From Symbiotaphrina buchneri (lineage: Eukaryota > Ascomycota > Symbiotaphrinales > Symbiotaphrinaceae): a stretch of DNA of 64,000 nt. Shown here piece after piece: positions 1 to 64,000 of the stretch. Location of the stretch: positions 762,725-826,724 of the forward strand of contig BCIG01000005.1 of NCBI GenBank assembly GCA_001599915.1. Reading direction: 5' to 3'. The notes under the pieces were generated by a model, which did no database searches, had not been told where the DNA came from, and saw only the letters and a list, made by a program, of their open reading frames with translations. The stretch's first letter is position 1, and each line of letters opens with the position of its first letter. The position numbers were made by a program, and so were the translations under genes.

Positions 1-1709
1 CTTACTGTGAGATTATTCGAAATGCGCAGCATTATGTCTATATCGAAAATCAGTTCTTTAGTACGTATGTCCCCCAAAGCCGGTAGGTGTATGCTAATTC
101 CGCAGTTACTGCGACTGGAGACCAACAACACCCGGTCAACAACACGATCGGGAGAGCGATCGTCGACGCTGTCGTCCGTGCCGGTAAAGAAGGGAGGAAA
201 TTCAGAGTTATTATTCTTATACCGGCGATTCCAGGATTTGCCGGTGACCTTAGAGCCAGCGCTGCGGCGGGAACGCGGTATGTTGCATCAGTGTTTGCAT
301 GGAAAGACAGCTAAACTTTGCCAGGGCCATCATGGACTACCAATACAAATCGATATTGCGCGGAGAGCACTCGATCTTTGAGCAAGTCAAGGCACAGGGG
401 GTTGATCCTACAAGTAAGCTTCGAGGCCGCCCTCAGATGTGGCAGATCACTAACAGAGGCTAGAACATATTTTCATCTTCAATCTACGCGCATATGACCG
501 ACTGGCAAAGACACCCCAGATGAAGAAGCAGGAACAGCAATCTGGCGTTACATATCAGGATGTACAACGTGCACATGCTCAAGAGATCATGGGTAATGAA
601 GGTCTCAGTCAGGCAATCGACAAAAAGGACAAACACCATATTAGAAGACATAAGAACAAGACAGACAAGACAGGTTCCAGCAGTGACAGCAGTGGTGATG
701 AGGAAGAAGAGCATCTCCAGGATCAAAGGCGGAAGTTCGAGGCTGCACGCGGAGACGTCGGGCTAGATGATCCTATCGACAGTCTGGAATCAATAGCCGA
801 AGACGCAATGATTGAGGGTGGGCTGGTCTCAGAAGAGCCGTGGGACGCAGATGGAGAGGATCCAGAAACGGAGAAGGAGAACTTCGTCCAGGAAGAACTG
901 TATATCCACGGAAAGGTGAGTAGTCTTAAGGTAATGTAAAAGAGGACTTGCTGATCGATATCAGCTATGCATCGTGGACGACAGGATTGCCATTTGCGGA
1001 AGCTCAAATATCAATGACCGAGTAAGTGCCTTATGTGCTTAGACAGAGCAGTAACTGAAATCATCCGCAGTCGCAGCTTGGCTTCCATGACAGCGAGCTG
1101 TCAATCGTGATGGAAGATACAAGAGTACTCAAGAGCAAAATGGATGGAAAGCCCTACGACGCTGGTCATCATGCGGCGACCCTCCGACGGATGCTCTGGC
1201 GCGAGCATCTCGGCCTGATCCCGGCGCAGAAACTCGATGCGGAAAAAGACCCCAACGCGCAACCTCCTGGAGATTGCGAGAACGACAATCTTGAGGACAA
1301 GAACTATGAGATGGTTGCTGACCCGCTGGATGACGAACTTTGGAGCTTGTGGACGGATCGGGCAACAATGAACACGACAGTCTACAGAGAGCTTTTCAGA
1401 GCGGATCCAGACGACCATAGTGCGTTCCCCAACCCTCCCCCTTTTCACTACCCTATCCTGCGTGTATATGCTGAGCATGCCTGCACCACTACAGTCAAAT
1501 CCTTCGAGGACTACGACAACTTCCTGCCCAAGACGGACAAGAAGCAGGGCCACATCTTCGACGAGTACATGCCCGTGGCTGAGATTAAGAAGAAGATGGA
1601 CCAGATCAAGGGCCATTTGGTTTGGATGCCGCTGGATTTCATGTGTAATGCGAATATGGCCGAGAAGGGCATGCAGATTAATAGCTGGACGGAGAGTATC
1701 TACACTTGA
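1..1709 (+). CDS. spo14: Phospholipase D (PLD1/SPO14 type), 3' part, 5' end outside window
   Basis: Hydrolyses phosphatidylcholine to phosphatidic acid at membranes; the yeast homologue acts in sporulation and secretion. The reading frame opens with CEIIRNAQHYVYIENQFF, a hallmark just after the first catalytic site of eukaryotic PLDs. The second HKD motif is complete: IHGKLCIVDD followed by GSSNINDRS, across the exon joint 915/965. Exons by splice signals and phase: to 60, 106-277, 325-413, 464-915, 965-1021, 1071-1709. A further 75-nt intron at 1420-1494 is likely: it is in frame and its removal gives a better family match before FEDYDNFLP. The protein ends ESIYT, as PLD1 homologues do. An acidic Ser/Asp-rich insert sits at about 655-720. 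The first HKD and any PX/PH domains lie upstream of the window. Confidence 0.93.
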
Positions 1710-4700
1710 TTCGCGCTTAGGTATAGGTATACCCATAAGAGCAGACAGAGCTTGGAAAGACGATGGTGTTGATGCATGGCGGAGGGTTGGAAATTGCTTT
1801 TGGCTAATGCAGTTGGTAGAAGATGCCGCTGAGGGCTTCTGCGGGCGTAAGGTACTGTCGGTGGGCTCTCGTTTCGTGTTATGGCGTTTGCGATATAGGG
1901 AGTGGGAGGTTTAGGATTTTGTCATATGTTAATCCAATCTATCCAAATATGACTTCTCGTATCTCAACCTAGTCTAATGGACATCAGCAACACCACCGCC
2001 TGCTGCATTTAGTAACCCCACTGCCCGTATGGTACGCAAATGACATGACTGGCATCCATCTTCAGACGCGGACGGAGGTCAGACCCTGAACCCCCTTTTC
2101 TCCTCACCGCCACCTATTCACCGCTGGCTCCCTCCGCTGCCCATCCTTCCCTCGTAGCGAGAGTCCACATCAAATCGACGCCAACAGGCATAGATCGCAA
2201 GCCACACTATCCTTCTCGTACCCTGCTTACTGCACCCTCCGAAAGACGCGGCGCGAGTACTCCGTATGATCTCCAGCATCATGCGAAGCGCTCCGGATCG
2301 GTCCATCTCTATGCAGGCATCTCCTCTCCCCGAGCTTATGCTGCTTTGAAGGGAAAGCAAAAGCAAACGAGGCCTTACGGAGTAGGCGTGTTGTGGCTTA
2401 CGCGCATGGCTTATTGCTGCATTCCTCTATGTTTCGGATTTGCGATCCCGATATCCCTGTGCCCCGTGATGTGGAGCGCCCGTGGCGGCGAAGGTGTACG
2501 CCACATGGCGCACATCCCAGAGTCCTGTATGAATATATAGAAAACGTGCAACCGAGGCGCGGAGCAGAGCCGCCGCTCACCGCCGGCAAGGAAGACGGAG
2601 GGGATCGGGAAAGGAAAGCGAAGCGGATGTGATGGGTCACCTAGAACGGCCCAAGCACTTGGATCCCTAGGGCTGTTCCCGGGGCCCCGAGACCGGTGTG
2701 GTGAGAGCTGGGGAGAAGGTGAGATTGGAGGTCTCACTCAGTTCAGGGGGCGTGCTCGTGCTGTTTGGCTTCGAACGTCGCCGATGGCTTGCAGGGATGA
2801 GTGACTGTCGACCGGAAATTGAATCCCCCCTGTACTCTCGTGGCTGAGTGAGGATGTGGGAGGATGTGTCCATGATTTATCACTGTAATGTGGCTTTGGG
2901 ATATGAAGTTCGTTTGCAAGGCTGGGATTGGCATGGAGCCAGTGCCCGGACCGTTACACAGAGCAGTGCCGAGATGGAAACACAAACTGAGCGCTGCAGC
3001 TTCTTGATCTGCGGATGAGCACGAGGGACCACCGAGGACTGGGAATGGGAGGAAAATCTCCGGGACTCGGCTCCCGATCTCGAATACCGAGAGCTCCAAG
3101 CTGATGGATTTCTTTTGCGACGTCGCACATAGTGTATCCGTGCTGTTTTGAGACTCGAAAGAGGTGGGTGAGTGGAGACAATTGCTGACCGCTTCACCTT
3201 CTAGAAGCCGAAGGGGTTGCAATCGCGCAAACTTCAGACAGCCTGTTCATAACGATTAGCTAAAGATTTTCTTTATTGGCTGACGATCTTTCAGCCTTGA
3301 AGCAGATGACAGAACCCTCTCTTGCGGAGATTACCTCCAGATGTCCATCTGGCATCATCATCGAGCGTACTCTGTCCTTAGCATCTGTAAGGCCTTCCCT
3401 ATCCAAACCGTAGCGTCCGGTTGAAGCAGCTCAGCCCTGAACGCCGTTCAACTGAGCCAACGGCACCGCCGTAACCGTACGTTCGTCCCAGCGTGGTGGG
3501 CTCATGTTCCCAATCTGTTCCAAATATGAGGAGTCGTACTTGATCATCTGCACGCTACGTACCGTTCAGCCGGATCCCCGACGCCGGGATCCCTGTCTAG
3601 CGCACCACCACTTCTGTCCCGAAAACCTGCTCGAACCAGCAGGACTTGTCCAAACCGGCGGGACCTGCAGGCGCTAGTGTCGCAGATTGACTGGCCAGAT
3701 GGGTGCATCTCGAAATGATGGTGTCAGGAACATGATTCGATGTGTCTGCAGAACTTTGTGTGTGTGTCTTGCTTGTCCCTTTGCCGCCTGCACATGTGTA
3801 TGTACGCAGCTATGTCGAGTCGAAGATGCATAGATGCGAGACAGTGGATGCTGCGTCATCTCGCTGCCCGCCTTATGCCAGCAAGCTCGTTGTCTCTGCT
3901 GAGGTATCCGTAGCTAAGCTGGCAGCGCAGCCCCGCCCCGTACACTTTCGTATCAAACACATCAAACAGCGCTCGTCAGAGCCGTCGCAAACCTTCGATA
4001 ACCTGATCAAACGGCCAAGCTCCGTCCTCTGAACCTCTCCGGTCCGCGCTAGGAACCACTTAGCAACGCCCACGCGACAAGTAGCGTTGAGGTGCCTCAT
4101 CCGTCCCCTTTCCCTACCCCAAGATGGACAAGCTGGCGTCGGTGCCAGCAGTGGTAGGGCGACCGGTCCGGCGGGAACACGATCCCCATTCCCAGGTTTG
4201 CTGCCTATCAGCGCCGCCGCAGGGCCCGTGGGTCCGCAATGGTGCTGCTTCGATGGCTTGAACCTTTCATGCAGCGGGCTTCGGCGCCTTACCGCCTCGG
4301 GCTATTAGGTTTCCCTCCCGAGGACAATTGGCGCCGTGTTGGCGTGGCCGGGACCTGCGGCCGGAGGACCCAGCGAGGGTCGAAGGGGTGTCTTGGCTGC
4401 GGGCCATGACGCTGGCCGGATGCGCTGCTAGTCTGGCGTCGTTCGCGAGATGATGTCTCCCGGTTCGAGGACGAGCATGCTGGCCCCGCTGGCAAACTGG
4501 CGGTCAGCAGCTGTGAAAGCGAGATGGATGGATGGCGCCGCCGTTTGATCGATCTGTCGGGATATTATAAGAGCAATAGAGCCGCGTGCGAAGGCCGACC
4601 ATCAAGAATATAGGCCCGATCGAGCTGGTGCATGCACGTCGACGGAATCTCGAGGTGTGCTTCCTCCCATCATCTCCAACTGTCCATATGCCATTAAGGG

Positions 4701-4985
4701 GACGAGGCTTGCGTGGTGGACGTCACTATCCCTGGTTTGTCCGGACGACTTGGATATCTTCCTCCTTTCGTTCCTGCGTTGATTGTGCCGAGCGGACGGC
4801 GGAAGCGGGAGAGGCGGACTTGATTGATATCGCGTTTGGGAAGCGGTGTTGGAAGGACGTCTTGGTTCTTGAGTGGTGAGTTGGGAACGCCTCGTCGGCG
4901 CTGTGGGCAAGATGACCCGGGGCGAGTGAACCGATGCTGATTGCTTCGATTGCTTGCAGATACCGGATATCCTTCACCGACAGTT
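1710..4985. other. Intergenic, no gene seen
   Basis: About 3.3 kb without a reading frame that looks coding; the open frames here are short and of low-complexity composition. Two copies of the nine-base word TACGGAGTA occur (2258-2266 as reverse complement, 2376-2384). The right end probably holds upstream control DNA for the small cysteine-rich gene at 5391. Confidence 0.6.
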
Positions 4986-5058
4986 TTCGATTTCACGGTG
5001 GCCTCGTCATTCAATTTCACGGTGGACTCGACCATTCGATATCACGCTGGCCTCGTCA
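4986..5058 (+). repeat. Three tandem copies of a 24-25 bp unit
   Basis: Units at 4986-5009, 5010-5034 and 5035-5058 share the pattern TTCGATTTCACGGTGGCCTC followed by GTCA, with a few substitutions in the second and third copy. The array ends about 20 bp before a TATA box, so it could be a repeated activator-binding block of the promoter of the gene at 5391. No factor is assigned. Confidence 0.8.
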
Positions 5059-5076
5059 AGCCTCGACATATTTGTG

Positions 5077-5083
5077 TATAAAA
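5077..5083 (+). promoter_or_regulatory. TATA box for the 5391 gene
   Basis: TATAAAA on the plus strand, followed by a CT-rich leader. From 5084 to 5390 (307 nt) there is no ATG, which fits a real 5' leader read by scanning ribosomes. The transcription start is inferred to be near 5105-5115. Confidence 0.6.
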
Positions 5084-5390
5084 GGAGGTCTGCTGTTCTG
5101 TTGATCTTGCACATCAAGCATTACATCTCTGGATCTTGCAGTATCTATCAAACCTCATCCTCAACGTCCCATTACCTTCAAGGGCCAACCTCCATCTCCG
5201 AAAGGATTGTCAATCACATCACGATTTGACTCTACATCCGCAAACGCCTCTACCTCTCCGTCGATACCTCATCCTCTACCGAGTCCCTTGATACTACGGA
5301 GTCTACCTCATCACCTCCGATCCATCCCTGACTTGCAATCCTGCATCTCGACTCCAACCTCCTAGCTCTAACTCCAATAAACACTCCAAT

Positions 5391-5561
5391 ATGGCCAACT
5401 CACATGGCTGCGCCTGCCAACATGACTTCCAACTTATCAAATCCGATACCACACTCATGCTCTGGACGTGTGCTCTCTGTCACTCCGGCCCGCACTGGTT
5501 CATCTTCGAGTGCCGTTACTGCAAGCTGAAGACTTGCAGGCCGTGTGCTTATGGCTCTTGA
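5391..5561 (+). CDS. 56-residue eight-cysteine zinc-ribbon-like small protein
   Basis: Single exon, 56 codons. Eight cysteines stand as four pairs: C7/C9, C27/C30, C41/C44 and C49/C52 (CxC, CxxC, CxxC, CxxC), around the aromatic core GPHWFIFECRYCKLKTC. That spacing can hold two zinc ions. The ATG has A at -3 and is the first ATG after a TATA box about 310 bp upstream. No signal peptide or membrane segment is visible, so a nuclear or cytosolic place is likely. I recall similar short fungal proteins with this CHSGPHW...CRYCK pattern but know of no assigned function. It stands alone, more than 1.6 kb from any other gene. Confidence 0.72.
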   Translation: MANSHGCACQHDFQLIKSDTTLMLWTCALCHSGPHWFIFECRYCKLKTCRPCAYGS

Positions 5562-6840
5562 GCGGCAGCGGAGAGGGGGTACGTGGGTGGGTGTGTGTTG
5601 GGCAACGGGAAGGCTTTTTGGTAATGAGAAAGGAGATATGTGCGTTACCGAATCCGCAGATAATGGAGCGTGAAGAGATAGAGTCGTGAAAGCGGTTCGA
5701 CCTCACGGGCGAGAAGTATCATCGGCACTGGGATCTTTGGCTTGTTTGCTCGCCTGTGCTTCTCCGACCTCCTCTTGCACAACACCTGCGGTCAAGTCTC
5801 AGCCTTGCCTCCTTCTCCGGCACAACGCATCCTTCGTCTACAATCACCGACACTACTTGGATCTCCGAACCCCCAGCCTCATCTTGTCCTGCGTGATCTT
5901 TCCTCGGCGACACTCTCTCGAGCAACACGCAAATCGTATCTCTGCTGCAGGTAGCCGTTCCAGCAGTAGGAGCACGGAACGGCCCAGATGAGCATCTGCT
6001 CGCGCGGATGGCTGCATGTACGCACGCGCTACCGCTCGTCGATGGTTCGTTCGCTTTCTCTGTCTGTGGCATGGCGGTCTTGCGTTAGTGTGCTCTGCTG
6101 GTACCTTCCTTAAGATGTCTCGCACAATACTCTGCAACCCACGCTCTGTCCTTTTTGCTGCTCTATCCTCGCATGACTCGGATGATCTGCATGTGTTCCG
6201 TGCCTGTATGCTTTAGGTTATAGAGGGTTGGATAGATATCGATTACTACTAATAGAATGTCTTATATGCACCTCCGCCTCGGTGGTTGTCCCGTTTGACT
6301 CTTGCTTGCCACCTATGGAGCTATCCATCCGCCGCACATCAATATTCATCCCGCCCAGTTCTTCAAATGAGACCCCTGTAGCCGTTATTTGCTGGAGGCT
6401 GGCTGACTCCGCAGCACTGAAGTGGCCACGCGGTTGACCTATTCAACTGCGGTTTTGACAGCAGCATGAGTGATATAAGCGGACGGTGGGCAGCAATATA
6501 GAAGTTGGCTGGGCGGGAGTCTTTCAATGAAATTGGGTGAAGTGTGGTATTTGCTTCCAGCTATCTATCTACCCCCCTTTAATCTCTCCCTCCTTATCTG
6601 TCCGAGACGTTCTCTTGCACCATCCTCCACGTCGGTAACCCGAGGATCACCCAAGAGGCGGTGCCTTCTCTACTCGGCCACCCCCAACCCGCCCCAGGGA
6701 AGGGACGGAAAAGGGGTTGTTTGTGATTGCTCTGCCAACGCTCCGTTAAGAAACCAACGCGGCAAACGCGGTTGTTGGCTCTTGCGCTCCCCCGGGGGGA
6801 GGCGTCGTTGGGTTGTGTTTTGAGGGGTTGCGGGGGTTGG
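5562..6840. other. Intergenic, no gene seen
   Basis: Downstream of the small cysteine-rich gene. Several open frames of 60-120 codons exist on both strands but overlap each other and have no family-like segments, introns or start context I can support. Confidence 0.55.
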
Positions 6841-7020
6841 GGACGGAGGTGGGAAGGGGGATGGGTGGAGAAGAGGGGGAAGGGAAAGGGGACGGAAGGG
6901 AAGAGTAGAGGGAGGAGGGAAAGGGGGAAGAGGGTAGGATTAGAGAGGGGGAAGGGGAAGGGAATAGGGAGGAGAAGAAACAAGGTCAAAGAGAGGAGGA
7001 AGAGAGGAGTTGGAGGCGAG
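6841..7020 (+). repeat. Polypurine tract (about 180 bp)
   Basis: The plus strand is almost only G and A, made of GGGGA, GGAAGGG and GAGGAG words with a few T or C interruptions. It starts about 220 bp beyond the stop of the PRPP synthetase gene, which runs toward it on the minus strand. Apparent open frames inside it are compositional artefacts. Such tracts can form triplex DNA; any role here is unknown. Confidence 0.8.
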
Positions 7021-7243
7021 GCGTGAGAGTATGGATGGAAAGTCGTGGGTTGCAACGGGTAATTGATTGACGGATGTAAGACAACCGTGGTCGAATGTAG
7101 CTTACACTCTGCAACGTAATATTGTAATCTTACATCGTGAGTCTTTAAAATCAAAAGACCTGGTACGCCGGCCTCCTGTTCCCCGGCGCCGTTGCCGCGT
7201 TTCGTTCGCAGTAGATAACAGAGAAAAGCGAGAAAGACAAGAC

Positions 7244-9137
7244 CTAGTCGTCGTAATGCCAGAAAAGCTGAGAGATACTCTCTCCTGTGTCTGATCAGTA
7301 CTCATTCTTTTGGTGAGGAGAGGCAGCAACCGGGCCAGGCCCGAATCCGCGTGGACAAAAGCTTACCATAATGATTCCTCCGTATAGCCTCACTCAACAA
7401 ACTCGAGATATCCAGCACGATCAACTTGGTCGTGCTCTTCAGCTTCTCCGGCGGGATGGGAAACGAGTTCGTAACAACAATATGATTAATACAATCACAG
7501 CGCTCCATCTCCGTCAAGCAATCGCCGCCAAAAAGGCCATGCGTAGCAATGCAGTAGACCTTCTTCGCGCCTCCGCGCTTGACAACCGTCTCCGCGGCCG
7601 CGATCCACGTCCCGGGCTTGTCGATCATGTCGTCGACGATGAAGACGGTGCGGTCGCGCACGTTGCCCACGAGTGTGATGGTGTGCTCCAGCTCGGCGTG
7701 CTTGAGGATGTCTTCCTCGTCGTCGGATGAGGCGCCGCCGTTGTCCAGACCGAGGTAGTCATGGTTGGGCCCGAAGCGAGAGGATACTGTGGACATGATG
7801 CTGGCTGTCATGGGGTCCGGGATGGTGTCGTCGAAGGTGGTGCTGCGCTGGAGAGTGAGGTTGGAGACGGAGTTGGACATGGCCGAAATTGTGGGAGATG
7901 GATGGTCGTCGTCCACGATGTGGCCCTGGACAAGCCGTCCGATGATGACGTCCTGTGCTCGTTCGTCGGTGTACTCCTCCGCAGAGTCTTCGCTGTCGGT
8001 GGGGTATGCGGGTGCGGTACTAGCGCGTTGGAGACGCGGTGGTGATCTCTGTGATGTTTCGAGTTCGGCGAGGGCAGACCGAGCGAGTGGACTCGGGACA
8101 TGCTCGGTGGTGTGGTGCGGGCTAAGATGATGCGGGTGATGTTGATGGCTTGATGGAGAACTTCCTGAGCTGCCAGAGCCTCTCTGCTCTTGATCCTGGG
8201 ACGCCGATCCCCGTCTCTCTTCATTGACCTTGGCAAGAGGATCGATCCTCCTCACCACATCTGCATCAGGTGCAGCCTCTGTCTCTCCTGCCGCATCTGC
8301 GCCCATGCTCTCTAGAATCACACTGCCGGTCATACTTTGATGATGTGGTCTCCGTTTCTCAGTCGTGACAATCCCGAAGTTGAGTTTGAGAGCATCCGCG
8401 AGGGATGTGACACGCTTCGTTCCGCCGGGGTTCTTGCTAACGACGACCGCATCCCGCCATGTGGGGACATGATTTCGTATCCATCGGGCTATTAGGGGTT
8501 CCGCATAGAGGTTATCGACTGGTTGAGAGAAGAATCCTTGCATTTGTGTAGCCTAATTCGTCAGCAATGGCTCGATAACCGGCACCCACAGACATACATG
8601 GAGGTCTATTGTTATGACGTGATGAACACCTGCTATGGATAGGAGATTTGCGAGTAATCGAGCCGTTATAGCACCTCTGTGTGACTTTTTCTTGCTTTGT
8701 CGCGAGTAAGGAAAGTATGGCAGGACAGCTGGAGGAGTCAGCATATAGCCCCGGGGACGCAGACCAGCTTTCCTACCTGTGATTGACTTTGCTGAGCCAC
8801 CTTTACACGCATTGATCATTATAAGCAGCTCCACCACATCGTCGTTGGTCCTGACTCATCAGCCATGTCTCTGGGTCATGGAGGGGTTATCGTACTTCCC
8901 ACTCCCGCTCTGTACAATAAACACATCTTGATCCCGAATTGATGTAGCTAGAGAACAAAGGAATCAGTCTGAACTCCATGTCCGAGCGGATAGGCTATTC
9001 TTACAGATCCCGACGCTGGTCTCCCCATTGGCGAATTTTTTGAGCTCACACTTAGCCGGTTGTACGCCAAGCCGCTCACAGATGGCATCCACCAGCATTG
9101 GGTGAGATGACCCGGAGAAGATCTTCGCGTGCCGCAT
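7244..9137 (-). CDS. Ribose-phosphate pyrophosphokinase (PRPP synthetase) with a long internal insert
   Basis: Makes PRPP from ribose-5-phosphate and ATP for nucleotide, His and Trp synthesis in the cytosol. Exons (minus strand): 9005-9137, 8896-8947, 8777-8850, 8598-8728, 7367-8552, 7244-7284; phases agree and give 538 residues. Clear family blocks: FSGSSHP and FANGETSV near the N-terminus, [18 protein letters not shown], then [16 protein letters not shown], the PRPP-loop-type [13 protein letters not shown] and the ending ESISQLF. Residues about 203-423 are an acidic Ser/His-rich insert between RRPHHQ and VGNVRDRTV, as in yeast Prs1/Prs5 type subunits that carry non-homologous regions. Start at 9137 (MRHAKIF) fits the family; an in-frame ATG at 9146 adds three residues. 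The short last exon is supported by the conserved C-terminus. Confidence 0.93.
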
Positions 9138-9766
9138 GATGGGCAACCATATGCTATCTGCTAATGGCTCCGGCGGCGCGGTGCAGAATGGTAAAAAGCG
9201 TAGAGGGGTGGTGAGGACTGCTGGGTGCTCGTCCCACCAAAGCCTTGACGTTCAAATGATTTTCGAACGGAACTTGCCGCAACTATCGAGTAACATGTGC
9301 TTTGCGGAGTTGTGCGCTACAAACTACGGAGTAGACTCGACGATTGTGCTCCAACGATCATTCACCTTAAGGCTAATCAGGGCCTCAATGGTAGGAGTGC
9401 TGATGATGCTGTGAGAAACGGTATTGCTGTCGCTTCGTAAGAGGGGTGCGAAGGATGGCCTGGGGAGGGCGGCGAGATGGGTAAGAGCTATGCTTTCGTT
9501 TTCCAAGCAAATCAAACCGGGCTCACGGAAAGCAAGATCGACCATAGTCAGTATCTGCCTAGAGCTTTGTCACAAGCGACGGGGGAAGAGACAGGCAGAG
9601 ATTGATAGGATGCGTTCTTCATTGTAAATGCAACAACCGCTTCTCTTGATAGCTAGAGCCTCCATCATGTCTGAGCCTCCCGCCGACGCATTGCGAATGT
9701 TTCCATGGCCCTGAGCATACCGATTCCTTTCTTCACCATAGTGATTCACTGCCTAATGATCACAAC
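9138..9766. other. Intergenic: PRPP synthetase promoter and hemerythrin gene 3' region
   Basis: About 630 bp between two minus-strand genes. It holds one TACGGAGTA word (9325-9333). No coding frame or clear TATA box seen. Confidence 0.55.
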
Positions 9767-10549
9767 CTATTTCTTAGACGGATTGGGACCAGCAACCCTA
9801 GGGCCTGGTGCCTCCTCGGGGAACTTGCGGAAGAGATCGCCGAGGTGGTCGATAGGAGCCGCCAAAAGACCGGCGAGGGTTTCGAAGGGGGGCTTGTTAG
9901 GCGCCGCGGGATGTGAGCGGCTGGGAACGAACATCTTGGTACGACCGAAGGATGTGGCGATGCTCTGGCTCTCGGTCATGTCGAGGGCCTCTTCGAGCTT
10001 GGGAAAGTCATGGCTCTCTTCCTCTTTGATGTGTTGAGCGAGGTTCTCCATGAGGGATTTTATGGTCGGGATGAACTCCGGGTCGTCTTCCTTCATGTCT
10101 TGGAATCTCTTGAGCTTCTCCTTGACCTGTTGTGGAGGGGTGCAATGTTAGTCGACCATTGAAGACTAGGGATACTGGAAGGGGGTGGGGCTCACAATCT
10201 GATGCTCGTCGCGGTCCTTATCCGCAATGGCCTTGCCATCTGGCAGGTGCTTCTCGAACGCCGGGTAGACGACGAGCTCCTCACCAATGGAGTGCCGGGC
10301 CAATTCCCAGGTGAACATGTTCTGATAGCGGGTACGGGTGTCGGCATCCTTGGCGGTGATGATCTTGTCGTAGTACTCCTCGAGCTCGCGGTGGTCGTGC
10401 TTAATGGCGTCGGAGATGGAGTTGATGGGAGCCATGGTGACGCGAGCGGATGAGAAGAGTCGCGGGTTGAAGGCGGTCCGGCTTGCTGAGACGGGTGGTC
10501 TGGGAAACGCGCGGAGGGCGGTCGAGGTGAGGGGGCGTGCGAAAGACAT
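9767..10549 (-). CDS. Hemerythrin/HHE-domain protein, probably mitochondrial
   Basis: Two exons, 10196-10549 and 9767-10126, with a 69-nt intron; 237 residues. The N-terminus is rich in Arg, Ser and Ala and holds RLFSSARV, a typical mitochondrial cleavage context, so import into the matrix is likely. The hemerythrin four-helix fold starts at IKHDHRELEEYY (His51, His53), followed by RHSIGEELVVYPAFEKHL, DEHQIVKEKLKRF and HIKEEESHDFPKLEE, giving the His/Glu ligands of a di-iron centre. Fungal members are linked to oxygen, nitric oxide or iron handling; the precise job is not known. A second ATG at residue 39, just before the domain, could give a cytosolic form. Confidence 0.88.
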
Positions 10550-11729
10550 GGTGAGGAGGTTGTGAGATGAGTGGAGGAGAGCAGGTACTTGTAGGAAGTA
10601 ATGGATGGAAGACGAGTGTGGTCAGCAGGTACTGTGCAGGCAAGTCAAGTCCAATCACTTATACGGCACTGCCCAACTGGTGAATATGAGATGTGAAAAC
10701 GAAGAGTGACGGAAGAATATCGTGAGGGGATGACCATAGGCGGCCTTCTTATTGGACCGGAGGCGCCTCAGCTGTCAGAATGAGCGGGCGGAGGGTGACA
10801 CGACGAGCTAATTTCACCATCATAATTACAACGGCATTCCTGCCAAATCCCCATCCAATGCCCCAAATCTAACCCTGCGGAAACTCGTCCGTCCGCCTTG
10901 ACGGGTTAGGTGCGGAGAAAGCTGTCCTGCTTGACCAATGGCCCTGCGCACATTTGCAATACGGAGGTAATGGCTCTCCTCTTCTGGCCGCTAACATGGG
11001 ATGATCTACGTTAGCTCCATCCGTTTATTCGTGCGGTGGTGCGAGGACAAATCCGCCCCAATGACACCGCGTAAATTGTGTGGTTGCTCCTCTGCCCAGA
11101 CAGCTGTCAACATGATGACATCACGATGAATTTCTTCGCTTCCCGAGGTCGTTTAGCGGACTTTTTACCCCTGACGCCAGAAGCTCAAGCTCCTGTGCGC
11201 CAGTACGAAGTGCAGTCAATATTCCTGGTATCTCAAGGCTGGCTTTCCAACAACAGTTGCACGCCCATTTTTGTAAGTCTCAGTCCCAGTGAAACTGGTC
11301 CTTTACAGCCCGATGATGCATAACAAACTGGCAATAATAATCTCCTTTTCTTCCTCAGCCCGCTCTTCACTCTCCCACTCCTTCAAACATGTCAGGTCAT
11401 GCTGCTTTAGATGCTGGGATTGCAATCAATCATCCCGTGCACCTCTACATCAATGAAAGCAGTATGTCATGCCTCTCCATTATGGTATCAATGATATCTG
11501 ACCCAATCCTGTTCTTCACGCCCGTTTAATCAATGTCAAGCGTCCTCTAGAAATGCCACCCTGTGCACGCACCCTTTCTCAAGAAAAAGCAGGTCCAGAA
11601 AAACCATAATAACTCCCATGAATGAAGATGATGCCATCGTATCGTCTAATCATACCGCCCCCAATGCAAAATAGGACAACTCCATCCGGTCATCACCAAC
11701 CGCGCCTCTTCCTCTTCTCGCGCAACAGC
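10550..11729. other. Intergenic, no gene seen
   Basis: About 1.2 kb: promoter of the minus-strand hemerythrin gene on the left and 3' flank of the minus-strand mannosyltransferase on the right. The one ATG frame of note (11078-11323) has no recognisable features. Confidence 0.5.
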
Positions 11730-13280
11730 TCAGTCCTGCCTCCCAAACACATCGCGAACATGCTCCTGCACATTCGCACACGTATTCTCATCGCCCTGCC
11801 AGCTGCGGAACTTCTCTCCAATCTCACACGCCGTGAAGCGTATCTCCTCCCACAGCGCGCGCTCCACGTCGCTGCCCAGCCGCGACTCCACCTCCTCGCG
11901 GCTGCCCCATAAGCGGTGATGCACGCCGCTCTCCTCAAACTTGGCCGGTCCGTTGTGTTCGAACAGCGTCGCCGGGTTCATCTTTGGGAAGTTGGTGTGC
12001 ATGAAGAGAGGTGACGGTTCATTCTTTTCCTGTGGTTGGTTGCTGCTGTCGTCGCCACGCCGCCGCCGGATGTATGTAACTCGTCGCCGGATGCTGAGCC
12101 GGAAGTCATCGCTTGGGTCATACTGCAGCATGCTCACGCCGTGGAAGGCACGGGCTTCGTCGTCGTCGAAGTATCCGATCGCGTTGACGGGCGCCGAGAC
12201 TTGATAGTACTTGCTGCCCACTGCGATGGCAGCTTCGACAAATGTCTCCTTATCGCCTTCGCCGGCGGCGCCCTGCGATAGGAGCGGATAGTAGTACTCA
12301 GGTCCATAGTAGTTGTAATATGCTGACAGCAACAGTGCAGCATGGTGTGAGCGCTTCGAGACGAGAAGTTGGCCTGATTCGGTTGTTGGCCTGTCGGTGA
12401 GAGCCGGGACAGGTTTCTTCTGGATCTGATAGAAGTAGGGAGACGCGCTCGAGGCCCAGAAGTCTGGCCATGTGACGAGCCCGGTGGACAGGACCGGCTC
12501 GGTGGAGAAGAGGTGGTCTGGAGAGTGGATGGCTAGGTTATCGGCGTCGAGGAATAGGACTTCCTCGAATGAGGAGAAGAGGATGGAGAAGATTTTGTAT
12601 TGGTATTTCTCGATTTGTGCGCCCGCGGTAAAATCCTCGAGGACGACGCATCGAGCGTTCATGGCTGGGAGGACTTCGTCGCAGATGTATGGCTCGTACT
12701 CGTCTTGGTTCGCCAGGAAGAGCTCGACAGGCAGGGTGGACCCGGTCCGTCGCAGCATACGTAGAGAGACCATGAACACGGGAAGGTACATGCCTCCTGC
12801 TGTGGAAACGATTCCCTTCGTGTGTGGCCGGTATACCAGGCCGTGATCCCTTGTTCTGTTTATATATTCCTCATGTTTGGTCTGCATCTCCTCCATGGCT
12901 CCGTCTTGCATATACATCAGGTTCGGTCGTGCGGGCATTGGCTGCTCACGAGTAAAGCCCACGACATGAGCTCCATCGATACCCGGGAAGCGACCGGGTG
13001 GATCGCATTGTGGTTTCGAGTCAAGCAGGATCTGTGAAAACGAATCCCAGAAGTCAACGAATGGCTTTGTGAAGTTGAAGGCGTCATATGCAATCGGCCG
13101 TGGATTTGACGCCTTGTGTGCGAGATGCTCTGAGGCGTAGTTTTCAATGCGGTACCGGATGTTGGTGACCTGGTTGCGCAGGAGGTTGTTGCGAAAGTTG
13201 AGAAAACAGACGAGCAAAAGAAGAACAAGAACGACTTTGGACCAAAGAGCGGGAGAGACAGTCTGCGAGAGACCTGTCAT
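11730..13280 (-). CDS. GT71 alpha-mannosyltransferase (MNN2/MNN5 type)
   Basis: Single exon, 516 residues. A Golgi type II protein: short cytosolic tail, a signal anchor at about residues 14-29, then a luminal stem. Family blocks: GIVSTAGGMYLPVFMVSLRM (156-175), LPVELFLANQDEYEPYICDE, KYQYKIFSILFSSFEEVLFL and the DxD motif in LDADN (Asp245, Asp247), which binds Mn and GDP-mannose. MNN2-type enzymes add alpha-1,2-mannose branches to cell-wall N-glycans. The C-terminal part holds GYFDDDEARAFHG and LFMHTNFPKMNP, also family-like. An Arg-rich loop with a QPQEKNEP stretch near residue 400 is not conserved. Start chosen because the anchor follows directly. Confidence 0.92.
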   Translation of the reverse strand: MTGLSQTVSPALWSKVVLVLLLLVCFLNFRNNLLRNQVTNIRYRIENYASEHLAHKASNPRPIAYDAFNFTKPFVDFWDSFSQILLDSKPQCDPPGRFPGIDGAHVVGFTREQPMPARPNLMYMQDGAMEEMQTKHEEYINRTRDHGLVYRPHTKGIVSTAGGMYLPVFMVSLRMLRRTGSTLPVELFLANQDEYEPYICDEVLPAMNARCVVLEDFTAGAQIEKYQYKIFSILFSSFEEVLFLDADNLAIHSPDHLFSTEPVLSTGLVTWPDFWASSASPYFYQIQKKPVPALTDRPTTESGQLLVSKRSHHAALLLSAYYNYYGPEYYYPLLSQGAAGEGDKETFVEAAIAVGSKYYQVSAPVNAIGYFDDDEARAFHGVSMLQYDPSDDFRLSIRRRVTYIRRRRGDDSSNQPQEKNEPSPLFMHTNFPKMNPATLFEHNGPAKFEESGVHHRLWGSREEVESRLGSDVERALWEEIRFTACEIGEKFRSWQGDENTCANVQEHVRDVFGRQD

Positions 13281-13603
13281 CGTGAGTTGCAGTTATGCAA
13301 AACAGGCATCGATGACAGGTTTGAATTGTGAAGGCGAATGATGATGCTCAAGAACAGAAGCAAATTAGCAAACGTGGAAGGGGAAGCAAGGAATGTGCCA
13401 GATGACGAATATAAGAAGTGGGCTGTTAATAGAGGAAAGTACCGTCCGCGCCAGCGACACCTGGATGGGATCTCAACTTCCCAAGGTGTCGTGGGCAGAT
13501 CCTGCATTCCTATGGGAGGCACTATCGACGAAGGTGGCGCGCCCTTGCTGTTTCCGGTGGATCCAAGAACACGAAGGCTAAAGGAGGGAAGGTTAGAGGA
13601 ACC

Positions 13604-14368
13604 TTGGTGCTGTTCAGTAAGTTTAACCTGGCGAATCAAGCTCAGCAACCAAATATTGACAGCAACGGTGATACATTTCATCATCTGTCATTGATATACG
13701 GCGTTGATGGTGTAGATGTGGAACGAACAAATTGTCATCACTGCTTGGAGCGACGCGAATTTGTTGCAGAAGGAGCGGGACGGATCGTCGCAGGAAAGCT
13801 TAACAAGTCAACTGGACCCGCTTACTGGAAACGCGTCACCGAAGCGAGCGAATCGGGTAAGGTGGCATCCGTATCAATGGAACTTGAAGCACTCTCTGCA
13901 GCGAGCCTAAAGATGCATTCGATCACGACCATATCAGATACAGACACGGATTCAAATTCGATGAACCGTACGCTGAACCAGAGCGTAGATGGGCTCATAC
14001 GCCTCCAAGGGAAAAGAGGATCCGAATCATTTCAGATATTCTGTTCTTGCAACTTGACAGATGACCAGGGTTCCGGGACTCGAAGGCTTGCAGTCATACC
14101 GACGGCCCCCCTTTCCCACGTCTGTATGCCATTGAGTATTCGCCAAATGGCAGAAACTATATTTACTGTTGGAATCACTTGCTCATCGCTATCCTTTCTA
14201 TCCCAAACCGAGACTTTCACCCCAATCAAATTCATAAGCAACGTGCGCATGATAGATACTTGCCTTTGCGAGATGTCGAGGTGTGGTGATATTCCTACCA
14301 GATATTCCCCATTGGGCGAGTGTTGCATTCCAACATGTGACACAAGGCAGGAGCATCTTATTACTTAG
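13604..14368 (+). CDS. Uncertain 254-codon open reading frame
   Basis: A 765-nt frame without stops lies upstream of, and divergent from, the mannosyltransferase gene. A chance frame of this length is uncommon at this base composition. Against it: no known motif, mixed polarity, several Cys/His without spacing, and a 103-codon frame on the other strand (14032-14343) that looks about equally protein-like. I do not recognise a family. It may be a real orphan gene, a shadow of a minus-strand gene I could not build, or chance. Confidence 0.2.
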   Translation: MVLFSKFNLANQAQQPNIDSNGDTFHHLSLIYGVDGVDVERTNCHHCLERREFVAEGAGRIVAGKLNKSTGPAYWKRVTEASESGKVASVSMELEALSAASLKMHSITTISDTDTDSNSMNRTLNQSVDGLIRLQGKRGSESFQIFCSCNLTDDQGSGTRRLAVIPTAPLSHVCMPLSIRQMAETIFTVGITCSSLSFLSQTETFTPIKFISNVRMIDTCLCEMSRCGDIPTRYSPLGECCIPTCDTRQEHLIT

Positions 14369-15266
14369 GCTATTCTCGGGGATCACTTTTACAGAAACCA
14401 CACCAATTCCTTGGACATGGGATAATTCCCTTTTCTGGCGATGCAACCGTGCTTTCTCGGTCCGACCTGCCACACCGAGTCTGTATCACCATTCCACCTC
14501 CACCAGCCCAGCTTCCCAAGAGAGCTTAGTCGTGAGATCAGAATAAGCAGGTCATCCTTTGAAAGAGACATTTTGGCGTCCCGGTTGGACAGGAATTGCT
14601 AGTGCTGACATGAGCTTGGCGGAACCCACTCCCACCCCCGGTTAACGTTGCGCGAATATGCATGTGCTGGCCGTGGACTCACTGTTGGTGCCTTAGGGCT
14701 GAGATAATAGCCCGATTCCTCCGGGTTCGGACGATTTATAAACAATGTTCCAAAGGGGAGGACCCCAAACTCCAGAATACCTGATCTCAGCAAGTGATGA
14801 ATAAGAGGTTGCATACTTACAGGGGCGTCGACTCGATTGAAACGGGGGTTACGCACATATTTGGTGGTAAGCTATTGTGCTACCTTGAATGAAGATCTCA
14901 AGGATTTCTGTGACCGTCAGAACTACGCGGGATACCAGAACAGCATTTTTGGGGGCTGCTCAGATGACCCTTTGAAAACAAGCGCTTTGCCACTGGCTAA
15001 TGACGCCCATGAGTCTGTTTGACTGTTTGAATACATTGAGTGATTGATTGCGTATGTGTGATGCATTGTCCTCATCACAATTGACATTCTCTTGATTATA
15101 CAGGTGTCAAACAATAAAGGGCACACATGCAGACCATGGTGCTGGGCAACGGCTATGAAAGCGTCTGCATAGAAGGTATTTTGTACCCATTTGCAATGGA
15201 ACATCATCTGCACCACTTCAAGATCCAACCAGGGAGACTAATATAAGTACAAGGGAAATATTTCAG
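14369..15266. other. Intergenic or unrecognised first exon(s)
   Basis: About 900 bp. The first exon of the gene beginning at 15267 should be here, because the acceptor CAG at 15264-15266 joins a conserved-looking frame, but no candidate ATG exon gives the required two-base phase with a good donor. Nothing else is supported. Confidence 0.4.
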
Positions 15267-16287
15267 AAGAATTATCTACCGCAACGCGGAGCCCGAGAAC
15301 GCCGCCACAAGGTTCGTGGGTGTCGTTCGAGCAGCAGGAAGCGGCCAGAGGGACTTGCTGAAGGAAATACTCCTTGATTCTCTGCATGATACGGCCAAAC
15401 TCGAGCGTCTTTTCTACTCACAGTGGAAGCTTGTCGACGGTGAAACTCCTCTGCATCGACGAGAGAGCTTCGAATGGGTGCACCATGCCGATTTCACAAC
15501 CGGCCGCTTCAGCATCAGGACTTGGCTGCAGGAAGATGAAGCTGCCGCCGGGGGCCGGTCGACGGTCTCGACTTGCTGTAGGTTTGACGATTTGAAGTAT
15601 CTGCAGAGGTTTGACTGGGAGGACTTCAAATCGCTGCCCCAGAGTTTGCCTTTTGATCGCGTGTCTTTCAAAACTGCAAGAGTGGCGTCGTCTCAGACGC
15701 AGGTTGTAGGATGGCCTGAAGCACCAGAGCCATCCACAGCTACTACACTAGCATCCACTCTGCTCCAAGACCTAGCGCTCCAATGGAGGCATATGCTCTT
15801 CGAAACATCGCTGTCGCCAAAACTGGCACGAAAGTTTATCTCAGCCATCCTTCGCCTTTTGGTCTGGGATGTCGATGTCGACTACGCGGCTGCCTCGAGC
15901 CCAAATAGTGGTTACAAGGCACCGTTTATTGACAGTAGTTGTTTCCCATCATGGACCATCATCAATGATGCACAGATGTTCTGGTACCATGGCGTGCTGA
16001 TTGCACCTGTCGTCGAGGGCTTCGAAATGCCTGGAGTTGTGGAAAAGGCTCTGAAAGCTGTGCGTGAAACAACAAAAAGGCGGAATGATAAGGAAGATAT
16101 AACAGCACTTCTCCTTTCTCCTCATGCAGCCATTCTCTGCACGATGAGACACTTCAGACCGATATGTCTCACGGAGCCACAAGACCTGTACACATACCAG
16201 GTCCACCTGGCTCCGTCAGTCCCAGCCCGACATCCACCGCACCATCTCCAACAAAGAAGAGCACCCGCCTCGAGACCGTCACTCTAA
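15267..16287 (+). CDS. Hypothetical fungal protein, N-terminal part; gene model unresolved
   Basis: After the acceptor TTTCAG at 15261-15266 the frame reads RIIYRNAEPENAAT and on to RAAGSGQRDLLKEILLDSL, RFDDLKYLQRFDWEDF and ARKFISAILRLLVWDVDVDY, which looks coding throughout. No ATG start lies in this exon, so at least one upstream exon is missing. From about 16200 the frame turns to Pro/Arg/His-rich text while the next frame (16164-16805) becomes protein-like. I could not find an intron of correct phase joining the two without removing good-looking sequence. Possibilities: one gene with a frameshift, one gene with an unusual intron, or two adjacent genes. No function assigned. Confidence 0.5.
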
Positions 16288-16805
16288 CCGTCAACGACGC
16301 TCTCATCCGCAACCTCGCTGGCGTCTTCTCCTCTGCTGCTTTGGAACACGTCATTGCCTCTCCGCTTTCTAGGCTGCCTCTCGAGCTTCAGCGCAGCATC
16401 TACGACTACCTTGACCGACGCTCGTTCTTTGCCCTCGCGACTGCTTTTCCGGCGTTGATGGCTGAGTATCGACGACTGCCACTTTTTGACGGCACGAGGC
16501 GGATTGTGAGTGTGGAGAAAAAGGAGAAAGGGGATAGCAAGCAAGTTCATATTGGTCCTCGCGACAGTGCGCCTGTGGAGGAAGGTATAGCCAGGGATAA
16601 TTTGGCGGTGAGATTCTTGGGCAAGGAGGATACAGTGGTGTTCAGGAGAGAGGAGGTCCGCAAGTGGTGCTCTGGCTATTATATGCTTTGTTTCGAGGGT
16701 CCACCGATGGGTGTGGCCTATGCTGAGATTGGGAGCGGGTCGGATGAAGGTTTGCTAGGGAAGAAGGGGAGGGAGGAAGTGGAGAGGGGTGTTGGGGAGA
16801 TATAG
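16164..16805 (+). CDS. F-box-like protein or C-terminal part of the preceding gene
   Basis: 213 codons from an ATG at 16164. After a Ser/Thr/Pro-rich stretch comes SRLPLELQRSIYDYLDRR and SFFALATAFPALMAEYR, which matches the F-box pattern (LPxEl...I..yLd..s...la). F-box proteins bring substrates to SCF ubiquitin ligases; many short fungal ones have no known target. The frame overlaps the tail of the preceding open frame by 124 nt in another phase. It could start at this ATG as its own gene, but the overlap makes a single longer gene more likely. Confidence 0.5.
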   Translation: MSHGATRPVHIPGPPGSVSPSPTSTAPSPTKKSTRLETVTLTVNDALIRNLAGVFSSAALEHVIASPLSRLPLELQRSIYDYLDRRSFFALATAFPALMAEYRRLPLFDGTRRIVSVEKKEKGDSKQVHIGPRDSAPVEEGIARDNLAVRFLGKEDTVVFRREEVRKWCSGYYMLCFEGPPMGVAYAEIGSGSDEGLLGKKGREEVERGVGEI

Positions 16806-17935
16806 AATGGAATTCTTAGAGGTTGGACTGGGTAAGGAGCATGATCTGCTATGTCGAGCAATGGGATCGCGCTGTACAGTTTGAGAAACGTAGATTCAAT
16901 GTGAGCACGGGAAAGACAGGTCAAGGGTTCAAGACACGTTGTCGCTGATGATAACCCGTTTCCCACGCCTCAATTTACTCCCGAATCTCACGTAACACGA
17001 TCAGGAAAAGAAACCTTTTAAACGCCTCAACAAGCGGCCATATCATAACGCAGAAGGATATATGTATCATCCTTCGGTTAATATTTACATGCGATTATTC
17101 GATATTATTGGTTACAACAGAATGTTGGCAACTTTACCTTAAACGTAAGGTTAAAATTACCTTGCACTCCTGCACCCCTACCCCTGATCATTTCCGCTCC
17201 CGCCGACCCGCGCCCTAGACAGACCACAGCTGAAAACCTCGACCTCCCGCGCACCCAGCCTGACCAATTAATTCCCTTGATAAACGAGAAAACATCGCAC
17301 CAACCTTGAACGGGACGATCATGCATGATCAAAACAAGCTGTGCCGCCTGGGAAGGTGCCAGCTCATGTTTGCTGTTTCAGGGGTAGCAAGTAGTGATGA
17401 TGCTTTTCTCCCAAATCTCCGCCTGTTGACGGCAAGCTGGGGCTCACTACCTTAGCAGAGTACAAGCGCCAGCGAGCGTGCCGTCCCGGATGGCGCTCTG
17501 CTCGAGGCTTAGACTTTGCAGCAGCTGCAGATGCGCCTTTTAGGTATCGTACCGTATCCTCAATCTCTGCCGCGGCATCTTGGACGTTTCTACTCTCGCC
17601 TGTAGGGAGAGAGGAAAGCTCAACTCTGCTGGTTGGCCAATTACCTTGGAACAGTCCGAGGTTGTGTGAGGCAGACATGCTGCAGTGCGGCCTGAGAAGC
17701 GCTGGTGGCTTTGCAGTGTTGCTACTTTGGGAGATGGCGCGTTGACCGCCCGACCTGCAGTTCCGTACGAGGCTGTGACTGCACAGGACGGGAGATTGGC
17801 TGTCCATATAACTGTACAGCTATATATATTCTAGACTTCGTCCTCACCTACGACGCTGGCTGGCTTGTTGTGACTCGATTCGGTAAATCACTGCACACGG
17901 CATCGCCAACCTCATATTCGTATACGACAACGACA
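16806..17935. other. Intergenic; promoter of the GPI protein gene at right end
   Basis: No coding frame supported. A TATATATA run at 17821-17828 lies about 110 bp before the ATG of the next gene and is its likely TATA box. Confidence 0.55.
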
Positions 17936-19196
17936 ATGTCTTCCTTCCGACGGCTACTCTCCCCACTGACCCTAACCCTCCTCTCGCTCTGCCCACGCAG
18001 CCTCGCGGCGGAGACAATCACCATCTTCGGCTTCATCGATGGCGAGCCGCTCTATGCCTCAATGGTCACTTCTGTAAGTCTCCGCCTGCTCTCTGCTCCC
18101 TGCTTCCCACTTCCCACTTCCACCCACTAGCCGCGTTGTATTGTGTTGTGTTGTATTGCCTTGTGGACTGCTGTGTCGTGGATTGGACTGCCAGCTGACA
18201 ACTCTTCTCGATCAGGACGCGACAGCGACGAGTTACATGCTCGAATGCATCCCGACGCTGCCCGCATCGCCGTGTCTGCTGCCCGAAACGGCGATTCCCT
18301 ATGTCTCTGGGCCGTCGACGGTGTCTTATACGTACGAGACGTCGCCTTAGTGAGTCCTCCCCCCTCTCTCTCTTCATTCTCGCATCTATCGCCCACGTAC
18401 GCTAGCCCGCTCCTTGTAGTCGTATTTGTTATCTGTCTCTTTTTGCTGTCCTCTGCATTATCTCTGCATTATCTCTGCATTGCCTTTACCGTCCTTCCCA
18501 ATGTTCACTTTCCCATCGTCCAAGAGCCTTCCCCTCTCCCTTCTCCTCCCACCTAGCTAACCCCCCCTCTCTCTCCCACACAGCGCCGTAACAGTAACCT
18601 GCACCCTCTCGCCCAACGCCGCCTCCTGCTCACAAGACGGCGGCGTTCTGGGCGAAGGCACGACTTCGTACCCGCCCGACGCGTACTCCGTCCTCCTCGC
18701 TGTCGTCACGCTCACGGATAGCCTTCCTGTCCTGGGGAGTGCCAGTAGCACTACTACCCCTGGTGGGAGCGGCAGTGGCGGAGGAGGGGGGGGAGGGCTC
18801 GGTGCGGCATCAACGTCCGCCACGACTACAGCAGCAGCAGGGGCGTCGCAGACGGCTGCGACGGGATCGAGTCCGACGTCTACTGGTGCGCTGAACACTG
18901 CGGCGTCGAGTACTACGACAACGGCGGCGGGTGATTCTCCTTCCTCTTCCTTCTCTTCGACAAATTCTAGCTCGACGTCATCGGCAGCTCTTACATCGGC
19001 AACCTCGACAGGAACAACAACAGCAACAGGCGGGTCTGTCGTGGCGGCGGGTAGTTCGACAACAGCGTCTGCGACTGGGTCGGCGACGAAAACGGGCGCG
19101 GCGTCAAAGGCGCTGGGGGATGGCGTGCGGGCTATAACGGTAGCGTCAGTATTGATGGGATCGGGATTGATGGTGTTGTTCGTTGGAGTCTGCTGA
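17936..19196 (+). CDS. Ser/Thr-rich GPI-anchored cell-surface protein
   Basis: Three exons, 17936-18073, 18216-18349 and 18584-19196; phases agree and give 294 residues. A signal peptide (residues about 1-24, SFRRLLSPLTLTLLSLC...AA) leads into ETITIFGFIDGEPLYASM. The middle has four to six Cys (MLECIP, SPCLLP, VTCTLSP, ASCSQDGG), suggesting a small disulfide-bonded ectodomain. A long Ser/Thr/Ala/Gly linker with a glycine run follows, open to O-mannosylation, and the protein ends in a hydrophobic tail (ASVLMGSGLMVLFVGVC) as for GPI attachment. Such proteins sit in the membrane or wall; the precise role is unknown. The second intron (234 nt) is long and holds direct repeats of TATCTCTGCAT. Confidence 0.85.
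18451..18482 (+). repeat. Short direct repeat inside an intron
   Basis: CTCTGCATTAT occurs twice and CTCTGCATTG once, back to back, in the second intron of the GPI protein gene. It is slippage-type repeat DNA with no coding meaning. Confidence 0.7.
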
Positions 19197-19652
19197 GCGG
19201 CGGCGAGCTCTTTTTGATCGAGAGACGTACATGTTCTATCAGCATGAGCGCTGAGCTGAGCGGGCTGAGCTTAAGCCAGGCTGGGTTCTAGAGTGGTGCT
19301 GTCGAAGTCAAGAATGATTAATGATTAATGCCTATGGGATCATGGATGGCCAGTTTATGGCCCGGCTTGGGAAGTGGTCTTGAGCAGGGCCGTGCTGCTG
19401 CTGCTGCTAAAGCCTGCCTATATGCCCAGCTGGATGTGTGGTATGGACCTTGAAATGGGCAGTAGCTGTAGACAATGTGACATAAGCGGCAAAGGGAACG
19501 CAAGGTACTGCTAATGGAGCTTTTATTCGCGGTGATTCACTTTCATAAGAGGACCCTTTTCCGAAAAGCCAGACCATTTCCCTTCCCGGATCCTTCCGTT
19601 TTTTTGACCGTTCCTATTATCCGATAATACCATGATGTTATCACTACCACAA
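19197..19652. other. Convergent intergenic region
   Basis: About 450 bp between the 3' ends of the plus-strand GPI protein gene and the minus-strand MDR oxidoreductase gene. Short GCTG runs occur near 19390. Nothing coding seen. Confidence 0.55.
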
Positions 19653-20807
19653 CTACAGGTCGGCCACCTTGACAATGACCTTCCCTTTGGCCCTGTGGCT
19701 CGCGAGTCTGTCGTACGCCTAGCGAAACCGTCAGCATCTGCATTTGCAATCTGGATCCTTGCAGGCCGGTTCAAGATAAATCCAGCACCTGTCAAAATTG
19801 TAACTCACCTTGATGGCATCTCCAAATTCATATTCAGAATCAGTTATATTTTTCAATTTCCCCTGCGCGACAAGCTCGCTCAACGCCTCCACCGTCTTCT
19901 GATCCGGGTTCGCCGTAAAGGACAAGTAACGGCGCGGCGTGCCGCCCAGCCACGCAGGCCAAAGGCTGTTCTTCATGCCCTTCCACGCGAACGCCGCCAT
20001 CGCGGGGAACGAGTACTGCTCCATCATGGCGCCCAGAACTAGGAACGTGCCATCGCGCTTGAGGTACGCCGGCGAGCGATCGAAGAGCGTCTGCGTGCTG
20101 ACATTGTCGATGACGGCGTCGAACGGGCGGCTCTTGAATGTCGAGGCGAGGTGCGTCTCGAGCGGGGCCTGCGCGCGGTAGTCGATGACGGTGTCGGCGC
20201 CCAGGGATTGCACGAGCGGGACGTTGGCACCCGAGCAGGTGGCGACGACTTCGCCGGCCTCGCCGACGATCGCTTTGGCAATCTGCACGGTCAGCACGCC
20301 CACGCCGCCGCTGCCGCCGTTGATGAGCACGCGGTCGCCGGCCTTGACGCCGGCTTGCTGCAGCGATTGCAACGCGGTTACACCCGTGATGCCCAGCCCG
20401 CCCGCCTCGGCGAAAGAGATGTTGTCAGGCTTCAGTGCGAGCGTGTCATCTCCACAGATGAGGTATTCGGCCAGTGCGCCGCCGCCCTTGAGGGTGCGTG
20501 GGACGGGAAGCGTGCCCCAGACGGCGGCGCCGGTTGTGAGGCCGCTGCGCACGGAGGGCCCGGTTGAGACGATGGTGCCACTGAAGTCATACTCGGGGAT
20601 GGTGGGTGTTTTCCGGAGAAAAGCGGGACAAAGGGATATCAGCAGTGTGCCGACAGGGTTGAGGCCGGAGTGGGAGACGCGGACGAGGACTTGGTGTGGA
20701 CCTGGAGGGCCCGGGACCGGAACGGTAAGCTGCTTGAGGACTTTCTCGGGTGGCCCACGTGGGCTAAAGGTCCACGCGCGCATTTCTTGTTTGGTGCTGG
20801 ATGCCAT
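19653..20807 (-). CDS. Medium-chain dehydrogenase/reductase, quinone-oxidoreductase-like
   Basis: Two exons, 19809-20807 and 19653-19718, with a 90-nt intron; 354 residues. The N-terminal GroES-like half holds VLVRVSHSGLNPVGTLL and PEYDFSGTI; the Rossmann half has LINGGSGGVGVLTVQIAK (residues 161-178), the NADPH-binding loop of the zinc-less MDR group. The last exon reads AYDRLASHRAKGKVIVKVADL, the normal ending of this family (...GKVVI.V). No structural zinc cysteines are seen. Members reduce quinones or enals with NADPH; fungal relatives are often named zinc-type alcohol dehydrogenase-like or RTN4IP1-like. Substrate unknown. It is divergent from the amidase gene across about 980 bp. Confidence 0.9.
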
Positions 20808-21787
20808 TGTGAATTGTGATTCAAGGGTGTATGTGGACAGGGATGAAAAGAGGCGTCGACGATCTTGAGGTCAAGTGTATCAACAGTCGTCCTTGGAAGC
20901 TCGGCACGGAGTTTGTTTTCAAGTTCCGTCTACCGTCGTAGAGCACGCGAGCCCGGCACGCAATTTAGTCGAGACCGCAGCCTGGAACAAAGAAAGCGCC
21001 CAGAGCTGCTTGATAATCAGTCAAGAGAAACAAAGCTGTTAGGAAGAGGACGGTGCAGTGGAGAAACACGAAGCCTGGGGAAACAGTGCCCGGAGAGTTC
21101 TGTGGAGCTTCACAATCCCGAGTAGCGTCGAGCTTTTGGACAATCGGTGGACTGAAAGGAAGGTCCTTTGAATGCTAGATGAGGGTTGCACACCACTTAC
21201 TTCGTACTGCGCTTTGCTACAGACCACTAGGTGTTTCTGCTTTTCACTCTCTGAAGGGTGTTCCTTTGAAGCTGATGGCGAAATGACAGGATGCTGTACT
21301 GATGTTGTCGAGCATTGTCTTCCAGCCTGATGAGCTGGCTGAACTGTGCCGTGCCGTGCTGTGCCATACTAAGCCGTGCTGAGCTCTGCCTCAGTCGTGA
21401 TGTCACTGGTTCAGTTTTCTGACACATGAAAGGGTGAGAGCCAGCCAATCATCTGTAGGCGAGTGACACTGTACTTTGTGGGGAGTGGCAGCCAGAGCCA
21501 TAAGGAGAACAGGACAGTGAACGAGATCTAAGGTTAATCGGACCTCAATCTCCAGGCTGCAATTGGGTTTACAAGCTCTATGTTGCAACACTACTATCAA
21601 TGATAATGTTCTCGGAAGAGCATCCCGCGCAGCCCCTAAGATAGCATAAGCACTTAGAGCGGGCACTACTTCCCGCCCGGCGCTGGCCGATAGTCGGCCA
21701 AAGGCAGCGATGAAGAAATGAGCTCTGATAGCTGCACTCCCATATCTTGACCGTTCAATTATCCAGCGACAAGCACATTCCCTCACA
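20808..21787. promoter_or_regulatory. Divergent promoter region, MDR oxidoreductase / amidase, with GATA sites
   Basis: About 980 bp between two divergent genes. TGATAA occurs at 21011-21016 and 21601-21606 and TGATAG at 21726-21731; AGATAG and CGATAG also occur within about 150 bp of the amidase start. These fit the HGATAR core bound by fungal nitrogen GATA factors (AreA/NIT2). Binding is inferred, not shown. A run of GCCGTGC/GCTGTGC words lies at about 21340-21385. Confidence 0.45.
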
Positions 21788-23795
21788 ATGGCCATCTGGG
21801 AAGAGATCGCCGCCCAGAAGCGGGCCACACAGGCCTCTCTGATTCCACCCGAATGGCAGCTCCCAACCATTCCCTCTCCCGAGACTCACCCCGACGCCAT
21901 CTCGCTCATCCGCACCAGCGGTATCCTGTCACCGCTGGATCTCGAAATCACCGAGAGTGTCTCGGCCAAAGATCTCCTGACCAACATTGCCGCCAAGAAA
22001 TGGTCCGCCGTGCAGGTCACGACGGCGTTCTGCAAGCGCGCTGCACTGGCGCACCAGTTGACGGTGTGCTGCACGGAGATCTTCTTCGATGAGGCCCTGC
22101 GCAGAGCGGAGGAGCTTGATCGCGTGCTGCACGAGACGGGGAAGACGGTGGGACCGCTGCATGGGTTGCCGATCAGTTTGAAGGATATGTTTGATGTGAA
22201 GGGTCTGGATTCGAGTGTCGGTAGGTCTCTGCTTTAATTATCTATCTCTTACATTGACGCCTGAGATAATTGAACGTGAGATAGGCTGGGCCGGGTTGAC
22301 GGGCAAGCCGGCTGAGAAGGACTCAGTGTTGGCGAGCGTGTTGCGGAAGCTCGGTGCTGTGTTGTACGTCAAACGAATATTCCGCAGTCATTGATGGTAA
22401 GTTGTGCCACACCGGATGTTTCCTCCATTGCACCATACAGCATGATTCTCAACCACTATTTCAGATGTCAGACTCATACAACCACGTCTTCGGCCAATGC
22501 GTAAGCTCGCACAACCGCAACCTGATTTCAGGCGGCAGCTCCGGTGGCGAAGGCGCCCTCGTTGGTGCCAAAGGCAGCATCCTCGGGATTGGCACGGATA
22601 TCGGAGGGTCGATTCGTATACCTGCTAACTTGCAGGGTCTCTATGCTTTGTCGCCTACCGTGGGCAGGCATCCTTATGGCCAGAAAGGGTGAGTAGCCAG
22701 ACTATATACTCGAAGGCAGTAATAACGACATGCAGCCCTCGGCAAGTGACGGTCCCACCGGTAGCGGGACCCATGACGAACGACCTCGAGAACATTGATG
22801 TCTATATGGAGGCTCTCGAGTCAGCCGAGCCATGGAAGCTAGATCCCCAGATTGTGCCAATACCTTGGCGAAAAGATCTGGCCACGAGCACGAAGAAGCT
22901 AAAAATTGGGTTCATCATCGATGACGGCGTAGTTAAATGCCAACCGCCAGTCGAGCGCGCCATGAAGGAAACAATCGAGGTTTTACGTGCTGCTGGCCAT
23001 GAAGGCATCTGAACCCCGTCTCATCTTGACCTGCGAAAGCTGACTAGCTGCAGTCTTTGAATGGGATGCCAGCACACATGGATATGCATACAAACTCTGG
23101 CTCAAAGGCGTGCTTGCCGACGGCGGCGAGAACTGCAAGAAACTCTGCGACCTGACGGGCGAGCCGCTGATCCAAGGCATGCTCGTCGGCACCGACGTCG
23201 ATCTCATGACGACTTCTGAGCTGCACCACGTATGCCTCCCTACCTCCCACCCCCAAGACTTTTCCCTCCCACTTTTACATCGCAACCCCCCAACGGCATC
23301 AAATGCTAATTCCCTCCCTTCATAGCTCAACATGGCCAAAGCCGCCTACGAATCCGCCTATCTCACGCGGTGGACCGAGTCGGGCATCGACGCGCTGATC
23401 ATGCCGTGCCTGCCGTGGGTCGGCTTCAAGCCGTGGACCTGGGTCAAGAGCCAGCAATACGTCGGCTACACGTCCATCTGGAACCTGCTGAACTACGCCA
23501 CGGTGGCGATGCCGGTGACGACGGCGAGTGTCGAGAAAGATCAGCCCGCCCAGGAGTGGAAAGAGCATAGGCCGAGGGGTGGCTCGGATGGGTTTAATTG
23601 GCGGCAGTGTAAGTTCCTAGTTCTATTAGATTGTTTTGGGGAGGGTGTGAAAGGGCAGGGCTGATGTGTGACTTAGATGATATCGAGCTGGTTAAGGGCA
23701 TGCCGGTCGGGATCCAAGTCGTGGGCGGCAAGTTTGGCGATGAGAAGGCGGTTGCGGTGGCAAAGGTCATTGATGAGTTGTTGAAGAAGAGGTAG
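21788..23795 (+). pseudogene. Amidase-signature amidase (acetamidase-like), probable frameshift
   Basis: Amidases of this family hydrolyse amides to acid and ammonia. Exons: 21788-22220, 22285-22396, 22465-22688, 22736-23004, 23054-23229, 23326-23608, 23677-23795. The Ser-cisSer-Lys triad is encoded: Lys132 in GLPISLKDMFDVKG, then GGSSGGEGAL and GTDIGGSIR. All exon phases agree except exon 2, which is one base short: at 22370-22374 the sequence reads GTCAAACG where the conserved YVKTN would need one more A, so the frame breaks. The intron after 23004 begins with GC instead of GT (GCATCT...CTGCAG). The rest is well kept, so the lesion is recent, an assembly error in an A run, or a wrongly placed donor. 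Upstream GATA sites suggest nitrogen control. Confidence 0.75.
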
Positions 23796-25305
23796 AGGTG
23801 TGGACAGGCTGGAACGAAACGTGGAAACATGCCATCAATGGTATGGAATTAATTATATATATGCTTAGGACAGATAGACATGAGATCCTAACGGATGACT
23901 ATCTCGCGATGTCCTTGACAGATAGGTGTTATGCTAGCACCAAGTCAGGCGCCTAGATGGAGACCCAGAATAGTCTGGATTGTCCTAATTGGTATCCTTC
24001 CCTGAATCACTCACGGCGAGATCGGTTTCTTCCATATCCGTAACATACCATCAATTTGTCTCATCCTGACCCGGCCAATTCTTTTCTTCTCCCCTCCCAC
24101 AGCCCTTCTACGGTGCTGACAGAGTGCTGACATTGTAACATTCACCGCGTCCAGCTTTGACCGGAGCAATACAGTCTGACACCATACAAACCATACAAAT
24201 GACCTATTTTCTGGTGCCAATGTGGCTTGCACGTGTGGGACATCTGAAGCCTGGACACTCTTTTCCCCTAGACAGTCGAAACATCACATCAGAAAAAGGA
24301 AACATCCCGACCGTCAGAGATCGAGTCTACGATCCCTAGGCCACGCCACAAAAAATCCACAGCAGCATCTCGGGGGAAACGTTGCCAACTTTAACTAAAC
24401 AACTGAAAGATTCCAAATTGCGCGAATTCCTTGCGTGAGGAAGTGGTTAGTCGCATCTAGACCAGGGCGGCTCGCGGGCTCGCGGCACGCAGCATCGCCG
24501 GATGAGGAGAGATGGCGCGCGCGAACTTTCCCCGCAACATCAACGGTCTCGCCGGTTCCAGACAAAGGCGCGCCAAGTTCCAACGCTTATGCGAGATTCC
24601 TACCACCCGAGCACCGTTGCCCATCGGACACTACGAGTACACGTACATGTACGTCTACGAAGAGCGACGTAGTGCATGGCGCAATGACGATCTCCCGCGC
24701 TGGAACCTCAGCGGTGGTTCCTCGCTGGCCAATGAGCCATCTCCCTCACGAAGGCTTCCCCGGGCGCCATGCACGCATGCGGTGACCCAGATCTCTGGCG
24801 TGCGCACTCCAACAACGGCGCCAGTGCGATTCGCGAGGCCCTAGAGGACTAGGACATTCTGGCCGAGGCGTTGATTGGTGACGCGATCGATGATCCTGCG
24901 TGGTGTTCCGATCCCTCTTTCCGCCTAGGAAGGAGGAAGTCCGCCATCTCCGAACCAGTCTGAGGGGAGGTTAGCTTTGAGTTTACCTAAGAGAACCGTG
25001 GCCCTAAGAGCCGGCCGGAAAGCAGCCGTTATATACGTCAGAACACCATTATTTGAGTCTTAACGGTCTCGAATCGGCCCACTCGCTAAGACTTGGGGTT
25101 GTTTGCAGGGCCAGACCCTCTCCTTCCGCGCTGCACATCCTCGGCATTCCATCATCCCAGACTTACTGTCGACAAATCTGCAACCCACTTTTCACGACTT
25201 CTGGCTTGAGCTCATGAGAATGTGCATTCGTGACGCTCTGCAGTCCATCGTCCGCCTCTAGATCGAAGGATCGTCGGGCTTGCTGCCCATGTCCCCCAGC
25301 GCATC
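23796..25305. other. Intergenic, no gene seen
   Basis: About 1.5 kb. Open frames at 24435-24844 overlap in several phases, are Arg/Pro/Thr-rich and have no family features. Presumably holds the promoter of the rhodopsin-like gene. Confidence 0.5.
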
Positions 25306-26793
25306 ATGGACGTCGCAGGCAGGCGTCTTGAGGTCCCGGCTACCGCATTACAGGGCATACCATCACCTCCTGACGGGCTCGATATCCATGAAGACGATGG
25401 CCATCTGCTGATAATAGCAGCGGCGATACTGATGCCGGCTGCATTGATCGCAGTAATCCTTCGGTTTATATCGAGGCGGATACAAGGCTTGAAATGGTCC
25501 GCGAACGACTGGCTTATTGTAGCGGCATTGGTGCGACACATGGCTCTTCGTGATGTCCAGTCCACGCTCGCTGACTTGAAAGCCAGATGTTCTCTTATGG
25601 ATGCACCGCCATTGCTCTAGCCAGTAGGTTTTGACGGTCACCTCTCTCTCTTGCCTGTCTAACCCTTTGAGATTTGCGGAACGGCAGCGGGAAGCATATC
25701 TGGGTCTTGAACCTTGACGACCTCGCCAAGCATAACATGGTAAGAAGCGCTTTTTCCGCTGGGGCCTTCCCAATTGCTGACCGGGCTGCAAGTATCTCTA
25801 CGCTTTCGAAATCGTTTACGGCTTTGCCATCACCTGCATCAAATACTCCGTCCTTGTGTTCTATTACCACATCTTCCCTCTACCGCTCGTTCGAAAAATG
25901 GTCTGGGTGGTGGCAGCAGTCGCCACCTGCTGGATGCTCTCGATCGATATCACTGCCTCTGCTGAATGCGCGCCGGTACGCTATCTATGGGAGCAATTCT
26001 ACGGCTTAGCCGGTCATTGCATTGAATTCCGCGCCTTCTTTTGCGCCAACGGCATTTCAAACATGGTCATCGACCTCTTCATCCTGGGCATGCCGCTGCC
26101 CTTCGTCTGGAGCCTGAAAGTCAGCAAGAGCCAGAAATTCGCCGTGTCTGGCATCTTTCTCGTCGGTATCGTGTATGTGCCGTCCATTCCAGTGCACGAT
26201 CATGAGCTGACAACAGCAGCGCGTGTGTCGCTAGTGGCTTCCGCCTGTACACCCTGACCCAAATTACTGGGGCCGACTTCACCTGTGCGTTACCGAATCC
26301 GTCCCAACATCTTTCTCTCCCGTTCTAATCTGCCGTCACAGGGAACTACTTCGGGCCCAGCCTCTGGTCCGTCGTCGAAGTCCACCTGGGCATCATAACC
26401 GCCTGCCTGCTCACCCTACGGCCTCTAATACGCGCTATCAAGCCACACTGGCTACACAGCCACAACATTCACAGCCCGCCCGGAGGCGGCACGGGTTACG
26501 CGCCCAGCAAACATTCCTTCTCGCGCAGCAATCGCAGCAATTCCCATGACCTGGGCCTGGTAAGTCTTGGTCGTGACGAGTCGTTCCTGGCGCCGGTGAG
26601 GACCCTGACGCGGGACGTGCGGGTTGAGGGTGCGCCGGAGATGGATGAGGAGGCGGCGCGGATGACGCCCGGTATTGCTGTGCAGAGGGATTTTGATTGG
26701 GATTTGAAGTGTGCGGAGGGAGGAAGGAGTGAGGGAGAGAGTGAGGAGAGAAAAGGAGAGGTTTCGGGAGCGGGGTTCGGGTCGCGGGTCTGA
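25306..26793 (+). CDS. Fungal rhodopsin-domain integral membrane protein (SAT4/PTH11-like family)
   Basis: Six exons, 25306-25530, 25587-25623, 25672-25739, 25793-26172, 26220-26284, 26342-26793; phases agree, 408 residues. Seven hydrophobic segments are visible, among them HLLIIAAAILMPAALIAVIL, LKWSANDWLIVAALV, FEIVYGFAITCIKYSVLVFY, KMVWVVAAVATCWMLSIDI, GISNMVIDLFILGMPLPFVW and FAVSGIFLVGIVACVASGFR. The typical family marks are there: the W..DDW-like loop (KWSANDW), GSGKHIW, LYAFEIVY and SLWSVVEVHLGIITACLLTL. The C-terminal tail is Ser/Arg/Glu-rich and cytosolic. This large fungal family is membrane-bound with mostly unknown function. The first ATG in frame was taken as start. Confidence 0.87.
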
Positions 26794-27631
26794 GCTATAC
26801 CAGCGTTCATTAATATTTTTGTGTTGACTGTATGCCAAGTTTGGTCGGATACCAAAACTTTCTGTCCGGTGCGGGTCACTGTTCATTTTCTTGAACTTAA
26901 TTACTGTACAGCGTACGAGCAGGATTATTTCTAATCTAGTCCACTGGGGAGCAATGCATTGCTTTCACCCCGTCTGCCTCCTATCCGGGACAACAGAAGG
27001 TGCAGGCTTCCAGTCGCCGCCTCATTGAGCCTTTGATTGACGAACTTCAATCTTCCTGCCACTCTCTGGAAAACAGAGGGTCTTATTCTTCAAGTGCCCC
27101 GCCTGCGGATTGTCTTGCAGGTTACGGGATGATAATAATAATTCATTATGTGATATCCCGGACCAGTGCTGTTTGATTGTTTCCTCGCCCCTTGAGGTGC
27201 GCAAGCTGTGATTGGTCCAGGTCCTGGATTCGCGCCGGTGTCGGATGTTCCGACACCGGTTCCCGCCCTCCCTATCGGGCCCGCCGTGAGAGTGGGGCCT
27301 ATCTGCGATAACGACAACCTATCTAAACTTTATGTAAGGAACAACTGGATATACTCCGTAGCAATATCACACCCTTGAATGCATTTGAGTCTCGTATTTA
27401 TCCCTCTAAGGATTGAGAGCCGAGGAAGAGAAGCGATCTGCAGCAGCTCGACGTGTGATAGCTACAGCGGTATCTGCCTCAGCAGGTGGAATTGCCGAGC
27501 TCGCGTGGGTCTCCGCGACGCAACGGCCAAATATATCATACTGCATTGATCATTGCACTGCCGGACCACCCTTCTCCTTTGAGGCATCCACCGCTCAGCT
27601 CGCCAAAGCCGGGCAGAATCCTACCGCAACG
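26794..27631. promoter_or_regulatory. Upstream region of the HyuA-DUF917 gene
   Basis: About 840 bp. It contains a perfect 11-bp-arm hairpin (27235-27259), TGATAA at 27130-27135, CGATAA at 27306-27311, TGATAG at 27456-27461, and TACGGAGTA in reverse (27352-27360). GATA words fit nitrogen control, but this is inference. Confidence 0.4.
27235..27259. promoter_or_regulatory. Perfect inverted repeat holding CGG-N5-CCG
   Basis: Arms CCGGTGTCGGA and TCCGACACCGG around a 3-nt loop. Inside is CGG ATGTT CCG (27242-27252), the everted or inverted CGG triplet pair with a fixed spacer that Zn2Cys6 dimers bind. It lies about 375 bp before the HyuA-DUF917 start codon. Candidate operator for a binuclear-cluster regulator, possibly that at 59131-61142. 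Confidence 0.45.
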
Positions 27632-30600
27632 ATGGGTTCCATGGGCGCCGCGCCCGCGCACTTGCGCATCGGCGTCGACGTCGGCGGTAAGCTCCCTTCC
27701 TCCTCTCCCCAGTCCTTCCTCACCCCAGCCAACCCCGGGCCCTCCCTTACCCGCCCTGCCTTGTTTGCAGCTCTCTACTAACATGCCGGGCCCTGCGGTA
27801 CAGGCACGAACACGGACTCGGTGCTGCTGGACTACTCGCAGCGGGACGCAGCGCACCGGGGCGTGATCGCGTGGTTCAAGACGCCGACGACGCCGGATGT
27901 GACGGATGGCATCGAGATTGCGGTTAGAGCCGTCACTGAGCAGGCGGGGATTGATGCGAAGCAGGTTTCAAGTTTGATTATTGGGACTACGGTGAGTACT
28001 TTTACTCTTTCTTTTTCATATCGCTGCTGGCTTGCTGGCTTCGTCCTTTGGCCGCGGGAGACGATGGTGGTTTTGCCGAGCAGGGGAGGAGTGAGTCTGG
28101 CTGACTGTGTGTGGGCTGGTGGATGTAGCACTTCATCAATGCTATTGTCGAACAGGATGAGCGCCGCCTGGAGAAGGTCGGTGTCATACGCCTGTCGGCG
28201 GGATTCTCGAGGCATGCGCCGCCGTTCGTGGATTTCCCGGCTGCTCTGAAAGAAAGTAAGTTTTGCTTACAGTCACTTCCACTGGAATTGATTTGTTGAC
28301 CTGCGTCGTAGTCATGTGCGGGCATTACGCATGGGTTGATGGTGGCCTTCAAATTGATGGCTCTCTGATCCAGCCTTTGAAGCCTGAGCAGATCATCGAG
28401 CAGTGCGCTATCTTGAAAGAGAAGGGCATTCGCAATGTGGTGATCTGCGGGATCTACTCTCCTATCGATGAGGAGTATCGCCAGGAGAAGGTGGCCAGAG
28501 ACATTGTCCTGCGTGAGATGGGAAATGTGAATGTCGTTTGCTCCCATCAAGGTATGTCCTGTTCCTTATAATTCACGTCCGGTATTGACAAACCGCAGTG
28601 GCCAACATCGGCTTTCTGGAGAGAGAAAACGCATCGATCCTGAATGCTTCGATTCTGAGCTTCGCCAAACGCACTGTGCGCGGCTTTCGACGTGCTATGC
28701 ATAGGCTGAACCTGACCTGCCCACTCTTCTTGACCCAGAACGACGGTACACTCGTCGACGCCGACTCTGCAGCAAGGCTACCAATCAGGACTTGCTCGTC
28801 CGGTCCCACGAACTCAATGCGGGGCGCTGCCTTCTTGAGCAATATGGAGAATGCACGCCAGGGTGAGAGGAAGAGCATGATGGTCGTCGACATTGGTGGC
28901 ACGACGACTGACGTTGGAGTCCTCCTGCCAAGTGGCTTTCCACGCCAGGCAGCTGCGTACGTCGATGTAGCGGGTGTACGGATCAATTACTCGATGCCGC
29001 ATGTGGAGAGCATCGGTCTGGGTGGTGGCTCGATTGTGCGTTCGGAGGGTGACAAGGTGACAGTGGGCCCGGACTCGGTGGGGTATAACATCTTGACGGA
29101 AGCGCTTGTTTTCGGTGGGAAGGTCATGACAGCCACCGATGTGGTTGTTGCTGCTGGGCGGGCGGATGATGTGGGAGATAAGATCAAGGTCAAGGGAATT
29201 TCTTCTGAAGTGCTGGATAAGGCACAGAAGCGGATCAAGAAGATGCTGGAGAACATTATTGATCGGATGAAGACTAGTCCGGAGCCCATCACGGTGCTGC
29301 TCGTGGGTGGAGGAAGCATTGTTGCGCCTGATCAGCTGGACGGAGTGGACAATGTGGTCAGACCGCCCTTCTTTAACGTTGCCAACGCCGTTGGAGCGGC
29401 CATTGCAAAGGTATGTCCTGTGACTGTTTAGTCTTTATTCTATCTCATGGGCCTAAATTATCTAGGTGAGCGGGACCATCGACACGGTCGAGAGCACGGC
29501 GACACGGACCATTGCCCAAGTCGTCGAAGAAGCCAAGGGCAAGGCGCTCGCCCGCGCCGTTGCCCAAGGCGCCCAAGCCGACAGTGTGCGGACGGCCGAA
29601 GTCGACACGATCCCTCTGCAATACGTCGCGAACCAAGTACGCGTCATCATCAAAGCGGCCGGCGACCTGGACATCCACCGAATGAGCGAGCAGCAAGCGG
29701 GCGCCGAGGCGGCGGCCATGGAGAGCGAAGACGACCAGCCCGAAGCGGTCAAGGTCAAGAAGGAGAAGGTCAAGGAGGAGGCGGCGGAGTTTGATATCGA
29801 GGCGTATAGACCCCGGATTGTGGATAGTGAGTGGTGGGTCTCCGAGAAGGACCTGGAGTGGATCGCGGCGGGGAATTATGTCCTGGGCTGTGCAGGTGAG
29901 TTTTCCCTGGCGTTACCTTAATGAGTATGGCGAGGCTGAAGTGAAAGGTGGTGGCTCGCCGTATCCCGAGTTCCTCCAGTTGCGGGAAATGGTGCGTCAG
30001 GGATATACAATGAGGATTGTGGATCCGTACGACCTCCCTGCAGACGGTATAGTTGTGTGGGGCGGCCATATGGGCAGTCCACAGGTCAGCACTGAGAAGC
30101 TGCCTGCAGACGAGTAGGTCCCATGAATGTTGAGGTTCAGCGATAGGTGATTGCTAATGGATCCAGGTTCGCGGAAGCCATCGCGGATCTGAACGAACAC
30201 TTGGGCCTCAAAGAATTTGCCGCAACCATGAACGTCGAGATCGGAGGCGGAAACGGCCTTCAGTCGCTCATCATCGGGTCTACGAAGTACTTTAACAAGC
30301 CAGCCGTCGACGCGGATCTCATGGGTCGAGCGTATCCTACTGTATGTTTACTCTGCTCCCTCGATCTGAGATCTTGAACCCCCACTCACACTACCAGTTC
30401 CATCAAATCACGGTGAACGTCTATCAGTCGGACCACTCCCCCCTACTGCCATCCGCAATATCCAGTACGTCCCCTGCCCCCGCCCTCAACACACGCTACG
30501 AGTACTAACCACCTCCAGGCGGCGATGGCAACACCGTGATCATGACCAAAGCCAAAGACGACACGTTCATCGACCGCGCTCTCCGCGCCGCCTGCGGGGA

Positions 30601-31368
30601 GATGGGTTCGCACGTGGGCATGGCCTCGAACCCCGTGAGCGTAGAAACCGTGCGCACACAAGCCGTGCTGCGGACTTTCTCGCTCTCCTGGCGCATCGGG
30701 CGCGCGGTCGCGCGGTCGCAGACAAACATCAGGGGCGTGGCGGACGCCATCATCAACGAGGTTGGCGGGCCCGAGACGGCGTGCAAGCTGTTCGAAGGCA
30801 AGATCGTTAGTGTTGAGCGCCGGCTGTTTAAGGGCCATACGTATGGCGAGATCGTCATCGAGCCGCTGGCGGAGGATGAGGAGGAGGGTGGGGCCGGAGC
30901 GGGAGGGGAGTTTTCAGGGAGGGTGATGATTCCGTTTAAGAATGAGAATCTGTTTGTGAGGCATACGGATGCCGCGGGGAAGGAGGCGGTAAGTCACTGG
31001 GGTCGTAATGCAAGGGCGTTGAGGAGTTGAACGTGGTCTAATTATTTGTCTGTGACAGATGCTGGCGACGGTGCCGGACCTCATTGCCGTGTTGGACTCG
31101 CAGAATGGCCAGGCGCTGGGTGTGCCTGACTACCGCTATGGCTTGCGGTGCTTCGTGCTGGGCATCACGGCGTCCCCGCGGTGGACCGATACCCAGCGCG
31201 GCCTCGACTATGGCGGCCTGAAGGCTTTTGGGTAAGTTTTCGATCCTGATATGAATATGAAACTTAATATGTTGCTGAATATTTTCCGGTTGTAGGTATC
31301 CCGACATACCATATGTGCCCGTGGGAGTGTACAAGGAACCTAAGAGCGTGATCCAGGAGTACAGATAG
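27632..31368 (+). CDS. Hydantoinase A/oxoprolinase-type protein fused to DUF917
   Basis: Twelve exons: 27632-27686, 27804-27991, 28129-28255, 28312-28551, 28599-29410, 29466-29895, 29948-30113, 30167-30341, 30398-30464, 30519-30988, 31059-31231, 31296-31368. Phases agree and give 991 residues. The first 600 are HyuA: RIGVDVGGTNTDSVLLDY at the N-terminus, SLIIGTTHFINAIVEQ, the ATP/metal block MMVVDIGGTTTDVGVLLP, and IGLGGGSIVR. From about WWVSEKDLEWIAAGNYVLGC to the end is DUF917 (CAGGGGSPYPEF, DPYDLPADGIVVWGGHMGSP, GDGNTVIMTKAKDDTF). The HyuA fold opens cyclic amides such as N-methylhydantoin or 5-oxoproline with ATP; DUF917 is of unknown function. Substrate of the fusion is unknown. No signal peptide, so cytosolic. 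An acidic/Lys-rich linker (KVKKEKVKEE) joins the two parts. Confidence 0.92.
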
Positions 31369-31847
31369 ATGGATGGATGGATTGTTGTTAGAACTTGCTT
31401 CGGTCATCTAGAGCGATAGAAGCTATTGGCTATAGCTTGATAGACGAGGATATATGCCTATGGCGAATTAGCAATCGACTGGCTATTTTTTGGATCATCC
31501 TATTCTACATTCTCCTCCTCCTCATACATGTTCGAGGAGGAACAATCTCTCCAGCCCGCTGAGTGTCGCTATTGTTCTGGCGCATCTGGTGGGTGCCGGG
31601 AGGTGAATCGGTCGGGCCCGAGATAGAGTTGATCCCGAGCGCTAGCGTGCCGGGCGCTAATCTCGACGGGCCCGAAGTGGCTGCCCTCGCCCGACGGTCG
31701 AAGTATATAAGAAAGGAGCGCAGCTGCATAAACCATAGCTCGTTCGAAAGACCTCAAAAGCGCACCCAAAAACCGAGAACTACGGCAAGATTTTAATCTA
31801 CCTTCAAAATCTCTTTCTCGTAGAAATCCATCGCACCGCACGAAACT
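31369..31847 (+). promoter_or_regulatory. Promoter region of the FAD monooxygenase gene
   Basis: About 480 bp. A TATATAA at 31704-31710 lies some 140 bp before the ATG at 31848 and is the likely TATA box. No coding frame supported. Confidence 0.5.
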
Positions 31848-33125
31848 ATGGCGTCCACAACCACGCAGCCCGCAATCGCGATCCTCGGCGGCGGGCCCGC
31901 TGGCCTCACCCTCGCCCGCCTACTGCAAACACACGGTATCCGCACTACAGTCTTCGAGCGGGACGCCAGCTGCTCTAGCCGCTTACAAGGTGGCACGCTC
32001 GACCTGCACGCAGAATCCGGTCAATTGGCGTTGAAAGAAGCCGGGTTATGGGAGGAGTGCATGGCGAAGAAGCTCGTGCGATATGAAGCCGATGAACTGC
32101 GATTACTGGACAAGAATGGGACGGTGTATATAAATGAGAGTGAAGGTCCTGAGGAGGACGAGCAGTCACAAAGCTGGCACGAGGAGGAGCACCGTGGAGA
32201 TGGAGCAGAAAGCCACGACCGAGATCGTCCGGAGATGGACCGCAATGAGCTGCGCAAATTGTTGCTCGGTGGCCTGGACAAAGGAACAGTGCAGTGGAAT
32301 CACACGCTGAGTTCAGTCACGTCTAGCACCACGCATCCTGGCACGTACGATATCCATTTCTCCAACGCAACCAGCGCCCAAGGCTTCCATCTTGTCGTCG
32401 GCGCAGATAGTGCATGGTCACGCGTGCGACAACTGCTCTCCGAGCAGCTCCCCTTTTACTCGGGCACCAGCGGCGTCGAGCTGCATTACAAAGACGTCGC
32501 AACGCGGCATCTGGAGATCGCAAAGCTGGTCGGCGCAGGGAGTCTGATGGTGCCGAGCGACAATAAGCTGCTCATGGCGCAGCGTCTTGGGGACGGGAGT
32601 ATGCGCTTGTATGCCTTTCTCCGGGCGTCAGAAGTGTGGGTCGAAGAGTGTGGAATCAACTTCACAAATCCGGAAGATGTCAGGGGTCAACTGGTGCGGC
32701 GGTACTTCAGCGACTGGGCACCAGACATGAAGGATATGATTGCAGCATGTGACGACGAGGGTATCTTGCCTAGGAAGCTGCATATGCTGCCGGTCGGCTT
32801 CAGATGGCAAGCACGTCCGGGAGTGACGCTCATTGGTGACGCGGCGCATCTGATGACGCCATTTGCGGGCGAAGGAGTCAATCTGGCGATGTTGGACGCT
32901 CTCACGCTGGCCAAGGCTATCGTCAGCCAAAGCATGGCGCTGGAAAATGGAGATTTTACCGGCTTAGCGCAGGTGACGAAGATTCATGAAGAGCAGATGT
33001 TCGAATATTCTCGCGAAAAGGCAGAGGAGACGGCGCGGAACATGGATTTGTTGTTCCAGGACGGGTTGCCAAAGAAGTTTGTGGAGGCTATGGAGGAGAT
33101 GATGGCTGGAGGGCCTCCGCAATAG
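31848..33125 (+). CDS. FAD-dependent monooxygenase, TetX-like (PHBH fold)
   Basis: Single exon, 425 residues. The FAD ADP-binding loop is IAILGGGPAGLTLARLL (residues 10-26) with VFERD at the end of the second strand; the second FAD motif is GDAAHLMTPFAGEGVNLA (330-347). Residues RLQGGTLDLHAESGQLAL and RPEMDRNELRKLL match the group of bacterial TetX and its fungal relatives, which hydroxylate aromatic or polyketide-like substrates using NADPH and oxygen. Substrate cannot be told from sequence. An acidic, His-rich stretch at about residues 103-124 looks like a loop insert. It stands without introns directly after a 12-exon gene, which might mean later arrival, but composition is not obviously different. 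Confidence 0.9.
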   Translation: MASTTTQPAIAILGGGPAGLTLARLLQTHGIRTTVFERDASCSSRLQGGTLDLHAESGQLALKEAGLWEECMAKKLVRYEADELRLLDKNGTVYINESEGPEEDEQSQSWHEEEHRGDGAESHDRDRPEMDRNELRKLLLGGLDKGTVQWNHTLSSVTSSTTHPGTYDIHFSNATSAQGFHLVVGADSAWSRVRQLLSEQLPFYSGTSGVELHYKDVATRHLEIAKLVGAGSLMVPSDNKLLMAQRLGDGSMRLYAFLRASEVWVEECGINFTNPEDVRGQLVRRYFSDWAPDMKDMIAACDDEGILPRKLHMLPVGFRWQARPGVTLIGDAAHLMTPFAGEGVNLAMLDALTLAKAIVSQSMALENGDFTGLAQVTKIHEEQMFEYSREKAEETARNMDLLFQDGLPKKFVEAMEEMMAGGPPQ

Positions 33126-36100
33126 GGATGGATCTGATTCCGTTGATTTAGTTGTTCACGCGGTGGCTCTAAGATCAATTCTTCATTCGGTTGGGAGTTG
33201 GAGATGGCAATATATCCCGGGTATTCGGTTCGAAGATTGAAAGTGGCTAGAAAATAGGAATTTCAAGGACTTTGACTCGTTCCATCTGAAGTTCGAATGC
33301 CTGCAATGCCTGCAACCTTGGTGATGAGTAAGAAGTAGACAGAGTTCCTTGGTCTGCTTAAGTGCCCTTGCTTTCATCGATTCGGTGCCGCTCTCAGGAC
33401 CCTTGTGATCCTGGTACCAGGCAAGAGGCATAGTCAAGCAGATCCTTTGTGCAAGGCGTCTGGTCGAGCTTTACATTTCTGCCGGTGACCTTTGTGTCAT
33501 ACACGCTTTTAAATAGCTTCGCTTGTGCGTGGTCTCTGCAACTTCACCAATGGTTCCATGGTTGTTAGACCTCTCTGGGGCTTCTCATCTGCACACAACG
33601 ACCAACCGCGAATCTCCTACTGTAATCATAGATGACGTATATATAATTCGTTCGCCCAGTTTGGATGATTGGTGCAAATCCCCATCATATTTCACCACCA
33701 GAATATGCGATGTGCGTGGAGTCGTGATGTCATCATCTCCAATTGGACAAACGGCCACAGGACCCAGCAGTAAAGCCGAAATAGAATGTGCCATAGTATG
33801 CTGCTCTCGCAACGCTATTTGAGCAGGATCTTAGTCCGTAGAGCAGGTTGATGCGTCATTCATTGTAGTACGGCCGTATCACGACGTCTGACCCGTCAGC
33901 CGTACGCTAAAAGGGGCACAGCACGCGGCTGATGAGGCGTCAGTTCTGACGACCGCGAACGTTCTTCTCACACTTCAACTCAAACCCGTTCACTCGCCCT
34001 TCTCCCTTTGACCGCATGATCTTTGATGCGGTGCTGCTTAACAGATGTTGTCTGATTACTGTGAGGTATCCCCCATTCCGAGTCCGCCGGGTTTCGTGAA
34101 CTGACGAGGTGACCTCTGTTCCAGTTGTGTAGCCGCCATATCATTGCCGCGATGTCGAATACCTTCCCGTTCGCACAATTTCCTGAGTCCTACGCGCACC
34201 TTATCGTCTTCTCTTCCTTCACTTTTCCTTGAGCGCTCCGTTACTTGGGCATTGTGCTGCTGCGGTGTGCCCAGCTATGGATTCTGGAGCTCCCTCAGAC
34301 AGCCCACAATTCAGAAGTCTTCTTGTCCCATATTCACGGGATAGTTGGCAAGTGATGCACATTAATTTCAGTCTCTGTCTTTCAGTTTCATTCATCTGCG
34401 CTGGCCTCGCTGAAACATCAACATCTCGCCAACATTTCGATCGGGCACCGGAAATATTCCACCGATTGGAAACCCTGATGTGCCACCTTTTAAGGACTCG
34501 CACAATCTGTGGACCGAAAGGCGGCAGCAAGGAAATCCATCGGTTCTATCACTTGTGTTGCATCGATTGTCTGAGCAAGTGTCTTGAGATGCAAGCCGCA
34601 TGCTTCACCAAAGACGACGATGGGTCTATTCATTGTGTCATTTCCCGATTCCCTAGAAGCGGAAACCAACACATTATATATCCCACCAAGCTAACACCCA
34701 ACAGATGGCAACGAGGTCGAAATAAACTCCAAAGCACCAGCAGGGAAGTGCACGCCGATCTGTGGGACATTGGCAACGTGGGGACACGCGTCCCTCCCCA
34801 GTAAGGATCAACCTCGTGCGTTGGGATGCAGCAAGGATGTGCAACTGGGACGACGCACGACCCCGTCGATGAGCAACGGGCCGGTCAACCAGAGCCATGG
34901 GAATGACTGGGAAGCACTGTCGATCATTTGTGTACTCCCTCACTCCTTGGCATGGATGGGTTTCAGATGCGGGGCTCGCCTCGTGGACTTGTGGTAGGGA
35001 TGGCAGGGATGCTTTGGGACAGTTGGGAATGGTTCCGGCTCAGAAGGCAAGGATCGTTCCTGTCCACTGTGTGATGGCGCACGGGGAGCTCTGGAAAAGC
35101 ATATGACTGCAGTGCGAACCCTGGCCTTGCGATTCCTGGGGTTGTTCAAAGCACAGTGCCTGCTTGAGAGGCACTTCTACGAATACAAGCTTGCGACCAC
35201 ATCGTCATGGAGTACAGTTACGAGCAACGAGCACATGGGTCGTCCCCACCATTCGACAATCCCCTTACGAAACAAGTGCCGATCATCTACCGGGATACGA
35301 CGCCGTCTCACTGTCAGTACCCGGCACACATCAACGGTCCCTATGCACGGTCCAATCACCGTGGGCTGCGATGTCACTGCCGGCCACTATGGTGTTCTCC
35401 CCAGTTCTTGGAGGACCCTAACGGTCGTTAAGCGCCCTCCCTAGCAAGGGACGCATCCGCTCGACCGAGGCAATCGAGAAACGGCTTTCTCTGGATCCGA
35501 CACACGGATTTTGGTTTGTTTGCTCGCTCGACTATGGGCTCGGCTCAGGTTTTGCTGTGACAAAAAAGAGCGGGGCCGCTTCCTGGTGCGTGCGAGCGAC
35601 GGCATCCTTGCTCAAGTTCTGGCTCGCTTTGGTACACGCTCGCAGGGCGCCTGGGCGAGAGCACTGGAGCAGCCGGTAGGAGATAGGGAAGGGCTGGGCA
35701 TGCGTGACTGAGGTCCAAGAACGGGTCCGAGTTGATTCCCTGGTGGATCTACAAAGGATAGCCGATCACTGGACGCTCAAGTGCTGCCATTGGAATTGGA
35801 AACGCGGCCGGAGACTGTACAAGGACCGCGAATTTCCCTGTCTACACCTACAACAGTATCTTGGCAACAGCAACGCGCATCTCCATCCCGAAACGCACGT
35901 GTCCAGCATGCCGGTCATATTCCTGCTGAACAACGAAGACACCTTCTCACTTTCCGTCTCAGGTCCTTTTCCAAACACTGACGCGTCCTCTGCCCTCCTC
36001 CTTCTCGCAGCGTTACAACGGACCCACCACGCAGCATCGCAGCCACGGAGGAAAGAAAGCCATCCGCCTTACTTCGTTCCTCCCTTCTGATAGCGAAGAC

Positions 36101-39100
36101 GCCCAGCCCGCCACTTTCCGCCCTCATCTGTTCCCGAGTCTTGCTTCATAATCAATCCACCGCGGCCCCACGCAGCAGTGACATCCTCTATCTCCTCCTA
36201 GCGGGCGGCGGGCCAGAGGGCGGTGGGGGCGTGTCTATTCCCCTTCGGGTCATGCATGCGAGAGAGTCCGCAAGCATTGCCCTTTTAGGAGCCCCTGCAA
36301 AAGATGGCCCGACATCCCGACTCCAACGTCACACACACGCTTTGGACGACGGAGAAAGAATCCCAGCACTAGCCAGGGGCTGGCTGGCTTTGCCGTCTGG
36401 CTGCCTCCCGGGTTGGCAGGGCGGGCGGCCGCGCCCGGGCGAGAGATGATAAGCTTACTGCGCTGGCGTCAGATTTGCTTTTGGCGCGGCTGAAGATTGG
36501 CTGGTGGGCACTTGGTAGGGCTGAGACGGTTGGGGGCGCTTTTTACGGTGCAAGTCTGCTACTGTACGACGCACGCTGGGTGTTACGAGGTCCCTAACTT
36601 CGTGCAACACCAACATCAGCAGCACCAGTACCACCGCCAGCACTGGCACCACTGCTGATTCTGCTGGTGTGTTTTAAATGGCAGTGCTGCTGGCTCAGTT
36701 CGCAATAATGATATGGCGGTGTAAGGTATTTTCATGAAAGTGATCGTCCTGGAGACATGTGGGCCCTTGCTCCTTCCCACTTTTCCCTTTCTCCTTTCCA
36801 ATTGTGGTGGCAGGACAGTGGGACCGAGCAGCAGTTTTGTTTGCCCTGCTTGCTTGCCTACGTAGGCCCGCTGGGAAGGGACCCATGTTGTGAAACAGGA
36901 TATACGTATGCCTTCTTGAGCATTTAGACGTAATGCCATAATGATGTCGATTCTTTGCAATAGAATCTTTTTTGAGATATATCTAGCTCGCGCTCTTTCT
37001 GCGTGGCGTTACATTTTTGACTGTGCCGGTTTCTTGCAACACGAACAGCCATAATCACAACTACAACCACAACGCCCAAAAGACGAGAGAAACGATGCCC
37101 GACTCTCCCTCTCCCTCTCACGTCTGTGTGCGACGCTTCCAACCGGGACCACTCCAGAGTCCGAGTCCGAGCCTCCGAGCTGAGAACGCAAAGCCTATCG
37201 CAGTATTATGATTCCGCTATCTGTCTGATATCAGACCATGTTCGAGGCCCACGCCGCCACGGTCCGGAGACGCTATCTACGAGACTACCTACCCGTCCGG
37301 AGTAAGCACGCTTGGACTTTCTCTGCGCCGCTGTCTGGGACTATTTTTGCATGCCAACAGCAGGAAAGACAGGGGAGGCAGGGTCGCAGTCAGAAACGAG
37401 TGAGGTTCCACACCGGACCGTGCCGGTCATCCACCAGACTGGGATGACTTGACTTGCTCGGACCGGCGGTCGAATTTGCACCCAGACTCCACTGATACGG
37501 GCTCACCTTCCGTTCACGATAGAACTCGGGCGAGCGGGTTACGGAACACACACAAGTCATGATCCTACACGATCCTACGCGACCCTTCCTGCATCTGCAG
37601 TCGCTGGCACCGTTACACGACATCCCCAACGCCCCGCCGCGCCGACGATAAGGCAGACAAGAAACAACGCACACACGCAACGGGAAAGAGCTCCCGTTTC
37701 TTAAATATTGTCACGTGAGGGAAGTGCGCCCCACGAGGGCCACGGTGGGCTAGAAAATCCCGCAGGAAATCTGTTCGTAATGGAGTACGGTACCTTCACA
37801 CAGAGGGATAGAGTGCGGCTCTCTCTCTTTCGGTCTTTTGTATGACGTTGACATCTCCTCAACGTCCTACCTAAACAGGCAACCCGAACCCTCCGACTCC
37901 CCGAGCAATTTTGACGTCAACGACGACGGGTGTCCGGCGGACCCGAGTTGGCAACGTGCATCGCGGGTCCCGTGACTTGCGGGAGGCCGGGCACTGAGTA
38001 AGTACGAGGCCTGCGCGACGATCAAACATCAAACACGTCCCTGTCCTGTGCTGTGGTGCGCTATGCAGAGTTGTGCAGTTGGATCTGCAGCCTTAAAAGC
38101 TTTTTACTTTAAGGAAACGGCCGTAAGGGTCCATCAAACGGCACAGTATCCAGCGTAGTTGGAAACATGTCGGAGGCGGAACGGCCTGCGTGGCTTTTGC
38201 TGCGACGAGATACGAATATCAGTGGTGTGCTGATCAATGCCCTGTTGGGGGTAAAGCGTTTCAGGGGTCTTGCGAAACAACCAGTCGTAGGGCTTACGGG
38301 TTGTTTGGGGGTGCGTTGGGTTTATTGTGGGTCGTGCAAGATATCAACGCTGAAAATAATGTGGGTCAGGCCGGTTATTATCCTCCTTATCATCCCTCAA
38401 ACAGATATTAAAATATGTCGGCGCTGAACAAACAGGAAGGCGGGCCTGGGAAGTGGAGCAACTTCTCGGCCGGGGTCCGGAGTCCGCGACCGAGCGTGGG
38501 TGGGTGGTCTTGAACAAGCGCCCTATCAAAACGACGGAATGACAGCGCCGTTCTGACAGTCTTGGCAAGACCCTCTCAAGTCGGGCGTTGACGTTGAAAG
38601 ATGGGAATCATTATTCCCGAAGAGGGACCCACTCACTCACTCCACACTGAGCTCAGGGAAAAGGTAAGTGTAAAGGGCAAAAGGCAAAAAGGGCACAAAG
38701 GCTTGTCCCTCAAACAAGCCCCACACAAGAACAAGCCTCTGCCGCACTCCCGCCGCACGCACCTTGGTCTCTTTTCAGGCCTTCTTTTGCGGCGTTTCCC
38801 TGCGTAAGTATGGAGGCTAGCTAAGGTGAGATTTCGTAATCAGGTCTCCCATCTCCTGCTGATCCCAACGTCACCAAACCCGGGGATCTCTCCGTTCGTT
38901 CGCAAGAGACAAACCAGGCAAAAAGGCAAAGAGGCACAGCAAGAGGGTGCAAGAGGGCAACTAAGCCGAATCAATCCACCCACGGTGGCCCGCTCAATTC
39001 CCGTGGGGATTCCCTTTCCTCAACGCTTTGCTTATTCCCGCTGGGTTTAGTGCGGCAGCGCACGGGTGGCCAGTGTGGGCGGGAGAGGCTTTGGTGTTGG

Positions 39101-42100
39101 GGAAGGCCTTACCTTAGGTTTCCCGCAGCTGCTAAGCTCTTTTCTTAGTTTGGTAAGGTTCGGTAAGCTATGATAGACTATGATATAAGTGGAGAGACCT
39201 TATGCTTGTGCATCGTAAGGTAGATGTAAGAGGCTTAAAGAGCAGAGCGAATGAGGAGGAGAGAGATGCGAAGCTATGTGAAGCAGGGCGGCGGCGACGG
39301 GCCGCCTCGGTGGCCTTATCTACCTACCCATGAACTTGTCTTCGGCCTATCGTAGATATCTTAGGCAGGGACCTTCCTCGGAAAATAAAGACTGCATAGA
39401 GCGCAGTAACAAGGCAACTTGAGAACATCCCTTATTTCTTTCCTTTCTTGACGATGTGCAGCTGTAGGGCCAACCAGATCAGATCAGATCACATCCATGC
39501 AGGGCAAGCACTATGGAAATAACCCTAAGGTACTTATTACTTCATCTGTATCCGTAACACGCAATCAGGCCGACCGTCAGGCCCTACGGATTGCTGGAGA
39601 TTTCTCGGAAACCTCGCTTGCCCCCCTTCCCGCTGTTGAGAGCCTGGTAACGAGGGATCGACCAGGGCCTTACTCGTACGAGTACACCCACGCCCAGACT
39701 AAGCACGGATAAGGAAGTTCTGTGGCTACCCTAAACGGTAAGGCAAGGAAACTGGCAGCGTTAGGTGGTACACGAATACAGGTAGCGAAGGTACCTTAGA
39801 TACAGCCATCTGCGGGACATTTAGGCAAGAGATTGACGGCAGCCCTCCTACTTGCGTTGTTAAGCTTCCGGCCGGCTGCCAGATCTGCGGAAGCGATCTC
39901 TTGAACGGGATCTATTGGTGCGGTTTTAGGCTTTTAGATTTCGTACGTAACGGTCGCTTGTTAGCTACCTATCTACCTACATCTGGGAAGGTTGAGGGAA
40001 ACCGCAACATCTGCGAATGAGAGTCTCTGCGCCCGCAGGCAGGGGTCCTTCAGCCGCCTGTCAGAGAGGTCTGACCGTGTAACAGCAATTCAAGTGTCGA
40101 CAACGCAGCCTGTAGCTGGAAAGAGAAAGATACGGATGCCAGCGTATCGCAACATATCCCTCCCCTGCTTCGTGAATGCCAATATGGAATGGACTCAGCA
40201 GCATCTCCAGCACCGCCGCCAACGCCCGAGTCCTGCGCGTAAGGAGCGTAAGACGGCCTCAATCGTGCCCGTGCTTCCGTATTCGGGGGGTTGCACGCGA
40301 GCAGCGAATGGGGGCCGCAGCAGCAGCTGCGGGGACGCTGCAGGCTGGCTGGCTCACCTACAGCCTACAGCTTACAACCTACAGCGTACAAGCCTCCCTG
40401 GACAGCCATCCCTGGACGACTTCTTCCAGGCTTCCATCGCCGGCCTGAAACGAAATTCTAGAACGTCGTACCCGCGGCTTACTGCTTACCTGCCCTGCCT
40501 TTGTTTCTATCTATCGGAGCGTGCGTTGCAGCGCTGCACGAGAGTGGAGTGGATGGGAGTAACACAGCGCTGCATGCATGCATGCTGCATCCTAGTCCCT
40601 GGAGGCATCCTAGTCCCTGGAGGAGCGATGGACCCCAAATTGCGGGAATGGAAGGATGAGATTATTAGACGCTACTGTCCTGCGTAAGGTAGGTAAACAT
40701 TGAGGATTCGGAATCCGAGGACAAGCGAGCCAGCGAGCGAGCGACCGCGTCCCTCTCCCCGCGAAAATCTCTCTCGCTGTAATCGCGGAAAAGAGAGAGG
40801 GGAATAACGGCGCTCTCAAACCTCGTGTCGGCGGAACGAGGTTCGCGTTCCGGGGCGGAAACAACATTGCGTAGGCCGAGAAAATACGGGTTCAGGTATA
40901 CGTCCGTAATAAAGGCACAGTCGGGCGCGCGGGCGAGCTCGACGATCGCGGCGACAGCACGGTGCGACAAAGCTTGGATAGACGACCACCAAGGTACACC
41001 TACTTCGTAGGAGCTGATCAGTGGTGCAGTGCACGTGGAACGCGAGGGTGGGGGATTTTCCAGGCTACGGGGTGACGATCAGGGAGTCTGTTCCAGCGAT
41101 AGGGGGCATATCCTTAACTAAACGAGTAAGGAACTTAAAGTGTAGGAAAGCTTTTTGGTAGATGGTGGTGGTGGGGTTGGCTCCAGGTGTTGGCCGCTCC
41201 AGGTGCACACGGTCCAGGTAAAGGAATTCCAGTTAAGAGGTGCCCTCTCGCCAAAAAGCTTACTTACGCCCGTAAATTCGCCGATACCTACCTGGAACGG
41301 GGCAGTAACGCGGGGAGGGACCGACCGGTACGAGGGAGGTCAACAAGGTCACACACACAAGTGTCTGTCCCAGTTTGCTGGCACAGCGTGTTGCACAATA
41401 GGCTCATCATTGGTGAGGTGAGCATGCATGCGCCGACGCTACCACTAATTCGCAGCTCCTAGGTAAGGTAGGCGAAGTGGGCCCACCCGTCAGTCATCCT
41501 GCCTGTTACTGTTGTACTGTACTGCTTGCTGCATGCACGCACTACTTCTCAGCGAGCGAGCGGGGGTTCGGGATCTGCAACCCTTGAGCAACGCAGCTCA
41601 TGACACCAATGGCTGGCTCCTCAAAGTCAAATCCCAAATCAACACGAAGCTTGCACTCTCAGCCTCTGACATGCTCCCAATAATACATCTCAGACAGCCC
41701 TGACCTGAACGAGTAGAGTTGCTGCGTCCCAGGCAGCCAGTGCGTACCTCACCTCACCCCTCCCTGCCCAGCTAAAGGTACTCGTACTACCAAAAGCTTA
41801 CGGCTCGCATGGGCGGACGGAAAGCGGCAAGGATGAGCTTAGCCTTTCCCTAGAAAGCTTAGCTGTGGCAGAGCCAACAGCCTCAGCCGCAGCCAAAATC
41901 GCGACTTTGATGAATCAATGTTGGTCCCGGTGTCGCCGTCCCGCTCCGAAAAATAACACCTCCACCCCTGTCGCCCGTGCCTTTCCCCTTTCTACGCATA
42001 TCCTTATCGGGCCCCCTGTTACGAGCGGCACCCTGGTCGGCCGTTCTTCACATGGAAAAATCATCCCAACGATGCTGTGCCGCAGGTTCGCTGCGCTAGC

Positions 42101-42700
42101 CACGTCGGGGTTTGATTTCTAGCCATGTCGGACTTTGATTCTGCCCGCGTTTTGGCCCGTAGACGATGCGAGCCGGAAAGGAAAGCTTGGAGAAGTAGCA
42201 AGCAGAGATAAAAGAAGCAGTACATTACAGGCCGTAGATGCGGGTTGTCTTACCATCAATTTCAATGATAGGTGGCCGGGTCTAAAACCTCCCCGGACCC
42301 GCCAAGCACGCACGCTGCATTTATAACCATCGCAGACGTCCGTCCCATCCCCTGGCCCCAACGGATCTATCTCTCTTCTTTCGGAACGCCCAGAACACGC
42401 CACACGCATCCAGACGCATACATATCCTCACAGCTTGTCTGTCCTGTGGCTGCCGTAGCCGAAGGGTCAGACCCATCATCTCTACAACGTTGCTATAACG
42501 TCGCACAACAGCTTCAGCTCCCGCTTGGCCTGCACTAGGCTTGGTCTTATCGGCGGTGCTTTCACATGCTGCAATATATATTCCTCCCTGTTGGAACTTG
42601 TTTTGGCAAATCGAGGACACTTGAGGATAATACTTCTTCGACATCACTTTCACCTACCACTACCACCTTACTCAACTCTTTCTATTCCTTCATCTCAGCC
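33126..42700. other. Gene-poor stretch of about 9.6 kb
   Basis: I can support no gene here. Longer frames (34229-34804, 35704-36090, 39992-40687) have no family features. The right third is marked by recurrent GTAAGGTA/TACCTTAC-type words (for example near 39113, 39146, 39216, 39791, 40685, 41460) and by an 18-bp direct repeat at 40587-40622. No transposase, reverse transcriptase or terminal repeat was recognised. The last few hundred bases must hold the MYB gene promoter. Confidence 0.5.
40587..40622 (+). repeat. 18-bp tandem duplication
   Basis: GCATCCTAGTCCCTGGAG is present twice with no spacer and no mismatch. It is preceded by GCATGCATGCATGC, a self-complementary alternating stretch. 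Confidence 0.85.
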
Positions 42701-44338
42701 ATGGCATCCAACAGTAATTCTCGCATACGACGGAGATGGACCGAGCAGGAAGACCAGATCCTTCGGGTGGAGGCAGACTTCCAACGTACGTCGCCACCCT
42801 CACACCCTCCTTCCTTCTCAAGCTCCTCAACTAACCACATCATCTATACAGTAAGCCAAGGGGCCCTCAAAGACTGGAACCGCATCGCCGCCAAGCTGCC
42901 GGGCCGAACCAACAAAGACTGCCGTAAGCGATACAGCAAAGTATGCGAGCACGTCAAGAAAGGCGCCTGGAGCCCCGCTGAAGACAAGCGTCTCCAAGCC
43001 GGCGTCGAACAATGCGGCTTTCGGTGGACGCAGGTGGCGAGAGTGGTTCGCACGCGCCATGCAGATCGTACGTCCGCCCCAGCTGGAACTTATACCTGGG
43101 AAGAGGTCTCATTAGCTGACATTTATTTGGTAGAATGTGCAAAGCGTTGGCAGCATAGTCTAGATCCGAGCTTGGATCATAGCGAGTGGCAGCCAGCTGA
43201 TGACGATCGGCTCATTGCCGCGGTGGCAGCGCACGGCAGGAACTGGAAACTCATCGGCGAGAAGGAGTTTTCCAACCGGTCCACCACCGACATCAAGAAT
43301 CGGTGAGTTTTGCTTCGTCCCTTCCTTCCCTACTCCTCCCCTACAAACAAACTCAAGCTAACAACCAAACGCAGCTTCGCCATCGCCGACCGCAAACGCG
43401 AGAAAGCCTCCACCGCACACGCCCAACGTCCAACCCACCACACAATCCAGAGCAGCGGGGGGCGACCACGCAGCGACACGCTCGACAGCCAGCAGAGCAG
43501 CACCAGCTCCACGCTCTCATCGACCTCCTCCGCCTCCTCCTCCGCCACGTCCTCGCCCTCTCCGCTGCCGAACCTGCTGGACATGACGCTCGAGGATTTC
43601 CTCGCGCAGCACACGCACACGCACACACGCACGCCGCGGCCGCACATCCGGCACGCGCCCGAGTCGGGCTACAGCTCCGGCAGCGCCACCAGCGCTTTGC
43701 AGCTCTCACCCGACCTAAAAGCCGTCGACCACTTCTCCCAGAACCAGCCGGGCCTGTACTGTGGTCTATCGCTACCGCCGAGTGATTTCGCCATGGACCT
43801 CGGCCTCAATGGTGCCGGGGAGTTTGGTACTACCAGCGCGATGTTCGCGGCGGGCGTGGGCGCGCCCGAGGATATTCTTGGTCCGCTGCCGAGTTTGGTC
43901 TCGTCCTTGGAGGAGCACGGCTCGGCCTCGAGCTCGAGCGCACCGAGTCGTGCGAATAGTGGCTCCAGCGCGTGGTCGGCGGATGCGGATGCGGATGCGT
44001 TTATGAGCGGCACCGACGGGGCGAATTTCCAGTGGGACGCCGGCACGTTCGCGAGTGAGACGCTCATGCAGAGCTCCCCTATGGAGCAACAACAGCAATC
44101 GCAGCAGCAGCAGCAGCAGCAGCAGCAGTCGCAACAGCCTCAACAATCACAAGCGGCGGGACTACAACAACCAATCCCTCTATCGCAGCAGGAACTGGGC
44201 CTGTTGGAAGATCTCGAGTGGGGCCCGAGTTATAAGACGACGCTGACGCTCGACGATGTGCCCCCGCAGACGCTGAATCAGGTCCTGGATGTGCTGTTTA
44301 AGAGTCGGACGAGGGTTAGGATGGAGACTTTTCAGTGA
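42701..44338 (+). CDS. MYB-type DNA-binding protein with three repeats and a poly-Gln tract
   Basis: Four exons, 42701-42785, 42852-43067, 43134-43302, 43375-44338; phases agree, 477 residues. Three Myb repeats lie at about residues 11-59, 66-112 and 117-159: RRWTEQEDQILR..DWNRIAAKLPGRTNKDCRKRY, KGAWSPAEDKRLQ..RWTQVARVVRTRHADQCAKRW, and SEWQPADDDRLI..NWKLIGEKEFSNRSTTDIKNRF. The tryptophan spacing is normal in repeats two and three. The rest is Ser/Thr-rich with a His/Thr run and a Gln-rich stretch (about 44082-44190), typical of an activation region. A nuclear transcription factor; targets unknown. Related fungal MYB proteins act in conidiation or secondary metabolism. Introns 1 and 2 are both 66 nt, in frame and free of stops, so retained forms would be translatable. 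Confidence 0.88.
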
Positions 44339-45338
44339 TTCAATTTATTCAGCGAGTGATGGAGAGTGGGAGTCTGCGTCGCGATGAATGAGGTTGGGAT
44401 GCAAGATTGACTGGGAAAAGAGGAAGAAGATTATGATTATTATGAATTATTATGGACTTCTGGTTTCGGGACTTTGCTGTGCTGAATATTATGAGCTGAA
44501 TCAGCCTGTGCGCCTTTCCTTCTGATTGTTTTCTTTTCCTCCTTTTTTTGTGTTTTACCACACGCATTGTATGATACCTCCTTCTTTCATTGCGTTTTAA
44601 CCTGGGCTGTGGGAACAGGTGAAGAGGGAAATGTTGCACTAGAGGAGGATTGAGACTGACGGGTCAGATATTCATCTCTACTTTGAGCAGGTTACTGGAA
44701 AGAGAATGAGGAAAGAGAATGTGGAGGTTTTGTGGACTGTGTATCATAGTTACCGAATTCTCTAAGTTTCTAGAGGGTCGAAGAGAAGAGTATGGACAGA
44801 TATTTTTGAAAGATAGAGAAGATATGAGAGCAGATGTGAGAAAGAGACTTGAGACGGTGCTATAAGACGCTGCTGCTTGAGACTCAGAGTTGGACTGAGA
44901 TAGGTGTACCATACTGGAAGTGTAAAATGTTCGTACCGGCTCACGAGGATGGGATAGGAACCTGGCTAGTAGTGTCATTCCCGAACTGCGATGGCTGTCA
45001 GAACCAAGTATGAACGATTTTAAGCTGAGAATCGATGTCTTGTGCACATTATGGTCACGACTGACTTCAGGGGTGATTTTGTTAGAATTGTCACAGTCAA
45101 GTTTCCTTGTCTCCTAGATGCTTTTGTTGTTTGAAAGTCACTCTTTGGGCAGCGCTGTATGCTATAGCTGTGTGGTATATGCCTAAAAGCTGTATTGAAT
45201 CTACAGCAATCCAATCACTTCCCCCAAAGGATCTCCCTTAAAGTACCTCCCACGTCAGCGATGTGTCTGTCTGTCCTCCGTATCCCCCCATCTTCTCCCC
45301 CCTATGCTACCTCCATCCTTCAACCCCTTTCTAACTCC
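44339..45338. other. Convergent intergenic region
   Basis: About 1 kb between the 3' ends of the MYB gene (plus) and the PuuE-like gene (minus). AT-richer than its neighbours. A minus-strand frame at 44664-45047 has no recognisable features. Confidence 0.5.
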
Positions 45339-46868
45339 CTAAGCCAACTGACCCCTCTTATACGGGAACTTCTCGCGGAAGTGCACAGCGATGTCCTTGC
45401 GGGTCGTCACCCATACGTCTGGCTTCGAGGCTACGTACTCGACGAACTTCTTCAGCGCGGGGAAGCGCCCTGGTTTGCCGGTGATGCGGCAGTCTACGCC
45501 CAGGATCGGGAGTTGTTAGCAGTCAGGAGAGGATGGTGAAGGGATGAATTGGAGCGGAGATGAAGAGCGAGAGGGGATGGGAACGGGGAGGTGAGGAGGG
45601 TGGAAGGACGAAAGATGAGAGGGGAGGGGAGGAACGGGAAAGGAAGGGGAGAGGGGAGGAGGGGGGAAGGAGTGGAAAGTAAGGTAAGGGCAAGGATAAA
45701 AGCAAGAACAAGAGGGAATGAGGAAACACGGGGTAAAACTCACGCAACCCCACAGTCATCATCTTCGGCCTGCCCCTCACGCCCTCCTCATACAGCGTAT
45801 CAAACGCATTCTTCAAATGGCCCTCAAAATCCCCCGGCCCACCCCACCCCTGTGGCGAATGGAACTTCAAGTCATTACAATCATACGTATACGGAATCAT
45901 CAGCATGCCCTTTGGCTCCTTGCTCTCCTTCTCCGCAGGCACGTCCTCCCAGTACGGGATGTCGTCCGCGTAGCAGTCGCTCTCCCACAGCAAAGGTAGG
46001 TTCTGCTCGGAGAAGACTTCGTGCAACAGGCCTTTGGAGTGGGGGGACAGGCGCCCGTAGTACCACCCTACTGGTGCGCTGCCCGTGAGGGATCGGATGC
46101 AGCTGATTTGCCGCTCGATGTAGGTTTTTTCTTCCGTCGGCGACATCGAGTGGTAGTCGACCCATCTGTTGCTTCTCTTAGCCGTGATCTCTCCTGCCGC
46201 GGAAAAAGAGGAGAACCCAAGGAGTTCCAAACAAGAAAACAAAGTCAAACAATTCAAAAGCAGCCAATTTTCATGAAAAGTCACAGGCATACCGATAAGC
46301 ATGACTAGCAACCTCATGGCCACCCTTCACACAGGCCTCGGCGACAGCCGGGTTCTTCTCCAGCGCCTGGCCGACGGCATAGAAGGTGACGGGGAACCCA
46401 TGCGCCTCGAACAGGTTCAGCAGCCGCCACACGCCGACGCGCGAGCCGTAGTCGTAGTCGCTCTCGGTGTTCAGGCTGCGCACGCCGACTTTGGATCCGA
46501 TGTTCGATTGCTCCCACAAATGGCTCTCGCTCTGTGCGTCGCCGTTGGAGACGGTGCGTTCGGCGCCCTAGTGTGCGTTAGACAGGTCGGAAGGAACTGT
46601 ACTCTTCTCGGGAATGAGCGTTTCGCTCGAGCTGATAGATATGCCGGCGAATAGTGGACAAATGTGAGAAGCGCACCTCTTCGTAATTAATCACAAACGA
46701 GACCGCGATCTTCGCGCCCTTGGGCCACTGCGGATCCATGCTCTCGCGCCCATAGCCGATCAGGTTCCGGGGAAAATCGTATTTGGTGTCGCGCAGCGGG
46801 TCGACGCTCGGTGCGTCCAGACATGGCGCGATGCCCGCTGGGTTGTTGCTTTGTACAGGGACTGACAT
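45339..46868 (-). CDS. Polysaccharide-deacetylase-fold protein of the PuuE allantoinase type
   Basis: Four exons, 46677-46868, 46293-46567, 45744-46165, 45339-45493; phases agree, 347 residues. Order of blocks: PRNLIGYGRESMDPQWPKGA, AVSFVINYEEGAERTVSNGD, YDYGSRVGVWRLLNLFEAHG, FYAVGQALEKNPAVAEA, GHEVASHAYRWVDYHSM, RLTG-like SLTGSAPVGWYYGRLSP and LHCRITGKPGRFPALKKF. These match PuuE, a metal-independent allantoinase in the NodB fold: the usual TFDD metal motif is replaced by NYEE and the second motif is SHAYRW. Known PuuE proteins hydrolyse allantoin in urate breakdown; some fungal relatives are only annotated as chitin deacetylases. No signal peptide, which favours an intracellular enzyme. The third intron is 250 nt and pyrimidine-rich. 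Confidence 0.87.
45540..45715 (+). repeat. Polypurine tract inside an intron
   Basis: The plus strand is nearly all G and A; on the coding (minus) strand this is a C/T tract that fills most of the third intron of the PuuE-like gene. It lets the open frame run on without stops as a Pro/Leu/Ser-rich text, which is not real protein. Confidence 0.8.
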
Positions 46869-47294
46869 TGTCTTGTCTTACCTGAATACAAAGAGCAAGA
46901 ATGGATTAGAACTATGGTTTTTGCAATTGGATGAGAAGGCTGGAAGTGAGGTATTGAATTGAGGTATGAACTGGATCGTGGTTGTGCTTGCTGCTCTCTT
47001 GGCCGTGGAGAGGGGACGGGACAGGGAAGGCTTATCAGCGGAGAATCCCATCTCGGGCGACGGATGCGCCGAAGAACGCCGTGCGGTGTTTTGCGGGTAA
47101 CTTGAACCACCAGATACGGTAGACGATGATACTAGAACTGGAGATGCACGCAGGTAAAGAACACGTTCGATGCATATCAACGCCTCGATATCCATTAAAG
47201 GCTCAGCGACTACAAGTATATAGTAATTTCATCCCATCATATCATAACATCATGCCTCATCCCTTAATCCCATCCCCAAACCCCCTTTCCACCC
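46869..47294. other. Short intergenic region
   Basis: About 425 bp between the start of the PuuE-like gene and the stop of the RAX1-like gene, both on the minus strand. Nothing coding seen. Confidence 0.5.
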
Positions 47295-48826
47295 TCAGAA
47301 ANNCCCNCCCCCCGGAACCGCCACAAACAGCACACTTAACCCCGCCGCGACCATCAGCGCCCACAAGCACGCACTGATCACAATCCGATTATGCACGACC
47401 CTAACACCCTCCTCCTGGATCCACGTATACCGCTCAAACACCTTCCTGACCACATTCCTCCGCTTATACCGCCCGACCCAGCCCTCGCTCTCCCAGCCTT
47501 TATTCTCCGCCCCGAACGGCTCCCACGCGCGCGCCGTTGCGCTGCTGCCTTTGCGCATGCTGCCCCCATCGACTGAAGAGGCCGCGTACGCGAGCGTTTT
47601 CTCGTCGTCGTCTTGTCCTGCCCCCGAGCCTGAACGCCGAGCCGGAGAGGAGGAGGCGGAGGAGGGGGAGGAGAGCAGGCTTGAAGTCTCGGCGTCCATC
47701 TCCCACGGCCGCAAGTCGCGGCCGCCGAAGGCATACAGGCACAAACACAGGCCCTTGAGACTACTCACCAGCGCCGCGGTTCCTCCAAACCAGGCCAGCG
47801 CCGCAAAGACGCGCCACCACCTACCCAGCCCACTCAGCGTCAGCACGAGCGCCAACACAAACCCCGCGAGCAGCATGCTGATCCCGACGCCCCGCACGAA
47901 GAGCACGCGCGGCGCGTTGGCGTTGCAGATGGCCCAGCGCACGAAGTTCGGGTGGGACTGGTGGCGCAGCGTTGTTTCGATGGTGGGCAGCAGGGAGGCG
48001 AAGGCGGAGGGGTGGGTTGTTTGTTGTAGTGCGTGCAGAAGGGTCAAACGGGTGCGGTGCGAGATGTTGAGTTCGCGTGCGGAGGAGGGGACCAGGTACG
48101 TGCTGATTGCGAGGGCGATTTCTTGCCGGAGAGGCTGGATCGTGACTGGAGTTTGTTAGTCCTGGAGAAACCTGGAGGAGAGCAAGGGGGGATTTTGGAA
48201 AGGAGGAGAGACGTACAGCCTTGCCACTTCACGCCCGCATCAAGACACGCCTGCTGTGCGATCTCGCTCGCGTTCCCGCGGACCCCGCTGTCCATGCTCG
48301 TCACCCCACTACGGGCCTGGCCGCTCAGCGGGGACACGGGCCGCTGGTCCCCCGCCGACAGCGTTGGCTGCAGCTCCAGCTCGATCTCGGCCGTAGCCAG
48401 CGCATCCCCCTTGCTGGAAGGCTTCCTACGCAGATCCGGGGCCGCGGTGGCGGGCGCGGGAGGCTTCCATTCTGGCGACAGAGCTTTCTCGGATGCAGGT
48501 AGGGCGTTGAAGCGCGCTGTGTAGGCCCGCAGCCACAGGTAGAATTGCAGGTTCTCGGCGTCGTGCTCGATGTAGAGGTAGGCCATGAAGTCGTCGAGGG
48601 AGCAGGGCTGTGCTGCTGGTCAGTATGGGGAAGTCTTGCAGGACAGGAGTTAGGAGAGCATTACGGGAAGAGTCTCCCCATTGATAACACGGTCGAAAGA
48701 TAGCTCGGCCGGCACGGCGCTGGGATTGCCCTTGGTGCGCTCGAGGTAGCGCGCGCAGGCGCCCGGGTTCAGCGGTCCTGGCTGCCGGTTGACGTAGTCC
48801 GGCCGCTTGTAGAAGAGGATGGACAT
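47295..48826 (-). CDS. rax1: RAX1-like protein: RGS fold plus C-terminal membrane segments
   Basis: Three exons, 48665-48826, 48217-48607, 47295-48145; phases agree, 467 residues. The start MSILFYKRPDYVNRQPGPL, then VPAELSFDRVINGETLPPCS, LDDFMAYLYIEHDAENLQFY and LWLRAYTARF are typical of fungal RGS proteins of the RAX1 kind. A Ser/Pro linker splits the RGS fold, which resumes at GVKWQGFTIQPLRQEI and runs to about SHPNFVRWAICNANAPRVLF. Three hydrophobic segments follow (ISMLLAGFVLALVLTLSGLG, FAALAWFGGTAALVSSLKGL, ISACLWALMVAAGLSVLFVA). Yeast Rax1 marks division sites; in moulds the family affects growth and stress responses. Three N bases at 47302, 47303 and 47307 fall in the last codons, so the final residues are uncertain. 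Confidence 0.85.
47302..47307. other. Unresolved bases (N) in the assembly
   Basis: N at 47302, 47303 and 47307 beside a C homopolymer, inside the last codons of the RAX1-like gene. This shows that base calls in homopolymers are not fully reliable in this window. Confidence 0.95.
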
Positions 48827-50242
48827 GGTCGAAGAGATCGTGTCGGTGCAATGTAAAGAGGAATGCGGAGAGATGGATGTGTTATCTAGAGCGAACGACC
48901 GGGGGCAGGAAAGGGTAGTCTCCAAAAGGTTTCAACACCAAGAAACAGAATAACAGCTTTCTCTAACCTCACATGCCGCGGCGGCGGGTGGGCAAGACAC
49001 AGCTCTTAAGTCCCGCTCTTCTTCCTGCCTCCCCGAGGTCCTCAACACCCTTCCAAAAAGCCGTTCCCACACACAGGACGCAAGGGGACCCAGCTCCCAG
49101 CGTGCCCCGCACATGGCAGCGTTGCGAAGCGTTGCGCCCGGTGTCCCGAGGGCCACTGTCGCATCGATCCCTTCCCAAAAAGGCGTCATAGGTACAAATG
49201 CGTCATTGCGTCGTCTGCCCCCTCAGAGGCTAGGAGACAGGTACGTAGCAGGAGACATCTAGGAGATAGCAAAAGCCACTCCAGCCCGGGAGAAGATGGC
49301 GCACCGGAAGCTTTTTACTACACAGCGAGGGAGCCAATGGTTCTGCGGGAGGGGGTTGTGAGTGTTGGGCGGCGTCCTGGGTGTGGGGATGTTCCGATGT
49401 GTGTGGTGGTGCTAGCGCTGCCGATCCCACGTAAGGGGGCTGGAGCCGAGGAGCACCGACGAGCTGCCGGTGGATGACGAGCGCGAAAGCCGGTGCTGAG
49501 CGAACGCTAACTCAAAGCTAATTCGTGAATTGGGAAAGAAGCAGGAAGGTGATTGGTAGAATTGACACTTTTTCTGTTTGCAAGGAGGCAGGGGCTAGGG
49601 AAGCTATCTTTTTGAATCTATTGATTTTTATCTTGTTTGTCTGAGATTTGTCCGGTCGTGATTGATTGCTTCGGATAGCGGGATTATTTGGTGTGAGCCT
49701 GTGAGGTGTCTGAGCGCCGCCGACGCCAGGGGCACTATCGTGGCTGACTGAGCTCCACTCTACGAAGCTACTGCAGGCTTGGCGATAGGTAGTTGTAGGC
49801 TATTCTTGTCTTTTGGAAATACTGTAGTCTCACATTTAGGCACTGACAGAGGTGTGCATTGACTTAGGGAGTGTGCGTGGTTGGAGAAGGGGAGGACGAA
49901 GCGTTCTGACTGGTGGATAAGGAATTACTGATCTTTGTAAAAGATGGCGGGTGTAACTGCGATGTTGACGGATCATCTCCGGCCCGGTTCTAGAAATACT
50001 CAGGTGCCTCGAGATATGTCGAGCTGGTCTCTGAGCTCGGCCCGAGGACGTCATTTATCGCGCCGGCTGAGGTCAAGATATGCTGATGTGGTCTCCAGTG
50101 AGTCCAGGATCTATCTACTTAAAGAAGGATCTTTATTCTATCCGGACGCAGTCAATAATATATGCAGTGTCTGATACGCCCAGCTATAACCAGCTTCCCC
50201 ATCATCTAGTATCTACCTACCCTCTCACCCCTCTCACCTCCC
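48827..50242. other. Intergenic, no gene seen
   Basis: About 1.4 kb: promoter of the minus-strand RAX1-like gene and 3' flank of the minus-strand glutathione transferase gene. Small frames at 48932-49191 overlap on both strands and are not supported. Confidence 0.5.
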
Positions 50243-51246
50243 TCACCTCAAATCCCCCTCCCTCAACAACCGCATCTGCTCCTGAATCCACTGCCTACCC
50301 GCCTCTTCCACCATCTTCACGACCTTCTCATCCCTCACAATCTCCCTCAACCGAAACGGCTCCGGGACATCATGGCCCCTGCTGACCGCTTCCCGCGCCA
50401 TCACACGCTGCTCCCAGGCTTTCAAATTCGGGAACTCTTCCATATCAATCCCCGAGAATGCCGCCACCGCCACCCACGGGTACTGCATGATGTCTGCCAT
50501 CGAGAACTTGTCGCCGACAAGGAAGTCCCGGCCACTAGATGCTTGCGCGGCGAGGCGGGTCTCGAGAACGTGGTAGAGGCGGCGGGTCTCGTTGACGTAC
50601 CGCGATACGCCGTATGGCATGGAAGAGGTGGCGTAGTGGAGGAAGTGGATTGCTTGGCCCTATTTTCACATCCTACACGTTAGTCCTCCTGTTCCGCACC
50701 CTGACAGGTATACCCTCCAGTCCAACAGTAACCCATCAACGGTCTTGAAGAGCAGTGGACGACAAAAACGCACCTGCATCGGCCCCACACCGCCCGTCTG
50801 GAGGAACAGCCACTGCACCATCTCCCAATACTCCGGTGTATTCCGCGGAAAACTAATCTTATGCTCCGGATCGTAGTTCTCCGCCAAGTACAGCAGGATC
50901 GCGCCGCTCTCCATCAGATTTATCGTGTTCGACTGGCCCCCGGTTCCCGCGGCGCCAGCGGGGCTGCTCTTGTCGGTGAGCGCGGGGATCCGCCCGTTGG
51001 GGTTGATCTGGAGGAACCATGGCTCTTTTTGCTCGAGTTTGTTGAGAGCGAGTGGGCGGACCGTGTAGGGTAACTGTGAGAGAAGGGCGTGGTGTTAGCT
51101 GGAGGATTGGAAGGACAGAGGGGCGGTGGGATGGGATGGAAGGTGGGAGCGGGAGCGGGACGCACGCCGAGTTCCTCGAGCGCGATGGAGATTTTGCACC
51201 CGTTGGGCGCTTGCGCCGTGTAGAGAATCAGTTCGGGAGTCGGCAT
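50243..51246 (-). CDS. Glutathione S-transferase, Ure2p-like
   Basis: Three exons, 51166-51246, 50774-51073, 50243-50659; all joins fall between codons, 265 residues. The N-terminal thioredoxin fold reads LILYTAQAPNGCKISIALEE, LPYTVRPLALNKLEQKEPWF, NPNGRIPALTD with the cis-Pro, and the glutathione-binding SGAILLYLAENYD. The C-terminal helical domain holds EYWEMVQWLFLQTGGVGPMQ, GQAIHFLHYA and FLVGDKFSMADIMQYPWV (the N-capping box). This is the GstA/Ure2p-type class of fungal transferases, cytosolic, acting in detoxification of electrophiles. A loop with SPAGAAGTGGQSNTINLMES before the SGAI motif is somewhat longer than usual. Confidence 0.92.
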
Positions 51247-51637
51247 CTTGGTGATTAATCTCGCTGAAGGACAATGGCTGACTGCGAAGATGGATAATTT
51301 CTGAGGTGGATAATGTGCGAGACCGGCTATATTTTGGAGATTTTGGAGATTTGCCGGTCTAAGTGGGGTTGGTTTCGGGTGGTCAAAGCGCCGGGCCGAA
51401 TGCTAGCTTAAGGGGGCGATCCCGAGTTTCAGGGGTCATTTGAAGGGTATGTGACAGTATGTCGGATTATTTTCCTATTTCACCAAACAGTGCTATTGGG
51501 AGATGTATGAGTTGACGCTTCATTCCTCGCATTCGAGACCGGGTTGGCTAGTTTGCATGTGGCTTTGCGGAGCTGTCCAATCGATGAATATCTTCCATAC
51601 ACACAATGGATTACATCCTGTTTCCAATCCTAGTCAT
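51247..51637. other. Short intergenic region
   Basis: About 390 bp between the glutathione transferase start and the oxoprolinase stop, both on the minus strand; must hold the transferase promoter. No motif stands out. Confidence 0.45.
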
Positions 51638-54600
51638 CTAAGATGCCGCCTGCGCAGTGACAAAAGCATGAAAGCTCCCTGTAGCCCTCGGAAAGAATTC
51701 CTTGACCGTCTCCACCACAGTCTTTCCCTGCTGCTCCTTCCTCTCGACCGGCGTTCCCCAACCACCACCACCCGGCGTATGCACCACACACCTATCGCCG
51801 GTCTGCATATCAATCTGGCCCCGGGGTCCCAGGTTCAACCACGTATACGACCCATCCGCATTCCTCTTCGCCCAATAATTAACACCGTTCAAGCCCGGCT
51901 CGCCGCCATCCATGCCATACGGGCGATGCACCCTCCTCTCCGTAATCAGACTAAACGTCAGCGGCAGCCGACACTCAAAGTCCCTAACAACGCCACAGCC
52001 ACCATTCCAGCGTCCGCGGCCACCACTGCCTTCGCGGATACTGAACTCGCGGATCAAGATCGGGTACCGCCGTTCCAGCACCTCGGCGTCCGTCGTGCGC
52101 GTATTCGTCATATGCGTATGCAGCCCGCTAGCCCCATGGCCCCGCGGCGTCGCGCCCGCCCCCCCACAGATCGTCTCGCCGTAGTTATACGCGAACCCTT
52201 TCGGCGGGGTGCCATCTGGCCCAGGCAGCCCGCGGCCAAAGAAGCCGAAGCAGTTCATGCAGCCCTGGGAGGCAGCGGCGGCGCGGAAGGCTTTGAGCAG
52301 CAAGTCAACGAGGCGCTGGGAGGTGAGGGTGTTGCCGCAGCAGACGGCGCGACCCGGGGACGGGTTGAGGAAGGTGTGTTTCGGCAGGATGATGCGCGTG
52401 GGTGTCAGGCAGCCTTGGTTCAGCGGGATGTCGGCGCCGATGAGCAGCCGCATGGTGTAGATCAGTGCCGAGTAGGTGATGGCTGGCGGCGCGTTCATGT
52501 TGGATAGCATCTCGCACGTTGTGCCTGTAAAGTCGAACGTCCCGAACCCGGTCTCGTCGATACTGATGGCGACGCGCATCGTCGACCCGTTGTCCATGTA
52601 GTCCTCGGCACGCAGAACCCGCCCACCGAACTTCTCCCGCGTGGACTTGAGGTAGTTCCGCACGGACACGGCGGCGTTGTCTTTGATCTGGCTCATGTAG
52701 AAGTGCACGACCGACTGCCCGTACTCGTCCATCAGCGCATCAATCAGCGCGCGACCCTTATTATTCGCGGCAATCTGCGCTTGCAGATCCGAGAGATTGT
52801 CCGCGAGCCGTTTGGCGCCCGTGCAGCCCGGGTATTTGCCCGGCTCGAGAAAAATGGCGCAGATGCCCTCTTCGTCGAACTTGCCGTCGCGCACGAGGAA
52901 GAACGACTTGATCGCCGCGCCCTCGTGCCACAGCTCGGTGGAGTTCGGCGGCATCGATGTGCCCCCCAGTCCGCCGATGTCCATGTGGTGACCCCTTGAT
53001 GCGGTGAAGAATACGACCTTCGACCCGGACTTATCGAAGACCGGTGTGATCACAGTTATGTCTGGGAGATGTGTCCCGCCCGACTCGGGGTGGTTGGACA
53101 CAAGCACGTCTCCGGGGCGGAGCTTGTCGCCATGAAGCTCTTGTTGGTAGCGGACGGCATAGCTCATAGAACCTAAGTGGACGGGCACATGTGGTGCGTT
53201 GGCAACCAGCTCCCCGTCTGGACCGAAAATGGCGCAAGAGAAGTCTAGGCGTTCCTTGATGTTCAGCGACAAGCTGGTCCGCTGCAAAGTGCGGCCCATC
53301 TAGTCATTGTTAGTTTAGTTGGATAGTGACAACAGCCCAGGCAAGCGTGCATACCTGTTCTGCTATCCCCATAAACCGATGTCCAAAGACCGATAGCTGC
53401 ACTGGATCAACTGTTTGTGGCTTCTCGACCTTCTGGGCCCCCGAGCTTTTGTCAAGGAGGTCAATAAGCACGTGTGCCTTGAGGATTCTGGCTCTTGCTC
53501 CGGGAATGACGACAATCGTCTGCGTCTGATCGATGATGACAGCGGGTCCATAGATGGTGTTGCCCGCGGACAGACTGTCGAGAAGATACACGGGTGTCAT
53601 CTGGAAGCCAGCAGCTGGGAAGTACACCTTTGACTTATGAGCCGCGGACTTCGCAGTGATCTCGAAAAAAGCCGTCTTCTCAATCTCGTCTGCAAGCTGC
53701 ACGCTGTCGGAATTGACTTCACCACTCCCACCGGTGGCGCGAACGCGGAGATCGTCCACGATCACTTTTCGAGAAGAGGGAAAGGTGAAGGCCAATTCAC
53801 GTAGATGATCCTTTTCAAACGCCGCGCGGTAGGACTTGTAGTCGACGTCTTCCGGTTCGAGGATCATGAGGGACGTATCCGTGCCTTCATACCGCAGGTG
53901 AAGGTACGTCTGATAATTAATATCCGGTTCGCGTATACCCTGATCCAGCAGCCCCGCTCGCACCTGCTCCTTCAACGCACCAATAGTCTTATAAAGCCTA
54001 GGCAACGACTCCTCCGAGAGAATCTCACTGCTGGGCTCCTGCGCCTCCTGCACGACCTCCGCGAGCGCCATGCCATACGCCGAGAGGATACTGGAGTACT
54101 TATGGATAATGACCCTACTCATACCCAGCTTCTTCGCCAGCTCGCATGCATGCTGGCCACCAGCGCCACCAAAGACAGCGAGATTGTGCGCGCCCGTCTC
54201 GTAGCCGCGGGCCTCGGTGATGGCCCGGATTGGCCGCGCCATGGATTCGTTGGCCACGTCGATGAACCCCGCCGCGACTTCCTCGGGCGTCATGTGGCGG
54301 CCCGTCTCGGCGTTGATGGATTGCGTGAGGGAGGTGAATTTTGAGGCGACGATGGAGGAGTCCAGTGGCATGTCTTCGGTGGGCCCGAAAATGGAGGCGT
54401 CCGAGGTAGAGGTTGGCGTCTGTTACGGCGAGAGGACCACCTTTGCGGTATGAGGCGGGGCCTGGATGTGCTCCTGCGCTCTTCAAGATGTCAGATTTCG
54501 GCGGGCTAAATGGTAATACTCCAAAGTCTGGATGACTTACCTGAGGCCCAACTCTGAAGAGACCATTCTCCCAGAACAAGATACTGCCTCCACCTGCAGC

Positions 54601-55963
54601 GACGGTGTTGATATCCAGTTGCGGGCTCTGAATCACAACCCCAGCAGTAGTCGTTTCGAATACACGTTCTAGCTCTCCGCCGAAGCGACTGCAGTCGGTA
54701 CTGGTGCCGCCCATATCAAAGCCCACAAGAGGCGTCTTGCCATCGAAAGACGTCCTGGCGTATCCAACAACGCCGCCGGCGGGGCCACTGAGTATACCCT
54801 TTAGGCCGCTGAACTTCCGATGCGACACCAGCCCACCATCTGACTGCATGAACTCGCATCTCACGCCGTCAAGGTTGCCATCTTCAAATCCCTTTGCGAA
54901 CGTCTCGACGTATTTCTTGATCTCGGGCGTAAGATACGCATCCGCCGACGCAGAGCTGCCGCGCGCCAGCATCTTGATCATCTTCGCGCCGACATTGTTC
55001 GATAGGGAGATATGCTTGAAGCCCAGCTCGAGCGCAATTTCGGCGAGCCGCTCTTCATGCGCTGGGTATACATACGAATGCGCAAAACACACTGCAAGCG
55101 CGTCGATGCCTTGTTCTTTGATCTTCGATAATTTTTCCCGGGCTTCTTGCTCGTTGAAAGGCTTGAGGATCCTGATGAAGTCGCCGGTGCTGCCCTTGAC
55201 TAGCTCGCCGGGGATCTCTTCAAGCACGGGGCGCTGGTCCTTCGGTCGAGGATCCTCGTCGAACTCTTCAATGGTAACTCGCTCGGAGATCTCGACGACG
55301 GCGCTGTATAGTGTCTCGGGCTTGCGGATATCGAGGTCGAAGAGCTTTGGTCGCGATTGGTTTCCGATCTCGATCAGGTCCCGGAAACCTTCTGTGACAA
55401 CTAGCGCATGCTTTGTTCCCTTCCTCTCGAGCAATGCTAGGACACTGTCAGATATCTGGGTAATGTATTAAATGTCTTTTCTACTTTCGACGTACCATTT
55501 GTTGCAACTGTGGTTCCCATACGTATCGATTGGATGAGGTTCTTGGGGATTGGCGCCGAACGAGGGATCGTCGTCCCAATGACCTGCTCCAGGACTCTGC
55601 GGATTCCTATCCATGTCAAGCAGTTTAGTGGATGAGTCCAGTGAAAGTACATTTGGCAAACGGAGAAGTCGAATTCACCTTCTGACGGCGCATCGGCATA
55701 ATTGTCTGGATCTACCGACAACAGTTTCAGGATGATATCTGGCTGTCCAGGGACCTGTTGCATGGTTAGATCAAAAATGAGCCAGTATATCATGAATGTT
55801 ATTACCTGTGCCCATATGTCACAGAATGTACCGCCACGATCTAAGAACCCAGCAATTAGTAGTTGAAGAACGACTCCTGGAGAGTCAGAAAGTCGATTCG
55901 CATACCAATAGCAATCTTGACACATTTTGAAGACAAAGAGTCCTCAACCCTGTGAGGCGCCAT
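51638..55963 (-). pseudogene. 5-oxoprolinase (HyuA-HyuB fusion), broken by a small deletion with frameshift
   Basis: ATP-dependent opening of 5-oxo-L-proline to glutamate in the cytosol. Exons: 55906-55963, 55806-55840, 55679-55754, 55496-55606, 54541-55436, 53355-54480, 51638-53299; intact length would be near 1,328 residues, usual for the family. HyuA marks: [63 protein letters not shown]. HyuB marks: PVHLGSMSYAV, VSNHPESGGTHLPDITVITP, TASRGHHMDIGG, TPGGGGWGTP. Exon 6 is not a multiple of three. Family members read NLFLGRLxPxYFPxIFGPxED; here NLYL and SIFGPTED stand in different frames with only ten bases (54393-54402) between them, so about 23 bp are missing. Everything downstream is open and conserved. 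It is divergent from the transporter at 56915. Confidence 0.88.
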
Positions 55964-56914
55964 GGCGTCTATGGCTGACAATTATCACGTCGGAAGTGGA
56001 GAGGATTTAAGTCTCGAGTGGAGATAAGGGATCGGGAATCCTGGAGTAATGCGGCACACGAGTTGAATTATTGGTCTTATGCTGATACTGCAAATCAATA
56101 CATCTTGCGATAGAGATTCATTAAACTCATGGACAATCTGCCCCATATATCAGTTCCTAGGACATTTGCCCTATTGTTTTTCGGACGAGTATACCGACTA
56201 GCCGTCGGCAGACTGAAGACGCATGAAGCCTCCATCGACCTTCCCAGTTGTACCCAGCTATCACACTGATAACTGCTCCGCCTTCCGGATTTGTCGCTAT
56301 CTCGGAACAAGTGAGACTAGGATGATATCGGACAGATAAAACAGAAGGTCGGGACGACAAATCGCTCCCCCGCTCTGAACAGTGCTGATCCTTGCATGAT
56401 GCCTCGGGCAGTCTGGATGTCGAGCGTCGCCGTCCCGACCTGCCCTTTCTACACCGTTATCAGTGCTAGTCGCTCTAACATTCCCGCTAGTCCTCGGGCC
56501 GGCCAAAAGCCACCATATCGCCTCCACCTGCTCTGCGTACGCAACTTGTCTCTTGGCTGCATGGGGCCAATGATAAGCATCGCAATTCGGGTACAATCAA
56601 TCGAGGAGCCACCGTCTCTATCAATGAAACGAGCGGGGTCAAGCAGGGAGCTAAGGGGAGGACAAACCTTCGAGGAGCCTGGCTATCGATTACTGATAAG
56701 CCGTATCAGGAGCACCATTTCACGGAGCGGATAGGACATCGCCTATCTCGAACAAGAGAGGGTGTGACACCACCAGTACGAAGTTAGATGACCCCTTCTA
56801 TAATATATATAGAGACACAGTTTCCTCTGCAGATCATCGGCCCAGCACGTATATCACCCCTGTGCATCTTGTCAATTTCTCTTATATATCAATTTTATTC
56901 ACGCACGCTTCACG
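55964..56914. promoter_or_regulatory. Divergent promoter, oxoprolinase / Dal5-like transporter, dense in GATA sites
   Basis: TGATAA (either strand) at 55982-55987, 56267-56272, 56457-56462, 56571-56576 and 56694-56699; further HGATAR words at 56022, 56258, 56297, 56334, 56683 and 56743. Five TGATAA hexamers in about 950 bp is roughly ten times chance. Fungal AreA/NIT2 GATA factors bind this core and turn on nitrogen-scavenging genes when good nitrogen is short. A TATA-type run (TATAATATATATA, 56799-56811) stands about 105 bp before the transporter ATG. Function is inferred. Confidence 0.6.
56799..56811 (+). promoter_or_regulatory. TATA-type element of the transporter gene
   Basis: TATAATATATATA about 105 bp before the start codon at 56915; the only strong TATA-like run between the GATA cluster and the gene. 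Confidence 0.5.
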
Positions 56915-58566
56915 ATGTCTTCCCACGAGGACAAAGCCGAGAGCATCACGACCTCCCCCGTCGACCATGAGGTTGGGGAGGTAAGCAAGCATAAAGATGT
57001 CCTCGCTGGCCTGGACAAGAAAAAAGTCGATGAGGCCGCCGACTTCCTTGCCAGCGTTGGGCCCTTCCCGCCCATGACTCCCGAGCAGGAAAAGAAACTG
57101 GTCAGGAAGATTGACCGGTACATGATACCTCTTGTGAGTCAGGGACTGTTGCCATGAAGATTCACCTTCTATCGCTCAATACTGACACGTTTATAGTTGA
57201 TGTGTCTGGCCATCCTCGGTGCCGTAGACAAGGTCGAGCTTGCTACTGGTGCTTTGTATGGATTCAAGACAGATAACCATCTCGTGGGTCAGCAGTACAG
57301 CTGGTTGGGTAGTATTCTCTCCATTGGTGTAAGCACCCCTTTCTCCCTTACCACCATACTGCATACTAACTCACTCGCAGATGATCGTCGGTATCTGGCC
57401 CTCGTCCTACCTCATTCACCGGCTTCCTTCCGCGAAATACCTCGCCTGCTGTTCCATAGCCTGGTCGGCCATCGCGCTCTTCATCGCTGCCGCCAAGAAC
57501 TTCGCCGGGCTCATGGTGCTGAGATTCCTCATGGGCGCGCTCGAAGCTATCATCTCTCCAGGCCTGGCTCTCATCATCTCCTCATTCTGGAAGAAGACCG
57601 AGACACCTCCCCGCAACGCCATCATCCTGTGTTGTTTCTCGTCCGTGGTCAACGGGTTCTGGTCGTGGCTCGTCGGCGAGATATCCCCAGATGCAGCTTT
57701 GAAGAGATGGCAGTATCTCTACCTCATCACCGGCAGCATCAATCTCGCCTACTCGCTCTTTCTGTTCTGGTACCTTCCCGACTCGCCGATGAATGCCCGC
57801 TTCTTGACGACCGAGGAGAAGTACCATGCGGTCCAGCGACTGGCAGAGAACCGCACCGGCTTGGTCAACCACGTCTGGAAATGGGACCATGTCCGCGAGG
57901 CGTTCCTGGACGTCAAACTTTATTTGATCTTCTTCTTTTACATTGCAGTCAACATCCAAAACGGTGGACTGATAACTTTTGGCGCGATCATCATCAACAA
58001 CTTGGGCTATAACGCACAAACGAGCGCGCTGCTCTCAATTCCTAACGGGGTCATCTCCACCATCGCTGGCTGGACGTTCTCATACTTGGCAATGAGATGG
58101 CATAACCGGCGTTGTCTCTCCACCGCAATCTCGGTGCTCCTTCCTCTGTTAGGAACCGCGTTGGTCTACGGTCTGCCACGCTCAAACATCCCAGGACAAA
58201 TGGCAGGTTTGTATCTGATGTATTGCTACTGGGGTAAGTCTATCACCTTCCAAGTCCTGCGTCTGCTCTCTAAAATCACATACAGGGCCCTACGCAACCG
58301 CCAACTCCCTCCCGCTAGCCAACACCGCCGGCCACACCAAGCGCACCATCACCTACTCCGCTCTGAACGTCGGATACGCCGTCGGCAATTTGATCGGGCC
58401 ACAGACCTTCCGCGCGAACCAAGCGCCTGCCTATACCGGCGGGGTGATTGCAATGATATGCTGCTATTGCGCATCGATCTTCATCATCCTGGCGTACTGG
58501 TTCGTCAGCTACATGGAGAATAACGCAAAGGACAAGAAATATGGACAGGTGGAGACAGCGCTCTGA
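56915..58566 (+). CDS. MFS anion:cation symporter, Dal5/allantoate-permease type
   Basis: Four exons, 56915-57133, 57197-57328, 57381-58233, 58286-58566; phases agree, 494 residues. A cytosolic N-terminus ends in KLVRKIDRYMIPL, the usual lead into helix 1 of this family, followed by LMCLAILGAVDKVELATGAL. Further marks: FLMGALEAIISPGLALIISS (helix 4-5, the ALEA..SPG signature), SSFWKKTETPPRNAI, FLFWYLPDSPMNARFLTTEE and ANTAGHTKRTITYSALNVGY (helix 10, the NxxGxTKR signature of the anion:cation symporter family). Twelve hydrophobic segments. Members carry allantoate, ureidosuccinate, nicotinate, pantothenate and small peptides. Next to oxoprolinase, a cyclic amide or its acid is a sensible substrate, but this is inference. 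Confidence 0.92.
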
Positions 58567-59130
58567 TGGGGGAGAGTGTTGAGGGCTTGGTCAGGGAGTA
58601 TCTGGATAAGACGGATAAGCAGCAGGAGAAGTTTAGGTATACTACTTAGGTGACGCTGGATGAAGTGCGTGTGTGATTGTTGTGCAACGGCTGGGGTTCC
58701 TACAACGAGCGGTAGTTTTTGATGGGCTCTAGATTTTATAACTGTTTGGGTGATGCGATCGCGATCGGTATGCGAGGCTTTTTACAATCTCCTAGAGGTA
58801 GAAGACAGACAGCAATGCCTATGAACATGATGTCAAGATTGTCCAGGGTACGATAAAGTGGTCTAGAATGCTCGGTCAAGATTGAGTCCCAAGTAGACAT
58901 GTCCAATTAGAGTGTTCTTCTGTGTCTGATACCAATCTTCTCATGTTTTGATCTTCTTATCTTGATCTCTCCGTCTCTCAATTCTTATCCCACAAGCATA
59001 CGTTTAGGTATGAACATTGCTACAGCTCTGCACGTATAATGATCGATTCGTGCGATGTGACATATTTCGCCACGATAAACAGAGGTCTAACGCCTTGAAG
59101 TTAAAAATTCCCTAGACCAAGCATACGTGG
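58567..59130. other. Convergent intergenic region
   Basis: About 560 bp between the 3' ends of the transporter (plus) and the Zn2Cys6 regulator (minus). Nothing coding seen. Confidence 0.55.
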
Positions 59131-61142
59131 CTACATCAAACTAATCCTCCTTCCTCTCTTGACTACAATATCCTGCAACATCTCCCAGCCACAACTCCTC
59201 GGCTCCCTCAGATCCCTCTGCCTCCAAACCTCCTGCACCACAATCATCGCCTCACGGACCTGGCTCAGCCGGCGGGTCTCCTGCAGCGCGACCAGAATCT
59301 CCAGCACGAGCTTCTTATCCTCGTCTCTAGCCGGCTGCACGCCCATGGCGCCCACCACAAACAGCGGCCACAGCACGGTATGGGTGCGCAGCCCGATCTG
59401 CGGCAGCAGCGCCAGAATGCGCGCCGTCAGACGCACGATGTGCGGATGATGCGGCAGCGAGCCGTCGAGGCGCGCGTGTAGGTACAGCAGTGCGGCGAGG
59501 CGTTTCGTCTCGGCGATGATCCGTAGCTCCTCGGCGGATGAGGACGGCAAGGGCCCGTCGCCGGTCGTCTCGGGGATGTCCTGGTTCAGCAGGTGCAGTC
59601 TCCGCTCCACGAAGTCTCGCCTTTGCTGAAAGGTGGAGGGTGCGAGCTGGGCTCTTTCGGCCCCGAGGTCGGAGATTTCGGATAATAGGACCATGAGCTC
59701 CTGGGAGCAGCCGTACAGTGTGTGGATTGTCCGCGAAGTATTGCCCTCTGGGATCCACTTGACGAAGTCCCCTAAGGGCTCATTGCCCCAGTGCGAGGCC
59801 GTCTGGGCGACCGCCTCGTGTGCGGCGAAGTAATTGAGGAAGAAGTCACGCAGGGCGACCTGTTCGGATGTGACGCCCTGCTGGAGTTCTGGGAGACTAC
59901 GAAGGCTGCGAGCGAATCGTAGGTGTGATTTCCAGGCCGCGGAGCACTTTTCAGAGACCTGTGTAATATGTTAGGATTTTGAAGGAGGATTGCACGCGAT
60001 ACGTACATCGAGGAAGCAGAGCATGACTACGGTGGCTAGGATCTATTCCCAGCCTTGAGCCCAGCTGTTCCGCTGCTTGCACCCCTTGATATCCTTCTGC
60101 AGATCGTTTAGTGCTCTAGCAAGGTAACCACAGAAGTGGGCTTCGAAGCGTCGGTCATTGAATAACCGAAGTTGGTTGGCGGACGTGGCTAAGATGGTGT
60201 ATAAGAGTGATTTGGTTGGAGAGAACATGGAGATCGTGGCGACGGTTAGGTAGGGGTTGTGCTCCGTTAACAAGCTGCACCTGGGACTGATGTAGGACAC
60301 GAAGTAGTCCAGGAGGTACTGTTCGGTTGATGTTAAGTTGAACGGATCGATAGATGGGCAGGGGCTGAGCATGGAAGAGCTTGTAAAGTCAAAATCCACT
60401 TCGAAGCTGTTGTAAAGACAAAGACTATCAAAAGACGATGACCGTGACCTCGATGTACTCGAAGCAGCCAATGTGAGGTCCATGGTGCCATCGGCATAGT
60501 GTTCCGGCATTATATCGTACGTAGATGTGGTGGTTGAGGAACCGACTGAAAGGCTTCTTTCTCGACTCCATTGACTTGCGATGTCCACGACATCGTTGAG
60601 TATCTCTTCATGCTCTTGTGTCAGGAAGTCATGGTATGTTGTGTTCAAGAACATCCAGCCCTCGATCCTTGGTGTCTGCACGGGAAAGAAACCTTCTGTT
60701 TCTGAGAAGTCACCGCTGATGGAAGGGCTTCTGTTACTGCAGTCATGAGCGCCCCGTTTCTTTGACCATGTCCCTGGATGCGATGTCAGCATACCTCTGT
60801 CGCAGGGCCATCGATATTATCAAGATCGATCGTCCCTACCTGTGCGTCCGAGAGCGATGCCTCTTGACAAGGCATCTTCCTTCCAGAGCAATCTGACGCC
60901 GTAACCACACTCAAGGCCCAATCGGTAGCACGTCGAGCACACAGGTCGCTCTTCTATTCAACAAGTTAATAATGGTCAATTGGTTGAGCTGGCATGCTCT
61001 TACCACTGCATTTTACTCTCCGTTCTAGTTGGCAAATGTCAGCTGATAAGAAGGATATTTGCGTTTATAAGGATATACCTCTACAGGTCCAACAACCACT
61101 GCGACAGCGTTTATCATCTTGCCTTCGCCTCGGCGATGACAT
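59131..61142 (-). pseudogene. Zn2Cys6 transcription factor with an in-frame TAG
   Basis: Exons: 61079-61142, 61004-61024, 60840-60953, 60007-60773, 59131-59958; phases agree over 598 codons. The binuclear zinc cluster is perfect: Cys17, 20, 27, 34, 37, 44 (C-x2-C-x6-C-x6-C-x2-C-x6-C) in GCWTCRERRVKCSEERPVC and on, encoded across the first three exons. The rest is the fungal-specific regulatory part (TEQYLLDYFVSYISPRCSLL, ILATVVMLCFLD, GWEML). A TAG at 60043-60045 (codon 310) stands directly between QGWE and ILATVVML, a spot that is continuous in relatives; no intron of right phase removes it. The product may be a 309-residue truncated DNA binder, or this is a base error. It sits between the transporter and the FAD oxidase and is the obvious candidate regulator of the neighbourhood. 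Confidence 0.85.
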
Positions 61143-61226
61143 TGTCTTAGAGTAGTTGCAGTCTCTTGCTGGTTGCCTCGTAGCAGACAGACTAGTTTTT
61201 GCCGGCAGGCAGTCCTCCGTGACTCC

Positions 61227-61241
61227 GTTATCACAGATAAC
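61227..61241. promoter_or_regulatory. Inverted GATA pair GTTATC-ACA-GATAAC
   Basis: Perfect six-base arms with a 3-nt spacer, about 85 bp before the regulator ATG. Each arm contains HGATAR on one strand. A likely paired binding site for a nitrogen GATA factor; binding is inferred. Confidence 0.5.
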
Positions 61242-61274
61242 ACGCGTCACGCGTCAGGGATGATCTGAGGGTGG

Positions 61275-61288
61275 CCCCACTAGTGGGG
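61275..61288. promoter_or_regulatory. Perfect 14-bp palindrome CCCCACTAGTGGGG
   Basis: Fully self-complementary without spacer, in the promoter between the regulator and the FAD oxidase. It could bind a dimeric factor; CCCCAC/GTGGGG halves resemble C2H2 zinc-finger sites (for example CreA SYGGRG). The assignment is loose. Confidence 0.4.
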
Positions 61289-61705
61289 TGAAGCTGGGAA
61301 GATAGTTCGAATTGACTCTCGCCTCGACCTGACCACATCTGTGGGGGGAAGCATCGTTATTGGTATGTCATAGTGTGATTGATAAAGATATAGATATGAG
61401 TTTCTGATTTAGCAGGTGTGCGGCAGTTGAGCATGAGAGGGGTCCAGTATCGGCTGTGCGGCGATCGCCTCGACCTGCCTCGGTGTCGCCCTAAATCGAA
61501 GGCTGCGAACTTTAGCCTTTGGGACTACTCCTGCTATTTTTTGTCTATCTAAGTATAGGCCAATCTTGCGTGATAAACGCCCGAATATGATGAACTTGTT
61601 CGAAGAGGCCTGCACCTTTTGGTAGATAGAGGCATGAAATGCTATTCCTGAGCAGTGAAGTATAAGGGCCGTTGATCATAAGAGGGTGACGGCAACAAGA
61701 ACGCC

Positions 61706-63038
61706 ATGGACGCGGCAATCTTGATCCTCGGCGCCGGAACCTTTGGCCTGTCCACGGCATATCACCTTGCCCTTGCGGGCTACAAGAACATTACAGTCCT
61801 TGAAAGAGACGAGGCGGTCCCTTCGCGATATTCCGCTGGAAATGACTTAAACAAGATCATACGAGCGGAATATCCAGATCCATTCTATGCTGATCTGGCA
61901 TTGGTATGTCACCGACGGCCAACCCGACACCATCCTCTGCGGACTCCGCTGACAAGACCAGGAAGCAATCAAAGAATGGAAGTCTGCTCTATTCGCCCCG
62001 TATTTTCATCAAGTCGGGTACCTCTTATGCACCTCCGACCACGCCCCGGAAAGGACGAAGACTTCCCTCCAGAAGTCCCTGAAATCAATCTCCAACCACC
62101 CAGCTTTTGCCGACGCCATAACACCCATAACCGACCGGGAAGCCATTCGCAAAGTCGCGCCTGTCTACGACGGATCTATGAACTGGTCCGGATACTTCAA
62201 CAAGCTGGCCGGTTACGCTCATGCCGCAGACGCCATGGCCGCCTTATACAGACGCTGCGTCGAGCTGGGCGTCACATTCAAGCTAGGCGACGCCGCGACC
62301 GAGATCTTGTACGAGGGCACCAAGTGCACTGGCGCAAAAACAGGTTCGGGCAAGACCTACAAAGCCGACACCACCATCATCTGCCTGGGCGCGCATGTCT
62401 GCTCTGTCGTCCCCAGCCTCAGCAAGCAGATCACCGCCAACGGCGTCGCGGTGGCACATATCCAGCTGACCAAGGAGGAAGCGGACAAGCTGAAAGGAAT
62501 CCCAGTGACGTACGCTCGCGATCTGGGGTTCTTCTTCGAGCCGGATCCGGAGACCCTGCTTTTCAAGATCTGCCCCGCGACCGGTGGCTGGACGAATTAT
62601 GGAAAGAAAAGCGCGGCTGTCAAACGAACGGGGAGAGTCTCGCTCCCGCCCTGGTCTGAGCAGGAGTACGCGTTTATCCCCGCCGAGGACGAACACAAGG
62701 TCCGCCAACTGCTGCGCGAGACGTTGCCGTGGTTGGCGAATAGGCCGCTGGTGCACAAGAAGTTGTGCTGGCTGGGCGACTCGCGGGATACGGATTTCAT
62801 CATCGATTTTGAGAAAGGAAAGCAGGGGATCTTGGTCGTAAGTGGGGACTCGGGACATGGGTATAAGATGCTGCCTGTGCTGGGCAAGTGGGTGATGAAG
62901 GTGCTTGAGGACGGAGAGCAGACGATCAGCAGGTGGAGGTGGAAGGAGTGGGAGGATGAGAGCGAGAATGATATCGATTGGAGGTTGTCGAAGAGTAGGG
63001 ATCTGAGTGAGTTGGAGATCTTCAAGGCGAGTCTTTAG
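61706..63038 (+). CDS. FAD-dependent amine/amino-acid oxidase (DAO fold; fructosyl amino acid, sarcosine or pipecolate oxidase group)
   Basis: Two exons, 61706-61903 and 61962-63038, 424 residues. The N-terminal ILILGAGTFGLSTAYHLA (residues 5-22) binds the ADP of FAD; VLERDEAVPSRYSAGNDLNK follows, with the SAGNDLNKIIR stretch typical of this oxidase group. The C-terminal block holds HKKLCWLGDSRDTDFIIDF, whose Cys335 is in place to bind FAD covalently, and the second FAD block SGDSGHGYKMLPVLGKWV. Members oxidise secondary amines or amino acids, releasing peroxide and, after hydrolysis, an amine. Substrate not decided by sequence. The last 40 residues are charged and Trp-rich. Divergent from the Zn2Cys6 gene across 560 bp, so possibly co-regulated. 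Confidence 0.9.
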
Positions 63039-63484
63039 ATAGAGGTTATTCTTTCAAGCAAGTAGAAGCATTGTTGATCAATAGAAAAGGCAATGGGAGA
63101 AGAAGGATCAAGGGGCAACATGGTGCTCGTTTTGTTCGTGGTAGTTGATGTGTATTATCACTCATCTTGCTCTTCCGCCTTTCGTTCCATCGAAACACCG
63201 CCTGTTAACCCTTGATATAACCATTAGCAAAGTATAACCACCACCAAACAATCAATCAACTTATGGACAGCTCAATATTGACGAAAATTTCTTGCCGCTT
63301 TCTCTTGGCCCTTTTAAGAAGCTAATCCCAAACACGACCACAACCCCACAGGACTGCAATCCTACCCCACAGACCACAACCCCGCAGCATACCCCAGAAC
63401 GATACCTCCAACCCAGCCCCATCCCATCCGCAGCCCTGTATCCCCTCTTTCCCTCGATCACCCTCTACCCACTCTACCCAAACC
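63039..63484. other. Intergenic; promoter of the P450 gene
   Basis: About 445 bp, with a C- and A-rich leader (63330-63480: CCCCACA, CCCCAGA words) running into the P450 ATG. No TATA box stands out. Confidence 0.5.
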
Positions 63485-63969
63485 ATGGCCGTTATCAAAG
63501 GCATCGAGCTCTCCTCAACACAGCTATACATCCTCATCACGGTCCTCTTCCTCGCCTCGGCGGGCCTCGTATTCTACCAAACCATCCGCGAGCCTCCCGT
63601 GCCCAAAGGTCTTCTTGCACCTCCTTCACCACCCGGCGCCCGGCTCATCGGCGGCCACGCGCATCTCTGGTCCGGGAATGCGACGAACCGCCCAGATCAG
63701 ACGCAGCTTGTACGATGGGCGAGACAGTTTGGCGAGATTTATCAGATCCGCCTCGGCGCGGAGAGGTGGACGGTGCTGAGCTCGCCGGAGGCGGTTAAGG
63801 TACGATGATAGCTGAGTCCGGGCGTTTTTGGTCAGAGACGTGGAGTAGAAGGGAATGCTGATCGCGGGCGTAGGAGGTGTTTGATAAGAATGGAGCACTG
63901 ACGGGAAGTCGGCCGCGTATGCGCGTTGCGATGGACGTGCTGTCTGGTGGGTATCGAATGCTGTTCATG
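63485..63969 (+). CDS. Cytochrome P450, N-terminal part only (continues beyond window)
   Basis: First exon 63485-63799 (105 codons), second from 63874 to about 63969, where a donor-like GT ends the readable part; the rest is outside. A membrane anchor lies at residues about 13-32 (YILITVLFLASAGLVFYQTI), then a Pro-rich hinge (PPVPKGLLAPPSPPGARLIG) and LVRWARQFGEIYQIRLGAER, VLSSPEAVKEVFDKNGALTG and SRPRMRVAMDVLSGGYRMLF, which match the first sheet and B-helix region of fungal P450s such as the CYP620/O-methylsterigmatocystin-reductase-like group. The haem-binding Cys region is not in the window, so no subfamily or substrate is claimed. ER membrane. Confidence 0.85.
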
Positions 63970-64000
63970 GTCTGTTGATAGCCCATAACCAACCCTCCTT

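Follow-up and report, generated by a model that had tools for sequence, protein, structure and literature searches.

A GATA-rich cluster of oxoprolinase, transporter, regulator and FAD oxidase genes in Symbiotaphrina buchneri, with two broken reading frames

The window analyzed here is a 64,000-nucleotide stretch of the genome of the ascomycete Symbiotaphrina buchneri (assembly GCA_001599915.1, contig BCIG01000005.1, positions 762,725 to 826,724 of the forward strand). At positions 51638-63038 it carries four genes encoding a 5-oxoprolinase (-), an MFS transporter (+), a Zn2Cys6/Fungal_trans_2 regulator (-) and an FAD amine oxidase (+). Gene models were built with a splice-aware gene finder and then refined by hand, and domains were assigned with Pfam. 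The genes form two divergent pairs: oxoprolinase (51638-55963) and transporter (56915-58566) are separated by 951 bp, and regulator (59131-61142) and oxidase (61706-63038) by 563 bp. This arrangement agrees with a preliminary description of the sequence, and the roles it gave to the four genes hold at the family level by Pfam, TIGR and structure-sequence matches. The frame lesions described below, in the oxoprolinase, the regulator and a neighboring amidase, are new relative to that description.

The 5-oxoprolinase-type gene (51638..55963, -) is defined by its gene model, Pfam domains, paralogs and a structure-sequence match. Its exons lie at 55906-55963, 55806-55840, 55679-55754, 55496-55606, 54541-55436, 53355-54480 (within which the frame is broken) and 51638-53299. 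The predicted protein combines Hydant_A_N (PF05378), Hydantoinase_A (PF01968) and Hydantoinase_B (PF02538, 4e-196) in one chain, which is by sequence an OPLAH-type domain layout. Eukaryotic 5-oxoprolinases of this layout, presumably the OPLAH/OXP1 type, share the single-chain arrangement, whereas the frame of the gene studied here is broken. The genome encodes three further full-length paralogs and a truncated one (C19); identity to the four is 48-79% over matched stretches and about 50-60% over most of the long ones.

The oxoprolinase frame is not intact through the segment GAHPGP..TVTDAN..LGR..IFG. At 54393..54396 (-), between ..DANLYLGR and IFGPTED.., the assembly has 4 nt where the paralogs have 24 nt, and the spacing from TDAN to IFG is 31 nt, compared with 51 nt in all four own-genome paralogs. 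With either of two paralog proteins as the reference, frameshift-aware spliced alignment requires one frameshift in the cluster gene. The paralogs C10, C27, C21 and C19 require none, C10 being frameshift-free only with a GC-AG intron, which it seems to use, and counting one frameshift otherwise. The truncated product is predicted to span 513 aa, 420 of them in the right frame. Single introns that preserve the frame number 24 and cost conserved sequence. One of them, a 121-nt intron (54420..54540, -) that joins the GTAAGT donor at 54540 to the nearest frame-keeping acceptor, was selected by the gene finder in place of the usual intron at 54481-54540; it keeps the frame open and deletes the conserved segment SAGAHPGPASYRKGGPLAVTDANLYLGR. 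This choice is no evidence for such splicing because the same segment was dropped from the C27 paralog, the raw frame of which is open.

A second lesion lies in the regulator (59131..61142, -; exons 61079-61142, 61004-61024, 60840-60953, 60007-60773 and 59131-59958). An in-frame TAG at 60043..60045 (-) interrupts the Fungal_trans_2 domain, so that the zinc cluster (Zn_clus, 3.7e-11) and Fungal_trans_2 are recognized by Pfam as two pieces flanking the stop, the latter scoring 6.3e-7 before it and 5e-49 after it. The predicted 309-aa product keeps the zinc cluster and lacks most of Fungal_trans_2. Four GT-AG introns could skip the TAG in frame, all with weak donors and each at a loss of 31-35 codons. 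Eight GC-AG introns would also do so, two of which have a GCAAG donor and cost 15-18 codons. Such introns could avoid the stop, and one is apparently used in the oxoprolinase paralog C10, so the regulator may be made in a form with a deletion. A similarity search of the genome returned only weak matches to this protein.

The two genes transcribed from the plus strand are open. The transporter (56915..58566; exons 56915-57133, 57197-57328, 57381-58233 and 58286-58566) encodes 494 aa with an MFS_1 domain and resembles anion:cation symporters, matching TIGR00893 at 1.7e-49 with 168.8 bits, below a 395-bit cut-off that was made for prokaryotes. Its best eight non-self stretches in the genome share 28-39% identity with it. 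The oxidase (61706..63038; exons 61706-61903 and 61962-63038) encodes 424 aa with a DAO domain, requires no frameshift and belongs to the MSOX/FAOX family. It is 36.9% identical to amadoriase II (PDB 3djd) over the aligned part; the alignment is poor at the C-terminus, in the region of the fructosyl-pocket residue Arg411. In 3djd numbering, D50, N52, K53, K276, C335 and K368 are kept, and we take Cys335 to be the covalent-flavin residue. Two residues of the fructosyl pocket differ from those of amadoriase II, Glu280 being replaced by Ala and Trp236 by Val. Both are present in three FAOX paralogs of the same genome, in a comparison that aligned five family members out of nine other matched loci. 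Asn52, Lys53 and Lys276 have been assigned a proton-relay role in amadoriase in the part of the source consulted (PMC5459902). Because the two fructosyl-binding residues are absent, the oxidase is probably not an amadoriase, and the catabolism of Amadori compounds (fructosyl amino acids) was rejected as the first choice for the role of the cluster.

Both shared promoters are rich in the GATA motif HGATAR, as expected of an AreA-controlled catabolic cluster. The oxoprolinase/transporter promoter (55964..56914) holds 13 sites in 951 bp where 4.1 are expected (p=0.001, the floor of the 1000 dinucleotide shuffles used), and the regulator/oxidase promoter (61143..61705) holds 7 in 563 bp where 1.9 are expected (p=0.004), including a close inverted pair at 61228 and 61235. 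At 13.7 and 12.4 sites per kb they are the two densest of 19 intergenic stretches scored, the next reaching 7.2, which bears out the clustering of GATA sites reported earlier. The 500-bp promoters of the oxoprolinase, transporter, regulator and oxidase contain 8, 6, 7 and 7 sites, compared with a median of 2 in 55 promoters of the same genome, a set in which copies of the cluster genes are counted, two having a misplaced start. Beyond the cluster genes, at least 6 sites occur in two of the 55, both belonging to transporter paralogs. The motif is short, and several other promoters of the window are mildly enriched: that between a quinone reductase and the amidase (6 sites, 1.7 expected, p=0.007), that of an RGS-like gene (8, 3.3 expected, p=0.024) and that ahead of the HyuA fusion (6, 2.5 expected, p=0.027).

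Other candidate genes of nitrogen metabolism cited in the preliminary description are present by profile matches. A protein encoded at 45339-46868 scores 346.7 bits against TIGR03212, below the cut-off of 424.6, and is by sequence a relative of PuuE allantoinase rather than a certified member. Pfam also recognizes a fusion of HyuA with S-Me-THD, the domain that we take to have been formerly named DUF917, and the amidase has a one-base frame slip near 22370, within a short run of A. Nothing ties these three genes to the four of the cluster. Allantoin and hydantoin were set aside as substrates, their sole support being these neighbors at distances of about 5, 20 and 28 kb; they are unsupported as the ring that is opened because the enzyme belongs with the 5-oxoprolinases. 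No telomere is evident near the contig end, where the last 1700 bases contain two TTAGGG and one CCCTAA.

Comparable gene sets have been reported in other organisms. One predicted cluster of Aspergillus steynii, likewise a eurotiomycete, includes a block of five genes listed together as a 5-oxoprolinase, a fructosyl amino acid oxidase, an allantoate permease and hypothetical protein(s) (PMC8709101). In the portion of that article consulted, the block is drawn within a biosynthetic cluster, the text gives no gene order, no function is proposed and no regulator is named; the comparison is one of annotation text. Among the literature matches listed, this source, as far as the excerpts go, is the only one to place the oxidase, permease and oxoprolinase together, and a search for "thiohydantoin desulfurase" gave no match. 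The basidiomycete Cryptococcus neoformans has two 5-oxoprolinases (CNAG_06872/06873) and a Dal5-like permease (CNAG_06875), both reported in the available excerpt as up in the VNI lineage (PMC7067042), and the permease is described as genotype-specific (PMC7067042, PMC5979944, PMC5484541, each in part). Their near-consecutive locus tags suggest adjacency. CNAG_06874, described in these excerpts as subtelomeric, resembles HpcH/HpaI aldolases and has no counterpart among the four genes here; the annotation text seen mentions neither an oxidase nor a Zn2Cys6 gene. In Corynebacterium glutamicum, the pxpTABC/pxpR genes allow growth on 5-oxoproline as a nitrogen source through a transporter, an ATP-dependent 5-oxoprolinase and a dedicated regulator that is divergently encoded; according to the sections seen, they differ in having an APC transporter, PxpABC, a GntR regulator and no amine oxidase (PMC13274462). 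At the level of annotation text only, the two fungal sets speak against the counter-case named in the preliminary description, in which relatives neither conserve the neighborhood nor share induction of the genes.

We put at about even the chance that the cluster is a GATA-controlled module for scavenging nitrogen from a lactam or an N-substituted amino acid, and that it is decaying in this strain. Under nitrogen limitation, a GATA factor of the AreA type and the local Zn2Cys6 regulator would induce all four genes from the two shared promoters. A small nitrogenous carboxylate would enter through the transporter, and the ATP-dependent oxoprolinase would open its lactam ring to yield glutamate or an N-substituted form of it. 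The N-substituent would next be stripped by the FAD oxidase, or a secondary amine oxidized in some other way, so that H2O2 is formed and amino nitrogen becomes available to the cell. With a frameshift in the assembled oxoprolinase and a nonsense codon in the regulator, and with the transporter and oxidase frames still open, decay is the most likely state of the module. The single catabolic route for cyclic amides proposed earlier is supported in part, by the family roles, the promoter GATA sites and the A. steynii listing, and is weakened in that the two lesions make it probable that the module does not work here; nothing biochemical links the oxidase to the oxoprolinase.

The lesions could instead be sequencing or assembly errors (or, in the regulator, an unusual intron), all four genes being intact in the organism and the module functional. 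The assembly contains Ns (47302-47307, and one in the C10 paralog), the amidase slip affects one base of a short A run, the remainder of the oxoprolinase and regulator is well conserved, and the GCAAG-donor introns could bypass the regulator TAG. However, homopolymer errors do not typically remove about 20 nt or create a lone nonsense codon, and the genome gives no impression of being rich in errors. In nine of nine CCT/Hsp60 chaperonin genes (22 of 23 matches), breaks between matched pieces measure 41-55 nt once overlap is allowed for; internal stops in six CCT pieces were read as introns run through (examined in two genes), and several CCT gene models dropped conserved stretches. No unexplained break was found in these genes, in the four oxoprolinase paralogs (C19 being truncated) or in the three FAOX paralogs, the last of which, like the cluster oxidase, need no frameshift in frameshift-aware spliced alignment. 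We regard intact genes as a tentative reading, plausible enough to be kept in view.

Other explanations concern the role of the genes. It is improbable that the oxoprolinase serves glutathione turnover through the gamma-glutamyl cycle with the adjoining GST gene (50243-51246, -; PF02798/PF00043), the remaining three genes being incidental neighbors. Fungal 5-oxoprolinases have been linked to glutathione (PMC7067042, in the part seen), but the GATA-rich divergent promoter ties this one to the transporter, no HGATAR site lies between the GST gene and the oxoprolinase, three other full-length paralogs exist, and the A. steynii text available names a permease and an oxidase and no GST (PMC8709101). 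The same source, as excerpted, counts the block within the 17-gene ochrindole A region of A. steynii IBT 23096, as if such genes formed the edge of a secondary-metabolite cluster; yet its figure boxes the block's five genes as missing from A. affinis, which retains 12 genes of the cluster. No PKS, NRPS or prenyltransferase gene was recognized among the gene models of the window or in the 8 kb that follow, where Pfam scans covered all window genes except eight and just one gene further on; a P450 and an FAD monooxygenase are present. We find this explanation very improbable. An N-methylhydantoin or creatinine-like route, in which ATP-dependent ring opening is followed by a sarcosine-oxidase-like step, would suit the best solved-structure match of the oxoprolinase (7hk5, an N-methylhydantoinase, 2.3e-96) and the sarcosine oxidase/FAOX family of the oxidase. 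We give it little credence: the oxoprolinase resembles its 5-oxoprolinase-type paralogs much more closely, no N-carbamoylsarcosine hydrolase gene was recognized adjoining it, and the oxidase matches sarcosine oxidases weakly (3.2e-11).

A bolder version of the scavenging module is unlikely, though worth stating. It would be a mobile fungal four-gene pathway for N-substituted 5-oxoprolines, in which import and ATP-driven lactam opening are followed by oxidative loss of the N-substituent, catalyzed by a new branch of the MSOX/FAOX family distinct from the amadoriases. Species would acquire and lose the genes as a unit, and the copy seen here would be decaying. Its substrates would be cyclized N-alkyl or glycated glutamate or glutamine from decaying plant matter.

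The broken frames caution against assigning this strain the pathway by gene names alone. If the module is real, it would suggest that a gene block has been wrongly included in a predicted secondary-metabolite cluster of Aspergillus, and both an orphan oxidase branch and one of the genome's extra 5-oxoprolinase copies would gain a class of substrates to test.

The 64,000-nt window covers positions 762725-826724 of contig C5 in a 23.4-Mb assembly of 82 contigs, and its genes were modeled with a purpose-built splice-aware gene finder followed by manual refinement. Its genes and introns point to a filamentous fungus. The preliminary description had placed four neighboring genes here in two divergent pairs, an observation that is correct: a putative oxoprolinase (51638-55963, minus strand) faces away from a transporter (56915-58566, plus strand), and a regulator (59131-61142, minus strand) from an oxidase (61706-63038, plus strand). 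The transporter matches MFS_1 in Pfam, with TIGR00893 as its top subfamily, which makes the label Dal5-like fair at family level; the regulator carries a zinc cluster and a Fungal_trans_2 domain (Pfam). A GST gene (50243-51246), also on the minus strand, is the next gene past the oxoprolinase. At 47302-47307 the 3′ end of another gene contains three ambiguous bases (NN and N).

Both shared promoters were said to hold GATA sites, and this was borne out. The oxoprolinase/transporter promoter (951 bp) contains 13 matches to the GATA-factor pattern HGATAR where 4.1 would be expected (p = 0.001, the lowest value attainable), and the regulator/oxidase promoter (563 bp) contains seven against an expected 1.9 (p = 0.004); the 3′-3′ gap between the pairs has three (2.4 expected). 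The two promoters rank top in density among 19 intergenic stretches scored. Enrichment is mild in the common promoter of a quinone reductase and an amidase (6 vs. 1.7 expected) and in the promoters of a HyuA fusion gene (6 vs. 2.5) and an RGS-like gene (8 vs. 3.3). Per 500-bp promoter the four genes have 8, 6, 7 and 7 sites against a median of 2 among 55 promoters, a sample that contains the cluster genes themselves, two of them with a wrong start. Outside the cluster only two of the 55, belonging to transporter paralogs (L045, L046), reach 7, which suggests that these may be under GATA control as well. The promoter argument is stronger than a sequence-only reading could tell.

The oxidase is nearest to fructosyl amine oxidases (amadoriase II structure 3djd, 5.6e-60), with sarcosine oxidases more distant (3.2e-11). 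The alignment examined combined it with 3djd and with five out of nine further loci that it matches in its own genome, residues being transferred onto 3djd numbering by our own mapping. D50, N52, K53, K276, C335 and K368 are retained, W236 is replaced by Val and E280 by Ala; Tyr60 and Arg112 align ambiguously. Three FAOX paralogs (L022, L023, L024) retain W236 and E280 and lack K368. In one report, fructosyl-moiety recognition in PnFPOX is assigned to Trp235, Glu278 and Gly372, conserved in amadoriases, and the proton relay to Asn56/Lys57/Lys274 (PMC5459902). Because of the two substitutions, we read the oxidase as an amine oxidase of this family, probably without the amadoriase pocket.

The oxoprolinase has the full single-chain-type domain set (Pfam), and N-methylhydantoinase is its top solved-structure match (2.3e-96). 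Four paralogs, on contigs C10, C27, C21 and C19, share 48-79% identity over matched stretches, with more distant relatives on C5, C31 and C3; all four are full length except that on C19, which is truncated by the contig start. All four have 51 nt from TDAN to IFG, vs. 31 nt in the oxoprolinase of the window, and this 20-nt shortfall shifts the frame. Frameshift-aware alignment to the C21 and the C10 proteins places a single frameshift at 54393-54396. None of the four paralogs requires one in spliced alignment, provided that C10 takes a GC-AG intron; scored without such introns, C10 counts one. An apparent GC-AG intron does lie just 5′ of the GGTSTD motif of this paralog (C10:77871-81950; L012, L020). 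If the ordinary intron (54481-54540) is used, the gene is predicted to encode 513 aa, of which 420 are read in the correct frame. A longer intron (54420-54540) preserves the frame but deletes a segment that the paralogs retain and that in C19 is interrupted by an intron.

Two further lesions were found. The regulator contains an in-frame TAG (60043-60045) within Fungal_trans_2, and the domain resumes past the stop (5e-49). All four GT-AG introns that would avoid it have weak donors; two of eight such GC-AG introns have a GCAAG donor, so a shortened regulator could possibly still be made. The amidase named as a context gene is present (21788-23795) as two Pfam-matching parts, between which an apparent one-base frame slip falls near 22370, judged against the residues expected there for the amidase family. 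Gene models alone cannot rule out lesions, because they splice around them. Among nine CCT/Hsp60 control genes all breaks are intron-sized, as judged from the match table for 22 of 23 matches, the remaining one being left out as it sits in a much longer frame, that of another gene. Six pieces of these genes contain internal stops, which were taken to mark introns; the inspection covered two genes. The window oxidase and three of its paralogs likewise need no frameshift. The lack of unexplained breaks in controls and oxidases indicates that sequence error is not pervasive in the assembly, although it may account for the oxoprolinase, regulator and amidase lesions.

The HyuA gene (27632-31368; 991 aa by model) joins Hydant_A_N/Hydantoinase_A to a complete S-Me-THD (formerly DUF917) protein and weakly matches thiohydantoin desulfurase models. 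This genome has additional PF06032 loci on contigs C5, C4 and C14. Elsewhere on C5, locus L067 (847330-849029) carries a tandem pair of TTAGGG units, some 100 bases short of the contig end and beside apparent coding sequence.

The same gene combination is described, with no gene order stated, for another Eurotiomycete, Aspergillus steynii, and A. affinis is reported to be without five genes of the A. steynii cluster (PMC8709101); this joint absence suggests that the oxidase/permease/oxoprolinase combination is separable. Papers on Cryptococcus neoformans report 5-oxoprolinases CNAG_06872 and CNAG_06873 and the Dal5-like permease CNAG_06875 as up in VNI isolates (PMC7067042), the permease as genotype-specific (PMC5484541), and the intervening CNAG_06874 as HpcH/HpaI aldolase-like and subtelomeric (PMC5979944); that these genes are adjacent is read from their locus tags. 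Bacterial pxpTABC/pxpR works alike for 5-oxoproline (PMC13274462). A literature search for such a module gave no account of its function among the matches listed. As assembled, the locus is predicted to be without a working ring-opening enzyme and has probably lost its regulator too. That the four genes form a nitrogen-scavenging module is plausible, with chances we judge to be about even.
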